Below, in pieces: positions 1 through 64,000 of a DNA stretch of 64,000 bases. Under the pieces are notes generated by a model, which made no database searches, was not told where the DNA came from, and worked only from the letters and a program-made list of their open reading frames with translations. The position numbers and the translations under genes are program-made. Origin of the DNA: a virus; the IMG/VR virus record IMGVR_UViG_3300032326_002451, positions 46,316 through 110,315 of that record; one strand, written 5' to 3'. Numbering within the stretch: the stretch's first letter is position 1; each line of letters begins with the position of its first letter.

Positions 1-5
1 GTTTT

Positions 6-3000
6 TTGAGCCATAAACATCTTGGATCTTTGTCAAGTCCTTCAAAGATAGATTTGACATCAGATGTAATTCTTTTTGGATCTTCAACATACAATGAAGT
101 GCAAAGAGTGTCAAATTCATCTTTTGTATTAGTTTATCCAGACAACACTTTGTTTTCAGGGAATTTTGATATTTATGGAATGCCGAGCGTATATGTAAAT
201 GATTTAAAGCTTTCTGAAAATGATTATAGGTTTGAATTAGATACCACACCATGTAAAATTATTCTCAAAAATAGTATTTCTCAAAATAGTGTCATAAGAG
301 TAATTCTTCCTATTTTTACTCAAAAAGAATTGGTAGCTATTGATTCAAATGGTAACTTGGCTGGATCAACAATAACTTCAGCTGGCTATGTGTATATTTC
401 AGATGGAGTGCTGGAAGATAGAAATCCTAATGATAATAATGCCGAGCTTGTATATAGGAATTTTTCTTGGAGTAAATCAAAATATCAAACTCCAGAATTA
501 TATTTAAATGATAATAAAATCAATCCAAAATACTATACTTTAAATAACGATTCTGCACTTTTGTACTTTGATGATACTCTCCCAAATATAAGTTCATATA
601 CTTATAGTAACTTAAAAATAAAATTATCATCTGTAGGAAAGGAGTTCACTGAAAATATAAGTAGCTCCAATACTCAAGATATAAATGCTTCTTCATTTTC
701 TTCTGGCACATTATCGAACAGTAGGATTTCTAATTTATCTCATAACTTCTACATGAGATATAAGAAAAATTGTACCTTTACCGCAAGTAAACATCTTATT
801 ACAGGAAGTGGTTCAACTTTCTTTTATCCAGAAAATACAATCTCTGATTTGCAGTTTAATATTGCAACATACTCAATATTTTCGAGTGCTAATTTTGGAA
901 ATACAAATGTTTTATTAGGCACACAAAGAGGATTGATGACTTCAAGCTCATCATTGACTCCAATAAAACTTTCATCTAATTTTAACAATGATTTAGGTAG
1001 ACCCAAAGATTTTCAAGACAATATACTACATCCTGATGAAACCAACTATTTCAAAGAAACATATATGTCTACTTTGCAAGGAAAACTTTTCTATACTAAA
1101 AATGATGGAAATACATGGACAGAGATAAAACTTCCATACACAACCGCAGAGAGACAAGCTATAGTTTACGATTTTGATGTTTCAACTGAGAAAGTGCAAG
1201 AGACTGATACTTCCTTTTATTACAAAACAAACTTATATGTCACAACTGACAATGGCTTGTATTATGCACAAATTAGAGAAGGCTATACTGAAGAAAACTG
1301 GGATTGGAATCTTGTCAATCGATATGTTATCAATGACACAATAAATTATTCTGTTGACAACCTTACATCTTCTGTGGAGATTGTAACCAAAAATATTGAA
1401 ATTATTCCTGGTGAAAATGATCTTGTAACATACGATAGAAATTTGTATGTTGGGTCTAATTCAGATCAATATCCTGGATTGTATGTTGGAACAGCTTCTG
1501 GTTTAGAGCAAATATTTTACGAACCAGTAAATGGAATTTTTTGGATTCAAGATGGTAAGGTTAACACAAACAAAAATAACCTTATATGGTGGAGTGACTA
1601 TGATGTATATCATACACATTCATCAAAGTACGTTTCTAATGAAAACGGTGCTTACTGGATTCCACCCTTCACAGACACAAATGCCCTTTTTTCACCAGTA
1701 TATGCAGCTACAACAGCAAATGTGACTCTCTCTGGTAATCAAACTATAGATGGTCAATTTTTAGTTGATGGTGATACAGTTTTAGTAAAAGATCAAGATA
1801 ATGAAGAAGAAAATGGTATTTATATCGTGTCTTCAGGAGCATGGACAAGACGAACAGATTTTGATTCAAGTTTGGATTATGAAACTGAAAAAAGAGTTGA
1901 AGTCCAGAATGGCAACTTATATGGTGGATCTTTATGGTTTTTAGTACCAAGAGATTCATTCACAATAAATGTAGATCCGATTATCTGGGATATTTATAAA
2001 ACTATCTTGTATAGTACTTTTCAATACCCTTATGCAACATCTCGTCCAAAAATACAAAACGTGATAATGCGAAATAATGGCGATAATGAGTACTTCATCA
2101 TTACTACTGATTCAATTATTTTAGTCAATGATAGCGGAGTTCGTCCTGTATTAACTGAATTTCCTTGGGACACTCCTTTCCAAGGCACACTTAGAAATGC
2201 TTTGAGTGTAAGAACTTCTGATGCAAATGGATTATTGTATGCAGTTTCAGATAGAGGCCTGTTTGTTTCAACATCATATTTATGGGCCGACAAAAATTCA
2301 ATTACTCAAACATTAAATCTTACTGATCACTGGAACAGAGTAGATAATTTTTTCCTTGACTCAGATACATTAAAATTATTTGATGTAAACTCAGGGGCAC
2401 AAAATAATTCTTTTTCTTTGATTCCACAATATCAAATAGTTTTATTCAATACTGCTATAGAAAAAGGAACAAACTATTACTATGAAAGATCGTTTACAGA
2501 TTTTTACACGGATCCATGGGAACAATCTTTCATTGATGATAATGGAAATACTTATGAGAATAGAGTAGTAGTTTACATAGACAATGAGCCTACCAAAATA
2601 CCTTATATAACTGACCCATCTTTAGGTTTGATAAGGTTTACATCAAGTGTGGACTCAAAGTATCTGAATAGTGTTCAAGTTTCTATATCTGCAAATAATA
2701 TGTATTTGACTAATATTGGACAAAGAACTCATGAAGAAATATTCATAGGAGTTGGAAAATCTGAACCTATAGCTGTTTTATTTTCAGAAAATTCTATTTC
2801 TTCTGATTCTATATTTCTAAATCAAACCATAGATTCTAATATTAAAATTTTACTTCTTGAAAATGGCACTAATAGAGAAGTAGTATATGTCAAAAAAATA
2901 GACAATTATGCTAATCCTGTCAGAGTAGATCTGCAATATGCAAGGTCAAGCGCTGGGCCTTCATTCATATTTCCAGAAGGTTCGACAGTTTATTCAGTAA

Positions 3001-6000
3001 GTGACAGCCTTAGTTCCAGTATAGAAAACGATCTCTATGGATTACTTTCTAATGAAACTTACAATTTGGCTTCTGATAATAATGTAAACACCGAAAAATT
3101 AATTTTAGGTTTGCAAAACGAGATTCCAAATTTATTTGATATTTCTCCAGCCGCTGTAATTTCTCAAACTGATACAAGGGGCCTCAAGAATGTCAAATAT
3201 GTGAATGACTTTGAAAATGATAATTTATTTGATATTGCTGATTCTTATATAAATGAAAATATTGGCTTGGAATATAGTGCAGATGACCCAGCTTTTGAAG
3301 TAAAAGACATTTCAAGTATTACAAATTTATCAACTGAAGGCATAGACACGATAGTTTCAACAGACAAAGGTTTATGGAAGTTTACTGGTGGAATATGGAA
3401 GAGTTTATTACCGTCTGAGGTATACAGATTCAACTTTGTCAAAAAACTTACAGATGGATCCTATATTGCTGCTTCTGAAAATGGTCTTTTTATTGGTGAC
3501 AATTCTTATAACTTTACAAAAGATTCATTATTTACTCAAGATGTCTTAGATTTAGAAGAAGGTTTGTGGGGCAATGAATATTTCAGAGTTTATGGTAAAA
3601 GAGATGGCTTACTATTTATAAAATCTCCTGATACTTCATTTTTCACTTCTGAATATGTTTCTGAATTAGACAATGTAGCTACAAACGGAATTGCAAAATT
3701 ATCTTCTAATAGGATTATAGATTCTGTCCTGACTTCTTATGACATTATTTTTGCATGTTCAGATATTGGTTTTTATGGAATTTGCAATGGTATAAATTCT
3801 GATGTTTTTTCGAATTCACTTACTTGTAAAAAGCTTATAACTAATAACCCGTCTGGAGTGACTAAATATTTCAAATGTTTTACGCCATTTATTACTCCAA
3901 CAATACCTGCCAATAATAATACTTCAAATTATTTATTCATATTGACTGATGATGGAGTATTGAGAGTTGACAATTGGAAATGGTGTGACCCTACAAGTTC
4001 AACAGGTGCTACTTTCAATATTGATCAAAGATTTTTACAGGGAGTTCAATGTTATAGTTCTACTCTTGATGTTTCTGAAAGTCCTGATAATGTTTTGCCT
4101 GGAAAATCTAAAATATTTATTGGCACTGAAAAAGGTGTATACAGATCGCTTGATGGTGGTTTATCTTTTGAGCCAACACAAAAGTTTAATGATTTATTTC
4201 TGGTTATTCATAATTTAGAAATATTCGAATCTACTTATTTATCAAACAGTTCTTATGTAACCAACAATGTTTTAGTTGCAAGTACAAATATGGGTATTTG
4301 GTATTCTGTAAACGATGGAGACAATTGGTACCTAAGTGGATCTGCTACAGATGATAATGAATATCCTTTGCTGATTACAGAAAAGCCATCAAATAATGTA
4401 AAAACAACTGAAAATATAGCTGTAGATGGATACCTTGCTCAAACATTTGTGACTAAAAATAGCGCTTCGACCATAGATAAAGTTTTTGTTATGCTTGAAG
4501 TTAATACGGAGCTTTCGAGTAACCAATACTATAATAATTCAGTCACAAGTAACACATTACAAGCATTTTTATGTAATCTTGACGGAAATGGTAAGCCCGA
4601 TATGTCAAGTGTATTAGCTTCAAGTTCTAACACTAAAAATCCGAAAGATATAGTCAAGGGTGATTTTTCTTATTTCAACTTCAACTACTCAGCTTCAGCA
4701 AATTCGAACATTGGCTTAGTTATTAAGGAAACCTTAGCTCCTAATTCTATTTCAGTTGTTTCTTGGAAAAAATCTAATTTGCAAAATGCTTATCTAAATG
4801 GAAAAGCATTTACTTACACTTCACCCAATTGGAGTGTATTAGATTCAGACAATGATAATGATTTTTTATTCAAAGTTTTTTACAGTACAGAATCTACACA
4901 AACTGAAACAATAGTACCAGTAGGAAATGAGGATGGGTCTGTAATAGGGTGGGATAGTGGTGTGTCAAGAGGTGTTATTTCTACAGACACAGGAAGACTG
5001 ACCTTAGACATAAGATTCTTAGTAAGTCTTATCATTGATGATTCGCTATCTATGCAAGTCTCAGCATCTAATTCTAATTATGAAGAAAAAATATTAGAAT
5101 TGCTTACTAATATAAAAGATAGAACCATAAAGTCAGTATCATCTGAAAACCAAGAATTCACTGCTTATGATTTGTGGCTTGCAGATACAATAACAAACCA
5201 CAAGACAAAACCAGGATTTGTAAGAAGCCTTTCTCAAATTGAAAATTATATAAATAATTTAAATCAAGAAGGAATAAATACTGATTTATATTCTGCAATT
5301 GATATAGCTTCTGTGGGCATGAATCCAGCTGCTGTAAATGATTTATATATAAAATTAAATGATGAAACAAATAATGTTTTAAGATCTGAAATAGTCCTTG
5401 ACTATTTATCTCAAAACACAAGACTTAGACTCAATGACTTGACACTGCAATATCAGAGTGAGACAATTATAAATGATTGGGATGAAACAGAAGCTGGTAT
5501 TACGACAAGCGAAACCGCAAGAAATTTGATGCTTGATAGATTTTCAAGCACCTATATACCCTTGATGATTGTTGTAACTGATGGTGAAAACATAACTTAC
5601 ACTAATATTGATGGAATTCTAAAGAATACAGAATTGTTCTGGAACAATCAAGGTTTTGATGTTCTTGTTTTTGGATTATCTGGGTCTGATTTTCAAACAA
5701 GTTTAATTCATTTGACTCAAAATGGTGGCTATTATTTTAGCCTTGAAAATGATACAGATTGGGATAACGTAATTGATTTACTATTGCATGGTGGTAATAA
5801 GTCTTTATTCAAGGGGTCCTGGAGCAAAGAATATTATTACGACGTTCCAAAATACATAAAATCAGTATATGCTGATTACACATATAGTACAGGTCAACTT
5901 TATGATAGCGAGTGTACAGTTGAGTTCAGATATTCTGAAGATTACTTAAATTTTACCAGCTGGATATCTTTATCTTCTACTACATCTTATTCTATTGATA

Positions 6001-7556
6001 AAAAAATAACAAATATAGAATACAGAATTAACATGACTGAAGGATGGACTGGTTCAGCTATAGTTACACCATATGTTTCTTCGCTTTATCATATAGAAGT
6101 TGAGCCATCAGAAAAAATATTATTCAGTAATGAAATCACAACAAATGGTTACTTAAATGAATATATATTGACTTCAAACGAAGATGAATACGAAACTGCT
6201 AAATTTGAGTGGGGAATTGTAAGAGGAAACAGCACTAATTGGAATAATTTTGAAAAAATTGTAGTTGGAAAGAACTCTGTCTTAGCACAAAGACAAAAAA
6301 CAATTCAAAATACCAATGAAGTAAATTATAATGGCCTTATTGCAATCAGTATAGATAATGGTTACATAAAATACCAAATTTATAAAGACGGAGAAATTTT
6401 CAAGTGGGATACAAATGCTACCATAGATGTTTTTGTTTCTGGAACTTTGATTTCTCAAAATTTTTATAGATATGATAATAATCTTGGACTTATTACTTTT
6501 GATAGTCCATTGTCAAGTCAAGACACTGTAATTGTTAATATTGTTTTACTTTCTTCAGATTACATATCTTTCGGAGAAAATACCACTACGAATGATTACA
6601 AAACATATCATGCAGAAAATGGTTCATGGATTAATGATGAGGACATTGTAGTTTATGTAAACAATGAAATTCAAAGAGGCAACTACGATCTTGATTCATT
6701 TTCTGGTGCAGTGGTTTTCAATAAATATCTAAATTCTACCGACAAAGTAAACATATTTGTAAAATTGTCCAATTCTTTTAGAATTGCAGTTAAAATTTAT
6801 GATTATGATACGTCAGTTTCAAAACCTATAGATTTTGCATTGACATATACAACTTTGAATAATCTGAATAAAGTTTCAGAGTATAGAAATTATGCTCTAC
6901 CAAGTATAGTTGATAATAAAATAACTTTAAAATCTACACTTATTACTGATAGTAATGGAGTTTCTATTAAGTATCCGATTTATGTCGAGTATGTATATGA
7001 TAGCTCTGATGGATCTTCTGAAAAATCTACGAACATTTACTGGTTCAGAACAAGAAGTGGTACTACCACACAAATTAATGTAACTAACCTATTGCCAAAT
7101 TATGACAATAGAGTTTTACAAAGACAATATGACCTCAATGGGCAAGATAATGTGTTTTTGTCTGGTGATGAAATATTTGTTAGGGTAGAACCCAAAAATA
7201 CATTCAAGACAGGCTTGCTATATACATCTGAAATTTACACATTGTCTTCAGTTTCAAAACCATACACTGTTGATGTGAAAATTAAATCATCAACAGCAGT
7301 GGTTTCTAATGCAAGCATTGGTTCAGGAAATACTTTGACTGCGTATTACGGTTACACAGATACTGATTTGTCTACTGATTCATCAATTGTGACTTGGTAT
7401 GATTGGTCAACAGGAACAAGAGTGGAAATTTCTACAGGAAATACATTAGATTCATCTTTTGTTATTGCTGGTAAAATTATTTCATTTGTAGTTCTTCCTT
7501 TCAATGGAGTTACATACGGAGATCAAGTAGAGAGTGATCTTGTAGTAATAGTATAA
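6..7556 (+). CDS. Giant virion protein with Asp-box, NGIY and von Willebrand A segments (5' end uncertain)
   Basis: At least 2,516 residues. The frame is open to the left edge of the window and the first usable codon is a TTG at position 6, so the gene may begin upstream. Asp-box (BNR) motifs typical of beta-propellers are visible: NDGNTW near residue 366, SLDGGLSF near 1380 and NDGDNW near 1440, among repeated GLY/GLW blade-like strands. One 'VLVKDQ...NGIYIV' phage-fibre module lies near residues 570-640. A von Willebrand A domain begins near 1670, with an intact MIDAS D-x-S-x-S (D1678, S1680, S1682) and VVTDGE near 1859. The C-terminal third has repeated beta domains with 'PLSSQDTV'-type strands that also occur in the 2,570-residue protein at 18957-26669. 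I infer a baseplate, tail or fibre protein that binds a ligand or metal at the cell surface. No enzymatic motif is seen. Confidence 0.8.
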   Translation: MSHKHLGSLSSPSKIDLTSDVILFGSSTYNEVQRVSNSSFVLVYPDNTLFSGNFDIYGMPSVYVNDLKLSENDYRFELDTTPCKIILKNSISQNSVIRVILPIFTQKELVAIDSNGNLAGSTITSAGYVYISDGVLEDRNPNDNNAELVYRNFSWSKSKYQTPELYLNDNKINPKYYTLNNDSALLYFDDTLPNISSYTYSNLKIKLSSVGKEFTENISSSNTQDINASSFSSGTLSNSRISNLSHNFYMRYKKNCTFTASKHLITGSGSTFFYPENTISDLQFNIATYSIFSSANFGNTNVLLGTQRGLMTSSSSLTPIKLSSNFNNDLGRPKDFQDNILHPDETNYFKETYMSTLQGKLFYTKNDGNTWTEIKLPYTTAERQAIVYDFDVSTEKVQETDTSFYYKTNLYVTTDNGLYYAQIREGYTEENWDWNLVNRYVINDTINYSVDNLTSSVEIVTKNIEIIPGENDLVTYDRNLYVGSNSDQYPGLYVGTASGLEQIFYEPVNGIFWIQDGKVNTNKNNLIWWSDYDVYHTHSSKYVSNENGAYWIPPFTDTNALFSPVYAATTANVTLSGNQTIDGQFLVDGDTVLVKDQDNEEENGIYIVSSGAWTRRTDFDSSLDYETEKRVEVQNGNLYGGSLWFLVPRDSFTINVDPIIWDIYKTILYSTFQYPYATSRPKIQNVIMRNNGDNEYFIITTDSIILVNDSGVRPVLTEFPWDTPFQGTLRNALSVRTSDANGLLYAVSDRGLFVSTSYLWADKNSITQTLNLTDHWNRVDNFFLDSDTLKLFDVNSGAQNNSFSLIPQYQIVLFNTAIEKGTNYYYERSFTDFYTDPWEQSFIDDNGNTYENRVVVYIDNEPTKIPYITDPSLGLIRFTSSVDSKYLNSVQVSISANNMYLTNIGQRTHEEIFIGVGKSEPIAVLFSENSISSDSIFLNQTIDSNIKILLLENGTNREVVYVKKIDNYANPVRVDLQYARSSAGPSFIFPEGSTVYSVSDSLSSSIENDLYGLLSNETYNLASDNNVNTEKLILGLQNEIPNLFDISPAAVISQTDTRGLKNVKYVNDFENDNLFDIADSYINENIGLEYSADDPAFEVKDISSITNLSTEGIDTIVSTDKGLWKFTGGIWKSLLPSEVYRFNFVKKLTDGSYIAASENGLFIGDNSYNFTKDSLFTQDVLDLEEGLWGNEYFRVYGKRDGLLFIKSPDTSFFTSEYVSELDNVATNGIAKLSSNRIIDSVLTSYDIIFACSDIGFYGICNGINSDVFSNSLTCKKLITNNPSGVTKYFKCFTPFITPTIPANNNTSNYLFILTDDGVLRVDNWKWCDPTSSTGATFNIDQRFLQGVQCYSSTLDVSESPDNVLPGKSKIFIGTEKGVYRSLDGGLSFEPTQKFNDLFLVIHNLEIFESTYLSNSSYVTNNVLVASTNMGIWYSVNDGDNWYLSGSATDDNEYPLLITEKPSNNVKTTENIAVDGYLAQTFVTKNSASTIDKVFVMLEVNTELSSNQYYNNSVTSNTLQAFLCNLDGNGKPDMSSVLASSSNTKNPKDIVKGDFSYFNFNYSASANSNIGLVIKETLAPNSISVVSWKKSNLQNAYLNGKAFTYTSPNWSVLDSDNDNDFLFKVFYSTESTQTETIVPVGNEDGSVIGWDSGVSRGVISTDTGRLTLDIRFLVSLIIDDSLSMQVSASNSNYEEKILELLTNIKDRTIKSVSSENQEFTAYDLWLADTITNHKTKPGFVRSLSQIENYINNLNQEGINTDLYSAIDIASVGMNPAAVNDLYIKLNDETNNVLRSEIVLDYLSQNTRLRLNDLTLQYQSETIINDWDETEAGITTSETARNLMLDRFSSTYIPLMIVVTDGENITYTNIDGILKNTELFWNNQGFDVLVFGLSGSDFQTSLIHLTQNGGYYFSLENDTDWDNVIDLLLHGGNKSLFKGSWSKEYYYDVPKYIKSVYADYTYSTGQLYDSECTVEFRYSEDYLNFTSWISLSSTTSYSIDKKITNIEYRINMTEGWTGSAIVTPYVSSLYHIEVEPSEKILFSNEITTNGYLNEYILTSNEDEYETAKFEWGIVRGNSTNWNNFEKIVVGKNSVLAQRQKTIQNTNEVNYNGLIAISIDNGYIKYQIYKDGEIFKWDTNATIDVFVSGTLISQNFYRYDNNLGLITFDSPLSSQDTVIVNIVLLSSDYISFGENTTTNDYKTYHAENGSWINDEDIVVYVNNEIQRGNYDLDSFSGAVVFNKYLNSTDKVNIFVKLSNSFRIAVKIYDYDTSVSKPIDFALTYTTLNNLNKVSEYRNYALPSIVDNKITLKSTLITDSNGVSIKYPIYVEYVYDSSDGSSEKSTNIYWFRTRSGTTTQINVTNLLPNYDNRVLQRQYDLNGQDNVFLSGDEIFVRVEPKNTFKTGLLYTSEIYTLSSVSKPYTVDVKIKSSTAVVSNASIGSGNTLTAYYGYTDTDLSTDSSIVTWYDWSTGTRVEISTGNTLDSSFVIAGKIISFVVLPFNGVTYGDQVESDLVVIV

Positions 7557-7615
7557 AGGAATATATATAGATTCGTCAGGAATTTAAAAATATCTCGTTC
7601 AAAAAAGGAAATACA

Positions 7616-8539
7616 ATGGAACAAGAAATTCAGTTTCTTCCTGATGTAAAGCCAATAGAAATCGCTGATCTTATCGCTCTATCGCAAGAACAAAATTGGG
7701 GTATAGCTGCTTGCTCTATACAAGAAGCTTGGAGAGTTACTAAAGGAGCTGGAATCAGAGTCGCAGTTTTGGACACTGGTATAGCTGCTCATGATGACTT
7801 GAAAGATGCTTGGACTGAAGCATATAATTGTAGTAACGAATCATCATATGATGATATTGGGTCAGGACACGGAACTCACGTTTGCGGAATTGTTGGTGCA
7901 AGAGATAATGCTCTGGGAGTTGTTGGTGTAGCTCCTGAATGTACATTGATACCAATTAAAGTTTTGAACAATAATGGTTCTGGTAATTTTGCAAATATTG
8001 CAGCTGGTATAAGAAAAGCTATTGAAATAAAAGCTGACATTATTACTATGAGTCTGGGTACTTCGCAAGAACCTCCAATAGATGTACATAGAGCAATTAA
8101 GGAAGCAACCAATGCTGGAATAATTGTTTTAGCAGCAGCAGGTAATGATTCTGGAAAAACTAATTATCCTGCAAGACTTGAAGAAGTGATTGCAGTTGCA
8201 GCAATTGATGAAAGTGGGAATTACGCTCATTTTTCAAGTGGTGACGAGACAGTAGACAGTGTTGCTCCTGGAGTCAACATTTACTCTACTTTCTTGAACA
8301 ATACTTATGCAAAAATGTCAGGTACAAGTCAAGCTTGCCCTTTTATAGCAGGTCTTTGTGCTTTGATATTAGCGCATAACAGAGCAAACCCAAATATTCC
8401 AAGGATAAATAATTATGTTGATATGTTAAAAGCTCTTGATTTAGTTTCAGATGAATCAAGATATATCAATACTCCTGGACAAAAGAAATGGGGATTTGGC
8501 GCTCCCAAAATTGCCAATATTGACTGGAATCAAATTTAG
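7616..8539 (+). CDS. Subtilisin-like serine protease (S8 family)
   Basis: 307 residues with the complete subtilase triad: Asp53 in VAVLDTG, His85 in GSGHGTHVCG, Ser238 in SGTSQACPF. The oxyanion-hole Asn177 is in AAAGNDSG. There is no signal peptide and only about 45 residues precede the catalytic domain, so no inhibitory propeptide of usual size is present. The protein is therefore probably made in active form in the cytoplasm. The start has a good ribosome site (AAAGGAAA, 5-7 bases upstream). It follows the giant virion gene by 59 bases and is closed by a hairpin terminator at 8544-8587. Likely roles are maturation of phage virion proteins or cleavage of host or defence proteins; the sequence does not decide between them. 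Family assignment is firm, role is inference. Confidence 0.95.
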   Translation: MEQEIQFLPDVKPIEIADLIALSQEQNWGIAACSIQEAWRVTKGAGIRVAVLDTGIAAHDDLKDAWTEAYNCSNESSYDDIGSGHGTHVCGIVGARDNALGVVGVAPECTLIPIKVLNNNGSGNFANIAAGIRKAIEIKADIITMSLGTSQEPPIDVHRAIKEATNAGIIVLAAAGNDSGKTNYPARLEEVIAVAAIDESGNYAHFSSGDETVDSVAPGVNIYSTFLNNTYAKMSGTSQACPFIAGLCALILAHNRANPNIPRINNYVDMLKALDLVSDESRYINTPGQKKWGFGAPKIANIDWNQI

Positions 8540-8543
8540 TTTC

Positions 8544-8587
8544 AAGAGCAAAGCAAAAAAACAAATGAACTTTAGCTCTTCTTTTTC
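8544..8587 (+). terminator. Probable intrinsic terminator after the subtilase gene
   Basis: AAGAGC at 8544-8549 pairs with GCTCTT at 8575-8580. An A-rich loop lies between them, with extra AAG/CTT pairing inside, and CTTTTTC follows. The loop is long, so efficiency is uncertain. Confidence 0.55.
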
Positions 8588-8606
8588 ATAAATGAGAGGA
8601 AGTGCT

Positions 8607-9074
8607 ATGAATCAGAAGTTTATTAAAATATTATTAATCGCTTTTGTCTTAATAATTTTTATGGTATTGAATCCATATAAAATTATAGTCGTAAGGGGAG
8701 AATCTATGTATCCGACCTATAAAAATGGTGACATTTTATTAGGTGTGAAAAGTGAAAATTATCAAAAAGGAGATATTGTAGTTACTAAAAATGACTACAA
8801 TGAAACAATTATCAAAAGAATTACATATATGCCAGGAGAGACTTATTACACAGTTTCAAAAATTTTGGCTCATGAATGTTTTGTTGAAATGGTAGATAAA
8901 ACTACATACGATAGCATAAAACACAATAGTAATTCAAAATACGTGATTGCAATTAAAGACAAAGTCCCTTTCAATCAATATTTTATTACTGGTGATAACA
9001 AAAATAATTCTGATGACAGTAGAAGATTTGGATCTATTGAAAAGGATAAGATTCTTTATAAAATAATAAAATGA
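8607..9074 (+). CDS. Signal peptidase I-like membrane protease (S26 family)
   Basis: 155 residues from the ATG at 8607. I chose this start because AGAGGA sits at the right distance before it; an in-frame ATG at 8592 has no ribosome site. One hydrophobic N-terminal helix (about residues 5-22) is followed by the S26 boxes: RGESMYPT with catalytic Ser33, KGDIVV, IIKRI with the general-base Lys70, and GDNKNNSDDSRRFG (box E). In this family the catalytic domain faces the outer side of the cytoplasmic membrane and removes signal peptides. It is about half the length of E. coli LepB and close to short Gram-positive or organellar forms. Its stop overlaps the next start (ATGA at 9071), so it is translationally coupled to a trypsin-like protease. 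Signal peptidase is unusual in phages; possible substrates in this window include the exported transglycosylase at 51510-52136. Confidence 0.9.
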   Translation: MNQKFIKILLIAFVLIIFMVLNPYKIIVVRGESMYPTYKNGDILLGVKSENYQKGDIVVTKNDYNETIIKRITYMPGETYYTVSKILAHECFVEMVDKTTYDSIKHNSNSKYVIAIKDKVPFNQYFITGDNKNNSDDSRRFGSIEKDKILYKIIK

Positions 9075-9739
9075 TAGATGTTAATTACTTAGAGATGTTT
9101 GTGAAGACATCTCAAACTCGCAAGAAGATTGAAGACCCAATTAAAGAGCTTACTCAAATTGGACTGCAATCTTCTTGCACTATTTTTGTCAAACATGGCA
9201 AAGGTGGACAAAATCAATGGTCCGGAAGCGGATTTCATATCGGAAATGGTATGATTGTAACTGCAAGCCATGTAGTTCCTCCAGATCTAAGCAATTTACA
9301 GATTGATATCACTTTTGACGATCAATCTTATTATCCTGGAACAGTATACAAATCTGAGCCAAATTTCGATGCTGCTATTATTCAGTGCCCAGATGTTGCA
9401 AATAAAATACCAGCCTTGCAGTTGGGTGATTCTGAAACTTTAGAAGTAGGCGATTTAGTTGTCGTAATAAGTGCTCCAGAAGGATTTCATGACACCGCAA
9501 CATATGGCCGAGTAAGCAATACGCATATGACTTTAGGCGAAAATGCACCATCAGCAGCTTGGCAAGATTTTATTTTTATTGATGCTGATATTATGGAAGG
9601 ATCATCTGGTGGTATGGTATTGGGCACAGATGGTTTAGTTTATGGTCTTGTGATGGGTGTAACAGGCCAACACGCTGAAAGTGGGTTGGGGGAAAATTCA
9701 ATTTCTCCATCAAATAAAATCAAACAATTACTTTCTTAG
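9071..9739 (+). CDS. Trypsin-like (chymotrypsin-fold) serine protease
   Basis: 222 residues. The S1/DegP-type triad is visible: His67 in IVTASHVV, Asp100 in FDAAIIQ, Ser179 in GSSGGMV. The scaffold 'GSGFHIGNGMIVTASHV' is typical of HtrA-like and bacterial glutamyl-endopeptidase-like proteases. There is no PDZ domain, signal peptide or membrane segment, so it should act in the cytoplasm or within the virion. It starts inside the stop of the signal-peptidase gene (ATGA). With the subtilase, three serine proteases of different folds lie within 2.2 kb, directly ahead of a DnaJ gene. Candidate jobs are prohead or virion-protein processing and quality control. The fold call is strong; the biological substrate is unknown. 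Confidence 0.9.
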   Translation: MIDVNYLEMFVKTSQTRKKIEDPIKELTQIGLQSSCTIFVKHGKGGQNQWSGSGFHIGNGMIVTASHVVPPDLSNLQIDITFDDQSYYPGTVYKSEPNFDAAIIQCPDVANKIPALQLGDSETLEVGDLVVVISAPEGFHDTATYGRVSNTHMTLGENAPSAAWQDFIFIDADIMEGSSGGMVLGTDGLVYGLVMGVTGQHAESGLGENSISPSNKIKQLLS

Positions 9740-9751
9740 TATAAAACATAT

Positions 9752-10741
9752 ATGTCAGATCCTCATTCAGTGTTAGGTGTTGCAAAAAATGCAACGGCTG
9801 ATGAAATTAAATCAGCATATAGAAAATTAGCAAAAAAGTATCATCCTGATGTCAATAAAGATCCTGAAGCGGAATCTAAGTTCAAGGAAGTTACAAAAGC
9901 TTACGAGGATATATTGAATCCTCAGCCTGTACAAACGCATCAAAATGTTCATCCAGGTTTCAATCCTTTTGATTTTTTTAACCAACAATCACAACATAGA
10001 TCATTAAACACTCCAATATCTGTTGCTGTAACACTTTCAGTTCAAGAGGCTTTCAAGGATGTAACAAAAACAATAAGTTATGTCAGAAATGTTTTTTGTG
10101 AAACTTGTGATGGTAAGGGTGGTTTAGGGTCAGTTAATGCTTGTACTTCATGTATGGGTTCAGGACAGCATAAAATTACATCGCAACAAGGCTTTTTCTT
10201 TGTAGAGCAAATTTTGGGACCATGCCAAAATTGTTCTGGAAAAGGAAGGGTGTTTTCAGACCCTTGTAAAAATTGTGGAAGTTTTGGCTACAAGAACAAA
10301 GAAGAATCATTCACTATGAATATTCCAAGGGGTTCATTATTCAAATCATCTGTGGTTGCAGACTTAGGTAATCATATTGACAAAGGTCAAAAACCAGGTC
10401 CATTAATTTTAGAAATACACTTAGATCATGAACCGGGTATTAATTTTGACAGAGAATACAACATATTTATTGATAAATATATAGATCCAATAGCTGGAAT
10501 AATTGGTTTTGAAACTAAATTGAATCATCCAGATGGAACTAAGTTAAATTTGAAACTTAAAAATAAAATAACTCATGGACATATTCACAAATTGGCTAAA
10601 AGAGGATTGCCAAAATCTCAAACTGAATATGGTGATTTAAACATCAGATTTTTGTATAATATCCCTGAAGATTTATCTGATGAAGAAATAAAGAATTTGG
10701 AATCTTATTTGGAATCCAGAAGGAAGAGAGAATTATTATGA
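9752..10741 (+). CDS. dnaJ: DnaJ (type I J-domain co-chaperone)
   Basis: 329 residues with full type I architecture: a J domain at residues 1-60 containing YHPDVNKD, a short G/F-rich linker ('[12 protein letters not shown]'), a zinc-binding region with four Cys pairs (CETC, CTSC, CQNC, CKNC, about residues 115-175), then the C-terminal client-binding barrels. The HPD motif needed to stimulate Hsp70 ATPase is intact. It is somewhat shorter than E. coli DnaJ (376) because the linker is short. The likely partner is the phage Hsp70 at 13915-15627; no GrpE is seen in the window. There is no Shine-Dalgarno sequence before the ATG, only an A/T-rich leader. The stop overlaps the next start (ATGA at 10738). 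Confidence 0.95.
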
Positions 10742-10950
10742 GCATGATTAAGAGAGCTAATGGACAGATTGAAAACTTCACTGACGAACAAGGCAAGGAA
10801 GTACAGGCTGATAATCTCGTTTGGGCCGATGAAAAGCAGAAGAAAGAGGAAGTCGAAATCAAGGATGCTCTTGATCTCCCCACTGTTGAAGATTTGACTC
10901 TTGACCTTAATGCTCCTGAGGATGATGATGTAATAGCTAAGGATTGTTAA
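10738..10950 (+). CDS. Small acidic protein, unknown function
   Basis: 70 residues, strongly acidic and hydrophilic, with no membrane segment or Cys pair. It begins with a lysine/arginine-containing stretch (MIKRANGQ) and ends in an acidic tail ([13 protein letters not shown]). It is coupled to dnaJ through an ATGA overlap and followed one base later by the next gene, so it is an operon member. I do not recognise the family. Co-chaperone adaptor or virion-associated small protein are both guesses. The overlap and codon use comparable to its neighbours support it being real. Confidence 0.6.
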
Positions 10951-10951
10951 T

Positions 10952-11398
10952 ATGGAAAAAATCTTGAATTTTTTATTGCACTCACTTGATGGCATAACAC
11001 TCTATGTAATCCTTTTTATTGTAGGATCTTTTGCTTTGTACCATTTGGCAAGACTGAAAAACCAAAGAGCTTTTTTATTTTCAACAATTAAAATTATTTC
11101 TTCAGTGTTGGGTTCAAAGTTTGGCTCAAAAGCTGAAGGACTTCTTGAAATTTTTGTTGATGGATTGGGCAAGATTCAAGATGGTAATTTTTCTAATGAT
11201 GATGTTGTAGATTGGTTTCTTAGGTATGTTAGATTATCAGCTCAACAAAAAGGCATTGTATTGACAGACGAAGATGTAAACAATTTACATACTCTGATTT
11301 CTTCAACTGTTCTTACTTTTGTAGGCACCAATTCAAAACAAATTGAGCATGCTGTGAATCAGTTTAGTGCATTTCAAACAATGTCAAACAAAAAATAA
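10952..11398 (+). CDS. Small membrane-anchored protein, unknown function
   Basis: 148 residues. A single hydrophobic helix at about residues 12-34 (ITLYVILFIVGSFALYHLA) is followed by a soluble helical domain of about 110 residues with mixed charge. The protein is probably anchored in the inner membrane by its N-terminus. It is not a typical holin: one segment only and a long cytoplasmic or periplasmic part. It is the last gene of the protease-DnaJ group, and a strong hairpin terminator follows at 11422-11454. Family not recognised. Confidence 0.6.
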   Translation: MEKILNFLLHSLDGITLYVILFIVGSFALYHLARLKNQRAFLFSTIKIISSVLGSKFGSKAEGLLEIFVDGLGKIQDGNFSNDDVVDWFLRYVRLSAQQKGIVLTDEDVNNLHTLISSTVLTFVGTNSKQIEHAVNQFSAFQTMSNKK

Positions 11399-11421
11399 AC
11401 TTTTCAGAGAAGTTTCATTTC

Positions 11422-11454
11422 AATGCCCATGATTATCATGGGCATTCTTGTTTT
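11422..11454 (+). terminator. Intrinsic terminator closing the protease-DnaJ group
   Basis: Perfect 10-bp stem AATGCCCATG / CATGGGCATT (11422-11431 with 11437-11446), 5-base loop, then CTTGTTTT. It lies 23 bases after the stop of the preceding gene. Confidence 0.85.
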
Positions 11455-11470
11455 ATGATATAATAAAATT

Positions 11471-13279
11471 ATGTTTATTGTTTATGTTTACAATGATAAA
11501 TCAGTGGTATTCAATGACCAACATCCTCAAGGTAAGCTTGAAAACATGTATCAAGAGGCATTGCGATCTGAACTTGCATATGATGTTCCTGATGCAGAGT
11601 GGAGTGCCAAGTTTAAACAAGGTCAATGGGATGGAAAGATTTCCATATACAATAAGCGTGACCAATCATTTCCTACAGGCTTAACTAATAAGGTTAAAAA
11701 ATTATTTGATCTATTGAACATTGACTATAAATTTGTTGATCAAAGACAAAAACCAGATGAGAATTATCCTGTAGATGTAGATTTTGGTGGCAAAGAGCTT
11801 AGAGATTACCAATTGAGTTCTGGTGTGTTGTCAAAAAAGTTTCAGCGAGGCATGTTAGCTTTATGTACTGGAGCTGGAAAAACTATGACTTCGTGCCAAA
11901 TATTTAAGGATTTGGCTGTATCTCCAGTTGTTTTTATTGTTCCAGCCATTGAATTATTGAAACAAACTCAAAAAGAATTTGAAAAATATCTTAGGCTTAA
12001 TGGAAGTCCTGTCAAGGTTGGAATAGCTGGCGGTGGGCTATGCAACATAAATATGCAAGGTATTAATGTTATTACATACCAAACTGCCTTGAATTCTCAT
12101 AACAAAAAATATGTTGAACGTGGCAATAAAATTATAGAAGATGAAAGTGGCGATGGTCAATCTAAATCTACAGCCCAGTTGCAAGCTGAATACGATCTTG
12201 CTGAAAAAAACTGGAAGAATAAACATGAACAAGCTAAAAAACAATTAGCAAAAGATTTAGTTGTTATTAAAAATCTCAAGATTGATTTGGAAAATGAATC
12301 AGATTTACGAAAGAAAAAATCACTTTCTGTATGCTTAACAAATTTAGAGAAAGTATATGAAAAGCAACTTAACACAATAACAAAAGTTGAACTTACTGCA
12401 TACAAAAAAGCTCAAGTTGCTTGGGACAAAAGACAAGATACATTATTTCAAAAATCTCTTGTAAGAGAAGTTATATCCAATTGTCAAGCTTTTATTGTAG
12501 ACGAAGCTCATGTTGCATCTGTTGTTATAGAAGAATTAGGTAGATATGCTAAAAATGCTTTCTATAAACTTGGACTTTCAGGCACTCCATGGAGAACAGA
12601 TAATCAGGAAATAAGAATTGAAGGCGCTTTAGGTAGAAAAATAATTCAAGTTTCTGCAAGTGATCTTATAGAAAGAGGTTTTCTTGTTCCTCCAAAGATA
12701 TTTATATGCAAGATAAACGAACAGCATCATGCAAATACTTATCCTGAAATATATACTTCTAATATAGTAAACAATTGGGAAAGAAATTTCAGAATTAAAC
12801 AATTTTCTGAGCAATTCAAATTAAAAGGAAGGCCGACATTAATTCTTGTTGAAAGAAGAGAGCATGGAGCCATTCTTGAAAGCATGATAGAAGATGCAGT
12901 TTTCGTGCCTGGAGGAGATAAAGGTGAAGAAGACCCAACAGACGAGGAAAAGAATTACAGAAGACGGATGCTTAATGCTGTGGAAAACAATGAGATTATC
13001 CTCATTGCTACTCAATGGGCTAATGTAGGTGTCGATGCTCCAAGGATCAGTTGCTTAGTTTTGGCTGGCTCTAATCAATCTTCTGTCACAACATATCAGC
13101 AAGTGGGAAGAGTTCTAAGATGTGTTGGTAAAGATATTGAAGAGTCTATTAAAAACGGAAAGCCTGATGCAATCATTTTAGATTTTTCATCAGACCAGAA
13201 GAATTTGAAAACTCATATTAACATGAGAAAAAAAGTATATAGAAATGAAAGAGCTTGGACTTTGACAGAGCTGAAATAA
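11471..13279 (+). CDS. uvsW: UvsW-type SF2 DNA helicase
   Basis: 602 residues. The N-terminal domain (about 1-100) resembles that of T4 UvsW, with 'GQWDGKISIYN'. The SF2 core follows: Q-motif-like RDYQ at 111, Walker A CTGAGKT at 132-138, DEAH at 344-347, SGTPWR, and motif VI QQVGRVLR near 543. In T4, UvsW unwinds branched recombination and replication intermediates and R-loops and helps switch from origin- to recombination-dependent replication. A lysine/glutamate-rich helical insert of about 100 residues (about 225-330) lies between the first motifs and DEAH. It accounts for the extra length over T4 UvsW (about 500). The ATG follows the terminator at 11422 and a TATAAT-like sequence at 11459-11464, without a clear ribosome site. 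It converges on a minus-strand micro-gene. Confidence 0.9.
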   Translation: MFIVYVYNDKSVVFNDQHPQGKLENMYQEALRSELAYDVPDAEWSAKFKQGQWDGKISIYNKRDQSFPTGLTNKVKKLFDLLNIDYKFVDQRQKPDENYPVDVDFGGKELRDYQLSSGVLSKKFQRGMLALCTGAGKTMTSCQIFKDLAVSPVVFIVPAIELLKQTQKEFEKYLRLNGSPVKVGIAGGGLCNINMQGINVITYQTALNSHNKKYVERGNKIIEDESGDGQSKSTAQLQAEYDLAEKNWKNKHEQAKKQLAKDLVVIKNLKIDLENESDLRKKKSLSVCLTNLEKVYEKQLNTITKVELTAYKKAQVAWDKRQDTLFQKSLVREVISNCQAFIVDEAHVASVVIEELGRYAKNAFYKLGLSGTPWRTDNQEIRIEGALGRKIIQVSASDLIERGFLVPPKIFICKINEQHHANTYPEIYTSNIVNNWERNFRIKQFSEQFKLKGRPTLILVERREHGAILESMIEDAVFVPGGDKGEEDPTDEEKNYRRRMLNAVENNEIILIATQWANVGVDAPRISCLVLAGSNQSSVTTYQQVGRVLRCVGKDIEESIKNGKPDAIILDFSSDQKNLKTHINMRKKVYRNERAWTLTELK

Positions 13280-13299
13280 ACTGCTCCATTGCAGTTTAT
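13276..13299. terminator. Hairpin between convergent uvsW and the minus-strand micro-gene
   Basis: ATAAACTGC (13276-13284) and GCAGTTTAT (13291-13299) form a perfect 9-bp stem with a 6-base loop overlapping the uvsW stop. On the minus strand a short TTT follows; on the plus strand there is no T run, so it is at best a weak bidirectional terminator. Confidence 0.5.
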
Positions 13300-13304
13300 A
13301 AAGA

Positions 13305-13376
13305 TTAGAATTCAGCTTTGAATAATGTTACAAAAATAGTGTCGAACAACTTTTCAATATCTTTCAGAATATTCAT
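13305..13376 (-). CDS. Micro-ORF encoding a 23-residue amphipathic peptide
   Basis: ATG at 13376 on the minus strand with a near-perfect ribosome site (AAGGAGGT, 13389-13382) at ideal spacing. It reads 23 codons, beginning MNILKDIEKLF and ending LFKAEF, then TAA. The peptide alternates charged and bulky hydrophobic residues (I, L, F, V) with helical periodicity, so it should form an amphipathic helix able to lie on or insert into membranes. It sits alone between two plus-strand genes, downstream of a leader peptide and terminator (13392-13457) and ended by a hairpin at 13276-13299. Such isolation plus a strong ribosome site argues that it is translated. Function unknown; small membrane-active toxin, lysis modulator or regulatory peptide are possibilities. 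Confidence 0.55.
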   Translation of the reverse strand: MNILKDIEKLFDTIFVTLFKAEF

Positions 13377-13381
13377 AGATT

Positions 13382-13389
13382 ACCTCCTT
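13382..13389 (-). promoter_or_regulatory. Strong ribosome binding site of the 23-residue micro-ORF
   Basis: Minus-strand AAGGAGGT, six to seven bases before the ATG. It is the best Shine-Dalgarno match I noticed in the window and is the main reason to believe the micro-ORF. Confidence 0.7.
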
Positions 13390-13391
13390 GA

Positions 13392-13431
13392 CAAAATAAA
13401 AAACCGCTGACTTAGTTACCATCAGCGGTTT
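13392..13431 (-). terminator. Intrinsic terminator/attenuator-like hairpin upstream of the micro-ORF
   Basis: On the minus strand AAACCGCTGA (13431-13422), an 11-base loop, and TCAGCGGTTT (13410-13401) form a perfect 10-bp stem ending in a TTTTTTATTTTG run. It lies immediately after the stop of an 8-codon leader ORF and immediately before the ribosome site of the micro-ORF, a geometry like transcription attenuators. The same stem reads on the plus strand but with a poorer T tract. Confidence 0.7.
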
Positions 13432-13457
13432 CAATTATATTTTACCACTTTTCTCAT
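13431..13457 (-). CDS. Putative leader peptide MRKVVKYN
   Basis: A minus-strand 8-codon ORF with an AGGGA ribosome site 5-6 bases before the ATG at 13457. Its TGA stop shares its last base with the first base of the terminator stem at 13431. Because a ribosome at the stop would cover the 5' arm of the stem, translation could control read-through into the micro-ORF. The ORF is very short, so chance cannot be excluded. Confidence 0.35.
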   Translation of the reverse strand: MRKVVKYN

Positions 13458-13537
13458 AAATTTCCCTTTTATAGAATGATTTATGTATATTTTGTCGAAT
13501 AATATATTACAGCACTATAAAGCTGCGGAGGTGAGTT

Positions 13538-13897
13538 ATGTTCCACCAAACTATCGTTGGCAAGCCAAAACATTGTTTGAATAGAAATTGTAAAACTCCT
13601 TTCTTTAAGGAATCTCATTTAGGATGGTTGCCAAAGTCAGAAGTAGAAGTTTATGCAATCATGAGATGCCCAAAATGCAAAGATACATTTGCAGTTGTTC
13701 AATTGATATCTATGGCGCATGATTACAAAACTGCTCTACCAAAAGACCCAAGTCAAGTTTCTCCTTCTGGACCTATAACAAAAAAAGAACTCACGAATTT
13801 CAAAAAGAAACTTGATAACAAAGATTCATTAAAAAGTTTATTAGAAGGATACAAACCTGGAGGGTCTGTTATTTCTGAAGACGACACTGACATCTAA
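13538..13897 (+). CDS. Zinc-ribbon protein, unknown function
   Basis: 119 residues with a four-Cys zinc ribbon: C-x4-C near residues 13-18 (CLNRNC) and CPKC near 44-47. A lysine-rich helical tail follows (KKELTNFKKKLDNKD). It has an excellent ribosome site (GGAGGTGA, 13527-13534) and is the first plus-strand gene after the non-coding gap, 17 bases before the Hsp70 gene, so it probably leads that operon. Such small zinc ribbons often bind nucleic acid or transcription machinery, but no specific family is recognised. Confidence 0.75.
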   Translation: MFHQTIVGKPKHCLNRNCKTPFFKESHLGWLPKSEVEVYAIMRCPKCKDTFAVVQLISMAHDYKTALPKDPSQVSPSGPITKKELTNFKKKLDNKDSLKSLLEGYKPGGSVISEDDTDI

Positions 13898-13914
13898 TCC
13901 TGTACAATACTTTT

Positions 13915-15627
13915 ATGAGTATTGCAGTAGGAATAGATTTAGGTAGTACATTTAGCGTAGTTTCTTATGTAAAAGCAGATGGAAGTATTGAGGTAATTCC
14001 TAATTCAGAAGGAAACCGCATTACACCATCTGTTTTTGCAATTGATGACCAGTCGCAAATTATGATTGGCGATTTGGCTTCAGAATACGAATTAGTTTAT
14101 CCGGAAAGAGTTGTTAGATTAGTCAAGAGAAACATGTCTGATGGCATGAATAAAATTTATAATTTTGACAATTTTGTTAATTCAATAAAATTATCTCCTT
14201 GCGAAATATCTTCTGAAATATTAAAGAAACTTAAAAAAGATACAGAAGATTATTTAGGAGAAGAAATTAAAGAAGCTGTGATTACAGTGCCAGCTTATTT
14301 TAATAACAGTGAAAGAGAAGCAACAAAAGCCGCTGGAGAATTGGCAGGGCTGAAAGTTCTAAGAATTATCAATGAGCCTACTGCAGCATCTTTAGCTTAT
14401 GGTCTTGATAAGAACAATGATTCGACAATCTTGGTATACGACCTTGGCGGGGGTACTTTTGATGTTACTGTACTTAAGCTATCTGATGGTTGTGATTTTC
14501 ATGTCCTATCAACTTCAGGAGACACAAAACTTGGAGGAGCAGATTTCGATTCTGCTTTAGGAATTATTATTCAAAATAAATTTGGCTTTCATATTGAATC
14601 TTCCGAATTGAGATCTTTAGCTGAAAAAACCAAAAAAATGCTATCACAATTACAAATAGCAAATGTTCGATACGCAGGACAGCAAGTTTCAATAAATAGA
14701 GAAGAATTTGAACAATCAATTGATAGTTTGATTATGGAAACTAAACATTGTATAGATCAAGCCTTGTCTGATGCAAATTTGAGCATAAATGATATAGATG
14801 AGGTGGTTTTTGTAGGTGGATCAACAAGAATCCCATACGTTGCTCAAAAAGTGCAAGAATGGCTAAATAAAAGGCCAAATAAGTCAATCAATCCAGATGA
14901 AGCTGTTTCCGTGGGTGCAGCAATTCAAGCTTCTGTTCTTTCGGGTAATTCAAAAAAAGAAGTTTATTTGTTAGATGTCACTCCATTATCATTAGGAATT
15001 GAAACTCAAGGTGGTTTCATGACAACTATGATCAAGAGAAACACACAAGTGCCTACAGAATTTAAAGAGACTTTTACTACAGCTACTGATAACCAAACAG
15101 AAGTAGATGTCAAGGTCTTTCAGGGCGAAAGACCAAGAGTAATTAATAATCATTTTTTGGGAGAGTTTAATTTAGAAAATATTAATGCAGCACCTCGTGG
15201 AATTCCAAAGATTGATGTTGTTTTTGAGGTTGATGCTAACGGTATTGTGTTTGTCAAAGCAATTGATGAAAACACAAAAGAAGAAAAATCTATGGTTTTG
15301 TCTGGAGCAAGTAGTCTATCAAGCTTAGATGTTAATAAAATGCTTCAAGATGCAGAAGATAATAAAGCCAAGGATGAAAGAGACAGAACCATAAAGAAGT
15401 TGACAGATTATCTCATAGATTGTAAAATTCAAATAACTCATCTTCTGAAGTCTGATATTTTGAATAAATCAGAAATCAATGAACTGATTGACTTAAAAAA
15501 ATCTATTGACAATGATATAAATTCTGAAAATGTAGAATTTTTATCTTCTTTGTCAGAGTCAGCTAAAGATTTGTTAGAAGTTTTATCTGATAAAGTTCAT
15601 GAAGAAGCAAGTAAATTATTATTATGA
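13915..15627 (+). CDS. dnaK: Short Hsp70 chaperone (DnaK family, HscC-like)
   Basis: 570 residues. All nucleotide-binding motifs are present: GIDLGSTFS at the N-terminus, VPAYFNNSEREATK, NEPTAASLAYGLD, VYDLGGGTFDVTVL and VFVGGSTRIP. The conserved linker LLDVTPLSLGIE at about 351 leads to the substrate-binding beta domain; the helical lid ends without the long DnaK tail. The linker comes about 35-40 residues earlier than in E. coli DnaK because subdomain IIB is trimmed. This and stretches such as RLVKRNM resemble E. coli HscC (556 residues) more than DnaK. It should fold or remodel proteins with J-domain partners at 9752 and 41040; no GrpE gene is seen, and HscC-type Hsp70s are known to work without it. 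The stop overlaps the MerC-like gene (ATGA). Confidence 0.93.
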   Translation: MSIAVGIDLGSTFSVVSYVKADGSIEVIPNSEGNRITPSVFAIDDQSQIMIGDLASEYELVYPERVVRLVKRNMSDGMNKIYNFDNFVNSIKLSPCEISSEILKKLKKDTEDYLGEEIKEAVITVPAYFNNSEREATKAAGELAGLKVLRIINEPTAASLAYGLDKNNDSTILVYDLGGGTFDVTVLKLSDGCDFHVLSTSGDTKLGGADFDSALGIIIQNKFGFHIESSELRSLAEKTKKMLSQLQIANVRYAGQQVSINREEFEQSIDSLIMETKHCIDQALSDANLSINDIDEVVFVGGSTRIPYVAQKVQEWLNKRPNKSINPDEAVSVGAAIQASVLSGNSKKEVYLLDVTPLSLGIETQGGFMTTMIKRNTQVPTEFKETFTTATDNQTEVDVKVFQGERPRVINNHFLGEFNLENINAAPRGIPKIDVVFEVDANGIVFVKAIDENTKEEKSMVLSGASSLSSLDVNKMLQDAEDNKAKDERDRTIKKLTDYLIDCKIQITHLLKSDILNKSEINELIDLKKSIDNDINSENVEFLSSLSESAKDLLEVLSDKVHEEASKLLL

Positions 15628-16025
15628 ATAAACTTGATAGATTAGGATATATAGCTTCAATTATTTGTGCATTACATTGTACAGTGATGCCTTTTGTATT
15701 GGTTGTTTTTCCTATTTTGAGTTTGTCTTTGTTTGTTTCTGAAACTTTTGAGTGGTTTTTTCTTTCAGCCTCTTTACTGCTTGGTTTGACAAGTTTATGT
15801 TTTGGTTACAAAAAACATAAATCTTTGAGAGCATTTCCTTTACTTGCTTCTGGTCTTGCCTTGATTGTAGTAGGTAGAATTATGCACCAACACACAATAC
15901 ATCAAAAAGAAATGCATATTGATTTATATAATGTAATTCTTTTTTGTGGTGGAATGTTAGTGGCGTTATCTCATAAAATAAATAGTTTACTTTGTAATAC
16001 TTGCTCGAAATGTAACTTAAAATGA
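15624..16025 (+). CDS. MerC-domain integral membrane protein
   Basis: 133 residues with four hydrophobic segments and the MerC signature near the N-terminus: DRLGYIASIICALHC, with Cys15 and Cys19. A loop GYKKHKS follows the second/third helices, and LVALSHKINSLLC lies near the end. In mer operons MerC carries mercuric ion across the inner membrane; the wider MerC-domain family in bacteria is mostly uncharacterised. The C-terminal tail is Cys-rich (CNTCSKC), offering another metal or redox site. It overlaps the Hsp70 gene by four bases and the next gene by four bases, so all three are translated together. A metal-transporter-like protein in a phage operon is unusual. It could alternatively act as a small membrane anchor. 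Confidence 0.8.
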   Translation: MNKLDRLGYIASIICALHCTVMPFVLVVFPILSLSLFVSETFEWFFLSASLLLGLTSLCFGYKKHKSLRAFPLLASGLALIVVGRIMHQHTIHQKEMHIDLYNVILFCGGMLVALSHKINSLLCNTCSKCNLK

Positions 16026-16534
16026 AAGAAAAAAATTTAGACCTATCCAATGTTGATAACTCTCTTGATCTTGAGCTTCTTCCAGTAGAAATAGATCATA
16101 TAGTGGTTAATCCTGATAAAAGAGTATATGTTGTTTTAGCAAATGAAGACAGACAAAATGGAGTTGAATTAAATCCATTTGAAGCAAGTCATTTATCTTT
16201 TGTCCATAAAGGTTTACACAAAAATTCTCATATCCAAACAATGCATCAGCTATATATTAAAACCTTAGACATTATAAAATCTAAAGTTGAAGATGTTGTG
16301 ATTGAATCTAAAGTTGGCGATGTAATTTATTGTTCTGTTAAAATTGTAGATAATAACCATAATCGTTATTTCACAATTGTTTCATTAGCTGATGGACTAA
16401 TATTGTCTAAAATTACAGATAGTCCCATCCATGTGATATCCAATGTTTGGTCTGAAATGGATCCTATCGATGAATGGGACTATGAAGATTATATATTAGA
16501 TTTTGAAGATGATGAAGATGACGACGATCAATAA
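16022..16534 (+). CDS. DUF151/bifunctional-nuclease-like protein
   Basis: 170 residues. Residues about 30-145 follow the pattern of the DUF151 (bifunctional nuclease, BFN) fold: 'FEASHLSF' where the family has EA-x-A/I, then 'VVIESKVGDVIYCSVKI', then 'LADGLILSKITDSPIHV' where the family has the DA-x-ALA...PI/V segment. A very acidic C-terminal tail (FEDDEDDDDQ) follows. BFN proteins in bacteria and plants are reported nucleases or transcription-related proteins. The conserved RP-x-TH motif of the family is not evident, so activity is uncertain. It is the last gene of the Hsp70 operon and meets the opposite transcription unit one base after its stop. Confidence 0.5.
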   Translation: MKEKNLDLSNVDNSLDLELLPVEIDHIVVNPDKRVYVVLANEDRQNGVELNPFEASHLSFVHKGLHKNSHIQTMHQLYIKTLDIIKSKVEDVVIESKVGDVIYCSVKIVDNNHNRYFTIVSLADGLILSKITDSPIHVISNVWSEMDPIDEWDYEDYILDFEDDEDDDDQ

Positions 16535-16553
16535 ATTACTTGATCCAAGTAAT
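16535..16553. terminator. Small hairpin at the convergent junction
   Basis: ATTACTTG / CAAGTAAT with a 3-base loop lies at the meeting point of the plus and minus operons, inside the last codons of the minus gene. There is no T run on either strand, so termination is doubtful. Confidence 0.25.
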
Positions 16554-17630
16554 GAAGTTAAAGTCTACAGTCATCAAACCAGGACTCAAAGAAAAGTTCG
16601 AAGTATGAACTATTGCTCTTGTTGTGTCAATATCTGAAGAAAGTAATGATGTCCAACCAAATCCAGAAGATGGAGTCAAACCACCAGAAATTTGAGCAGC
16701 ATGCCAAAGTGGGTCATATATTTCCACCCTGAAGTCAGCATTCTCGTATCTTACAACACCAGGATCTTGCAATGTCATATCTGTAGTTCCTGATTGCAAA
16801 GATAAGTTTATGGCTTCATTTGCATCTAAAAATGTACTTGATCCTGTTCCGCCACTGTCAGTAAGGTTTTCAAGAAGTACAGCAGCTTTGCCACTTCCAG
16901 AAACTTTCAAGCCAGAAATACCAATAAATGGAAATTGTGTTCCTGGTTGAAAAGTGATTCCTGAGCCAGATCTTGGAGATCCATCAGCATTTGTGATTGT
17001 TAAGTTTGTACTACCTACACCAGTTGCAACATCGTAACCAGTAGCTCCTCCAAGAGTTCCCCAACCTCTGTAGTCATTCCAATCTCCTGGGATAAAGAAG
17101 TATTTCTTATCAGTACTTGCAGCAACATTGATATTTGCTGACATGACAAAATATTTTCTTGATCCAATTTGCACTCTAATATCATAGAATTTTGCTAATC
17201 TTGTGGGAGTACCTAAAGGGTTCAAAGCTTCAATCGAGCTGCTACTAATTTCGAATGCTGAAGTATTATTTGGATCACCATCAGATTCTAAAGTCAGGCT
17301 TACACTTGAAGCATCTTGTCCAATAGAAAAATTAGCTCCAGTAAGAATTGGAAGTACAGCAGTTTGAGGATTGAGAATTTCTCTTATTTTTTGGTTTGCT
17401 ATGTTTCTTCCATCCACAGTGGAACCAGCACCAACAAAAATAGGAGCTTCTATTGAAATTGTCTCATCAACAGTGCCAATATCCATAACTCTGGCTTTGG
17501 GTGTACCTTGAACATAATTGATGGAGCTTGCTTGCATATTCCTATTTCTGGAAAAGCTTGATGCAACAACTTCTTTGCCACCTAATTTTACTGACTTATA
17601 TACACCAAAAAGGTTATTGTTTATAGGCAT
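16536..17630 (-). CDS. Probable tail-tube-like virion protein (paralogue 1)
   Basis: 364 residues, all-beta in appearance, rich in Ser/Thr/Gly, with no signal peptide. It shares a segment with the upstream neighbour at 17699-18655: 'FIGISGLKVSGS' here and 'FMGISGVKWTGS' there. Both are also of similar size and have an early 'SSISNI/SSINYVQG(T/G)P' region, so the pair look like diverged duplicates. Beta-sandwich proteins duplicated in tandem next to large fibre genes are typical of tail tube, sheath or decoration proteins. I did not recognise a named family. The start has a GAGGAA ribosome site 6 bases upstream. Confidence 0.6.
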   Translation of the reverse strand: MPINNNLFGVYKSVKLGGKEVVASSFSRNRNMQASSINYVQGTPKARVMDIGTVDETISIEAPIFVGAGSTVDGRNIANQKIREILNPQTAVLPILTGANFSIGQDASSVSLTLESDGDPNNTSAFEISSSSIEALNPLGTPTRLAKFYDIRVQIGSRKYFVMSANINVAASTDKKYFFIPGDWNDYRGWGTLGGATGYDVATGVGSTNLTITNADGSPRSGSGITFQPGTQFPFIGISGLKVSGSGKAAVLLENLTDSGGTGSSTFLDANEAINLSLQSGTTDMTLQDPGVVRYENADFRVEIYDPLWHAAQISGGLTPSSGFGWTSLLSSDIDTTRAIVHTSNFSLSPGLMTVDFNFITWIK

Positions 17631-17698
17631 TCAATTTTCCTCAAACTTAATTTAATCTTAGTTATATATTTTTTGAAACCTACAGCTTAATCCTTTTT

Positions 17699-18655
17699 TT
17701 AAGCTATTGTAAAAACTCCATTTCCATAGGATGGTCTGTTGGGGCTCATAAGAGTTGACCATTCTGTAGTCCTTGTCAAAACGCTTGGTGTGAGAGGAAG
17801 TTGAGATATTTTAAATAAAGGTGTTATGTATCTTGCGGTTATAGGTCCAATTTTGAAAGTTAGATTTTCACCTTGCATCCAACCACCGTGAATAAATGTG
17901 TTAAGCTCCACGCCACTTCTTAGTAACTCAGTGAAAGAACCTGTCCATTTGACACCTGATATTCCCATAAATTGAATTTGGTCATTTCTTGTTGATGCTA
18001 TTCCAGACTCTTCTGTTTGATATGGAATTAAAAATACAGGAGTTTCCACTTGATTTGTTATCGTTAATGAAAATGAAGTTATGGTTCTCATGGATGATTC
18101 TTCTCTTGAAGCATCACAATCTCCCCAAGTCAAGGCTCGCCCAAGAACATCAAAACTGCCTGGAACTGCAAATTCTGAATTTGTTTCAGAATCAATCATG
18201 CCTTCAAAATTAATTTGTAAACTTACAGCTTCATTTTGCGAACAATTTAATGTAAGGGAATTTACAACCATAGAATTTATTTTTAGCAGTTGATTGTCAT
18301 CAGTTCCGCCATTTTCAGCTGTTATGTTATTATAAACAAGCAAATGATTAGTGTCCATAGATAATGCAGAAATTGGATTTTGTGCATGATTTAAAATTGC
18401 AGTTATTGCTGGTTCTAAAATAAATTCATCATTGACTCTGATAGGACAAGAGATACTTCCTGATATTTTTTTAAATTGAATATTCGATATTGAAGAACCA
18501 GGACCACCTTGGATGAAATTATTTACAGTGTCTATCTCTTGAGTCTGATTTATGTTACATGAGTCAACAAGCAAATAATGTCCATTGATCTTTATACTTC
18601 TTGTAATAAGACCAGTTGCAAATTCAGCTCTTGTAAGAATTCCAGGATAAGCCAT
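17699..18655 (-). CDS. Probable tail-tube-like virion protein (paralogue 2)
   Basis: 318 residues, beta-rich and soluble. It carries 'FMGISGVKWTGS', matching the sister gene at 16536-17630, and a C-terminal 'FKIGPITARYITPLFKIS' strand pattern. It starts within the stop codon of the 100-residue gene (TAATG at 18653-18657), which itself starts within the stop of the 2,570-residue repeat gene. All three should therefore be translated in sequence from one message. Tail tube or tube-associated protein is an inference from context and paralogy. Confidence 0.6.
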   Translation of the reverse strand: MAYPGILTRAEFATGLITRSIKINGHYLLVDSCNINQTQEIDTVNNFIQGGPGSSISNIQFKKISGSISCPIRVNDEFILEPAITAILNHAQNPISALSMDTNHLLVYNNITAENGGTDDNQLLKINSMVVNSLTLNCSQNEAVSLQINFEGMIDSETNSEFAVPGSFDVLGRALTWGDCDASREESSMRTITSFSLTITNQVETPVFLIPYQTEESGIASTRNDQIQFMGISGVKWTGSFTELLRSGVELNTFIHGGWMQGENLTFKIGPITARYITPLFKISQLPLTPSVLTRTTEWSTLMSPNRPSYGNGVFTIA

Positions 18656-18957
18656 TAGACATACCTTGCATCTTCAACTTGAAAAAAACTTTTCCATGAA
18701 GATGTTACATTTCCATAAGTAAACCATGAATATTTCCACTTACCAATAACATCTATATCAAGGTCAATATAATAAATACCAGTACTTTCATTTACAATAG
18801 CTGGAGTACTTGCAGTTGTATATGTTGTATAGTTTGTTTCACCAGGTTTCTCAAGCTCAAATTGAATTGATTGAGGATTTGTCAAAATGCCATCAATATC
18901 TCTGATTCTTGCTTTAATTCTAATAGTTTGATTTGTTAAAATAACATCTGACTTCAT
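18655..18957 (-). CDS. Small beta-sandwich virion protein
   Basis: 100 residues with an alternating strand pattern like an Ig or BIG domain ('TIRIKARIRDIDG', 'GIYYIDLDIDVIGKWKYSW', 'WKSFFQVED'). It is one-base coupled at both ends to neighbouring virion genes (TAATG junctions at 18655 and 18957). Head-tail joining, decoration or fibre-attachment protein are all possible; no family is firmly recognised. Confidence 0.6.
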   Translation of the reverse strand: MKSDVILTNQTIRIKARIRDIDGILTNPQSIQFELEKPGETNYTTYTTASTPAIVNESTGIYYIDLDIDVIGKWKYSWFTYGNVTSSWKSFFQVEDARYV

Positions 18958-21900
18958 TAACTTGTGCTCCTATAATTTAAATCAACTTCAATAGTTTGTA
19001 CTTTAGAAAGTGTGCTGTTTATGTCCTCTAAAATTTCAATATCAACTTCAATAGTTTGTAGTTTTTCATACCATCCTACGACTGGAATGTGAATTACAGT
19101 GATTTCACTTTCAATAGTTTGCTTTCTTTCATACCAAGAATGGATATTTCCTGGGAATTGAGGAATCTTAAGTTTATGTCTGCCTTGTCTCTCAGCTGTT
19201 CTAATACCATAAGGTCTTATGAAACTTTCACTATATAGTTTGTGTAAAGTGAATTTTTTGGTTTTATAAAGATTAATATTGACTGTATCGGATGCAGTCA
19301 ATGGTGTATCGAATATCACCTTACCTTCTAACGGATAAAGTGTATATCCTGAACTTAGAATATTAGAGTTGACTATGACTTCTGCAAATGTGTAGACTGA
19401 TGAATCCCAGAAGTTGACATTTACTCCATCAATAGTAACAAATATTTCCGTACTCGAGCCGAAACCATTCAATCTGTAAAGTGATAAATCAAATTCGCCA
19501 TTGTGAACCCTTTGTTCACTACTTATGGCCCAAGGATAAATTCTGTCTCTTCTTACAAGTTCGTGATAACCAATTGCTTGAAGAGACTCAATTGTATATG
19601 GATAAATTCTTGATATTGCTTTTAACTCATGAAGACCTAATATCTCATCACTTATTATTGAATAAGGATTTATTCTTGATACAGTCGTTAGCTTATGCAA
19701 TCCAAGATTTTCAAGACTTGTTATTGTATATGGTGAAATTAAGTATCCAACTTTTTCTAAGATATGTAAACCTAAGTTTGAAATATCCTTTATTGCAGAT
19801 GGATAGATGTTATAGTTTGAATTAAGTGTATGTAATCCAATTTGTTCCAAACTTGCAATAGAGTAAGGTCTTATGTCTGAGAAGTAAACAAATCTGTGTA
19901 AACCTAATTTTTCATCATTTGAAACAGCATATGGATAAATATTTTTTACATTCGTTAGTAAATGCAAGCCCGTAGTTTGATCTGTAAATATAGATGTTGG
20001 CCTAATATTTATTGGTGGAATGAATATTGTGTGAAGACCAGTTTGTTCATTACTTACAATACTATAAGGAATAATTGGATATTCATATACAAGTCTATGA
20101 TTTGATGCTTTTTCAATAGTCTTGACAGGATATGGTTGTATATTTACAGATCCAGGTAATAATGTTGGTGGCTTCGGATATAAGTCTGATGGAGAAGGAA
20201 CAATTGGACCATAACCAGGCAGTGTTGGGAATGAATTGTTTAGGTAAATGTATTGACCATATCTCAAGGTCATGACACCACCTGTACCACTATCTACTAT
20301 CAATGAATATGGATATATAAATGCTCTTGTAGTAAGTCTGTGTCGCCCCAATCTTTCAACGCTTGATATTGAATATGGCTCTATGCCAATGTTGTATCTA
20401 ATCTGATGCAAACCAACATTTTGATTTGTAAGAATTGAATATGGGTAAATAGCCTTAATATTTGATAAAGTGTGAAGACCTAAGAATTCATTACTTCTAA
20501 TAGAGTAAGGATTGATCTGTATTCTGCCAGCCAGTGAATGATAGCCAGTTTTGCTGATATCTAATATTGTATACGGATAAATATTTTTATTAGAAGTAAG
20601 CCTATGTAACCCTAATATTTCATTAGACTTGATAGAGTATGGATATATTGCCTTTATGTTTGCAAGTGTATGCAATCCAAGAGTTTCACTTGAAACAATT
20701 GAATAAGGCAAGATATTGTTTGTACTTCTTAATCTGTGTAATCCAAGCTTTTCAACAGAAATTATTGTGTAAGGCAATATATTTTTGACTGTAGAAAGTG
20801 TGTGTCTTCCAAGATTTTCTGTTGATCTAACTGTATATGGATAAATATTATTGATAGATCTAAGAGTGTGAAGGCCTAATTTTTCATCAGAGACTATAGA
20901 ATAAGGAAGTATTGTAATATTTCCTAATAAACGATGTAAACCAAGTTTTTCTATTGACTTAATTGAGTATGGTCTTATGTCTACACCAGCAATAGAAAGT
21001 AAATGAACATTAGCTTTTTCAGTAGATAGTATTCTGTATGGATAAATATAATTTAAAGCACGTAATGTATGTAGGCCAGTCTTTTCAATAGATAAAATTG
21101 TGAAAGGATAAATATTTTTTGAAGTTGTGAGTCTATGCAAACCAAGTTTTTCAATTGACCTAATCGAATATGGCACTATTCCTCTTATTGAAGTAAGTAC
21201 ATGAAGGCCTAACTTTTCATTTTCCTTAATTGTGTATGGATATATATAAGCTAAACCACGTAATGTGTGTAGTCCTAATTTTTCTATAGATTGTATTGCT
21301 GATGGGAAAATGAAATTGCCACCAGTTGTAAGTATATGCCTTCCCAATCTTTCCGTAGTTCGAATAGCATAAGGCCTAATATTTGCCAGCGTATTCAAGG
21401 TATGAAGGCCTAAAAGTTCAGTGCTTACAATTCTATAAGGTAAGATATTTGTTACTGATGAAATCCTGTGTAATCCAAGCTTTTCATTTGTGATAACACT
21501 GTAAGGATAAATATTTTTTGCAGATGTAAGTCTGTGTAATCCTAAAATTTCATTTGATCTTATAGAATAAGGATTGATATTATTTCTTGCATTTAATCTA
21601 TGAATTCCAAGATTATCAATGCTTATGATTGAATATGGAATGATTGAACTAAATTTACCTAATCTATGTAAACCTAATTTTTCACTTGAAATTATTCTGT
21701 AAGGTAAAATATTTACATTTCCAGGTGAAAGTCTATGAACGCCCAATAATTCTGTTGATCTGATAGAATATGGTCTTATTCTCGCTAATGATGTAAGTCT
21801 GTGTCGTCCTAAATTTTCTAAACTTATGATTGTATATGGGATTATATTAATTCTTGAAGATAATCTGTGATATCCCAAACGATCAATTGTGAGCACAGAA

Positions 21901-24900
21901 TAAGGTCTTATATTTACAGATCCTGGCACTAAGTTATGAAGGCCTAACTTTTCCACTCCCAGGATTGATGCGGGTCTTATGTCTGACCCTAATGCGATTA
22001 AGACATTTTTACCAGAAACACGCTCTGTGCTAATTAATGAATAAGGTAATATATTTTTAAGTGATGTAAGAGTATTTCTGCCTAATTTTTCTAAACCTAA
22101 AATTGATTTTGGATAAATATTGTAAAGACTTCTTAAAGTGTGTAATCCAGTTTTTTCAGCAGTTGAAATACCTCTATTTGCTAAGTTAATAACAATTCCA
22201 CCAAAAGTAAGTCTTGGTAACCCCAATCTCTCCGCTGAAGGAATACCATAAACATAATCAACGAATTGAGCTTCAATATTGGTTAGGTGATCAAATGCAG
22301 AATCACTAAATGCTGTGATACCCATGTAACCTTTAGTGTAAGTGGTATCAGTTACAATTAAAGTAGCAGCAGTTACTAAGGATCCACCACCAGAGGCATA
22401 TAATTTAGCTGTTATTACACCGGAATCTGTCCATGTTACAATAATTCTATACCAAGTGTTTGGTATGACGAGTCCAGGTAAGTTGTACGAAGCTAAAGTT
22501 GTTGTTGTACCACCAATAGTTCTTCTTAAAGAGAATGATGGATTCCCAGTGGTATTTGCAGCGTTGACCACAGCAAAGTAACCATTTCTCACATCAGATG
22601 CTTGTACGCCAAAAGCTAAACCAGCTATACCATTACCGCTTAGAACTTGCAACCAACCTGCCCAGTAGAAGTCTGCGCCTCTGAGATATTCCAAAGGATA
22701 TGCAATTGTTGCAGTACCAGCTGTATTTGGGAATGCAGTAGATCTTCTTAAAGATTTTCCTTCAGGGTATAAACTGTAGGCTTGTTCCCATATAAACTGA
22801 TCACTATTTCCAAATGTAAATACATTTACATCATCTAATTTATCGTAAAATCTATTTCTAAATCTTAATCCTGATCCTGTTGACTCTACAGATAAAATAG
22901 AATATGGTTTTATAAATCTTAATAATTTATGCAAACCAAGTTTTTCTGTGTCTCTGATTGAGTAAGGATTGATATTTCTTTGACTTTTAAGAGTATGTCT
23001 GCCCAAATTCTCAAGAGTTTTTTGAGTGTAAGGTCTAATATTGCTTGTAAGTTTTGTCTGCAAAGAAACATTTTCAAATGTTCGAATAGAGTATGGCAGT
23101 ATGTTTGTTAACGCACGTAATCTCTGTCTGCCAATATATTCAATAGACCTAACACTATAAGGAACAATTGATTTTATGGTAGATAATCTGTGCTGACCAA
23201 GACTTTCTACAGAAATAATTCTGTATGGTCTTATATTTGAAATACCCGTGGACAATCTTACAAATGAAGATGTTTTTTCTGTTGAAATCAAAGAAATATG
23301 AATTATATTTGATATACCACGTAAAGTATTTCTGCCTAATCTTTCAATAGATCTGATACTATATGGATAAATATTCTTTAGTGTTCTAAGGTTATGTATT
23401 CCTAAAAACTCATTAGATATAATTCTATAAGGTCTAATGTTGTATGCATTTTTAGATACAGTATGGTATCCATTTCTCTCTGTCGATAAAATAGTTCTTG
23501 GATAAATATTGTAATTTGAAGAAATATTTTGCCTGCCAATAATTTCAATGCTTCTTATTGAATATGGTAGAATATTTTTTCTGGTAGTAAGTCTATTAAC
23601 ATTTGTAGTTTTTTCTGTAGATCTAATTGTGAATGGAAGAATATATGCCGCAAGTCCGGAAATTATTTGTCTTCCTAAAAATTCTGTTGACCTTAAGGAA
23701 TATGGTCTTATATTTACTCCACTTACTGTAAATCTAACAAAACTTGAGACAAATTCCATAGATTTTATTGAATATGGTCTTATGGAAGCAATATTTGATA
23801 ATGTGTTTAGCCCAAGTTTTTCTGAATCCTTGACGGGATAAGGTCTTATGAATAATGATCCGGCTGAAAGTCTATTGTATCCAACTCTTTCAGTGCTTCT
23901 TATGCTGTACGGAATTATATTAGCAATTGTGGAAAGTCTATGTACTCCAAGTCTTTCATTAGAATAAATTCCATAAGGAATTATAGATCTAAAAGCTGAT
24001 AATGCATGGTGCCCAGTTCTTTCAATGGACAAAATCCTATATGGGTAAATGTTTCTTATCGAAGATAATCTTGTGATATTTCCAATTTGTTCAATAGATC
24101 TTATGCCGTAAGGTCTAATGAATGAAAGACTTGAAAGTCTTTGCTGGCCAAGATTTTCAATTGACCTAACACTGTACGGAATAATATTTTTTATATTTGA
24201 TAAATTGTGAATTCCAAGCTTTTCAATAGAATTTATTGTGTAAGGATATATATTTCTTAAAGATGAAAGTCTATTGAAACCACTTACAAGTTCTATCTGC
24301 TTTATCGAATAAGGAATTATAGATCTTATGGTAGATAATCTATTTTGGCCCAGTAATTCTGTAGATGTTATTGAGTATGGTAAAATATTTTTTATTGATG
24401 ATAATCTGTGATATCCAGTACTTTGAGTTGTAAGAATTCTATATGGATATATATTGTAAGCTGCTTTAAGTAAAGTTGCTTGCCCAAATCTTTCTAAATC
24501 AAATATAGAGTACGGGATAATATTTTTTCTTGTTGTTAGGACATGATATCCATTGTTCTGAACACTAAATATAGAATATGGTCTTATGTTATTATTGCTG
24601 CTTAGTCTCTGAATTCCAATAAGTTCTGTTGTTCGTAAACTATATGGATTTATTGTTACTTGACCTGAAGATAATCTATTTCTTCCTAATCTTTCTGTTG
24701 ATAAGATTGGGTAAGGTATAAGTTGACTTCCTTGAGCAAAAAATCTATTATAAGGCGCCAAAAATTCTATTGACTTAATACTATAAGGAATAATATTAAT
24801 TGCGCCTGGTGTTAATCTTGACAGGTTGCCTAATTTTTCTATTCCTAAAATACTCGGAGGAAGGATATTATTTTGAGCTGATAATCTTACTGCATTATTG

Positions 24901-26669
24901 GTTTTTTCTGAAGAAAAAATAGAATAAGGTCTTATTGAAGAAGCTCCAGGAGATAATGTAGCCAAACCTAATTTTTCTAAATTTAAAATTCCTGAAAAAC
25001 CTTCAATAAATTGAGCTTCTATATTTGTTAAGTGGTCAAAAGCAGTATCACTGAATGCTGAAATACCCATATACCCTGTTGTATATGCAGTGTCTGTAGC
25101 AGTCAAAATACCAGCAGTGACTAAAGACCCACCTCCAGATGCATACAGTTTAGCTGTAATTAATCCAGAAGATGACCAGGTGACAATTATTCTGTACCAT
25201 GTATTAGGAATTACAAGTCCTGATAAATTGTATGAAGCTAATGTGGTAGTTGTACCGCCTACTGTTTTTCTCAGTGAAAATGATGGATTTGCTACTGTAT
25301 TAGCAGCATTTATAACCGCAAAGTATCCATTTCTGACATCTGAAGCTTGAACTCCAAAAGCCATGCCAGCAATTCCATTACCACTAAGAATTTGCAACCA
25401 TCCAGCCCAATAAAAATCTGGACCCCTATCGTACTCCATTGGCAAAACTATAGTTGCTGTGCCAGCAGTGTTTGGAAATGCAGTAGATCTTTTTAAGGTT
25501 TTTCCTTCAGGATATAAACTATACGCTTGTTCCCAAACAAATTGGCTTGTGTCTCCATAGTTAAAAATATTTACTTCATCAAGCGTGTCATAAAATCTAT
25601 TTCTAAATTTATTAATTCCCAATTTTTCAATTGATTGTATAGATCTTGGGTAAATTGAATTTGAAGCTGATAGTCTTTGGTTACCAATTGTTTGATTACT
25701 TGAGATACTTGCTGGATTTATTCGTTTTTGTGTACGTAAATTTGTTCTTCCAAGAATCTCATTAGATCTTATTGCATATGGATTTATATTTTTAGTGCTT
25801 GCTAATCTTGATCGACCTAAATTTTGTGCAGAAACTACAGAATGAGGCCTGATTCGAGCAGCGCCTTTTAATATTGTTGTACGCCCAAGAAATTCTAAAG
25901 TCTTGGCTGAGTATTGATTGATATTTCTGACAACACGATGTCGTGTAGAAACAAATTCAGTAGAGCGAATTCCATATGGATTTATGTTATCTGCAGTCGT
26001 TCCACCAGTGTAGGTTACAACAGCATGTATTCTATCAATTTTTGCAAAATCTATGCCACCTGTAAAACCATCTTTGAAAAGATTGGTTGACAAAACTACA
26101 CCAAAGTTTGAACTTTTTATTTCACTTGGTGTCCATGTAGTTCCCCAAAGATAACTTGTATTACCTAATGTTTCAGTTTCTTCTGTAATGTTCCAATAAG
26201 GAGGTGTTATAGAATTAGCTGTAAACCAGTCAGTGCCTGTCTCATTTGTACCATCTTTAGATAAGTAAACTCTGTCTAAAGAACAGCCATAAACAGCTTC
26301 ACCTACTTCATTCAGTTTGTGTTCAACGTATACTTGTATTCCTGTAATAGTAGCGTCATTAGGTATAGATGATGCTCCAGAACCATTTTTTACAATTAAA
26401 TAAGATGAAATACCATTGTCAATTACAATAACATTTACATTAATTGTTCCAATAGTGTCTGCTAATATTTGAAATCCATATTGATTGTCAGAAGCAAATA
26501 AATTTTGAGGATTGCCACTTGGAAAAGTAAATCCAACATCATTATTTATAAGATTCGTTCCATCAGAAGCCCAAGTTAAATAACCATTGTTGGCATTTCC
26601 TTGAACATAGTACATTCTGTCATGTAATTTTTGAGCATAAGCTGAGAATGTAATTGTTACTGTAGGCAT
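18957..26669 (-). CDS. Giant 22-residue-repeat tail or fibre protein with two LamG-like domains
   Basis: 2,570 residues. Residues 1-225 form a beta domain with 'IPNDATITGIQVYVEHK', a pattern seen in secreted and fibre proteins. From about 228 to 2495 I count about 79 copies of a 22-residue unit (range 20-25) with consensus NIxPYSIxSxExLGxHRL. The unit array is interrupted by two LamG/concanavalin-like domains (about 355-555 and 1268-1473) that are near-duplicates, a proline-rich insert near 2130, and near 2400 a beta domain with 'PLTASDTVNINL' shared with the protein at 6-7556. The last 60 residues hold three 'QTIE' repeats. I infer a very long solenoid or fibre displayed on the virion with glycan-binding LamG knobs. 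The ATG at 26669 has a GGTGAT ribosome site. I know of no named family for the repeat. Confidence 0.8.
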   Translation of the reverse strand: MPTVTITFSAYAQKLHDRMYYVQGNANNGYLTWASDGTNLINNDVGFTFPSGNPQNLFASDNQYGFQILADTIGTINVNVIVIDNGISSYLIVKNGSGASSIPNDATITGIQVYVEHKLNEVGEAVYGCSLDRVYLSKDGTNETGTDWFTANSITPPYWNITEETETLGNTSYLWGTTWTPSEIKSSNFGVVLSTNLFKDGFTGGIDFAKIDRIHAVVTYTGGTTADNINPYGIRSTEFVSTRHRVVRNINQYSAKTLEFLGRTTILKGAARIRPHSVVSAQNLGRSRLASTKNINPYAIRSNEILGRTNLRTQKRINPASISSNQTIGNQRLSASNSIYPRSIQSIEKLGINKFRNRFYDTLDEVNIFNYGDTSQFVWEQAYSLYPEGKTLKRSTAFPNTAGTATIVLPMEYDRGPDFYWAGWLQILSGNGIAGMAFGVQASDVRNGYFAVINAANTVANPSFSLRKTVGGTTTTLASYNLSGLVIPNTWYRIIVTWSSSGLITAKLYASGGGSLVTAGILTATDTAYTTGYMGISAFSDTAFDHLTNIEAQFIEGFSGILNLEKLGLATLSPGASSIRPYSIFSSEKTNNAVRLSAQNNILPPSILGIEKLGNLSRLTPGAINIIPYSIKSIEFLAPYNRFFAQGSQLIPYPILSTERLGRNRLSSGQVTINPYSLRTTELIGIQRLSSNNNIRPYSIFSVQNNGYHVLTTRKNIIPYSIFDLERFGQATLLKAAYNIYPYRILTTQSTGYHRLSSIKNILPYSITSTELLGQNRLSTIRSIIPYSIKQIELVSGFNRLSSLRNIYPYTINSIEKLGIHNLSNIKNIIPYSVRSIENLGQQRLSSLSFIRPYGIRSIEQIGNITRLSSIRNIYPYRILSIERTGHHALSAFRSIIPYGIYSNERLGVHRLSTIANIIPYSIRSTERVGYNRLSAGSLFIRPYPVKDSEKLGLNTLSNIASIRPYSIKSMEFVSSFVRFTVSGVNIRPYSLRSTEFLGRQIISGLAAYILPFTIRSTEKTTNVNRLTTRKNILPYSIRSIEIIGRQNISSNYNIYPRTILSTERNGYHTVSKNAYNIRPYRIISNEFLGIHNLRTLKNIYPYSIRSIERLGRNTLRGISNIIHISLISTEKTSSFVRLSTGISNIRPYRIISVESLGQHRLSTIKSIVPYSVRSIEYIGRQRLRALTNILPYSIRTFENVSLQTKLTSNIRPYTQKTLENLGRHTLKSQRNINPYSIRDTEKLGLHKLLRFIKPYSILSVESTGSGLRFRNRFYDKLDDVNVFTFGNSDQFIWEQAYSLYPEGKSLRRSTAFPNTAGTATIAYPLEYLRGADFYWAGWLQVLSGNGIAGLAFGVQASDVRNGYFAVVNAANTTGNPSFSLRRTIGGTTTTLASYNLPGLVIPNTWYRIIVTWTDSGVITAKLYASGGGSLVTAATLIVTDTTYTKGYMGITAFSDSAFDHLTNIEAQFVDYVYGIPSAERLGLPRLTFGGIVINLANRGISTAEKTGLHTLRSLYNIYPKSILGLEKLGRNTLTSLKNILPYSLISTERVSGKNVLIALGSDIRPASILGVEKLGLHNLVPGSVNIRPYSVLTIDRLGYHRLSSRINIIPYTIISLENLGRHRLTSLARIRPYSIRSTELLGVHRLSPGNVNILPYRIISSEKLGLHRLGKFSSIIPYSIISIDNLGIHRLNARNNINPYSIRSNEILGLHRLTSAKNIYPYSVITNEKLGLHRISSVTNILPYRIVSTELLGLHTLNTLANIRPYAIRTTERLGRHILTTGGNFIFPSAIQSIEKLGLHTLRGLAYIYPYTIKENEKLGLHVLTSIRGIVPYSIRSIEKLGLHRLTTSKNIYPFTILSIEKTGLHTLRALNYIYPYRILSTEKANVHLLSIAGVDIRPYSIKSIEKLGLHRLLGNITILPYSIVSDEKLGLHTLRSINNIYPYTVRSTENLGRHTLSTVKNILPYTIISVEKLGLHRLRSTNNILPYSIVSSETLGLHTLANIKAIYPYSIKSNEILGLHRLTSNKNIYPYTILDISKTGYHSLAGRIQINPYSIRSNEFLGLHTLSNIKAIYPYSILTNQNVGLHQIRYNIGIEPYSISSVERLGRHRLTTRAFIYPYSLIVDSGTGGVMTLRYGQYIYLNNSFPTLPGYGPIVPSPSDLYPKPPTLLPGSVNIQPYPVKTIEKASNHRLVYEYPIIPYSIVSNEQTGLHTIFIPPINIRPTSIFTDQTTGLHLLTNVKNIYPYAVSNDEKLGLHRFVYFSDIRPYSIASLEQIGLHTLNSNYNIYPSAIKDISNLGLHILEKVGYLISPYTITSLENLGLHKLTTVSRINPYSIISDEILGLHELKAISRIYPYTIESLQAIGYHELVRRDRIYPWAISSEQRVHNGEFDLSLYRLNGFGSSTEIFVTIDGVNVNFWDSSVYTFAEVIVNSNILSSGYTLYPLEGKVIFDTPLTASDTVNINLYKTKKFTLHKLYSESFIRPYGIRTAERQGRHKLKIPQFPGNIHSWYERKQTIESEITVIHIPVVGWYEKLQTIEVDIEILEDINSTLSKVQTIEVDLNYRSTS
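22250..22865 (-). repeat. LamG-like domain copy 2 inside the repeat protein
   Basis: The same domain again ('RNRFYDKLDDVNVF' to 'FDHLTNIEAQF'), about 2.7 kb downstream of copy 1. The residues are almost the same, while many third codon positions differ, indicating an old internal duplication under purifying selection. Confidence 0.75.
25005..25605 (-). repeat. LamG-like domain copy 1 inside the repeat protein
   Basis: About 200 residues beginning 'RNRFYDTLDEVNIF' and ending 'FDHLTNIEAQF', with 'FYWAGWLQILSGNGIAG' and 'NTWYRIIVTW' strands typical of jelly-roll LamG/concanavalin folds. It replaces the tail of one 22-residue unit. Confidence 0.75.
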
Positions 26670-26700
26670 TAGATCACCATGCCATTACACATAAAAACAG

Positions 26701-26773
26701 TTAAACAAAAGCCCAATCTATGTGACAGACTGCATTGTCTTGAACGAATTTTAGATTGGGTATTTTTGTTTAA
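26701..26773. other. Long imperfect hairpin in the leader of the giant repeat gene
   Basis: TTAAACAAAA-G-CCCAATCTA (26701-26720) pairs with TAGATTGGG-TA-TTTTTGTTTAA (26752-26773). The 31-base apical part has its own small CAGAC/GTCTTG stem. On the minus strand the arm is followed by a T-rich stretch, so it may be a second terminator or a structured 5' leader. It is too short for a tRNA. Confidence 0.5.
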
Positions 26774-26839
26774 ATAAAATCTCATACTTGATGCCTTGAC
26801 CATCACGAAAATATATAATATTATTTTTCTGGATAAGCA

Positions 26840-26880
26840 ATAAAAAAGCCTAATAATAATTGCTTATTATTAGGCTTATT
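26840..26880 (-). terminator. Strong intrinsic terminator after the 80-residue gene
   Basis: Perfect 14-bp stem AAGCCTAATAATAA / TTATTATTAGGCTT (26846-26859 with 26864-26877), TTGC loop, and on the minus strand a TTTTTT run. It separates the 26896-27741 genes from the giant repeat gene. Confidence 0.9.
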
Positions 26881-26895
26881 GAGTTTTAAAAGGTC

Positions 26896-27138
26896 TTAGT
26901 TGAGTTTTACGACTTCTTCAGATTGTATTGCTTGAGCTTGCAATACTTGTGCTTCTCTAATTTGTTTAATATCTTCTTCGGTGATATTACCAAATTGAGA
27001 TTGAAGTGCAATAAGTCTTTGTCTTTCAGTAATGCGATCAGCTGCTTCTAAGACTTCTTGATGTGCAAGATCACGTATCTTAATTTTAGCATGCATATCG
27101 TCTACTAATTCTTGTTCAGTAATATTTAATAAGTTCAT
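26896..27138 (-). CDS. Small helical protein, unknown function
   Basis: 80 residues, predicted mostly alpha-helical, rich in Glu, Gln, Ala and Ile with no Cys or membrane segment (e.g. 'HQEVLEAADRITERQRLIAL', 'DIKQIREAQVLQAQA'). It has a good ribosome site (AAGGAA) and lies 9 bases after the 197-residue virion-type gene, with a strong terminator right behind it. Context and the heptad-like helices suggest a fibre chaperone or a small structural protein, but no family is recognised. Confidence 0.65.
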   Translation of the reverse strand: MNLLNITEQELVDDMHAKIKIRDLAHQEVLEAADRITERQRLIALQSQFGNITEEDIKQIREAQVLQAQAIQSEEVVKLN

Positions 27139-27147
27139 GATGATTCC

Positions 27148-27741
27148 TTATATCTTGAAGATCTTGTTTACGGAAGTATCCCAAACAATGGTGATATCAC
27201 CACCGTTACCACTGACTGGCATACCAATAGCTGAATCAAAGAAAGCAATAAGATCCATTGAAGTTTCATAAGAATAGTTGGTAGCAGCAGCAGCAGTAGG
27301 GTTGAGTCCACTTGTGTCTCTGTAAATAACAAAAGCATTGATAGCTGCACCAGATGCAACAGCCAATTGAGTTGTTGAAGCAGCACTTGCATTAGCTACA
27401 CCATTTCCATAGTTTGTAGCAACAATTCCTAATGTATTTGCAGCACCAGCTAACCCACCATAAGAAGCTTGTATAGATCTGTGGCCTGTAGGAATTTGGC
27501 TCAACCAAGTAATCGCATAACCTGCTCCTGCAGGTGCAACTCCAGGGTTTGTTCCATCATCTGTACCAGATACAGGGTTCCAAGCATAACCTGAAGCTCC
27601 AGTAGCTGACCAAACGCCTTGTGTGCCTACGCCAGCGTTTATAAACATGACCTTATAGGATGAACTATTGTTCCATGATAACGTTGTCGGTTGCTGTGTC
27701 AAGAACTTATTTCTTGCCCATGGATATAAAAAATTGCCCAT
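27148..27741 (-). CDS. Probable virion structural protein (fibre-associated)
   Basis: 197 residues, rich in Gly, Ala, Ser and Thr. The N-terminus 'FLYPWARNKFLTQQ...YKVMFINAGV' resembles a widespread phage structural family in which a short helix (ARxxFL) is followed by a strand 'IKVALVD'. The rest is beta-rich with 'TTQLAVASGAAINAFVIYRD' and 'GGDITIVWDTSVNKIFKI', the last being like the C-termini of head-fibre or tail-accessory proteins. The ribosome site is AAAAGGAA. It is probably a minor capsid or tail decoration protein. Confidence 0.65.
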   Translation of the reverse strand: MGNFLYPWARNKFLTQQPTTLSWNNSSSYKVMFINAGVGTQGVWSATGASGYAWNPVSGTDDGTNPGVAPAGAGYAITWLSQIPTGHRSIQASYGGLAGAANTLGIVATNYGNGVANASAASTTQLAVASGAAINAFVIYRDTSGLNPTAAAATNYSYETSMDLIAFFDSAIGMPVSGNGGDITIVWDTSVNKIFKI

Positions 27742-27790
27742 TATTTAAATTCCTTTTATAAAACTCTTATGTTTTAGTAGATATAATTTT

Positions 27791-30307
27791 CTATTGATGC
27801 AATGTTTCTTCCTTTGCAATTGTGTTTTCTACAACTACAAGTGTTTGCACTCTGTCTCCGTTATCCAAACCTACTATTTTACTTCCGATAGTAGTCTTTC
27901 CTTTGGATCGAAAATCTTCTACTGACATTCTAACCATTTTTCCTTTCTGAGTTAGAACCAGAAATTCCTTGCCTTCGCTTACTACAGCTGCGCAAACAAT
28001 ATTTCCATTACGAGTTTTCTTTTCTGAATTGATAGTTCTGCTCCCTTTTGCATATCTGCCGGACAAAGATTTATATTCATTAGCATCAGTTTTTTTACCA
28101 AAACCGTTTTCGGTGATGACTAAAATCTCAGAACTTTCATTTCTATCAAGCACAAGCATAGAAACAATTGTGTCATTTTCTTGAAGATTCATGGCACGAA
28201 CGCCTTGTCCAGCCCTACCAATAGACCTTACAATGTCTTCAGAGTACCTTAGAGCATATCCATTTGCAGTAATAAGAGCAATGTCTTTTTCACCGTTTGT
28301 AGTTGAAACATGAACCAAAGAATCGTCTTCATTTAGTGTTAATGCTTTAAGTCCACGCTTACGCAAACTTGTGTTGTACTCTCTTACTTCACTTCTTTTA
28401 ATCAAACCATTTTTAGTTACCATAATGAAGTAAGCATCTACATCTAATGATTTCATTGTGATAGTTGATGCAACGACTTCTTCAGGGGCCAAAGCAAGCA
28501 AATTGGCAGTGTGGATTCCCTTGTTTGTTCTTGAAGACAGAGGTATTTCATATCCCTTTTTCTTTAAAAGATTGCCTTGATTGGTAAAGAAGAGGAACAA
28601 GTCATGTGTCGATCCAACATAAATATCTGCAGCTTCATCTTCTTCACGACCCTTGACTGCAATAACACCTTTTCCGCCCCGACCTTGTGATTTGAAAGTA
28701 TCTAATGGGACACGCTTTATATAGCCATCTTTTGTAAGAGAAACAACAATTTGCTCTTCTGTGATAAGGTCCTCGTAATTGAAATCATCCATTGAAGGGA
28801 CAATCTCGCTACGGCGATCATCACCAAGTTTTTCAGCAATATCAATCTGTTCTTTAGAAATAAGATTTAGCATTTTCTTTTCAGAAGATAATTGAGTTGT
28901 TAGCCATTCGTTTCTTTTAGTAAGCTTAGAAAACTCATCAGCCATTGAGTTGACATCAAGTTTTGTAAGATTGCCTAATGTAATCTTGAGGACAGCATCA
29001 GCTTGTTCTGGTGATTTTACAAATCCTTGTGAGATGAGTTCTTGTTGTGCCACATTCCTATCATCAGCTTCACGGATGAGCTTAATAACCGCATCAATTT
29101 TAGTGGTAATCCCAATGAGGCCATCAAGGATATGGAGTCTTCGATTATTCTTGTCCAGTTCTGCATTGAATTTTCTCGTCAAAACATCTTTTCTGTGATT
29201 TACAAATGTTTCAACCAACTTAATGAGAGGAACATTTTCAACAACCTTCTTACCATCCATTAGTACAGTAGAGTTAACAGAAAAGTTTGTTCTAAGACAT
29301 GTATGCTTCAAAACTAAATTTAAAACTACATTAGTATTAGCTGATTTATGAATCCAAATTCTTACATCCATACCTTTTTTGTTTGTAAGATTTTTAAGGT
29401 TAGTGATACCTTCAATTTTTTTAGATTCAACAAGTTCTTTAATTTCTCGGCAAAATCCCTCAGCAGAACCTCCATATGGAAGAGCTGTTACCTTGATATA
29501 TTGCTGACCATTTTTTTCTGATTCAATAGTATGGTAGCCCTCGAGTTGAACTGAGCCTCTTCCAGTTGTAAAGTAATTCTTTATACCAGTGTTGCCGAGG
29601 ATTTTACAAGGAAGAGGAAAATCTGGGCCTGGAACAATTTCCATAATTTCTTCAACAGTAATTTCTGGATTTTTGATATATGCGTCAATTAGCTTGGCAA
29701 TTTCACGAAGATTGTGAGGTGCCATAGAGGTAGCCCATCCAACAGCAATACCAGAGCATCCATTGACAATCAAGTTTGGAATCAATGATGGAAGAACAGT
29801 GGGCTCCATCAGTTCATCGTTGTAGTTAGAAATGTAATCTACAACTTGATTTGATAACTCAGAAATCATTTGGTCGCCAAACACAGAAAACTTTGCTTCT
29901 GTGTAGCGCATTGCAGCTGGTTTATCTTCTGGCGCAGGAGATCCAAAGTTTCCTTGAGGCGAAATGAGAGGGTAGCGTAAAGACCAATCTTGTGCCATTC
30001 GAACAAGAGTTGGATAAACTACTGCTTCACCATGTGGATGGTAGTTTCCTGATACATCACCGCAAATCTTCGCACATTTCTTTGTCTTACCAGAAGATCT
30101 TAGGTTAAGATCATTCATAGCGACTAAGGTTCTTCTTTGGGATGGCTTTAGGCCATCCCTTGCGTCAGGTAGCGCACGATCTTCCATAACTGCAAAAGCA
30201 TAATTGGTAAATCTGTCATCAATTAGTTCGATAAACTCTTTTTCGATAACATGATCCTGCATAACTTCGAGCGGATTTACTTCTTCAACCTTAGATTTCT
30301 TAGCCAT
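27791..30307 (-). CDS. gyrA: DNA gyrase/topoisomerase II subunit A
   Basis: 838 residues. The breakage-reunion core is intact: 'VMEDRALPDARDGLKPSQRR', 'YHPHGEAVVYPTLVRMAQ', and the active-site Tyr135 in AAMRYTEA. The C-terminal half has six propeller blades with repeated 'KxGxxKR/KK' strands. A recognisable GyrA-box-like motif QGRGGKG near residue 541 is what distinguishes gyrase (negative supercoiling) from topoisomerase IV. Length is close to cellular GyrA (about 800-875). The start overlaps the gyrB stop by eight bases. A phage-borne, full-length gyrase pair would relieve or set supercoiling on a large phage genome independently of host gyrase. Confidence 0.95.
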   Translation of the reverse strand: MAKKSKVEEVNPLEVMQDHVIEKEFIELIDDRFTNYAFAVMEDRALPDARDGLKPSQRRTLVAMNDLNLRSSGKTKKCAKICGDVSGNYHPHGEAVVYPTLVRMAQDWSLRYPLISPQGNFGSPAPEDKPAAMRYTEAKFSVFGDQMISELSNQVVDYISNYNDELMEPTVLPSLIPNLIVNGCSGIAVGWATSMAPHNLREIAKLIDAYIKNPEITVEEIMEIVPGPDFPLPCKILGNTGIKNYFTTGRGSVQLEGYHTIESEKNGQQYIKVTALPYGGSAEGFCREIKELVESKKIEGITNLKNLTNKKGMDVRIWIHKSANTNVVLNLVLKHTCLRTNFSVNSTVLMDGKKVVENVPLIKLVETFVNHRKDVLTRKFNAELDKNNRRLHILDGLIGITTKIDAVIKLIREADDRNVAQQELISQGFVKSPEQADAVLKITLGNLTKLDVNSMADEFSKLTKRNEWLTTQLSSEKKMLNLISKEQIDIAEKLGDDRRSEIVPSMDDFNYEDLITEEQIVVSLTKDGYIKRVPLDTFKSQGRGGKGVIAVKGREEDEAADIYVGSTHDLFLFFTNQGNLLKKKGYEIPLSSRTNKGIHTANLLALAPEEVVASTITMKSLDVDAYFIMVTKNGLIKRSEVREYNTSLRKRGLKALTLNEDDSLVHVSTTNGEKDIALITANGYALRYSEDIVRSIGRAGQGVRAMNLQENDTIVSMLVLDRNESSEILVITENGFGKKTDANEYKSLSGRYAKGSRTINSEKKTRNGNIVCAAVVSEGKEFLVLTQKGKMVRMSVEDFRSKGKTTIGSKIVGLDNGDRVQTLVVVENTIAKEETLHQ

Positions 30308-32426
30308 TGTTTTCTACCAATCTCTTTGCAGACTTTTGAATAATATGCTCTTTGCGAGGAGCAACTTCACTACCCATCAAAACATTCAAGATTCTTGATG
30401 CTTCTTCAACATCATCAACGGTAACTTTGATAATTTGACGCTTACCAATTTCCATTGTTGTTGTGCCAAGTTCATCAGCATCCATTTCGCCAAGACCTTT
30501 GAATCTTGTAACTTCTATTTTATCACCATACTTCTTTCTGTAGCCTTCAAGTTCAGCATCAGTATGGATATAAAACTTATCATTTTTTACATTAACTCTG
30601 TACAGTGGTGGTTTAGCTATATATAAATGCCCTTCAGTAATTAATGGCCTCATGAACCTATAGAAGAAAGTCATAAGTAGAGTAGCGATATGAGCACCAT
30701 CATCATCAGCGTCAGTCATGATAACAATCTTGCCATATCTTAGATCCTTAAGGCTGAAATCATCTCTAATACCAGTGCCTACAGCTGAAATAATTGCAGC
30801 TACTTCCTCATTTTGCATCAGCTTAGCATAATCATTTTTTTCTGGATTGATAATTTTTCCACGAATTGGCATGACAGCTTGATACTCAGGATCTCTTCCA
30901 CCCTTGCATGAACCAGCAGCAGAATCACCTTCAACAATGTAAAGTTCAGTTGATACAGAATCTTCAGAGTTACAATCTGAAAGTTTACCTGGAAGTGAAC
31001 CTGACCTTCCTAAAAATCCTTGTCTTTTGATTGACTCAGAAGCTCTTTTTGCTGCTGCTCTTGCCTTTGCTGCTCTCAAAGCTCTTTCGGCAATATTTTT
31101 TACAATGGTTGGATTTTTTTCGAAGAATTCTGTGAGTGCTTCAGAAAACAATCTGTTAACCACGCCCTCAACTTCCTGAGAACCAAGCTTACCTTTTGTT
31201 TGGCCTTCGAATTGAGGCTGAGGTAAACGAACAGAAACAATGGCAACAATACCTTCACGAATGTCTTCTCCAGTCAGATTAACATCTTTTTCTTTCAAAA
31301 CTCCAGAGCTTCGAGCAAACTGATTTACAACTCTTGTGATACATGTTTTGAACCCACTAAGATGAGTTCCACCATCAGAGGTATAAATATTATTTGCATA
31401 GGTATAGATTGTTTCATCGTCTTCGTCACTATACTGGAATGCAACCTGAACATTAACTTTGCCTGATTTGTTATCAAAGAAAAATGGTTTGACTGGATAA
31501 ACATTTGAACGTGATTTTGCTAAAAATGAAACATAATCAGCAATTCCACCTTCAAAATAGAATTCTTCTTTTGTTCCAGTATGCTCATTTTTGTAACAGA
31601 TCTTAAGTCCGCCATTAAGATAAGCAGTTTCACGAAGCCTACGAACAAGAACAGCTTCATCAAATTGAATATTTTTGTATGAGTGATTGAACCATGAATT
31701 GTACGAATCTGAGTAAACAGAATCTGGATAGTTCATCGATTTAAAACATTCAGTGAAAGCATTTAGATCTACAGGACCAGAAATGAGAGCTTTACGCCAT
31801 TTTCCAGAGCATTCTGCAAAAGATTCATCAATCTCAAAATCATCGATAAGAACTTCACGGAATGCATCTTCTACTGCAAATTGGCCAAAAATATTGTGGT
31901 CAGGAGTAAAAACAATTTTTGTGCTGGTAGATGAGGATGTTCCTACTTCCTTTACAGAAGAAACTGGAATACCACGTTCAAAAGATAATTGATATTTCTT
32001 TTTATCACGGCAAACTTCAACATCAAGATTTAGTGAGAGAAAGTTTACACAAGAAGCGCCAACACCGTGAAGGCCTCCAGATGCTTCGTATCCGGAACCA
32101 TCATCACCAAATTTACCGCCAGCATGAAGTTCAGTAAGGACAATTTCCAGTGTGCTACGTTTTTTTGGGTCTTCTTGCTTGACGGCAACAGGAATACCAC
32201 GTCCATCATCAATGATAGTGATGCTTCTGTTATCTTTAGAAACTACAACATCAATCTTTGAACAATGTCCAGCCATATGCTCATCGACAGAATTGTCCAA
32301 AATTTCCCACACCAGATGATGAAGACCTTTTTTACCTGTATCTCCGATGTACATGGCAGGTCTGGTCCTGACTGCTTCTTGACTCTCCAAAATTTGAATG
32401 GAGTTTTCATTGTATTGACTGGCCAT
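30300..32426 (-). CDS. gyrB: DNA gyrase/topoisomerase II subunit B
   Basis: 708 residues from the ATG at 32426. This start has an AAGGAAG ribosome site, whereas a longer frame would begin inside the terminator at 32443-32477. GHKL ATPase motifs are present: ILDNSVDEHMAG, DDGRGIPV, GGLHGVGASCVN. The TOPRIM domain has IVEGDSAAGSCKGGRD, PIRGKIINPEKN and MTDADDDGAH, followed by KGLGEMDADEL. It lacks the roughly 165-residue TOPRIM insert of E. coli GyrB. It pairs with gyrA, which starts eight bases before this gene ends. Confidence 0.95.
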   Translation of the reverse strand: MASQYNENSIQILESQEAVRTRPAMYIGDTGKKGLHHLVWEILDNSVDEHMAGHCSKIDVVVSKDNRSITIIDDGRGIPVAVKQEDPKKRSTLEIVLTELHAGGKFGDDGSGYEASGGLHGVGASCVNFLSLNLDVEVCRDKKKYQLSFERGIPVSSVKEVGTSSSTSTKIVFTPDHNIFGQFAVEDAFREVLIDDFEIDESFAECSGKWRKALISGPVDLNAFTECFKSMNYPDSVYSDSYNSWFNHSYKNIQFDEAVLVRRLRETAYLNGGLKICYKNEHTGTKEEFYFEGGIADYVSFLAKSRSNVYPVKPFFFDNKSGKVNVQVAFQYSDEDDETIYTYANNIYTSDGGTHLSGFKTCITRVVNQFARSSGVLKEKDVNLTGEDIREGIVAIVSVRLPQPQFEGQTKGKLGSQEVEGVVNRLFSEALTEFFEKNPTIVKNIAERALRAAKARAAAKRASESIKRQGFLGRSGSLPGKLSDCNSEDSVSTELYIVEGDSAAGSCKGGRDPEYQAVMPIRGKIINPEKNDYAKLMQNEEVAAIISAVGTGIRDDFSLKDLRYGKIVIMTDADDDGAHIATLLMTFFYRFMRPLITEGHLYIAKPPLYRVNVKNDKFYIHTDAELEGYRKKYGDKIEVTRFKGLGEMDADELGTTTMEIGKRQIIKVTVDDVEEASRILNVLMGSEVAPRKEHIIQKSAKRLVENNG

Positions 32427-32442
32427 CTTACTTCCTTCTGGC

Positions 32443-32477
32443 ATAAAAAAATGCTGTGATTTATATACCACAGCATT
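32443..32477 (-). terminator. Intrinsic terminator just upstream of gyrB
   Basis: AATGCTGTG / CACAGCATT (32450-32458 with 32469-32477), 10-base loop, then a T7 run on the minus strand. It ends the 33652-32508 unit and lies so close to gyrB that it sets the gyrB start downstream at 32426. Read-through would be needed if gyrB has no promoter of its own. Confidence 0.8.
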
Positions 32478-32507
32478 ATACCCAAATTTGCCAAAATAAG
32501 CAACTTT

Positions 32508-33170
32508 TTACATTATGTGATCAGCTAATCGATGAAAGCCTAATTCGTCCAAATAAGCAGAAATTCTAACCATATTTTTGTAATGGCTGCTTGCCATTGC
32601 TCCTCCGCCAGCAGGAGCTTCTTTTGACTTTGCTTTAGAAATCCCAAAAGAAATTGCTTTGACTGCTTGCATTATATTGTCAAGTGTGACTGGAATTTCT
32701 AATGTATCGAGTGTTTTACCAGCTGGCAATCTTTTCCATCTATCGTTTCTTGTAGCTTCAATTTCTTTAGCGTCAACTTCTTTTTCAGGCAATCTTTCGC
32801 CTTTTTTCCATCCATCTATTCCGCCAAGCTTATTACCACCATACATTCTAAAAATAACATTTGCTATTTCTTCTTCAGAGGTCGATCCGACATTGGATGA
32901 AGATGAAAGTATTTCAGAAAGTTTTTTTTGTAACTCTGCATCTTTGAGTATCATTCCAAGATTTTCAAGTGGATATGGGACACCTTGAGCAGTAGTATTG
33001 TCAGTAGGACCTCCAGCTGCCCCAGCGGGAGCTGGCATTCCAGGCATTGGAGGCATAGCACCCATGCCCATATCCATAGGAGGTGGCGCAGCAGCACCTG
33101 GATCTGGTGGCGGCGCAGCAGCAGCTGCTGCTGGATCGGCTTGAGCGATTCTTAGAATTGAAGTTTTCAT
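32508..33170 (-). CDS. Virion-type protein with Ala/Pro/Met-rich N-terminus
   Basis: 220 residues. An N-terminal leader 'KTSILRIAQAD' is followed by a low-complexity Ala-Pro-Gly-Met stretch to about residue 55. A mostly helical domain follows, with 'GGNKLGGIDGWKKGERLPEKE'-like charged segments. The C-terminus 'VRISAYLDELGFHRLADHIM' matches the helical leader motif seen at the N-termini of other proteins in this window (48295, 42063, 51130). It begins in the stop of the upstream gene (TAATG). A small scaffold, head protein or internal virion protein is possible; no family is recognised. Confidence 0.6.
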   Translation of the reverse strand: MKTSILRIAQADPAAAAAAPPPDPGAAAPPPMDMGMGAMPPMPGMPAPAGAAGGPTDNTTAQGVPYPLENLGMILKDAELQKKLSEILSSSSNVGSTSEEEIANVIFRMYGGNKLGGIDGWKKGERLPEKEVDAKEIEATRNDRWKRLPAGKTLDTLEIPVTLDNIMQAVKAISFGISKAKSKEAPAGGGAMASSHYKNMVRISAYLDELGFHRLADHIM

Positions 33171-33652
33171 TATCTAATTGGTGCTGAAATGAAATCTGAT
33201 CTGTGTTTGCCAGCACCAGGAGTTTTTAATGCTTCCTCAGTTTGCTGAGCATTTTCTAATTTTTGTTCAGAGTCAGGTTCATCTTTCTCTGGATCAAATT
33301 CTAAGTAACTTAGAACATCGGGATTCAATATTTCTTGTAATCCCCATTTTGATTTTGTAGATTGTGCAACTTTTCTTAAAGCTTGACCAGAGCTTAAGCC
33401 TTTGATATCAATCACATTCTCAGTATAATCATCCCACTCGTCAAGGCTTGCCATTGCTTTAAGGATAGCATCATTCATATGCGCTTGTACTGTCTTTTCG
33501 TCAAGTTTCTTTGCAAGTCTTAAATTTCTATGTGACAACCTAAACATGGAAGCAGCGTGAGCAATAATCTTATTTTGTTCTTCTCTACTAAATGCATTTT
33601 TTGGGTCAATTTCTCTTAGCAATGTATGTAGTTGCTGTTCAATATTTTGCAT
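33170..33652 (-). CDS. Helical protein, unknown function
   Basis: 160 residues, predicted all-alpha and charged, with no Cys pairs or membrane segment. Features include 'NIEQQLHTLLREIDPKNAF' at the N-terminus and a disordered Glu/Gln-rich tail (about 120-160) ending RSDFISAPIR. It is coupled by TAATG to the following 220-residue gene and lies between the giant 1,952-residue gene and gyrase. Probably virion-related by context only. Confidence 0.55.
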   Translation of the reverse strand: MQNIEQQLHTLLREIDPKNAFSREEQNKIIAHAASMFRLSHRNLRLAKKLDEKTVQAHMNDAILKAMASLDEWDDYTENVIDIKGLSSGQALRKVAQSTKSKWGLQEILNPDVLSYLEFDPEKDEPDSEQKLENAQQTEEALKTPGAGKHRSDFISAPIR

Positions 33653-33718
33653 ATGAATACTCTCTTAAAAACCATCGTTAATATTTATTTATCAACAGAA
33701 GAAGGCTTACCTTTTATT

Positions 33719-36700
33719 TTAGTCTTCTACAGTTTTATATTCTACTTTAAACTTTATATTCCTGACTTTTCCATTTGATGTTATGTTGCTATTTGATAAG
33801 GAATCAGATGTTGGTATTTTTACAGCTATCGCAAATCTATTACTGTTAGCCGTTGAATACTTATCTATTTTTGCTGATCCAAGATAGAAAGCATTACTAT
33901 TGTCAGCTCCTAAAAGTTGCCATGTACTTGGATTAGAATTAAATAATCCATCTTTATCAACAGAAACCCATTCAATTGAATCAGTGCCTATAATGTATTC
34001 TGTAAGTTGAGCATAAGTGATAGTTCTTGGTAGTCCTAACTTGATTCTGTAAACTGTATCTTGGTTTACTGTTCCATTTACAACTTTTACAGTCAATTGA
34101 GGGTTTAATTCAGAGTCTGCATTCAAGTCTTCTGCTCTTGCCCACGCATATTCTGCACCAGTTCCAGTAACAACATAAACTCCGTTCTGAGATTTATTAC
34201 TGTCTTGATTTTTGACTAAAATTCTGTGACCTTTTTCAAGAATTACCCCATCAATAGTTGATGGAGGGCTTGAAAGATTTATATTAACATTGCTCGAAGT
34301 TGTTGCACAGTTACAGTCAGCGAGTTTATTGCTTAGATTCACCTTGGCCCAATAAATAGAGCTACTTCCTATTGTTGGAGTTGCTGTTTCATCATATACA
34401 AGAGCGTAATATCCTGTCGAGGCTAAACCAGAAGTAACATTACATTTTTTTCCGATTGATATTTCGCTCGACTCATCTAAGTTTTCATGTCTCGTAAGAT
34501 AAAAAGAAATGTTGGAGTCTGCTTTGTAGATACCATTTTGAGTGTTGTTTGTCTGACCAAGTAATAAAATCGTTTGTCCTAACGTTATTGAAGGATCAGA
34601 AAACGAAGATACTAATGAAGTATTTGAACCTATAATTTTTGTACATGAGGTGTAATTATTTATTTTATCTTGCTCAAACCAATCAATATCACTTGATCCC
34701 AAAGTTGTGCTACTTGGATCAAAATACAGCTCATAGTCTTTATTCGAGTTTAAGTCAGTCACATAACATGAAGTAATTGAAAATCCTGCAGTATTTGTAC
34801 TTCCTGACGCTAAAACTCTTGAATAAATAGGGGCAATATTTTGAGTAAATCTTCCAACATATCTTTCATTAGATGCAGCTTGAGATAGTAAAAGAACTTT
34901 ATCATTAGCAGCAAGAGTGACGCCATCAGTCGCATCTGGGTAGGCTGTTGTTAAGGCTAATCCGCTATAAACTGAAGACGAAACTGCCTTTACGTCAATA
35001 GTTTGACCGTAACCTGACTTAATCCAATTGATGGCTGTGTTTCCACTTGTTGATCCAATTGAATAGAAAGCTGATGGTAAAATTAGTTCATAAGTGGTGT
35101 TACCGTAAACTACTCTGCCTAATGATTTTAGGTCAGATGAGCTTGAAAAATCGCCACTTCTTGAAAGCTTATAAACAGGATTGCTATAAACTGAATAAAT
35201 ACCATTTTGTTTTTTATTAGTTTGGTCTTTGACGAGTATTATATCATTTATAGCTGGAGCATATGAATTAATAATCCCACCAAAGTCGCTAAAATCAGTT
35301 ATTGCTACTCCAGTTGATGTGTTGCATGAAAAGACACTTACACTTTCATATGAGTACCAAGATTTATCACCATTCACACGAGATGTATTGTTTGGATTGT
35401 AGTGTAAGAAGAACTTAGCAGCTCCATATAATACATTCAAAGGAGTTAAAGGGTTAGTGAAGTTCGTATTATATGATAAAGTGACAGGCGTGTATCCAAG
35501 ATTTGCAAATTTATAAATCTTTTGATCTCGTTTACCTGATTTATTATGCTGTATTAGATTATTTTTATCATCATAATAAGATGTCTGTATTGTAGTAGCC
35601 AAGCCTGAATCATTATTGTTAAGCAATAAGATGTTTTGATTAGCTTGTAAATTCAGACTTTGGAACCATTTGTCTATTGTAAATCCTGATCCAGAAGATA
35701 TTGCTTTCTCTAAATATACAGTACCAGTGAATAATCCTAAAGTTTCACCAGTCCCAGGCATGTAAATATTTGACTCAAAATACGATGCTGTAAATGCTGA
35801 TCCAACTTTTTTGTAATATCCATCAGAGGATTGTCTTGAAGTGTAAAAATATTCATTTACATTAGAAACTTCAATAATTCTATCAATATCTATTTTGTAT
35901 GATTTTGAATTATCGTATGCTTTGTACCAATGATTTCTGTCAGTGTTATATTTAGCTTCTGTAGTTGTGCCTAATCCAGTTGCGTTTGATATTTGGAAAT
36001 AAATATTATCAGGAGTGTATTTGTTTAGTGTTATAGCAGAACCAGAATTGATGAAGTATTTGTTATCAAGTACTTGCTCTACAGTGTAAAATCTATTGAG
36101 AAGAGATTTTGATTGCTCATTATATCTTGGTGTATCAAAATCAGAATACAAATAAACATACAAAGTGTCAGTAGATGATGTAGCAAATCCAGAGTATGGT
36201 GATATATACCCAAATTGCGGATATACATCATAATCAACTTTATTATAAAAATTAGTTTGGTTGCCTTGAGCATCTATGACAAAAACATCTAAACTTGGAT
36301 AATTATATTCATTCCAACAATATGTGTCAGATGTTCCAGCTTTAACAACGTGTATAGCAGGATCAAATATAGTATCTCCTGGAGCAATTACAAGTCTCTT
36401 ATAATGATCTATATGGCCATTGGCAACTCTTTGCTTTACACGTCTTAGATAATATGTCCATGTATTTGGGTTTATGTGAACAATTTGATAGATACCGTTG
36501 ACTTGATTTGGAAGTCCATTGTTCCAAACATCTTCATTGCTATCTTGATATATAGCTCTGTCGCCAATTTCATAGTAATAAATGACTGAAGGATCATCTA
36601 ATATTGTGTAAAGCTGCCTTCCTCTATTGACAGTTAGCATATCACCGTCAACAGTATCTTTGTTAGTCAAATCACCTGCTATGAAATGTTGGATAGGTGC

Positions 36701-39577
36701 TAAAGATGGGAAGTTAAACAAATTGTTATAGTCAATACTCAATACAACATCTGACCCAGAGGTAAAATATTCTTGTCCTAAATCGTATTGATTATCATCA
36801 TTTGGAGTTATTGCTGTAGAACCTAATGCTGATATGTTGTTAGCGTAACCTACAACACCTTTCATGTATATGACAGAGCTTCCGAATGAAGAGCCACCAA
36901 TCATATACCCGCTATCAACTAAAACTTTTGTTGGTCTTTCATACGGAGAACTTGTGATTTTTTGGTTTGTTCCAGCTAAATATTCTGTTGAAACATCAAA
37001 GTCAGTATGCTTAACAAAGTAAACACTTCCTCCAACTCCGGTCAATGTTGCTCTGTAAATACCATTGTATGAAGATGCACAAGAGTTGCCTGTTCCGATG
37101 TAAAATAGAACGTCTTCATTGTTAGAAATTAAGGTGTTATTTGAAATTTTAGTGGAAATTGCTGTTCCTGAACTGATTGGCAGTCCAGCAATTGTAGAGC
37201 TTTTGTATACAGCCTTAACTTTGTAGTTTTGATAGTCTTGAGTGTGCCAGCTAAAGTCAATTTCTTGTAAGAACGCACTACTAAGATTATCAGTTGCAAA
37301 AAAACTATTAATGTTTTCTTTGCTTGGGTAATTTATTTCAGGAACATATATGTTTGCAAATTTTGAATTGGCATAAGTTGTAGATCCATAAGCAGAAGTG
37401 TTTCTTGCGTATAGTACTCCTCCAATTTCATTTCTCATGTTTGGGGTAACTGTGAAAATATCTGTATTTGTGGATGTAATGTTTCTTAAGATATCTGCAG
37501 ACCAAGTTACAAGAGAATCAGAGTAATTGAAAACAGCCTTTTGTGGTGATGATAAAGTTGCATCATATAGGCCATTTATTTTTTTGTTAGAAGTATTAAC
37601 AAGAACTTTATCAGATGTATTTACACCTACTGAAAAATCATCCGGCGATATATAGACACTATTAAATTTATCTACCACAGTTGAAGAATCAACAGTTATT
37701 GTCGGTGCACTTGTTATATTGACAAATTCTACATCTGCAGTACCAGCTGATACATTATCTTCGTTTGAGTATAAGAAATAAGTAGCTCCAGTACCAGATG
37801 AGTTTGCAATTGAGCCATTTACAATCGAATAAAGAGAATAAAAACTCAATGCTTTAGTAGAACCTAATGCGCTACTACCAACAACATAAATACCATTTTG
37901 TGATTGTGTAGTGGTTTGATTGCTTACTAAAACTCTTTGAGAAATTGCTATACCACTATTTGCAAATTTAGAAGAATTTACGCTATTAAAATTGTTTATC
38001 TCTGAAATAGTGATGTTTGAAACTGGTTCGTAAAAATAATGTGTGAATCTATTATCAACAGAGATACCATCTAAATTTAGCACAAAATTAGCATTGTAAG
38101 TTGTTTCTCTGTTCATATAAAAATAAGAACTACCGATAGAGCTTAGGCTATTTTTAGCACTTACAATATAGGGTGTTATTTCAGCAGCTGTATCAAAATT
38201 TGCGTGTCTTTTCCAAACAGATGTATTTCCAAGCCCAACACTGAAAATATTATATACACCACTGTACGCACTATTATAATGCTTGACTAATATTTTTTCA
38301 TTTGCTACAGTTAGTGTAGTAACACCAGTTCCAGAAACAATGTGTGAAGGTGCGCTTGTAAAAGTACCAGCATTACTTCCAAAATCAAAAGTAAATGCAA
38401 TGGCACTTGTGTTTGGTATTTCGTAGTACCAATCTGCAGCATATGAGCTGTAATAATGAGTAGCATCAACCCAGTCAGAAGCTAAAGTAGTAGCAATTCC
38501 AGGCGTTGAATCTGGAATAATTACTCCACTTTCTCCTCCACCACCCTCTTCATAAGCTGTCATTGCTGTAAAGTCTGAAGTAAGATAATGGCGGTAATAT
38601 TTACCACCAAAAGTGGTCCCAGTCATGACTTGAACACTTACTGGAATTTGTTTTGTAATATTATAAACTGCAAAATCCCAGAAATTATCAATAGGGTCTG
38701 TACTTGTTCTTGTATCAACTATTGTATTTTTATTAGAAGCATATAAACTTGAAAGATAATATATGCCATTTTGAGATTTAGTAGTTTGATTTTTGACTAA
38801 AATTCTGTCATTTACTTCAAGTTCTACATTGTCAATAAAATTAGTTTGTGATGATAGTCCAGCTCCAGAAGATTGAAGATTTTCAGTCGTAGCAGCAACA
38901 ACACTATTAAGTTGATAAATATTTGCCCTACTTACCCACTTTATAGAAGTAGTTCCAGCTCCCACAAATTGAAATGGACTATAACCTGATAAATAAGAAA
39001 AATACGATGAAGCTCCAACACCAACAATTTTTCCAGCTGTGTAAATGTCTTCTCCAAGATGATATGAAAAACCTGAGCTTCCTGTTCCAGTTTTCTGAGC
39101 TAATATTTTATATAAACCATTCTCATTTTTTGTTGTTTGAGACTTAACTAAAATATTATTTCCTGAAGATATTTTGTATCCATCTATATACAAAGGAGCA
39201 ACTAATCTTTGTATGCCTCCCAAAGTTTCAAAAGACAAATTTAGATTAGTTGCTACATATGCGTTTGGCAATTGTTCGATATTGAACGTATCGAGAGGTG
39301 TGATTCTAAATTCAAATCCTAAATCTTCTGTTATAGAGACTGCATCAGAAGATTTTATGACTGGAAATTCACTTCCACCTGTGTAAATATCTGCAAATGA
39401 ATTATCTAACCAAATCTTTATATCTTCTACACTTGAGTTGATCCACTTAAGTTTAAAGATCCTTTTGCTCCATGAATTAGCCGTAGCTGTACCCATACCA
39501 GCAAAAGGAATCTCTTTATTTACTTCACTTTGTAAATCTGTAGTGCTTATTTCTGACCAAATCAGTGCGTGAGACAT
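33719..39577 (-). CDS. Giant NGIY-repeat tail or fibre protein
   Basis: 1,952 residues, beta-rich. I count about 11 copies of a module whose core is 'D(K/R)ILVKNQTTKxQNGIYxV' followed by an aromatic/Arg strand and an Asp-rich turn, e.g. 'VWKRHANFDTA', 'LSRSGDFSSSSDL', 'YAWARAEDLNADSE'. The same module occurs once in the protein at 6-7556. These modules are known from phage tail fibre and baseplate proteins; they have no assigned catalytic role. The N-terminal 150 residues differ and could attach to the tail. The start is ATG at 39577 without a clear ribosome site; the PhoH gene ends 18 bases upstream. Confidence 0.8.
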   Translation of the reverse strand: MSHALIWSEISTTDLQSEVNKEIPFAGMGTATANSWSKRIFKLKWINSSVEDIKIWLDNSFADIYTGGSEFPVIKSSDAVSITEDLGFEFRITPLDTFNIEQLPNAYVATNLNLSFETLGGIQRLVAPLYIDGYKISSGNNILVKSQTTKNENGLYKILAQKTGTGSSGFSYHLGEDIYTAGKIVGVGASSYFSYLSGYSPFQFVGAGTTSIKWVSRANIYQLNSVVAATTENLQSSGAGLSSQTNFIDNVELEVNDRILVKNQTTKSQNGIYYLSSLYASNKNTIVDTRTSTDPIDNFWDFAVYNITKQIPVSVQVMTGTTFGGKYYRHYLTSDFTAMTAYEEGGGGESGVIIPDSTPGIATTLASDWVDATHYYSSYAADWYYEIPNTSAIAFTFDFGSNAGTFTSAPSHIVSGTGVTTLTVANEKILVKHYNSAYSGVYNIFSVGLGNTSVWKRHANFDTAAEITPYIVSAKNSLSSIGSSYFYMNRETTYNANFVLNLDGISVDNRFTHYFYEPVSNITISEINNFNSVNSSKFANSGIAISQRVLVSNQTTTQSQNGIYVVGSSALGSTKALSFYSLYSIVNGSIANSSGTGATYFLYSNEDNVSAGTADVEFVNITSAPTITVDSSTVVDKFNSVYISPDDFSVGVNTSDKVLVNTSNKKINGLYDATLSSPQKAVFNYSDSLVTWSADILRNITSTNTDIFTVTPNMRNEIGGVLYARNTSAYGSTTYANSKFANIYVPEINYPSKENINSFFATDNLSSAFLQEIDFSWHTQDYQNYKVKAVYKSSTIAGLPISSGTAISTKISNNTLISNNEDVLFYIGTGNSCASSYNGIYRATLTGVGGSVYFVKHTDFDVSTEYLAGTNQKITSSPYERPTKVLVDSGYMIGGSSFGSSVIYMKGVVGYANNISALGSTAITPNDDNQYDLGQEYFTSGSDVVLSIDYNNLFNFPSLAPIQHFIAGDLTNKDTVDGDMLTVNRGRQLYTILDDPSVIYYYEIGDRAIYQDSNEDVWNNGLPNQVNGIYQIVHINPNTWTYYLRRVKQRVANGHIDHYKRLVIAPGDTIFDPAIHVVKAGTSDTYCWNEYNYPSLDVFVIDAQGNQTNFYNKVDYDVYPQFGYISPYSGFATSSTDTLYVYLYSDFDTPRYNEQSKSLLNRFYTVEQVLDNKYFINSGSAITLNKYTPDNIYFQISNATGLGTTTEAKYNTDRNHWYKAYDNSKSYKIDIDRIIEVSNVNEYFYTSRQSSDGYYKKVGSAFTASYFESNIYMPGTGETLGLFTGTVYLEKAISSGSGFTIDKWFQSLNLQANQNILLLNNNDSGLATTIQTSYYDDKNNLIQHNKSGKRDQKIYKFANLGYTPVTLSYNTNFTNPLTPLNVLYGAAKFFLHYNPNNTSRVNGDKSWYSYESVSVFSCNTSTGVAITDFSDFGGIINSYAPAINDIILVKDQTNKKQNGIYSVYSNPVYKLSRSGDFSSSSDLKSLGRVVYGNTTYELILPSAFYSIGSTSGNTAINWIKSGYGQTIDVKAVSSSVYSGLALTTAYPDATDGVTLAANDKVLLLSQAASNERYVGRFTQNIAPIYSRVLASGSTNTAGFSITSCYVTDLNSNKDYELYFDPSSTTLGSSDIDWFEQDKINNYTSCTKIIGSNTSLVSSFSDPSITLGQTILLLGQTNNTQNGIYKADSNISFYLTRHENLDESSEISIGKKCNVTSGLASTGYYALVYDETATPTIGSSSIYWAKVNLSNKLADCNCATTSSNVNINLSSPPSTIDGVILEKGHRILVKNQDSNKSQNGVYVVTGTGAEYAWARAEDLNADSELNPQLTVKVVNGTVNQDTVYRIKLGLPRTITYAQLTEYIIGTDSIEWVSVDKDGLFNSNPSTWQLLGADNSNAFYLGSAKIDKYSTANSNRFAIAVKIPTSDSLSNSNITSNGKVRNIKFKVEYKTVED
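33990..39250 (-). repeat. About 11 diverged NGIY modules
   Basis: Recurring 'ILVKxQTxxxQNGIY' cores spaced 90-250 residues apart. Some copies are worn (NGLYDAT, YSGVYNI, YNGIYRA) and one (NERYVGRF) has lost the NGIY signature. DNA identity between copies is low. Confidence 0.75.
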
Positions 39578-39595
39578 TTGTAATCCATCTGAAAT

Positions 39596-40963
39596 TTATT
39601 TTCTTTGAGCTTCAGGACGATTGAAAATATCACTTGCTACTGCTGCAAGCTCTGATCTTTCTACCTTAGTTAAGGTGACAGAAGCAACAAGCGCATTTTT
39701 CTTTCCGCCAGAGATTGCATGAGCTAATCCATTAGACTTTGCATCTAAATAAGGATTTTCTACCTGAGAAAGATCGCCAAGTAAAATTACTTTGGAATCT
39801 TTGCCACAACGCTCAATTACCATTCTTGCTTCTCTTGCTGTGATATTTTCAGCTTCATCAAGTATTATTATGGATCGAGGAATAGATCTACCTTGAATAA
39901 AAGCCATTGCTTCAACTTCAATTATTCCATCACGGCACATTTCTTCAAATCTATTGTTAGCAGATAAAGATTTAGAGCCAAGAATTTGATCAATATTATC
40001 TTTGATTGGACCTAACCATGCAGCAATCTTCTCAAATTTATCGCCAGGAAGTGCGCCAATATCTTTTCCGCCCACAGGAATCAATGGTTTCATGACAACA
40101 ATCTTGTCGTATAAGTCTTCATTGATCATTTGTAGTGCAGCAGCAAGTGCTAAAAATGATTTTCCAGTTCCAGCTTTTCCTGCTAACGTAACCAAAGGAA
40201 TAGACAAGTCAGTAAGAACCTCAAGCGCACATTTTTGCTCTAAGTTCTTTCCTTGGATGCCTGAATAACCTTTAGCTTCTTTAGCATTTGATTTTTCTTT
40301 GAGTACTTTCAATACACCATTTTTATGATAAGTTGGGCATTTAGCATCACCAAACTCAAAAATAACAAACTCATTTGGATTTAAGTCTTTAGTTTTAGCT
40401 TGTAAATCTTGAGATAAAGATTCAATTAATACTTCATTAGTTGCCCATAGAGTAGTCCAGTCTGATTGAATTTCACATGGAACAAATCTTACTCCAGTAT
40501 ACTCTCTGTCTTCTAATTGATCTGCTTTATAGTTTTCAGCAACACATCCCCAGGTAATTGCACGAATTCTTAAGCCTGTATCTTTTGTGATAATAGCTAC
40601 TTTTTTTCTTGGATTAGCAGCTTTCAATGCCAAACAACATTCAATAATTGCATTATCTGAATGTACTTTTATAATATTAGGTCTTTCATTTTTCTGCAAA
40701 GGAGATTCGGTGTTATATACAAACAATCTGCCATTTTGTTCGTTTATTTTTACGCCTTTTAAAAGATCTGTAAGTGTGTAGTTTTCTAAATTTCTGAAAA
40801 CTTCTCGAGCGCTCCATCCTACGCTTTCTTTTCTGGTTTTAATGTCATCTAAATCGTCAATCACAGCAAGTGGAACGTAGATGTCATTTTCACCAAATTT
40901 ATAGAGAGCAAGGGGATCATGTAGTAGAACGCAAGTGTCAATGATGTAAATATGCTTTGCCAA
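39596..40963 (-). CDS. phoH: PIN-PhoH fusion ATPase (PhoH2 type)
   Basis: 455 residues. The N-terminal PIN-like domain carries IYIIDTCVLLHDP (first catalytic Asp) and VPLAVIDDLDDIK. The C-terminal PhoH ATPase has Walker A GKAGTGKS near 260, 'MKPLIPVGGKDIGALPGDK', and Walker B IIILDEAEN near 365 with a LLGDLSQ sensor. PhoH2 proteins are RNA helicases/RNases in bacteria, and PhoH genes are very common in large phages. Translation appears to start at a TTG (40963-40961) because GAGGAG lies nine bases before it and no ATG is nearby. Confidence 0.93.
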   Translation of the reverse strand: MAKHIYIIDTCVLLHDPLALYKFGENDIYVPLAVIDDLDDIKTRKESVGWSAREVFRNLENYTLTDLLKGVKINEQNGRLFVYNTESPLQKNERPNIIKVHSDNAIIECCLALKAANPRKKVAIITKDTGLRIRAITWGCVAENYKADQLEDREYTGVRFVPCEIQSDWTTLWATNEVLIESLSQDLQAKTKDLNPNEFVIFEFGDAKCPTYHKNGVLKVLKEKSNAKEAKGYSGIQGKNLEQKCALEVLTDLSIPLVTLAGKAGTGKSFLALAAALQMINEDLYDKIVVMKPLIPVGGKDIGALPGDKFEKIAAWLGPIKDNIDQILGSKSLSANNRFEEMCRDGIIEVEAMAFIQGRSIPRSIIILDEAENITAREARMVIERCGKDSKVILLGDLSQVENPYLDAKSNGLAHAISGGKKNALVASVTLTKVERSELAAVASDIFNRPEAQRK

Positions 40964-41039
40964 ATTTTTGGTCTCCTCGCATGGTAATAGATCTTATGAT
41001 CATAGTGTAAATTTCTTTTCAACAAACCAGCAGTCCTGT

Positions 41040-42026
41040 TTACAAAGGTAATACAGGCTTATCTTCTTCATCCAAATTGTCTTTTTCTTCATCCTGTATT
41101 TTGCTTATAAAGTCTGCCGCATTTTCATTTTCTACTATTTCAAAAGATCTCATGTTTAAAATGTTAGAAAGTTGCTGTTTGTCAAAATTTCTAAGCTGTT
41201 TTGTGTCAAGCCATTTAGTTTCTACAGTTTTTGTTTGTGCTTTCAATGATCCATCTCTAAACTTTCCTAAATCATTGAATAGATTATTTTCGATATACTT
41301 GATTGCTGTGTCTAAATCAGTTGTTTCAAGTAAATCAAAATCATTATAGGAAACTGCTCCGATTGAACCCTGACTCAAAGCATTTCCATTTGGGTCTAAT
41401 ATTTTTTCTTCAGTTCGAATAAATGATAAGCTTGTTTTTGGAATACACAAATATATCTTGAATGGCAAAGAATATTCTATTTGATCAGATGAAGTTAATC
41501 TCAAAACTTCATCTTCATCATTTACAATTGATAAAACCAATTTGTTTTTATCATCAATGACCCAATCCCATTCATAATTGTGTTCTTCGGTTTTTGGTAT
41601 AAAAGCTGGCACTAACTTTAATTTTTCTTTATTTTCGCATATACTTAGAAACAATTGAAAGCCAATTGTATCTTCGGGTGTGCCTTTTCTAAATGTCCCA
41701 ATTTTATTCCAATCAATTGCAAAGTCACTCGTTACATTTGTGATTTCAAATTCATCAAAATGACCCTGATCAAAAATTCTTCTCAATAAAGGATCTTCTA
41801 AAATTCTTCTGGCTCTGACTAAATCTAAAAATAGTTCTTTAGAGCCTCCAAAGTCAGGGTGAGCTTTCCTTGCTTGTTTTCGGAATGATTTTTCAATAAT
41901 TTGTGAAATTTCTATTTTATTTTGTCGAGTTTTACTATCAGGTAGGTTTTCTTTTGAGATTCCTAAAATAGAATAATAATCCTTACTGAAATCTATGATG
42001 TTTTTTGGATCAAATTCTTTGGACAT
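41040..42026 (-). CDS. Second J-domain protein (type III)
   Basis: 328 residues from ATG 42026; a TTG at 42059 would add 11 residues but has no better signal. A J domain occupies about residues 15-85: 'DYYSILGISKEN', a slightly longer loop than usual, then HPDFGG (intact HPD) and 'RRILEDPLLRRIFDQGHFD'. There is no G/F region or zinc finger. The remaining about 240 residues are a charged domain of unknown type, which could choose clients or location. It is the second possible partner of the phage Hsp70 and stands divergent to the GH73 lysin gene, only 36 bases apart. Confidence 0.88.
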   Translation of the reverse strand: MSKEFDPKNIIDFSKDYYSILGISKENLPDSKTRQNKIEISQIIEKSFRKQARKAHPDFGGSKELFLDLVRARRILEDPLLRRIFDQGHFDEFEITNVTSDFAIDWNKIGTFRKGTPEDTIGFQLFLSICENKEKLKLVPAFIPKTEEHNYEWDWVIDDKNKLVLSIVNDEDEVLRLTSSDQIEYSLPFKIYLCIPKTSLSFIRTEEKILDPNGNALSQGSIGAVSYNDFDLLETTDLDTAIKYIENNLFNDLGKFRDGSLKAQTKTVETKWLDTKQLRNFDKQQLSNILNMRSFEIVENENAADFISKIQDEEKDNLDEEDKPVLPL

Positions 42027-42062
42027 ATTTTTTTTATAAAAGATTAATGAGAGAATCAAGAT

Positions 42063-42953
42063 ATGAATTTCCGCAAATTGGCTGAATTAGCAAAACTACA
42101 TGACGAAAAGCAAGATTATAAAATTGCTGATATGTTCACAAAAGTACTTAATAAATTTGCCCAAGAACAAACTCCTTTTGACATTACAGAAGGAGAAGAG
42201 TCAAATGACCCTAAAACTGTTTTAGATTATTTCACTGGTTTTGCTTTTGACATGATTTCAAGAAAACCAAGTATTAGCAAAGATCAAGTAAAAGCAGAAT
42301 TAGATAAAAAGATTGGCGAAAAATTAGAAAATCTGAGCAATGATGACAAAGCTAAATTATCAAACATCAAAGAAGATGTCGTTAATGAACTTGAAAAAAA
42401 TTCTTGGTACACGAAGTTATCTGATGTAAACGAAGATTATGGTCAAGCTATCGAGATTACAGGTGGACCTAAAGAGTTTTTAGAAAAACTTGGCCCAGCA
42501 GCACAGCAAGCATCTCAGAATGTTGATAATAATGTACCTGCTTCTATTATTCTTGCAATGGCTGCTTGGGAATCTGGTTGGGGTAAAAGCAAGTTGGCAT
42601 CTGAGCATGGCAATTTCTTTGGTATTAAACAAAGTCCTACATCTGGAGCATCTTCTGGAGTATCAATGGGTACTTTTGAATTTAATGGAGGCAAACATAG
42701 AGAAATTGCAGAGTTCGCAAAGTTTGAAAATGATGCTGTAGCTTCTATGTCAGCTCTTCCAAATTTCTTTACCAACAATAGAAGATACACAGATGTCTTA
42801 AGAAGAGGTGAGATGTACAAAAATGACAAATCCACTTCTAATCTATTTTCTGTTGTTGATGCAATATTTAATGCTGGATATTCTACTGATCCTGGCGAAC
42901 CTGAAAATATAAAGAAATTAATTGTTAGATATAATCTTGGTAAATACGACTAA
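42063..42953 (+). CDS. Endo-beta-N-acetylglucosaminidase-like lysin (GH73)
   Basis: 296 residues. The C-terminal half (about 140-296) is a FlgJ/GH73-type glucosaminidase: 'PASIILAMAAWESGWGKSKLA' with the catalytic Glu near 170, then HGNFFGIK and a late 'AIFNAGYSTDP' helix. It hydrolyses peptidoglycan glycan strands. There is no signal peptide. Residues 1-40 ('FRKLAELAKLHDEKQDYKIA' then 'DMF...KFAQ') match the helical leader of other virion-type proteins here, so it may be a virion-packaged entry enzyme rather than a free endolysin. Its stop overlaps the next ATG. Confidence 0.85.
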   Translation: MNFRKLAELAKLHDEKQDYKIADMFTKVLNKFAQEQTPFDITEGEESNDPKTVLDYFTGFAFDMISRKPSISKDQVKAELDKKIGEKLENLSNDDKAKLSNIKEDVVNELEKNSWYTKLSDVNEDYGQAIEITGGPKEFLEKLGPAAQQASQNVDNNVPASIILAMAAWESGWGKSKLASEHGNFFGIKQSPTSGASSGVSMGTFEFNGGKHREIAEFAKFENDAVASMSALPNFFTNNRRYTDVLRRGEMYKNDKSTSNLFSVVDAIFNAGYSTDPGEPENIKKLIVRYNLGKYD

Positions 42954-43474
42954 TGTGGTACAAAACTGCAAAACAAAAAGTTAACACTTTTGGTTTACCA
43001 ATATCAGGAAAAAACAGATTTAAGTTGTTTGCTGATGAAGAAGAAGCGCCTCAAGAAGATTTGCCATTGGAAGACGATAATGTTGAAGAGGAAGTGGATG
43101 AGCAAGGTATTGTAATTCCACCTATTGATCCAAAACCAGAAGAAGAAGTTACAATAGATGATCCAAATAATGATGGAGAATTCACACCAGAAGATTTACA
43201 AACCAATATAAGAGCCATGGAAGAAGATCCAACTATTGGTATCAAATTGCCTAAATCTGAAAATGGCGAAGGCGAAGATTTGCATCCAAATTGTCACTGT
43301 AGAATCATCACATTGCCAATATTATCAAAAGTTGGTGTCCAAGAAGGTAGAAGAGTTTGGAAGCATTCTGAAAATTGTTGCGATAAATGTAGATTGACAG
43401 CTCAACAATTCAATCAAGCAGAAATTCAAAGATTATTGAACAAAGGTATTGATGTAAATGGTGTAGCCGCTTAG
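42953..43474 (+). CDS. Small protein with MuF-like HPNCHC motif
   Basis: 173 residues. The N-terminus MWYKTAKQK is followed by a long acidic, proline-rich disordered stretch (about 25-110). Then comes 'DLHPNCHCRIITLP', the signature that ends Mu gpF/SPP1 gp7 minor head proteins (HPNCRC). A second Cys cluster CCDKC follows near residue 143. It looks like a stand-alone or shortened version of the MuF C-terminal tip, possibly zinc-binding. It starts in the stop of the lysin gene. The last 42 bases overlap an opposing gene. Head-associated role inferred. Confidence 0.6.
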   Translation: MWYKTAKQKVNTFGLPISGKNRFKLFADEEEAPQEDLPLEDDNVEEEVDEQGIVIPPIDPKPEEEVTIDDPNNDGEFTPEDLQTNIRAMEEDPTIGIKLPKSENGEGEDLHPNCHCRIITLPILSKVGVQEGRRVWKHSENCCDKCRLTAQQFNQAEIQRLLNKGIDVNGVAA

Positions 43475-44008
43475 GTCTATATCAATCTTTTTTCTTAAGA
43501 TTTTCTTTGATGGCATCTTTACATTTCTGAGCTGAGACACTAATCTTTTTTTCATATAGTAAGACAAATCAGATCTATTTATTTCTCTGATCAATATCGT
43601 TTTCAATTGCGATATTTCAAAATCAGTGTGAAGATAACTATAAAATATTTCGTTTTCCAACTTGTCTAATTGTTTTTCATAAATAGAAAATTCTTTCATT
43701 GACAAATTGTAAAAAGTATTAATCAAGTAATATCTTATAGCATTATATTTTTTGACATTTAATGTTGATATGTCAGACATTTCTTTCAAATCAAAAAGAA
43801 AATCTATATTTCCCTTAATTTGAAATAATTCTCCATTTACTTTTATCAAGTACAACGCAACAATAGCTTCATTTTCAATAATTGAAATGATTGGTTGACC
43901 AGATATCAGATTTGTTTCTTCAAGAGTCTGAATATTATTAGGATTTTTGATGCCTAACATGTGAATATCTTGTTTGTTTTGTCTAACAAAAGTCAAAAAT
44001 GCTTTCAT
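43433..44008 (-). CDS. Unknown protein (minus-strand pair, member 2)
   Basis: 191 residues, soluble. It has an N-terminal alpha/beta part ('AIVALYLIKVNGELFQIKGN') and a helical C-terminal half with many Lys and Glu ('FSIYEKQLDKLENEIFYSYL'). It overlaps the start of its partner by four bases at 44005 and overlaps the 3' end of the opposing MuF-like gene by 42 bases. No recognised domain. Confidence 0.55.
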   Translation of the reverse strand: MKAFLTFVRQNKQDIHMLGIKNPNNIQTLEETNLISGQPIISIIENEAIVALYLIKVNGELFQIKGNIDFLFDLKEMSDISTLNVKKYNAIRYYLINTFYNLSMKEFSIYEKQLDKLENEIFYSYLHTDFEISQLKTILIREINRSDLSYYMKKRLVSQLRNVKMPSKKILRKKIDIDLSGYTIYINTFVQ

Positions 44009-44610
44009 AATACAATATTTTCAATTATGGATTTATCTTCTGAGTAATTTGTAGAATCGCCCCATAAATTGATCCAGTAGTCTTTGAGTTTATTTTTCTT
44101 TGACATTGAAGAGCAAGTATCATATATTGTTGTTTTTATTTCAGTAAGAGCAAGTAATTTTTTATGACTTGCATTACGTTCTTCATAAATCTTAAGTAAT
44201 TCTTTATTTATATGATTTTTGTTCTTAATCATGAACTCAAAAATGATATCTTGTTCAAAAGGGTTGGCTCTGATTTTATCAATAAGAAAAACATAATCAT
44301 TATGAAATGAATATAATTCTTCGTCAATCATATCAATCAATATTAGTCTTTTATTTTTGGGCATTATATAAATTTGAATAGGTGATACTTTTACTTTTCT
44401 TATATTGGTAGTGTTTAAATGTTTGAAAAAAGATATATTTTTTGAATGAAGATATGAAAAAACACTTGGGATTTCTTCTAAATTTTTGAAATAAACCCAA
44501 GGATATTCTTCTTGATCAGCCAAAAAAGCTCTCAAACTTATAAGTATTTCAACTTTGTCGTTTTGAGAGCTTTCAGTGATAATTTTTTTTAGGTCTGCTA
44601 CATTATTCAC
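44005..44610 (-). CDS. Unknown protein (minus-strand pair, member 1)
   Basis: 201 residues, soluble. It starts 'NNVADLKKIITESSQNDKVE', has a central 'PIQIYIMPKNKRLILIDMID' strand pair and a Lys-rich helical C-terminus. It is coupled to the following gene by an ATGA overlap. No recognised family; the two proteins have a broadly similar strand-then-helix order, but I cannot call them paralogues. Confidence 0.55.
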   Translation of the reverse strand: MNNVADLKKIITESSQNDKVEILISLRAFLADQEEYPWVYFKNLEEIPSVFSYLHSKNISFFKHLNTTNIRKVKVSPIQIYIMPKNKRLILIDMIDEELYSFHNDYVFLIDKIRANPFEQDIIFEFMIKNKNHINKELLKIYEERNASHKKLLALTEIKTTIYDTCSSMSKKNKLKDYWINLWGDSTNYSEDKSIIENIVL

Positions 44611-44643
44611 AACGATAACTCTTAATTAAGTAAAATAGACGAA

Positions 44644-44931
44644 TTATCGTTTTTGATAGTTTTTTCCAAAAAGTTCATACACATTCTCTGAAACAATTTC
44701 TTGAAGTGTATCTTTTTTGGTATAGAGTCTTATGTTTGCAATTCCACCATATTTTTCTTCCATATGGTCTAAAACTCTTTTCACTTTTCTGTTTATTTCT
44801 AACTGAGAAGGATTGTAATTTCTTTGTTTTCTTAAAAGTCCTCTGACAGCAAATTCCGCATCCATTGCAAGTACTTTAAGTTCGTACAATGGTCTTTGTT
44901 TGTTTTCTTCTACAGCTATTCTATACCACAT
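44644..44931 (-). CDS. Small basic helical protein with MWYRIA leader
   Basis: 95 residues, basic. The N-terminus MWYRIAVEEN parallels MWYKTAKQK of the gene at 42953. A helical, Arg/Lys-rich body follows ('FAVRGLLRKQRNYNPS', 'KVKRVLDHMEEKYGG'). It lies four bases after the 76-residue gene, so probably one operon. Could be a virion or DNA-associated small protein; not recognised. Confidence 0.6.
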   Translation of the reverse strand: MWYRIAVEENKQRPLYELKVLAMDAEFAVRGLLRKQRNYNPSQLEINRKVKRVLDHMEEKYGGIANIRLYTKKDTLQEIVSENVYELFGKNYQKR

Positions 44932-44935
44932 ATTA

Positions 44936-45166
44936 TTAGTCTATTTTAAAATTTGTAACCAACGCTTCATTAATAACAAAAGCAACATTTTGACTTGGCA
45001 CGTTGAATAAACAACTTGTCATTTTTTCATCTTTGTAGATGATGTGAAAATCTTTATTTACTATTAACACTCCCTCTATAGTGCTAATCGAAACAGCAGG
45101 ATTGTAAGTTTGAATTTTCCACTTTCCAATTCCTCTGTTTTGAGAATTATTATCAATAACAGCCAT
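44936..45166 (-). CDS. Small protein, unknown function
   Basis: 76 residues with a beta-hairpin-like core ('GVLIVNKDFHIIYKDEKM', 'NVAFVINEALVTNF'). It has an AAGGGGA ribosome site before the ATG at 45166 and begins a minus-strand group (45166 to 43433) divergent to clpX. No recognised domain. Confidence 0.55.
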   Translation of the reverse strand: MAVIDNNSQNRGIGKWKIQTYNPAVSISTIEGVLIVNKDFHIIYKDEKMTSCLFNVPSQNVAFVINEALVTNFKID

Positions 45167-45257
45167 TTTTAAGTCCCCTTTAGTAATTGTAATTTATTGC
45201 AAAATATCCTAATTACCTTTATCTATATCCTTATTCTTATCCTGTATAAGTAATTTC

Positions 45258-46601
45258 ATGACAAAAAGAAAGAATCAAATTGTTTGTGTTTTTTGTGGAG
45301 ACAACGCTTCAAGACAAATAGCAGAAAAATTGGAATATTTCTCACCTAAAAACCGTGATGTTTATTTATGCGAAAAGTGTTTTAATAGTTTTTCAGCCGG
45401 GACTGTTATGGGGCAGTTCCAATTAAATAATAAAATTTTATCTTTGATTGCCTCTGTAGATGACGATGAAACAGTTACAAATTTAAAAAATAAAATTGCT
45501 GAATATGCTCCTGCTTCAAAATACTCTGTAGCAAAACAAACTATGTCCAGGGCTAAAATCGCTCCTACAGACATTTATGATTTTTTGTGCACTAATGTTA
45601 TCGGTCAAGAAAATGCAAAGAAGAAAATTTCTCTAACTGTTTATGAGCATGTCAGAAATGCTTATAAATCAGATTTAAATGACAAACATAATATTTTATT
45701 TTTAGGTCCATCTGGCAGTGGAAAAACTTTAATAGTGAATAGCATTGCTAAAAAGTTAGATGTACCATATGTTTCCACCGATGCCACTTCTTTTTCGCCT
45801 ACTGGATTTCAAGGAGCTGATGCAGATACCTGTATACACGACTTGTACTTCAAATCAGATTATGATTCAGATTTAGCTCAAAAGGGTGTAGTGTTCATAG
45901 ATGAGATAGATAAGTTAGCATCTCAGAATACAGGAACAAGATTAGAAAGTTTTAATTATTCAACTCAGAGCACCTTGTTGAAAATGATTGAAGGTAAAAA
46001 AATAAAGATACCTGCCCAGTTGACGGGTGATGCTCCTGGCCCTGTGTATGTTGATACTTCTAAAATATTGTTCTGGTTTGGTGGTGCTTTCAATGGGCTT
46101 GAGAATGTAATAGGTAAAAAACAAGGATTTTCTGGCAAATCAATTGGTTTTAGAAATAATGGTGATGAAGAATACGATATCAAAATGAGAATTTATGATA
46201 TGTATCAAAATCTTTCTCAAGATGTTTTGGCAGAAAGTTTAATCGAATATGGCCTGTCAACTGAACTTGTTGGAAGAATTCAAACTATTGTACCATTGAG
46301 GCCATTAAACAAAGAAGAATTGCTTTCATGCCTTTTGAGTCTTGCAGATAGTCCTATTAGAAAAAATAAAATCATGTTTGCAGAATCTAATTTGGAACTT
46401 GATTTTACTGAAGACTACTATGATGAAGTAATTGAGAAAGCGGTAAAAACTGGTACAGGGGTAAGAGCTTTGAATTCTATTGTTAAGTCTTCTTTGTCCA
46501 GTGCTGCTTTTCAATATTTAGGATTGCAGACAGTCAAGTCAAAGCGAATTATTATCAACAAAGATTGTGTTGATGATCCCAATAAGTTTGATGTCTTTTA
46601 A
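45258..46601 (+). CDS. clpX: ClpX-type AAA+ unfoldase
   Basis: 447 residues with the ClpX layout. An N-terminal zinc domain has C10-x2-C13 and C38-x2-C41. The AAA+ module has Walker A GPSGSGKT near 150, Walker B VVFIDEIDKLAS near 210, and sensor/arginine region 'GLSTELVGRIQTIVPL'. The small C-terminal AAA+ lid ends it. The pore loop is GFQG where E. coli ClpX has GYVG, keeping the aromatic grip. An IGF tripeptide (KSIGFRN), the loop that docks ClpX on ClpP, is kept in the expected place. No ClpP is in the window, so it may use the host's ClpP or work alone as an unfoldase. Confidence 0.93.
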   Translation: MTKRKNQIVCVFCGDNASRQIAEKLEYFSPKNRDVYLCEKCFNSFSAGTVMGQFQLNNKILSLIASVDDDETVTNLKNKIAEYAPASKYSVAKQTMSRAKIAPTDIYDFLCTNVIGQENAKKKISLTVYEHVRNAYKSDLNDKHNILFLGPSGSGKTLIVNSIAKKLDVPYVSTDATSFSPTGFQGADADTCIHDLYFKSDYDSDLAQKGVVFIDEIDKLASQNTGTRLESFNYSTQSTLLKMIEGKKIKIPAQLTGDAPGPVYVDTSKILFWFGGAFNGLENVIGKKQGFSGKSIGFRNNGDEEYDIKMRIYDMYQNLSQDVLAESLIEYGLSTELVGRIQTIVPLRPLNKEELLSCLLSLADSPIRKNKIMFAESNLELDFTEDYYDEVIEKAVKTGTGVRALNSIVKSSLSSAAFQYLGLQTVKSKRIIINKDCVDDPNKFDVF

Positions 46602-46636
46602 AGGATTTGCCTACCTTAAATATAAAATATATAAGT

Positions 46637-47719
46637 ATGCATTATCAAAATCCCGAAAACCTAATACAACAAGCCTTGGAAATTCATAAAGAAAATACAA
46701 GGCTTGTTCGTTTAGCTGCACCACCAGCAGATTATAATTTTTGCGATCAGTGGTTTCAGCTACAAACCAATCCTGAAATGATAAGACTTAAAGCCACATT
46801 AGCTTTTATGCCAGCAAGAGGATTTGTTAGATGGTGGTCAGAGTTATATAATGCTACAGACAGAATTAGAGAAATTAGAAGTATTTTTGATACTGATATA
46901 GTGCCAAATGAAACCTTGAGAGAGTTTGGATTAGATCGAAGCTATGCTAACTTTCCCTTTGATTCCACTCATCCTAATGGCATAGACCCAGCGGTTTGGC
47001 AAAGAATAGATGACAAATTAAATTTATTGTGTCGATATTTATTTGTATGGACATTCCGTGTAGCAATGGCTGGAGATACAGCAAACTACACAAGATTTTT
47101 GAGAGACTATCCCGATCCAAATGTTTCTCAAGCACAACCACTAACACCAGAAATCAAACTTGATCAACTTATAGAAAAGAAAATACCTAATGATTTGTTA
47201 AAAGAATATAAAATTAACAAGCCAAATGCTGCGTATATAGATTCATTGCCATATATAAAAAATGAAGTAACTAAATTCTTTTTAAACTCATTTCCTTTCG
47301 ACCAAGATGGAAATATAGCCAGAAGTCATTTTTTGAAAAAAATGCCAGCCAAGCGTTTTAATTTTGATGAATATTGGAATTCATTGATGGGTATGTATTC
47401 AAATGTTGATGAAATAAGAAATGTACTTGATTCTGATGTTACTTTAGATACTTCATCAGGTGGTCCTGCTGCTTCAAAATTGAAAGAATTAGGAACAATT
47501 TCAGGATCTTCAAATGCAAATGTTGATGATATTCATGCAAAATTAGAGCAATTGATCAATTCTATCAGAGTACATGAAGTTAATAGTTTGAAAGAAAGAT
47601 GGGTGAAAATATTTGGCGGATTGTCAAAAGTTACTAAGCCATTCCTTGATGTATATCAAACATCATTAAATTTGCAAGGAGCATTAGGGTCATCTTTGAG
47701 GAGAGATAGATATGTCTAA
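46637..47719 (+). CDS. Probable virion protein, unknown
   Basis: 360 residues from ATG 46637; an upstream in-frame TTG at 46607 sits directly on its ribosome-like AAAGGA and is less likely. The sequence is helical with Trp/Phe-rich segments ('ARGFVRWWSELYNATDRIRE'), and a second half repeats the theme ('AKRFNFDEYWNSLMGMYSNVDEIRNVLDSD'), suggesting an internal duplication. Near residue 25 is 'TRLVRLAAPP', like the K/R-x-A leader tag of neighbours. It is followed by two genes of similar style (47712, 48295), which together look like a virion module. Confidence 0.6.
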   Translation: MHYQNPENLIQQALEIHKENTRLVRLAAPPADYNFCDQWFQLQTNPEMIRLKATLAFMPARGFVRWWSELYNATDRIREIRSIFDTDIVPNETLREFGLDRSYANFPFDSTHPNGIDPAVWQRIDDKLNLLCRYLFVWTFRVAMAGDTANYTRFLRDYPDPNVSQAQPLTPEIKLDQLIEKKIPNDLLKEYKINKPNAAYIDSLPYIKNEVTKFFLNSFPFDQDGNIARSHFLKKMPAKRFNFDEYWNSLMGMYSNVDEIRNVLDSDVTLDTSSGGPAASKLKELGTISGSSNANVDDIHAKLEQLINSIRVHEVNSLKERWVKIFGGLSKVTKPFLDVYQTSLNLQGALGSSLRRDRYV

Positions 47720-48290
47720 ATTTGTAAAAGTTGCAGCACTACCAGCAATTGATTTTTCTAAAATTGCTTTTTCAATGTTCAAGAGCTTTCCAATGATTCA
47801 AAGTGCCTTGAAAACAATGTTCCCTGGTGCAATAAACTGGTTAGATCCTATAGAAGTTACTAATAAATTTCTCCAAGCTTTACAAGATCCAGAGTTCCAA
47901 GATTTGGCTGTTACATTAGCTCAACAATTTATTTCTCATAGGGGTCAAAAATTAAACATAAATGAAAGAGATATGTTTAAGAATTACGACTACTATTATA
48001 AAACCAAAGGCACAGCACTTCCTGGTATGAGCCAAAATCTTATGCCAACTATTGGAGCTGGTGCATATCAAGCAACTACTGGCCAATTGCCAAAAAAAGA
48101 AATTGTTCCAACAAAAAGTTTCAATTCAATCATGAATGAGATCAAGGCTATCACCTCTGAAATTGGTTTTCAAACATTAGATCCAGCTGCAAAAAGAAAA
48201 ATCTTATCAAACAAAATCAGTGAATATACAAGAGAGTTAGCACCTTTCAGAGAATATCTTAAAAAGAACTTCCCAGTCTTTTCAAATTAA
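47712..48290 (+). CDS. Probable virion protein with KVA leader, unknown
   Basis: 192 residues. The N-terminus SKFVKVAALPAIDFSKIAF fits the leader tag. The body is helical with a Gly/Ala-rich middle ('MPTIGAGAYQATTGQLPKKE'). It starts eight bases inside the previous gene with a GAGGAG ribosome site. No recognised domain. Confidence 0.6.
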   Translation: MSKFVKVAALPAIDFSKIAFSMFKSFPMIQSALKTMFPGAINWLDPIEVTNKFLQALQDPEFQDLAVTLAQQFISHRGQKLNINERDMFKNYDYYYKTKGTALPGMSQNLMPTIGAGAYQATTGQLPKKEIVPTKSFNSIMNEIKAITSEIGFQTLDPAAKRKILSNKISEYTRELAPFREYLKKNFPVFSN

Positions 48291-48294
48291 TACA

Positions 48295-48987
48295 ATGAAA
48301 ACAGATTATATAAAACTTGCACAATTTTTAGACAAAATTGGAAAATACAAACAAGCTGACAATATTGAGAAATATCTAAAAACAGCTCAATTTTCTGCTC
48401 CAACCTATCAATCTGGTGGGCCTAAAAATCCATACACAGGTTACTTAGATGCTACAGCTATGGGAAGACAACAAGCTGGATTTGGAGCTGGACTTCAACA
48501 AGGCATAGGTAGAGAATCTGGTATTGTTGGATTTTTGCCTTTGACTCCTGATCAGATGCAACAAATGACACCTCAAGATATATTCAATTATAATACTTCT
48601 TTAGGTGAACAACTTGTACAAGATGCTCAGCAATATACAGGGCCAAGTAAATTTCAACAAATTATTACTATGATTGCTCAAAGACTTCAAGCTGCAACCC
48701 CTGAAAACAAATCACAGATATATCAACAATCTTTAGAAGAGTTAATATCATCAGAGTTGAGCAATTTAGTCATGAATGGAACTCCTCAAAACTTAAATCT
48801 TAGTCTGCAAAACTTAAGAATGTTAAATTTGCCAGAAGTTTTTAGTAGAACTGTGCCTCAAGCAATTCAATTTGCTCTACAGTCAATGTCTATGGATGCA
48901 AATCCTGATGTCAAGAAAAGATATAATGATTTTGTTAATGATCCAGTTGTGAGACAATACGCACCAGGCTTTTCTCCAATCCAATAA
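48295..48987 (+). CDS. Probable virion protein with helical leader, unknown
   Basis: 230 residues. Residues 1-33 ('DYIKLAQFLDKIGKYKQAD' then 'NIEKYLKTAQF') are the clearest copy of the shared leader: helix, LD..G turn, AD, helix, and a terminal K-x-A-Q. The remainder is Gln/Pro-rich and helical ('QMQQMTPQDIFNYNTSLGEQ'). It begins four bases after the previous stop with no Shine-Dalgarno sequence. No recognised family. Confidence 0.6.
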   Translation: MKTDYIKLAQFLDKIGKYKQADNIEKYLKTAQFSAPTYQSGGPKNPYTGYLDATAMGRQQAGFGAGLQQGIGRESGIVGFLPLTPDQMQQMTPQDIFNYNTSLGEQLVQDAQQYTGPSKFQQIITMIAQRLQAATPENKSQIYQQSLEELISSELSNLVMNGTPQNLNLSLQNLRMLNLPEVFSRTVPQAIQFALQSMSMDANPDVKKRYNDFVNDPVVRQYAPGFSPIQ

Positions 48988-49003
48988 TCAGTATAAATAG
49001 TGT

Positions 49004-49789
49004 ATGACTGAAAAATGCCCTGTTTATCTTGGAAATAATTGCGTATTAAAATCTTTATTTACAAAACAATTTAATTCTAAAATATTTAGTGTTGAATTAA
49101 ATCAATTAGAAGAAAGATATCCATCTAATTGTGAAGGTTTAATATCTAAATGCTGCTTTGCAAAACAAGAAGAAATTCAAGAACATAAAACAGAATCTGA
49201 TTCAAAAGAAACTGTTGAAGAAGTAGCTGAAGAAGTAGCTGAAGAAGTTGTTGAAGAATCACCAAAAGTAAAAGTTAGCATTCACCAGATAGAAAATCCA
49301 TATTTGGTAAAGGCTGATGTCTTAGTTTATCCATCAAATAATGTCCTTACTATTGATGACGCATTATTAAATAGATTGTCATATGGAAAAATACAACAAG
49401 AATGTGACAAAATTAAAAAACCAATTAATATGGGCTCTGTCTATACAACTTCAAATGGTGGGGAAAATTCAAAAGTACAAGCAAAAAAAGTTTACCATGC
49501 TGTTGTAGCTGGCGAATCAAGACTTGTAAATGAAGCTGATATCAAGCTTGCAATTAGAAAAGCTTTACATTTAGCTAACGAATCTAAAGTTCGTAATATT
49601 GTAATGCTGCCGCCTGATTGTGGAACTCATGATATTCAAGATGCTGCAAGGGTTCATCTATCCTCTATTTTAACTTTTATGCAGTCTGAGAAACATATTT
49701 CTTTTAAGAATATTTTCATTGTGATGGAAGACAAGGAATCTTATGATGTCTACAATGAATATTATAAAAGAGTCTTTAAAAGTAGGTGA
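49004..49789 (+). CDS. Macro-domain protein with Cys-rich N-terminus
   Basis: 261 residues. Residues about 1-52 contain several Cys (C5, C13, C43, a CC pair near 49-50), a likely zinc or disulphide cap. A Glu-Val repeat linker follows (EEVAEEVAEEVVEE). Residues about 88-255 resemble a macro (ADP-ribose-binding) domain: 'LVKADVLVYPSNNVLTIDD', 'INMGSVYTTSNGG', 'KVYHAVVAGES', 'IVMLPPDCGTHD'. The usual Gly-rich GGGV loop is replaced by acidic residues, so it may bind another nucleotide or lack hydrolase activity. Macro domains remove or read ADP-ribose, a mark used in anti-phage defence and phage takeover. Confidence 0.75.
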   Translation: MTEKCPVYLGNNCVLKSLFTKQFNSKIFSVELNQLEERYPSNCEGLISKCCFAKQEEIQEHKTESDSKETVEEVAEEVAEEVVEESPKVKVSIHQIENPYLVKADVLVYPSNNVLTIDDALLNRLSYGKIQQECDKIKKPINMGSVYTTSNGGENSKVQAKKVYHAVVAGESRLVNEADIKLAIRKALHLANESKVRNIVMLPPDCGTHDIQDAARVHLSSILTFMQSEKHISFKNIFIVMEDKESYDVYNEYYKRVFKSR

Positions 49790-49793
49790 GAGC

Positions 49794-50138
49794 ATGGATA
49801 TAGTGAATGATTTTAAGAATCCATCAAACTTATTGGTAGCATTTTTAGACAGCATAAACAAGCCCTTATGTATTATAGATGATAACGGTAATGCATTGTT
49901 GAATAATCAAGCTAAAGAGTTAAAAAACAGGGGATTTGACATAGATCTTCATTCAAGTAAGATAAAGAAAAATACCACTGCTACTGTCCTACATAAAGGC
50001 ACAAAATATTGTATTGAAAAAAAAGATATCAATCATGGAACAAATAGTTGTGTTTGTACTGTGAGCGAAGAAGATGAAACTATTGCAAGACTGACTGAAT
50101 CTTCTAAAAAATTAAAAAAAGTTCTAAGCGTTTTGTAA
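49794..50138 (+). CDS. Small PAS-like protein
   Basis: 114 residues from ATG 49794, which has an AGGTGAG ribosome site; an in-frame ATG at 49743 overlaps the previous gene. 'LVAFLDSINKPLCIIDDNGNALLNNQAKEL' (split here as LVAFLDSINKPL and CIIDDNGNALLNNQAKEL) has the opening helix-strand-strand of PAS domains, and a Cys-containing beta sheet follows (CIEKKD, SCVCTVSEED). A short helical tail ends it. No output domain is fused, so it would act as a small sensor or binding module. The assignment is moderate. Confidence 0.55.
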   Translation: MDIVNDFKNPSNLLVAFLDSINKPLCIIDDNGNALLNNQAKELKNRGFDIDLHSSKIKKNTTATVLHKGTKYCIEKKDINHGTNSCVCTVSEEDETIARLTESSKKLKKVLSVL

Positions 50139-50160
50139 ATTCTTCTGAAGGGGGTTTATC

Positions 50161-50616
50161 ATGGAAGAAAACGAAATTGGTATAGAACAACTTAAAACTG
50201 TGTACAAAGCACAGACAGAGGCATATTTGGAATTCAATATGGCCTTGATAAATATTCTTTCAAACCAGAAAGAAATTCTCACGAAAGTCGAATCATTAAA
50301 GATTATTTCTGAAGATGAATTCAGAAACTTATCACAAGAATATCATGCTCTTGAAAAATTATTTGTGAATTTTCAAAATAGTCAAGTGCTTAGAGATGAA
50401 TCGTTAGAAGGAACTACTGACGATTTTAAAGCTACCATTACTAATTTCAATGAAGATATTAACTCATTGAAAACAGAAGTTAAGAAGCTTACTTCAATGC
50501 ACTGGGACATCAAAAACTCATGGAATAAATTGGCTTGGACAGTTGGTGGAATTTTAGCTTTTCTAACAGCATTACAAGTTGTAACCGGCAAGGGCTTGAT
50601 TGATATATTTAGATAA
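50161..50616 (+). CDS. Coiled-coil protein with C-terminal membrane anchor
   Basis: 151 residues. The first about 120 form a long charged coiled coil with heptad-like Leu/Ile; one hydrophobic helix near the C-terminus (AWTVGGILAFLTALQVVTG) should anchor it in the inner membrane. The layout recalls XhlA-type haemolysin/holin-accessory proteins, though it is longer. A purine-rich GAAGGGGG precedes the ATG. It may help lysis or tether a phage complex to the membrane. Confidence 0.6.
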   Translation: MEENEIGIEQLKTVYKAQTEAYLEFNMALINILSNQKEILTKVESLKIISEDEFRNLSQEYHALEKLFVNFQNSQVLRDESLEGTTDDFKATITNFNEDINSLKTEVKKLTSMHWDIKNSWNKLAWTVGGILAFLTALQVVTGKGLIDIFR

Positions 50617-50846
50617 TGCCAACAATAGCTTGTTTGTGTGATAAATGCGGAAAGAGTTTTTATATGAAAGATGAAATGTATCATCCAGCAGCTAAAAACC
50701 CTTTCCGTATGACTAAAAAACAAAAAGAAATTCCAAATACATGGGAAGATTGGATTTTGCATGTCTCATCTAATTGTGAAGAATGTAGATTGCCATACAC
50801 CCCTTCAAGTTGTTTGAAAGATTTGGATAAATTAAGAGGAGGCTAA
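50616..50846 (+). CDS. Small zinc-ribbon protein
   Basis: 76 residues with Cys pairs C-x-C-x2-C (CLCDKC) at 6-11 and CEEC near 54-57, plus a later Cys; a zinc ribbon is likely. The start overlaps the previous stop by one base (TAATG). The last four bases overlap the opposing gene ending at 50843. Unknown role. Confidence 0.65.
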   Translation: MPTIACLCDKCGKSFYMKDEMYHPAAKNPFRMTKKQKEIPNTWEDWILHVSSNCEECRLPYTPSSCLKDLDKLRGG

Positions 50847-51130
50847 GACATATCTGGATGAGACAAATTCTCTTCAAAGCTATTAATGATGCTTCTCAAA
50901 GTTTCGGCGCTTAAACTGCCATTATTATCAAACTTTATATTGTTGTGTTGAGCAAGATCTAAAAATATTCCACCAATAAACTCATTCATTATTTGTTCTG
51001 TATTTATATTAGATTTTGGCTCTTCTTTTGATTCCATGGGTATCTCTGATAAAATATCATCAGCTTCATTTTCCAAGCCCATATCTATCAATTCTTTGGC
51101 TATTTTGATCAAAGCTATTGTATTCATCAT
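50843..51130 (-). CDS. Small helical protein with shared AD leader motif
   Basis: 95 residues. The N-terminus 'TIALIKIAKELIDMGLENEA' then 'DDILSEI' matches the leader motif (K-x-A...G....AD.I). An acidic linker and a helical C-terminus follow. There are two adjacent ATGs (51130, 51127). It begins directly after the stop of the upstream zinc-ribbon gene. Unknown role. Confidence 0.6.
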   Translation of the reverse strand: MMNTIALIKIAKELIDMGLENEADDILSEIPMESKEEPKSNINTEQIMNEFIGGIFLDLAQHNNIKFDNNGSLSAETLRSIINSFEENLSHPDMS

Positions 51131-51394
51131 TTACCCTGTTTTAAAAATATCAGAAAACAATTTGTCTATGTAATCTTTGGAAGCTGTTCTATTATTACTA
51201 TTATGCTTATTACAAAGATTTTTTCCAATAAATGAATTCATCCATGGTTGGTCTTGTGCGTGTTGTAAAATAAATATAGAACCACATTTATTACGGCAGA
51301 ACATACCACCACAGAGAGCACAAGTTGCGGGATATAGCATTGGCTCCCCGCAAACTTCACACAAAGGAGGGGTTTTCTTTCTATTTCTTGGCAT
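51131..51394 (-). CDS. Small double zinc-finger protein
   Basis: 87 residues from the ATG at 51394; the frame extends to a TTG at 51430, but neither start has a strong ribosome site. Cys pairs CEVC, CALC and C...C (MFCRNKC), with LCNKH, suggest two zinc sites of HIT-finger or treble-clef style. The C-terminus is helical and basic. It is immediately upstream of the 95-residue gene, so co-transcribed. Confidence 0.6.
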   Translation of the reverse strand: MPRNRKKTPPLCEVCGEPMLYPATCALCGGMFCRNKCGSIFILQHAQDQPWMNSFIGKNLCNKHNSNNRTASKDYIDKLFSDIFKTG

Positions 51395-51509
51395 GTAGTT
51401 GTTAAGATTTGGATTCACGTCATTTACCAACTTTTGATGATATTATCATTAGTTATTAATACATTAAAAATTTCAAGTAATTCCTGCTTGAAACGGAAAG
51501 GATATGCAA

Positions 51510-52136
51510 ATGATTAATATTTTGAGAATATTAATTGCTTTTATATGCATGCTGATAACAGTAAGCGCAGTAAAAGCTAAAGAAATTAATCAAGACGCTA
51601 AGGCATCCGTGTCAAATAGTGCAAAGGACAAACTTGATAAAAAAGTAAAAATCTTTAAATTTATCAAACTTGTTCAACCAAAATATACTGATTCTTATAT
51701 TCAAAAAATTGTTGATGCAATTTTTAAATATGGCAAGAAATACAATGTCGAACCATATATTATTGCTTCAACTGCTTATGTTGAAAGTGAGTTCAGTATG
51801 AGAAGCAGACCATGTGTCGGCATCATGCAACTTCTTAGATCTTCTATGAAATGGCTTAATCCCAAGAAAGAATATGATCCATATACAATTGATGGAAATA
51901 TTGCTCTTGGAACCAAAGAATTAAGCATGCACATAAATAGAAATGTCAATAGAGGCAATCTTGTTGATAGATCATCTTCTAACGATAGAACTTTGAGATA
52001 CATGTGGGGAAGATACAATGGCGCTGGTTCAAGAAGTTATTATTCTACAAAAACTTTGAAAGTGATGCATACATTAGTTTCAAAAGATTTAGAAGAAATA
52101 AGAGTCAGGTTGAAAAAAGGACCAATCTGGAGATAA
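51510..52136 (+). CDS. Exported lytic transglycosylase (SLT domain)
   Basis: 208 residues from ATG 51510, seven bases after AAAGGA; an ATG at 51504 is too close to it. Residues 1-22 are a signal peptide (hydrophobic core LRILIAFICMLITVSAV, Ala-x-Ala-like VKA). The catalytic domain has 'IIASTAYVESEFSMRSR' with the general-acid Glu92, 'VGIMQLL' and 'MWGRYNGAG', the SLT/lysozyme-like motifs. It cleaves peptidoglycan with 1,6-anhydro product in known relatives. Being exported, it differs from the GH73 enzyme at 42063 and may be a lysis enzyme. A strong terminator follows. Confidence 0.88.
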   Translation: MINILRILIAFICMLITVSAVKAKEINQDAKASVSNSAKDKLDKKVKIFKFIKLVQPKYTDSYIQKIVDAIFKYGKKYNVEPYIIASTAYVESEFSMRSRPCVGIMQLLRSSMKWLNPKKEYDPYTIDGNIALGTKELSMHINRNVNRGNLVDRSSSNDRTLRYMWGRYNGAGSRSYYSTKTLKVMHTLVSKDLEEIRVRLKKGPIWR

Positions 52137-52137
52137 A

Positions 52138-52172
52138 AAAAAGAGGAGAGCAAATGCTCTCCTCTTTTTTTG
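52138..52172. terminator. Strong bidirectional terminator between convergent genes
   Basis: AGAGGAGAGC / GCTCTCCTCT with an AAAT loop, flanked by an A run on the left and T7 on the right, so it works on both strands. It serves the transglycosylase gene and the opposing 200-residue gene. Confidence 0.92.
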
Positions 52173-52189
52173 GTTATAACCAGAAAAGA

Positions 52190-52792
52190 CTAACCACCAC
52201 CAACAGTCATGGTATATCTGTTTTGTGAAGATGGGTATCTTGATATTGCAGTTGTAGCACCACCAGCGTATCCGTAGGAACCTGGTGTATTGATGATATT
52301 CAAGTCACCAATCATTCTGTTCATTTCAAAAGTAACTTTTTGGCACTTGCTTGTCAAGTTAGCATATGAAAGTTTCAAGAATGAAGCTGCTACAGCTTTT
52401 TCAGTTGCAGTCATACCAGAAACTGCAGTTGTATATGCTGAAATAACTGTAGACAAGTTTGATAAGATTGTTGTGAAATCACCAAAAGTATCTGTGTAAT
52501 AAGAGGAAGCTATTGTACCAAGAGGTGAAACACCAACTCTTGCGTCTGTAGGATACTTAGCTGCTGAATTGTAAATTACACTCGAAACGTCGTTTGCGTC
52601 AAGAGCTTGGAATGATGGTTGTCCTGTTGAGATACCAAGACCAACAACAAGATTCTTAAATTCTTGATAATTTACTGTATTATTAAAATAATCTGATCCT
52701 GGGTCGTTTGTAAAGGCAATACCGCCTCTTGCAGCAGCTGTTACTCCTGCCCCGCCTAATACTGGATACAAACTTGATGGATAGGTTGGCAT
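52190..52792 (-). CDS. Probable virion structural protein
   Basis: 200 residues, rich in Ala, Ser, Thr, Gly and Tyr, with no Cys pair or membrane span. It has a helical middle ('TATEKAVAASFLKLSYANLT') and a Gly/Tyr-rich C-terminus ending TMTVGGG. The ribosome site is AAGGAG. It has its own likely promoter (52817-52846), which suggests high expression, as for a major structural protein. Family not recognised. Confidence 0.6.
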   Translation of the reverse strand: MPTYPSSLYPVLGGAGVTAAARGGIAFTNDPGSDYFNNTVNYQEFKNLVVGLGISTGQPSFQALDANDVSSVIYNSAAKYPTDARVGVSPLGTIASSYYTDTFGDFTTILSNLSTVISAYTTAVSGMTATEKAVAASFLKLSYANLTSKCQKVTFEMNRMIGDLNIINTPGSYGYAGGATTAISRYPSSQNRYTMTVGGG

Positions 52793-53150
52793 TTTAAAAA
52801 CTCCTTAAACCTTTTTATAATATTTCTTCGAAGAAAACATTGTAAAACTTTTTTTGTTTTCATATATCCTATTATTACAATTCCTTTTTTCCACCTGCAA
52901 AAAGCCTGTTTTGTGTGATGTTGCAATGTACAAAGATAATGTAATAAAAGTTTATATTTATGATTTTCTGTAAAAGAAATCGATGTCCTTTATATTCTTA
53001 TTTATGTGCAAAACATTTTGTGATTAGCTTTATAGAAAGAAAAAAGGATTGAAATATAGAACAATATTAAAGATTCTTTTTAATTCCACTCGTGAATTTG
53101 AGCCTGATCGAATATTGTTTTTTATGTGTTATTGGAAGTAAAAAAATAAG
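52793..53150. other. 358-bp AT-rich divergent intergenic region
   Basis: Non-coding between a minus structural gene and the plus fibre gene. It holds the promoter above and a palindrome TTTCTTCGAAGAAA. An inverted pair ACAATATT/AATATTGT about 50 bases apart lies near 53060-53125. I see no convincing ORF or tRNA. A plus-strand promoter for the fibre operon is expected but not clear. Confidence 0.6.
52817..52846 (-). promoter_or_regulatory. Probable sigma-70-like promoter
   Basis: Minus strand TTTACA (52846-52841), 18-base spacer, TATTAT (52822-52817); both boxes match consensus at five of six positions. It would start transcription near 52810, just ahead of the AAGGAG ribosome site of the 200-residue gene. 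Confidence 0.6.
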
Positions 53151-56147
53151 ATGGCCGATTTTTACATAGTACCCCCCAGATTAACAGTTGGTACATTTGA
53201 TAGAGCAAATGTTGTCAATAGTATCAACTCATTAAAGGGGGATTTGACATTCATTGCCGATGCTAATTCGGGCATTAGAGTTGTCATATCTGGAAATACA
53301 TTTAGATTCGCTATCACAGAAAATTACTATGTAAAAAAACAAGGCGATACGTACCCTAAAAACTTAGTATTTACTCCAGAAGCTGGCTACTATGGTTTGT
53401 CTGTTGGATCCGGTGCTGCAGATCCCGGAACTGGCTCAACTGGTGCATTATTTTACAACACCTCATCAAGTTCATTAAGGGTCTATAACGGAACTACATG
53501 GGGTGAAATTACAGGCTCTGGAATTACAATCGGAGCTGCTGACCTAAGATATCTTAAATTAGATGGCACAAACACCCCAACTGCAAATATTTCGATGGGG
53601 TCTGCATTCCTTAGACTTGCAAATCTCACAACACAAGCTCTTCCTGGAACTACTGGACAGATGTTCTTTAATACATCTACAGGAAGAATTAATGTTTACA
53701 ATGGTACATACTGGGATGATGTTGGATTAGGTGTCACAAGCATCCAAATTGGTTTTGGTTTAACTTCTACTCAAAACCCAATCGTTCAATCTGGTACTGT
53801 TTCTGTTGACCTTACTGCAAACTATACATGGACAGGAACTCATAATTTTACAAGTCCAGTTACATTTTCTGCAGCTGGTCAATCATTCAATATATCTAAG
53901 TTATTTATATCTGGACAATCTGCTGGCGACTTAATTTATTTCAATGGTACAAACTGGGCAAGGTTTGGTATTGGTTCAACAAGTCAAGCTTTAGTAGTTG
54001 ACTCTTCAGGATCTGGAATTACATGGGGAGCTGCCTTAAGTACTTCCGCTGGTTTAGGACTATCTACATTAAATGGTATTGGAACAACAGAACAATTCTT
54101 TGCTGTTGGCACAAGTGGTTCTTTATTCAATATATCTTCTTTTGGATCCACACATACTTTCAACATTCCAATTGCCGGTACAGGAGCTACAGGTTTAGTT
54201 TCAACTGATGTACAGACATTCACTGGCGCTAAAACTTTTGACACTATTCTAACTGTTAGTGCATTTACTGGTTCTGCATCAACTACTACTGGTGCATTAA
54301 TTGTCAATGGTGGAGTTGGTATAGGCGGAAGTATATTTTCATCCAGTTCCTACGCAAGTTCTATTTCTGGTGTTGTTCTTAGTAACGGAGTTATAACAGC
54401 TGGTTCATGGGCTGGCTCAACAATAACAGGTAGGTATGGGGGCACTGGCTACACTGCTTATACTAAAGGAGATCTTCTTGTTGGAGCTGGTGGAACATTT
54501 GTAAAACTCCCAGTTGGCTCTGATTCATATGTTTTAGTTTCAAGTTCTTCAACAGATGCTGGTGTAGCGTGGACAGCACCTACAAGTATAGGAAGCACAA
54601 CTATTGGCACTCCAACAGATGGGCTTTATACTGATGGATTTTTTACTTCGTGGACAAACTCTACTACCATAGCAAATGCTTTAGATGATATCAATGAATT
54701 GCTTTCACAAATAGCTCCTGCAAGACCAGGGTATTTGACAAGCACAAGTTTGACTGCAACTTCTGTACCAACTTATTACACTGTTGGAATTTCTGCTGGA
54801 TTGGGCACTGAATGGTATCAGGCTGGATATGGCACAGGCTCCAGCATCACAAGATATTATTTGTCAGGTGCGCATACACTATCTACAGCAAATACATCAA
54901 CTGCATTCTCTGCTGGAACTTTGACCACTTCAACATACGGAACGATATTCTTTAATAGATATAATTATTTAGCTCCGGGTGGTAGTGGAGTAGGAACAAT
55001 TGATTTAACGACTAATTACACTATCAATTTTACTAATAACAATTTGAGATTGACAGCTTTAGGCGCATATAATACAATTTGGACTAAAGCTAACGCACAA
55101 ATAAACGCTTACACTCAACCAAACTCAGGATATGAGGGTGTTTATATTGCTCACACTGAAAATAGCCAATTCACAAATACATATGAAATGTGGAAAGATT
55201 CATGGTCTTCTTCAAACCCAAGTCCATCTTTCTCACAATCTGCCACAGCCTCGACATTCTCTCAAACCTTAAGGTTCCTTTCTGGTATTGGTTACTATAC
55301 TACTGGAACTGGTTTTAGCGTTTATTTCAAGGGAGCAGCTGGAATATTTAGCAGTTGCTATAATACCACTCAAGTTTTCGCAATCTCTGCCACAGGTTTA
55401 GTTACTTCAACTGGAACAACATCAAGCCCTCATTATGCAGGAGAACTTGATAAATCTGGAAATAATCACGTTAGAGTAACACTGAACTCAGCAAGTGCAT
55501 CTTCATTCAATAAATATATTACAGCAACAATTTACAAAGCGCATGGCACAACTGCTGCATCAAATGCAACTATAGGTAGAGCAATTAATACATATACTAC
55601 AACTTCCACTGACACATTTGAAGGATTCCAAGACGAAGCAAGAAGGCTTGTAATTGGCACAGGTATCGCATTTACATCAAATATTGATATGGCAAACGGG
55701 AATTTGCAGGTCAGATCTGGAACATTAAGTTATCCTCTTGCTGCAGATTATGATACTGAATATGGTGGAACACACACATTTACAGGTGATCAAGAATACC
55801 AAAGATATTTTTACAAAACATCTGCAAGCACTGGACAGCTTTCTTTAGGTGGTTTTACTGCTTCTAATATTTCAGCGTATGGAGCAGGTAGTGTCAATCT
55901 ACTTTTGTATTTAGAAGGCGATAATAAATATTTTGATTTGGGTGTTTTGCAAGGATCTAATGCAAATGATGGTTCTTCAAGAGCTCAAGCTATTTCTGCA
56001 AAGGTAGCAACATCAGGAAGTGGTGTTTCATGGTCTTTTGGAGTTTATAGCACTGGTGTAAGCGGAGCTGGAAATTCTGGCAGATATCGTGCAATTGTTA
56101 TTTATAAAAATAACACCTATTCAATGACAAGTATAACGAGTTCATAA
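53151..56147 (+). CDS. Tail fibre protein (modular)
   Basis: 998 residues, rich in Ser, Thr, Gly and Tyr. The N-terminal ~85 residues differ and may attach to the tail. Two 'G(A/Q)xFxNTSxxxxxVYNGTxW' modules follow ('ALFYNTSSSSLRVYNGTTW', 'QMFFNTSTGRINVYNGTYW'), then a 'TGALIVNGGVGIGGS' and a 'GSWAGSTITGRYGGTGYTAY' module that also recur in the next gene. Residues about 540-998 form a distinct beta-rich C-terminal half ('APARPGYLTSTSLTATSVP' onward), probably the receptor-binding end. The ATG has only a distant GGAAG. It is followed one base after its stop by the second fibre gene. Confidence 0.82.
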   Translation: MADFYIVPPRLTVGTFDRANVVNSINSLKGDLTFIADANSGIRVVISGNTFRFAITENYYVKKQGDTYPKNLVFTPEAGYYGLSVGSGAADPGTGSTGALFYNTSSSSLRVYNGTTWGEITGSGITIGAADLRYLKLDGTNTPTANISMGSAFLRLANLTTQALPGTTGQMFFNTSTGRINVYNGTYWDDVGLGVTSIQIGFGLTSTQNPIVQSGTVSVDLTANYTWTGTHNFTSPVTFSAAGQSFNISKLFISGQSAGDLIYFNGTNWARFGIGSTSQALVVDSSGSGITWGAALSTSAGLGLSTLNGIGTTEQFFAVGTSGSLFNISSFGSTHTFNIPIAGTGATGLVSTDVQTFTGAKTFDTILTVSAFTGSASTTTGALIVNGGVGIGGSIFSSSSYASSISGVVLSNGVITAGSWAGSTITGRYGGTGYTAYTKGDLLVGAGGTFVKLPVGSDSYVLVSSSSTDAGVAWTAPTSIGSTTIGTPTDGLYTDGFFTSWTNSTTIANALDDINELLSQIAPARPGYLTSTSLTATSVPTYYTVGISAGLGTEWYQAGYGTGSSITRYYLSGAHTLSTANTSTAFSAGTLTTSTYGTIFFNRYNYLAPGGSGVGTIDLTTNYTINFTNNNLRLTALGAYNTIWTKANAQINAYTQPNSGYEGVYIAHTENSQFTNTYEMWKDSWSSSNPSPSFSQSATASTFSQTLRFLSGIGYYTTGTGFSVYFKGAAGIFSSCYNTTQVFAISATGLVTSTGTTSSPHYAGELDKSGNNHVRVTLNSASASSFNKYITATIYKAHGTTAASNATIGRAINTYTTTSTDTFEGFQDEARRLVIGTGIAFTSNIDMANGNLQVRSGTLSYPLAADYDTEYGGTHTFTGDQEYQRYFYKTSASTGQLSLGGFTASNISAYGAGSVNLLLYLEGDNKYFDLGVLQGSNANDGSSRAQAISAKVATSGSGVSWSFGVYSTGVSGAGNSGRYRAIVIYKNNTYSMTSITSS

Positions 56148-56148
56148 T

Positions 56149-59100
56149 ATGTCCTGGTCACAACAAGATTTAAGTTTCAAAAAGCTATCTAATAAAAGAG
56201 TAACCACAAGCACTGGCAAAGGTTTACCTGAAGAAAAAGGTGCGTCTACTCTTGAACTATATTTACCAGATATAAAAACAGAATTAATACCAGGGACAGG
56301 CAGTACAGCATACGGCCCTAATGGTGTTTTATTTTATCATGGCCCAAGTGCTTCATTTGGTCAAACATTAGTAGTTGATACATCTGTTCCTGGAAATATG
56401 ACATGGTTTGCTTCGTCTGGTTATGGAAATACTACTACTGCAAATGATGGTTCTGCTGGATCTGAATCACTAAGATTATTTAACTGGGTATCTGACAAGT
56501 ATGATGCTTTTGGTACTGTTTCAGGCGCTGGATATGAAATTAAGCTTTATGATGCATCAAATAACTTAATTACAAAATCAGATGCTTCTAACTGGTTGTT
56601 TGACTATCAAACTGGCATTCTTATGTTCAATAATGCCACTTTATCTAATGGCAACCCAGTTTCTACATCAGGGCCATATAAGATTGTTGGATGGAGATAT
56701 GTAGGTCAAAAAGGCATAATTCCAGCTTACTATGGTGGCTCTGGATATACAACTTATACTAAGGGTGATCTTTTAGTTGGTGCTGGTGGAACATTTATTA
56801 AGTTAAATGTTGGTTCTGATAATTATGTTCTTTCAGCTGACTCAACCACTGATTCTGGTTTGAAATGGGTTGTAAATTCTGGATCTGGTTCTGGTATTTC
56901 TGTTCTCAATGGACTTTCTGCAACTACTCAATTTTTTGCAGTAGGTACAAGTGGAAGTTTATTTAACATATCATCTACTGGTTCTACTCATACATTCAAT
57001 ATTCCAATTGCTGGATCAGGTGCAACAGGTTTAGTTTCGACAGGTTCTCAAACTTTTGCTGGTCAAAAAACATTTACTTCTCCAATTTTAGGAGATCTTT
57101 CTGGTACTGCAACGACTGCTGGTTATGCCACAACAGCTGCCACAGCTCAAGGAGTTTTATCATCAATCACTGGACAGGCTGTAGATTTAAGTATTGGTCT
57201 TATAAGTGGCACAGCGTTATCATACAGCAGTAATCTTTATTATAATCCAGCATCAGGTAGATTGGCAGCTGTAAGTTATACTGGTTCATGGGCTGGTAGT
57301 ACAATCACTGGTTTGTATGGTGGCACTGGATACACAACATATACAAAGGGTGATATTTTAGTTGGCGCAGGTGGAACATTTATCAAATTAGGTGTTGGAA
57401 CTGATAACTTTGTCCTTACAGCTTCATCTACATCTGCAACGGGTTTAACTTGGTCTCCTACTGCTGCAACTGGAATTACAACTTTAAATTCCCTTACTGC
57501 AACCACCCAGTTTTTTGCTACAGGTACATCAGGGTCTGGATTTAATATATCTTCCTCTGGTTCAACACATACATTCAATATTCCGATAGCTGGTACTGGT
57601 GCTACTGGATTAGTTTCCACTCTTGCTCAAACATTCGCAGGAGCCAAAACATTTACAGGCGATGTAGTAATAACATCATCTACAGCTTCAACCTACATGG
57701 CAATTGGAGCTTTGACTGTAAATGGTGGAGTCGGAATATCTGGCCAGCTTTCATTTAATCAAGCTGCCATGGGATATACAGGGATTGTAACAAACCCTGT
57801 AATGGCATTTATAGGAAGCACCAATACAGCTCCTATAACAATGACTGTACTTTCTGACGGATCTCTTCTTTGGGAAGGCAGCTCAGGAAAACTATTTGGA
57901 ATCAATAACAATCTTTCATCAGGTTGGATTTTTAATGTTGGAGATATTTCAGGTCTTCCAATACTTAGAGCAAATGCAGATGGCACTATTGCTATGACTG
58001 AGTTTGCTGCAAATGTTGGCATTGGTCTTTCAAATCCATCATACAAACTTCATGTTGTAGGTGATACTAATCTTTCTTCTGGTTATGTTTACAGAATAAA
58101 TGGTATTTCAGTTTTATCATCTACACAAGTTTTAGGACTCACTGTAAATTCTGGGAATATTACATCAGGAGCTTGGTCAGGAACAGCAATATCAGTTCCT
58201 TATGGTGGCACTGGTCTAACATCTTACACAGTTGGTGATATTCTTTATGCTTCTGGTTCAGCAACTATTGGTAGATTAGCTGCTGGAACTGCTGGATCTA
58301 TTCTTATTTCTGCTGGAGCTGGAGCAACTCCATATTATAGCAATCCAGCATTATTAGTATCAGGAAATGCCACAACAGCTGCAAACATAAATATAGTTGC
58401 AACAACCACTGGAACTCTTTATCCTTTATTTTCAAACGTCTCTACAACTGCTTCTGGAGTTGGAGTATCTGTTGACTCAGCAATATCTTATAATGCTACT
58501 ACAGATACCTTATCTGCTGGTAAATTTAGTGGTTTAGCATCTGGTACAGCAGCAACATTTACTAATATTTATGGAACGCTGACTGGTGTTGCTACAACTG
58601 CAACTAATGTAAACACTGTTTCTGCAACAGGTACAAATGCTTCACATTTCTTATTATTCTCACCAGTAAATGGCGGTTCAGGTGTAGCTTTATCGAGTGG
58701 AGTTGGAATCACATTCAATCCATCTACTGGCCAATTAGGTTTAGGTACTGGATCAGCTCTCATAAATGGTTTGTTATTGGGCACAAGTTCTAATACCATA
58801 ACAACAACTTCAGGAAATCTTACACTGAATGCTGGTGGTGGTACTGTTCTTGTTGCTGGAAACTTAAATGTCCAAGGTACAGCTACTTATATTGATTCTA
58901 CCACTCAAACAATTACAGATCCAGTTATTGTTCTTGGTTCAGGAGCTGGTGGAACTCATACAAATGTAACTGATACACAAGATAGAGGAATTGAATTCAG
59001 AAGATTTTCTGGTTCTGCTATTACTGGTTTCTTTGGTCTATCAAATGCTTCAGGTAGATTTACTTTCATACCAAATGCAAATGTAACAGCTAACAATACA

Positions 59101-62100
59101 TACACTGGGTCTATTGGTGTCATTGAAGCTAATATTACTGGTTCTGCAATCACAGCCACTAATTTCTATGGAACATTTGTTGGAAATTCTGCAAGTGCTA
59201 CAACTGCTGGACTTGCTACCACTGCTCAAAACCTTAATATTACAACTACAACAACAGGAACACTTTATCCATTATTTACAAGTGTTTCTACTACTGCTTC
59301 TGGTGTTGCTGTTTCTGTTGACGGTACAGATATTTCTTACGATGCTGCTACAAATACTCTTACTGCTGGAAAGTTTAGTGGATTAGCATCAGGCACAGCA
59401 GCGACATTTACGAATTTCTATGGAACACTTACTGGAAATGTCACTGGTACATCAACAACTTCACAAAATGTAAATATAGTTTCTGCAACTACTGGAACAT
59501 TCTATCCATTATTTAGCAATATTTCATCCACTGCTTCAGGTGTTGCAATTTCTGTGGATAGCGGTTTGTCATGGAATTCTGCAACAGATACATTAACTTC
59601 TGGTACATTCTCAGGAAATCTTTCAGCCACAGCAGCTACAGCAACAAACTTCTATGGTACTTTTGTTGGTTCTGCTACAACTTCAACAAGCTTGAATGTT
59701 GTTTTAGCTGCTACAAATGCAAGTCATCAAGTTTTATTCACTCCTACATCTGGTACTGCTTCTGGTGTAGCTGTTTCAACTGAAAATTCTTTTGTATATA
59801 ATCCATCCACTGATATTCTTTCAGTATCTGGTTTAGCAGTAACATCTACAACTGCTTCTACTAACTCTTCTACTGGCGCTTTGATTGTAACTGGTGGAGT
59901 CGGAATTGGCGGAACTATTAATATTGGTGGCAGAGTAGATGCGTCAAATTACAAAGCATGGGTAGAAAATAGAACACTTTCTTCCGTAGACACTTGTGTA
60001 GGTATTGGTACATTTGGTATAAATGCCGGAGCTCATAATCTTTTATTATCACTCAATGTAAGTGATGGTGGATACAGTACAGCCAAAAATTATTCACTAA
60101 CTTCTGATTATCTAAGTAGTGGATGGTATATTGTTGCGCCTGTAAGTTCAACTGGTGCTTATAATAACAATGCAAGCATAAATTTTCAATTAGAAGCAAT
60201 CAGCAGTGGAAATAACCTAACTTTAAGAGCCAGGTCTTTAGGCACAGGCGGTAATCTAAAAGTATATATTCAAAACACTGGACAAAATACTGCTACATTT
60301 ACCCCTTATAATTCAGTAACATCTGAAAGTGCTCTAACATCGTATTTTCCTTCTGCATTTGTAAGTCAAGAAAAATATTTATTTAGAGTAAATTCCTCAA
60401 TAGCTTCAACAAATACAATTACTGGCGCTATGGTTGTCACTGGTGGAGTAGGTATTGGTGGATCAATATTTGGTGGTTCAACTATTTCTGCTGCTGATAA
60501 TATCGAAATTAAATCAGCTAAAGAATTAAGATTCAACAACTCTGGAAATACATTCTATACAGGTTTCAAAGCTGGAGCAAATGCATCTAACACCACTTAC
60601 ACCTTGCCTATTGCATTCCCAGGATCAGGCACATCAGTATTGCAATCTGATACTTCTGGTACTTTATCTTGGGTTGGGGTAGTTGGTTCTGCCACAACCG
60701 CTACAAACATAAATGTTGTTTTAGCAGCTACAAATGCAAGTCACAGAGTTTTATTTACTCCAACATCTGGATCTGCATCAGGTGTAGCTGTTTCAACAGA
60801 AAACTCTTTTGTTTATAATCCTTCCACTGATATTCTTTCAGTATCTGGTTTAGCAGTAACAGCAACTACAGCTTCAACTAATTCTTCTACTGGCGCTCTT
60901 ATAGTGTCTGGTGGAGTTGGTATTGGTGGAACAATCTACACTGCTACTGATCTTAATGTAGGCAATTCAACCACTGGAAGATTGTATTTTAGCCAAGCAA
61001 CATTAGGATCTGCTGGAACTACTGTTATTCCTTCGATGGCGTTTATTGGAACAACGAACTCTCCAATAACATTATCTGTTCTTGCTGATAATTCACTTTC
61101 ATTTGATGGTAGTTCAGGTCAGTTATTCTCTATAAACAACAACCTTTCAACAGGTTGGATATTTGCTGTAAACGATATATCTGGTTTGCCTTTAATAAGA
61201 GCAAATGCCGATGGTACTGTTGCCATGGGAGAGTTTGCTGGAAATATCGGTATTGGAATTTCGAATCCATCATACAAGTTACATGTAGTTGGAGATACAA
61301 ATCTTTCATCCACTTATGTTTACAGAATAAATGGTACTTCTGTTCTTTCAGCTACATCATTAGGCACTGGGGTTACAAACTCTTCACTTACTGCTGTTGG
61401 GACAATTACTACTGGTACATGGGCAGGAAGTACAATTACTGGCCTTTATGGCGGTACTGGATACACTAACTATACTGCTGGCGATATTCTTGTTGGAGCT
61501 GGTGGAACATTTATTAGATTAAATGCTGGCTCTTCTAATTATGTTTTAACATCAAATGGCTCTGGTACAATTCCATCTTGGCAAGCAGTACCTTCGTCAG
61601 CAGCTTCTTCTGTTGCAGTATCGCCTACCATTACAAACTCTTCATTCTCTATTACAGCAGTAAATAGTGCAAGTGGTTCTGGTTTAGGTCTTTCAACAAT
61701 AGCATCATTTGTTGTCAATCCATCCACTGGCATCGTTTCTATGTCTGGTTTGGCAGTTACAGCATCAACAACTTCTACAAGTTCATCTACGGGCGCATTA
61801 ATTGTAACTGGTGGAGTGGGTATCGGTGGAAGTTTATTTACTTCAACTTCATTTGCTGATTCTATTTCAGGTGTCGTTTTAAGTAATGGTGTAATTACTT
61901 CTGGATCTTGGGCTGGTTCTACAATCACTGGTTTATATGGTGGCACTGGATTTAATTCTTACACTAAAGGCGATATTTTAGTTGGTGCTGGAACTACTAT
62001 AATCAAACATGCTGTAGGAAGTCAAAATCAAATTCTTATTGCTGATGGTTTTTCTGGTTCTGGTTTATCTTGGGCTACATTTTCAGATCCAACTTATGGA

Positions 62101-64000
62101 TCTTTCTATAGTACATCTTCTCAGCCAGTTGTTGGAGCTGGTGCAACAACACTTGCAACCTTCAACAGTACCTATGAAACAAATAGAGTTGCAATCATTG
62201 GTGGTTCTGGAACATCTTCAAGAATTCAAATACAAGATTCTGGACCTTATAGTTTAACTTTTTCGGCACAAATTAATCTTACATCAGGCACTCAACCTAA
62301 AGTAGGTGATTTCTGGTTTAGAATCAATGGACAAGATGTTCCTCAATCTAATACTCAGACAACAATTTCTGGTAAAGATTTCCAGTCAGTTATAACTATA
62401 AATTTTGTTTATACTTTTGCTACAAATGATTATTTTGAAATAGCATTCTCTTCTGATGACTCAAATTTTAGAATTGAAGCATTAAATGGTCTCACAAATC
62501 CGCCAAGACCAGATATTCCAAGCATTATTTTATCCGTTCTTCCAGTAACACACATAGTTGGTGAGTCTGGCGCTGGAATAAGTGGAATTTTATCATTAAA
62601 TGGATCAACATCTTCACAACAGTATTTCTTAACTGGAACAAGTGGATCTGGATTTAATATTCAAACTGCATCTGGAAATCACACATTCAACATTCCAATA
62701 GCAAGTACTGGATCAACAGGTTTAGTAAATACTTTAGCTCAATCTTTTGCTGGTATTAAAACTTTCACCAATGATGTTGCAGTTTCTTCTTCAACAGCTT
62801 CAACATCATCTTCCACAGGTGCTATAACTGTTTCTGGTGGAGTTGGAATTGGACAGACATTATTCACATCCTCTTCTTATGCTTCATCAATATCTGGTGT
62901 AGTTCTAAATAATGGTGTAATTACTTCTGGATCTTGGTCAGGATCCACAATAACTGCATTCTATGGTGGAACTGGCTATAACTCATATACAAAGGGTGAT
63001 ATTTTAGTTGGTGCAGGATCCACATTTATCAAGTTAAATGTAGGTACTGACAATTACATTTTATCAGCATCATCAGCATCAGCTACTGGTTTAAGTTGGA
63101 TTGCAAATACAGGAGGCGGAGGAGCTGGAACTGTTTACAATGGTTCCCTTAATGCTATTCCTTATTATCCTGCTGCTGGCTCTGCTATAACAGGTTCTGT
63201 TAATTTTACAAATACAGGAACATCCATCAACATTGGTTACTCCACTGCAACAACCAATACAGCTACAGGTGCTCTTACAGTTGTTGGTGGAGTAGGAATT
63301 GGACAAACATTATTTACATCCTCTTCTTACGCTTCATCAATATCTGGTGTAGTTCTTGACAATGGAATTATCACTTCTGGCACTTGGTCTGGTTCTACAA
63401 TCACTGCCAAATATGGTGGAACTGGCTATACTACATACACTAAGGGTGATTTGCTTGTTGGAGCTGGATCAACATTTATAAAAGTTGGGTCAGGTTCTAC
63501 AAATTATGTCTTGTCATCGAACCCTATGTATCCTGCTGGTGTTGGCTGGACTTGGGTTTCTGCTGTCGTAGCAGGAACTAATCCTCCATACGATACACAC
63601 GATTCAGATCTATGGTGGAACTCTGATGATGGTAGTTTAAATTTCTACTACAATGACGGTGATACAAGTCAATGGGTAGAAATAGCTGGTGGGTCTGGTA
63701 TTGATTTATCTCAGCCAGTTCATATAACATCAAGCACAGCGTCAACTAACACTGTAACTGGGGCTTTAATTGTCGATGGTGGAGTTGGTGTTGGTGGAAC
63801 AGTCTATGCATCATCTTTTAGTATCAACGGAATATATGATCAAATTTCATCAACTCTAACTACATCAAATACAAATACAAATCAAGTTGCATTGTCAATA
63901 GACGCATCATCATTCAGAACAGCAAAAATGTTTGTGCAAGTAACATCTGGTTCAAATTATCATTCACAAGAAATTTTGATGGTGCACGATGATAGTCAAG
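56149..64000 (+). CDS. Giant modular tail fibre protein (3' end beyond window)
   Basis: An open frame from ATG 56149 to the window end, 2,617 codons with no stop, is seen by direct reading. It starts MSWSQQDLSFKKLSNKRV. It is built of fibre modules: about eight 'TGALIVTGGVGIGG' units, about six 'GSWAGSTITGLYGGTGYTTY / TKGDILVGAGGTFIKL' units, several 'FTNFYGTLTG' units, and 'NLNVQGTATYIDSTTQTITD', a pattern familiar from cyanophage and T4-like fibres. A 400-bp segment is present twice (57740-58150 and 60980-61380). Modules are shared with the preceding 998-residue fibre. Function inferred: long or side tail fibre. Antisense frames over this gene are codon-bias shadows. Confidence 0.85.
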   Translation, partial: MSWSQQDLSFKKLSNKRVTTSTGKGLPEEKGASTLELYLPDIKTELIPGTGSTAYGPNGVLFYHGPSASFGQTLVVDTSVPGNMTWFASSGYGNTTTANDGSAGSESLRLFNWVSDKYDAFGTVSGAGYEIKLYDASNNLITKSDASNWLFDYQTGILMFNNATLSNGNPVSTSGPYKIVGWRYVGQKGIIPAYYGGSGYTTYTKGDLLVGAGGTFIKLNVGSDNYVLSADSTTDSGLKWVVNSGSGSGISVLNGLSATTQFFAVGTSGSLFNISSTGSTHTFNIPIAGSGATGLVSTGSQTFAGQKTFTSPILGDLSGTATTAGYATTAATAQGVLSSITGQAVDLSIGLISGTALSYSSNLYYNPASGRLAAVSYTGSWAGSTITGLYGGTGYTTYTKGDILVGAGGTFIKLGVGTDNFVLTASSTSATGLTWSPTAATGITTLNSLTATTQFFATGTSGSGFNISSSGSTHTFNIPIAGTGATGLVSTLAQTFAGAKTFTGDVVITSSTASTYMAIGALTVNGGVGISGQLSFNQAAMGYTGIVTNPVMAFIGSTNTAPITMTVLSDGSLLWEGSSGKLFGINNNLSSGWIFNVGDISGLPILRANADGTIAMTEFAANVGIGLSNPSYKLHVVGDTNLSSGYVYRINGISVLSSTQVLGLTVNSGNITSGAWSGTAISVPYGGTGLTSYTVGDILYASGSATIGRLAAGTAGSILISAGAGATPYYSNPALLVSGNATTAANINIVATTTGTLYPLFSNVSTTASGVGVSVDSAISYNATTDTLSAGKFSGLASGTAATFTNIYGTLTGVATTATNVNTVSATGTNASHFLLFSPVNGGSGVALSSGVGITFNPSTGQLGLGTGSALINGLLLGTSSNTITTTSGNLTLNAGGGTVLVAGNLNVQGTATYIDSTTQTITDPVIVLGSGAGGTHTNVTDTQDRGIEFRRFSGSAITGFFGLSNASGRFTFIPNANVTANNTYTGSIGVIEANITGSAITATNFYGTFVGNSASATTAGLATTAQNLNITTTTTGTLYPLFTSVSTTASGVAVSVDGTDISYDAATNTLTAGKFSGLASGTAATFTNFYGTLTGNVTGTSTTSQNVNIVSATTGTFYPLFSNISSTASGVAISVDSGLSWNSATDTLTSGTFSGNLSATAATATNFYGTFVGSATTSTSLNVVLAATNASHQVLFTPTSGTASGVAVSTENSFVYNPSTDILSVSGLAVTSTTASTNSSTGALIVTGGVGIGGTINIGGRVDASNYKAWVENRTLSSVDTCVGIGTFGINAGAHNLLLSLNVSDGGYSTAKNYSLTSDYLSSGWYIVAPVSSTGAYNNNASINFQLEAISSGNNLTLRARSLGTGGNLKVYIQNTGQNTATFTPYNSVTSESALTSYFPSAFVSQEKYLFRVNSSIASTNTITGAMVVTGGVGIGGSIFGGSTISAADNIEIKSAKELRFNNSGNTFYTGFKAGANASNTTYTLPIAFPGSGTSVLQSDTSGTLSWVGVVGSATTATNINVVLAATNASHRVLFTPTSGSASGVAVSTENSFVYNPSTDILSVSGLAVTATTASTNSSTGALIVSGGVGIGGTIYTATDLNVGNSTTGRLYFSQATLGSAGTTVIPSMAFIGTTNSPITLSVLADNSLSFDGSSGQLFSINNNLSTGWIFAVNDISGLPLIRANADGTVAMGEFAGNIGIGISNPSYKLHVVGDTNLSSTYVYRINGTSVLSATSLGTGVTNSSLTAVGTITTGTWAGSTITGLYGGTGYTNYTAGDILVGAGGTFIRLNAGSSNYVLTSNGSGTIPSWQAVPSSAASSVAVSPTITNSSFSITAVNSASGSGLGLSTIASFVVNPSTGIVSMSGLAVTASTTSTSSSTGALIVTGGVGIGGSLFTSTSFADSISGVVLSNGVITSGSWAGSTITGLYGGTGFNSYTKGDILVGAGTTIIKHAVGSQNQILIADGFSGSGLSWATFSDPTYGSFYSTSSQPVVGAGATTLATFNSTYETNRVAIIGGSGTSSRIQIQDSGPYSLTFSAQINLTSGTQPKVGDFWFRINGQDVPQSNTQTTISGKDFQSVITINFVYTFATNDYFEIAFSSDDSNFRIEALNGLTNPPRPDIPSIILSVLPVTHIVGESGAGISGILSLNGSTSSQQYFLTGTSGSGFNIQTASGNHTFNIPIASTGSTGLVNTLAQSFAGIKTFTNDVAVSSSTASTSSSTGAITVSGGVGIGQTLFTSSSYASSISGVVLNNGVITSGSWSGSTITAFYGGTGYNSYTKGDILVGAGSTFIKLNVGTDNYILSASSASATGLSWIANTGGGGAGTVYNGSLNAIPYYPAAGSAITGSVNFTNTGTSINIGYSTATTNTATGALTVVGGVGIGQTLFTSSSYASSISGVVLDNGIITSGTWSGSTITAKYGGTGYTTYTKGDLLVGAGSTFIKVGSGSTNYVLSSNPMYPAGVGWTWVSAVVAGTNPPYDTHDSDLWWNSDDGSLNFYYNDGDTSQWVEIAGGSGIDLSQPVHITSSTASTNTVTGALIVDGGVGVGGTVYASSFSINGIYDQISSTLTTSNTNTNQVALSIDASSFRTAKMFVQVTSGSNYHSQEILMVHDDSQ
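57640..63820 (+). repeat. Repeated fibre modules within the giant fibre gene
   Basis: GGVGIGG-type modules lie near 57680, 59850, 60410, 60870, 61770, 62800, 63240 and 63730. YGGTG-(Y/F)...KGDILVGAG modules lie near 57300, 61430, 61920, 62950 and 63400, with variants near 56740 and 58200. Copies are similar in DNA (many shared words), unlike the 22-residue repeats, so they could recombine. Confidence 0.8.

What the first reader, a model, noticed from the sequence alone, without database searches (positions are those of the whole stretch)
18957..26669. A 79-copy 22-residue repeat builds a very long virion protein
The consensus NIxPYSIxSxExLGxHRL recurs almost without break over about 2,270 residues, interrupted by two LamG-like knobs and two other inserts. 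I know of no named repeat family with this pattern. The fixed P-Y, E, G and final L, with variable 4-residue joins, suggest a solenoid or a stack of identical hairpins, and hence a molecular ruler or an extended fibre.
Basis: partly seen in the sequence, partly recalled or inferred. Interest (0 to 1): 0.85.

Follow-up and report, generated by a model that had tools for sequence, protein, structure and literature searches.

The report
Very long phage tail-fibre repeat protein
This large phage encodes a 2,570-residue protein built from about 78 copies of a 22-residue repeat; the repeat is a divergent form of one that is widespread in phage tail proteins but has no Pfam or NCBIfam model, and it probably forms a stiff rod of set length that holds two sugar-binding-like knobs away from the virion.

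Summary
The minus-strand ORF 18957-26669 (2570 aa) carries 78 units (residues 229-2500), interrupted by two 82%-identical LamG-like knobs and two other inserts. Shuffled sequence gives about 0 units.

The repeat is not new in kind. A profile built only from other viruses' IxPxGIxSxEAFGxPxL arrays finds the window protein at E=2.6e-73. These arrays fall in PHROG families 13352 and 8501 ("minor tail protein"), occur in 52 mycobacteriophage records, and were found in 227 viral arrays but only 8 in 257 Gb of cellular genomes. Neither Pfam nor NCBIfam has a model. One other phage ORF has at least 88 units.

A 61%-identical orthologue in a 316-kb phage has the same 72 units from the first knob onward, with 71 of 72 joint lengths equal (at most 47 in shuffles); only the stretch before the first knob differs (6 versus 13 units).

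AlphaFold2 with a deep alignment gives a confident all-beta repeat stack (pLDDT 86) without a significant PDB match. Covariation and quantised unit lengths (20/22/23/25) support a beta-hairpin at each joint.

Most likely it is a tail-associated fibre presenting lectin-like knobs. Virion location and fold remain inferred.

The parts
18957..26669 (-). Whole gene, 2570 aa, 288 kDa, predicted pI 9.8, no Cys in the array
25986..26669 (-). N-terminal domain (aa 1-228); aa 100-226 shared with another array protein (L129) and with a 'tail tubular protein A' (MW202478)
25605..25985 (-). Array segment 1, 6 units (13 in the orthologue)
25005..25604 (-). Knob 1 (aa 356-555), LamG-like by weak Pfam match and low-confidence beta prediction
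22863..25004 (-). Array segment 2, 32 units, same number and joint lengths in the orthologue
22260..22862 (-). Knob 2 (aa 1270-1470), 82% identical to knob 1
20334..22259 (-). Array segment 3, 29 units, nearly all with His15
20142..20333 (-). Insert 3 (aa 2113-2176), 72% identical in the orthologue
19491..20141 (-). Array segment 4, 10 units
19221..19490 (-). Insert 4 (aa 2394-2483), 67% identical in the orthologue
19170..19220 (-). Last unit (aa 2484-2500)
18957..19169 (-). C-terminal tail with three QTIE motifs and the stop codon
17699..18655 (-). Second gene downstream: tail-tube-like protein (PF18906 Phage_tube_2, 31.2 bits, cut-off 27)

Best explanation
The protein is a tail-associated fibre or stalk. 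About 78 divergent copies of a phage minor-tail repeat (PHROG 13352/8501 type) stack into a stiff all-beta rod. In each unit the strand around H15-L17 turns back through the 3-8 residue joint onto N22-I1-x2 of the next unit, and neighbouring units pack through positions 4, 7 and 14. A beta domain caps the N-terminus, and two LamG-like knobs sit at fixed heights along the rod and probably bind host surface glycans. The spacing from the first knob to the C-terminus is fixed; the segment before the first knob is adjustable. Shown: the repeat, its membership of the phage repeat family, the fixed spacing, the conserved knobs. Inferred: the rod, the virion location, glycan binding.
For: HMM from other viruses' units: window E 2.6e-73, orthologue 2.3e-95, reversed and shuffled controls above 4. 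Position profile trained on 1718 foreign units finds 49 window units (shuffles 0.02). PHROG 'minor tail protein' matches and tail-gene position in mycobacteriophages. Fixed array: 72 units in both orthologues from knob 1 on, 71/72 joint lengths equal, shuffle mean 35.8 and maximum 47 of 10,000. Knobs are the most conserved large parts (75-84% against 54-60% for arrays and 46% for the N-domain). AF2 of eight units: pLDDT 86, pTM 0.81, strands in every unit. Unit lengths quantised at 20/22/23/25, with 21 and 24 rare (988/675/860/50 against 58/53). Covariation across the joint (16-2', 18-0', z 5-8) and between neighbouring units (14-14', 7-4', 14-7', z 4-5) against controls with shuffled unit order. 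A Laminin_G_3 domain (E 4e-16) heads another array of at least 88 units.
Against: No virion proteomics. AF2 is known to over-predict beta-solenoids for perfect repeats (PMC11795689), and with a three-row alignment the array did not fold (pLDDT below 30). No significant PDB fold match. The LamG-like assignment of the knobs is below the Pfam cut-off. No known tail-fibre tip or attachment domain was recognised, and host and virion morphology are unknown.
Confidence: 0.68

Rival explanations
1. Molecular ruler: the array is laid out along the tail or another long structure during assembly and its unit count sets that structure's length.
For: 72 units and 71/72 joint lengths conserved over deep divergence; tail-tube-like gene nearby.
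Against: Total length differs by 7 units and 138 residues between orthologues. Beta rather than helical prediction. In annotated relatives the tape measure is a separate gene. Array sizes in the family range from a few to 88 units. Lectin-like knobs have no obvious role in a ruler.
Confidence: 0.1
2. Whisker or decoration on the tail shaft or the head, not a tail-tip fibre: the same rod, but anchored along the tube or capsid and serving general adhesion to cells or particles.
For: Gene lies beside a tail-tube-like gene rather than in a recognised tail-tip cluster; a second repeat protein lies elsewhere among large structural-looking ORFs. Other jumbo phages carry whiskers along the tail (PMC5259590, abstract).
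Against: Mycobacteriophage relatives are the last minor-tail genes before the lysis genes, a place usual for tail-tip and fibre proteins. Position in this virion not tested.
Confidence: 0.15
3. The array is a flexible or disordered linker, and the AF2 fold is the known beta-solenoid artefact.
For: AF2 bias for repeats (PMC11795689); array unfolded with a shallow alignment.
Against: Strongly conserved hydrophobic positions I1, I6, L12, L17; unit lengths quantised rather than continuous; 71/72 joints of equal length; covariation across joints and between neighbours; repeats well diverged, unlike the artefact cases.
Confidence: 0.07

Closest known systems
PHROG 13352 / PHROG 8501 'minor tail protein' repeat arrays (mycobacteriophages Thumb, phiT46-1, Cosmo, Marvin and relatives; many uncultured phages)
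   Same: I-x-P-x-x-I-x-S-x-E-x-[FL]-G core, period 20/22/23, arrays often headed by a beta or LamG domain, tail gene context
   Different: Window units use Y4, L12 and H15 where the common form has T/S4, F12 and P15; 78 units against a median of 10; knobs inside the array; C-terminal units not within tblastn reach of phage records
L115-type array protein (IMG/VR): Laminin_G_3 plus at least 88 units
   Same: LamG-like domain plus very long array; FGTHxL units with His15
   Different: LamG at the N-terminus rather than inserted in the array; incomplete at the contig edge; a different virus
Curlin repeats and other beta-helices (pectate lyase, left-handed beta-helix, ice-binding)
   Same: Short repeat (about 22 residues in curlin), predicted stacked beta; weak Foldseek neighbours
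   Different: No significant structural match (PDB E above 0.2), different conserved residues
Leucine-rich repeats (Leptospira LIC10831, LIC11098)
   Same: Similar spacing of P, I and L in a 22-23 residue unit; profile E 0.0012
   Different: Lacks the LxxLxL and Asn core; the fold search gave LRR chains only at E 0.9 or worse

Membership tests
PHROG 13352/8501 minor-tail repeat family | Sequence profile match with controls | tested here: met
   PHROG 8501, E 1.1e-8; E 2.6e-73, 37 domains; shuffled and reversed above 4
PHROG 13352/8501 minor-tail repeat family | Tandem period of 20/22/23 residues | tested here: met
PHROG 13352/8501 minor-tail repeat family | Tail gene neighbourhood | tested here: met
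   (tail-tube-like gene two genes downstream), similar order in L003; relatives
PHROG 13352/8501 minor-tail repeat family | Protein present in virions | not testable with these tools
   needs mass spectrometry; none found in the papers searched
LamG / concanavalin-like domain (knobs) | Pfam match above the curated cut-off | tested here: not met
   PF22237 14.9 and 14.3 bits against a cut-off of 27
LamG / concanavalin-like domain (knobs) | Jelly-roll fold | tested here: inconclusive
   about nine strands but pLDDT about 40-64 with a three-row alignment
Leucine-rich repeat | LxxLxLxxN core and horseshoe fold | tested here: not met
Tail tape measure protein | Length scales with tail length; mostly helical | tested here: inconclusive
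   beta prediction; tail length unknown; relatives have a separate tape measure gene

The most novel reading that the evidence does not exclude
The repeat is a phage-specific structural module with a fold not yet solved (a beta stack with a hairpin at each joint and unit lengths quantised at 20/22/23/25), used by many unrelated phages as a length-programmable fibre rod; the window protein is an extreme case, with knobs held at exactly conserved heights.
Probability: 0.45. Interest if true: 0.72.

Novelty: new variant of a known kind. Interest (0 to 1): 0.5.

Why it matters
The repeat is common in phage tail proteins, nearly confined to viral contigs, and present in cultured mycobacteriophages, yet it is absent from Pfam and NCBIfam and no solved relative was found. 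If the rod model is right, it is a simple modular fibre whose length is set by unit count and whose joints follow discrete length rules, testable in tractable phages. The window protein shows that a very large array can keep its unit number and joint lengths over deep divergence.

Tried and rejected
tblastn of the C-terminal units against phages found nothing even at E 10, while a more divergent stretch found mycobacteriophages weakly; a degenerate DNA pattern then exposed the family. Pfam zinc-finger and ion-channel matches are short and below cut-off. The LRR resemblance was rejected for lack of the core and of a fold match. A three-unit super-period (joint pattern 6-5-5 between the knobs, z about 4) is weak in the wider family and was not pursued. 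The second AF2 run (N-domain plus knob) failed for lack of relatives. Paper searches for the motif or for a solenoid minor tail protein found none.

Full report
Observation. The minus-strand ORF 18957-26669 encodes 2570 aa. An iterated profile finds 77 units above 8 bits, 78 with one degenerate unit counted, over residues 229-2500; shuffled copies of the protein average 0.03. No DNA-level tandem repeat remains, so the array is old.

What the repeat is. Pfam and NCBIfam have no model for it. PHROG 8501, 'minor tail protein', matches at 1.1e-8. Together they hold 227 viral arrays with a median of 10 units, whereas the 22-residue pattern in 257 Gb of cellular genomes gave 34 stretches of which only 8 ORFs are arrays. 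A profile trained on 1718 foreign units finds 49 units in the window protein against 0.02 in shuffles, and an HMM of 281 foreign two-unit segments scores the window protein at 2.6e-73 and its orthologue at 2.3e-95, with reversed and shuffled controls above 4. Canonical arrays match PHROG 13352 at 1e-61 to 1e-115. The repeat is therefore a divergent member of a widespread phage tail repeat that has no Pfam or NCBIfam name. The window array is not the longest: ORF L115 has at least 88 units behind a Laminin_G_3 domain and runs off its contig.

Relatives of the whole protein. One orthologue was found, 2708 aa, in a 315,852-base virus record, with topoisomerase-II-like ORFs on one side and ORFs of 324 and 364 aa on the other, against 318 and 364 aa in the window. 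Both genomes also carry a second protein with 11 such units, whose repeats match L115 and L067 at about 1e-16. The N-terminal domain (aa 100-226) recurs in the canonical array protein L129 and in a 'tail tubular protein A' that bears a different tandem repeat.

Length. From the first knob onward both orthologues have 72 units, and 71 of 72 joints have equal length; 10,000 shuffles reach at most 47. Orthologous unit cores share on average 9.6 of 17 residues. Only the segment before knob 1 differs, 6 versus 13 units. Position 5 is mostly Ser in the window and Gly in the orthologue, across the array. The knobs are 75-84% identical between and within the genomes, the arrays 54-60%, the N-domain 46%.

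Fold. AF2 on eight window units with an 84-row alignment gives pLDDT 86 and pTM 0.81, all beta, with strands at unit positions 6-8 and 15-19 and a bridge or short strand near position 1. Foldseek finds no PDB match below E 0.2 and, among viral predictions, one uncharacterised Caudovirales protein at 1.8e-4. AF2 is known to over-predict beta-solenoids for perfect repeats (PMC11795689); that paper found that natural families with diverged repeats agreed across methods. With only three aligned sequences AF2 did not fold the array. Two kinds of evidence that do not use AF2 support order: unit lengths are quantised at 20, 22, 23 and 25 with 21 and 24 rare, and residues on either side of the joint covary in the pattern of a beta-hairpin (16-2', 18-0'), while 4, 7 and 14 covary between neighbours, against controls that shuffle unit order within each protein. 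Joint lengths 3/5 and 6/8 would fit 3- and 4-residue turns lengthened by residue pairs; this is inference. If the stack has the usual 4.8 A rise of a beta-solenoid (general knowledge), 78 units would give about 37 nm; also inference.

Function. Annotated relatives are minor tail proteins: in Thumb and phiT46-1 the repeat gene is the last minor-tail gene after the tape measure and before the lysins. In the window a tail-tube-like gene lies two genes downstream. A stiff rod presenting lectin-like knobs at fixed heights fits best. Whisker and ruler are the main rivals. Virion presence, position and glycan binding are not shown.

Novelty. The repeat family is known as PHROG protein families, but no paper describing the repeat was found in the searches made; the library is incomplete. 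The window protein is a new variant: divergent units, very many copies, internal knobs.

Noticed in passing
L012:34-2976 (own genome, contig bases 34-2976, minus strand); orthologue in L143: A second protein with 11 of the same repeats and an unrelated C-terminal half, conserved in the 316-kb phage.
   Followed up: partly
L136:5812-7770 (MW202478.1): A 'tail tubular protein A' that starts with the window's N-terminal domain followed by a different tandem repeat (TGTAKTTTFTKxxATL).
   Followed up: partly
window 33719-39577 and 3-7556: Two giant proteins (1952 aa and at least 2517 aa) that share a domain matched by PHROG 2647/11518/24595 (head decoration, tail fibre).
   Followed up: no
L003:21465-23198 and 26299-27297, minus strand: ORFs that look DnaK-like and DnaJ-like by their first residues, near the orthologous locus in the jumbo phage; not searched.
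   Followed up: no
window 18975-19121 (residues 2517-2565): Three QTIE(V/S)(D/E)(I/L) motifs at the C-terminus; canonical array proteins L048 and L112 also end in short repeated motifs.
   Followed up: no
window 18957-22259, units after knob 2: His15 is nearly invariant in the units after knob 2 but variable before it, in both orthologues.
   Followed up: partly
window 22863-25004: Between the knobs joint lengths follow a 6-5-5 pattern for four rounds, and units three apart are more alike than chance (z about 4).
   Followed up: partly
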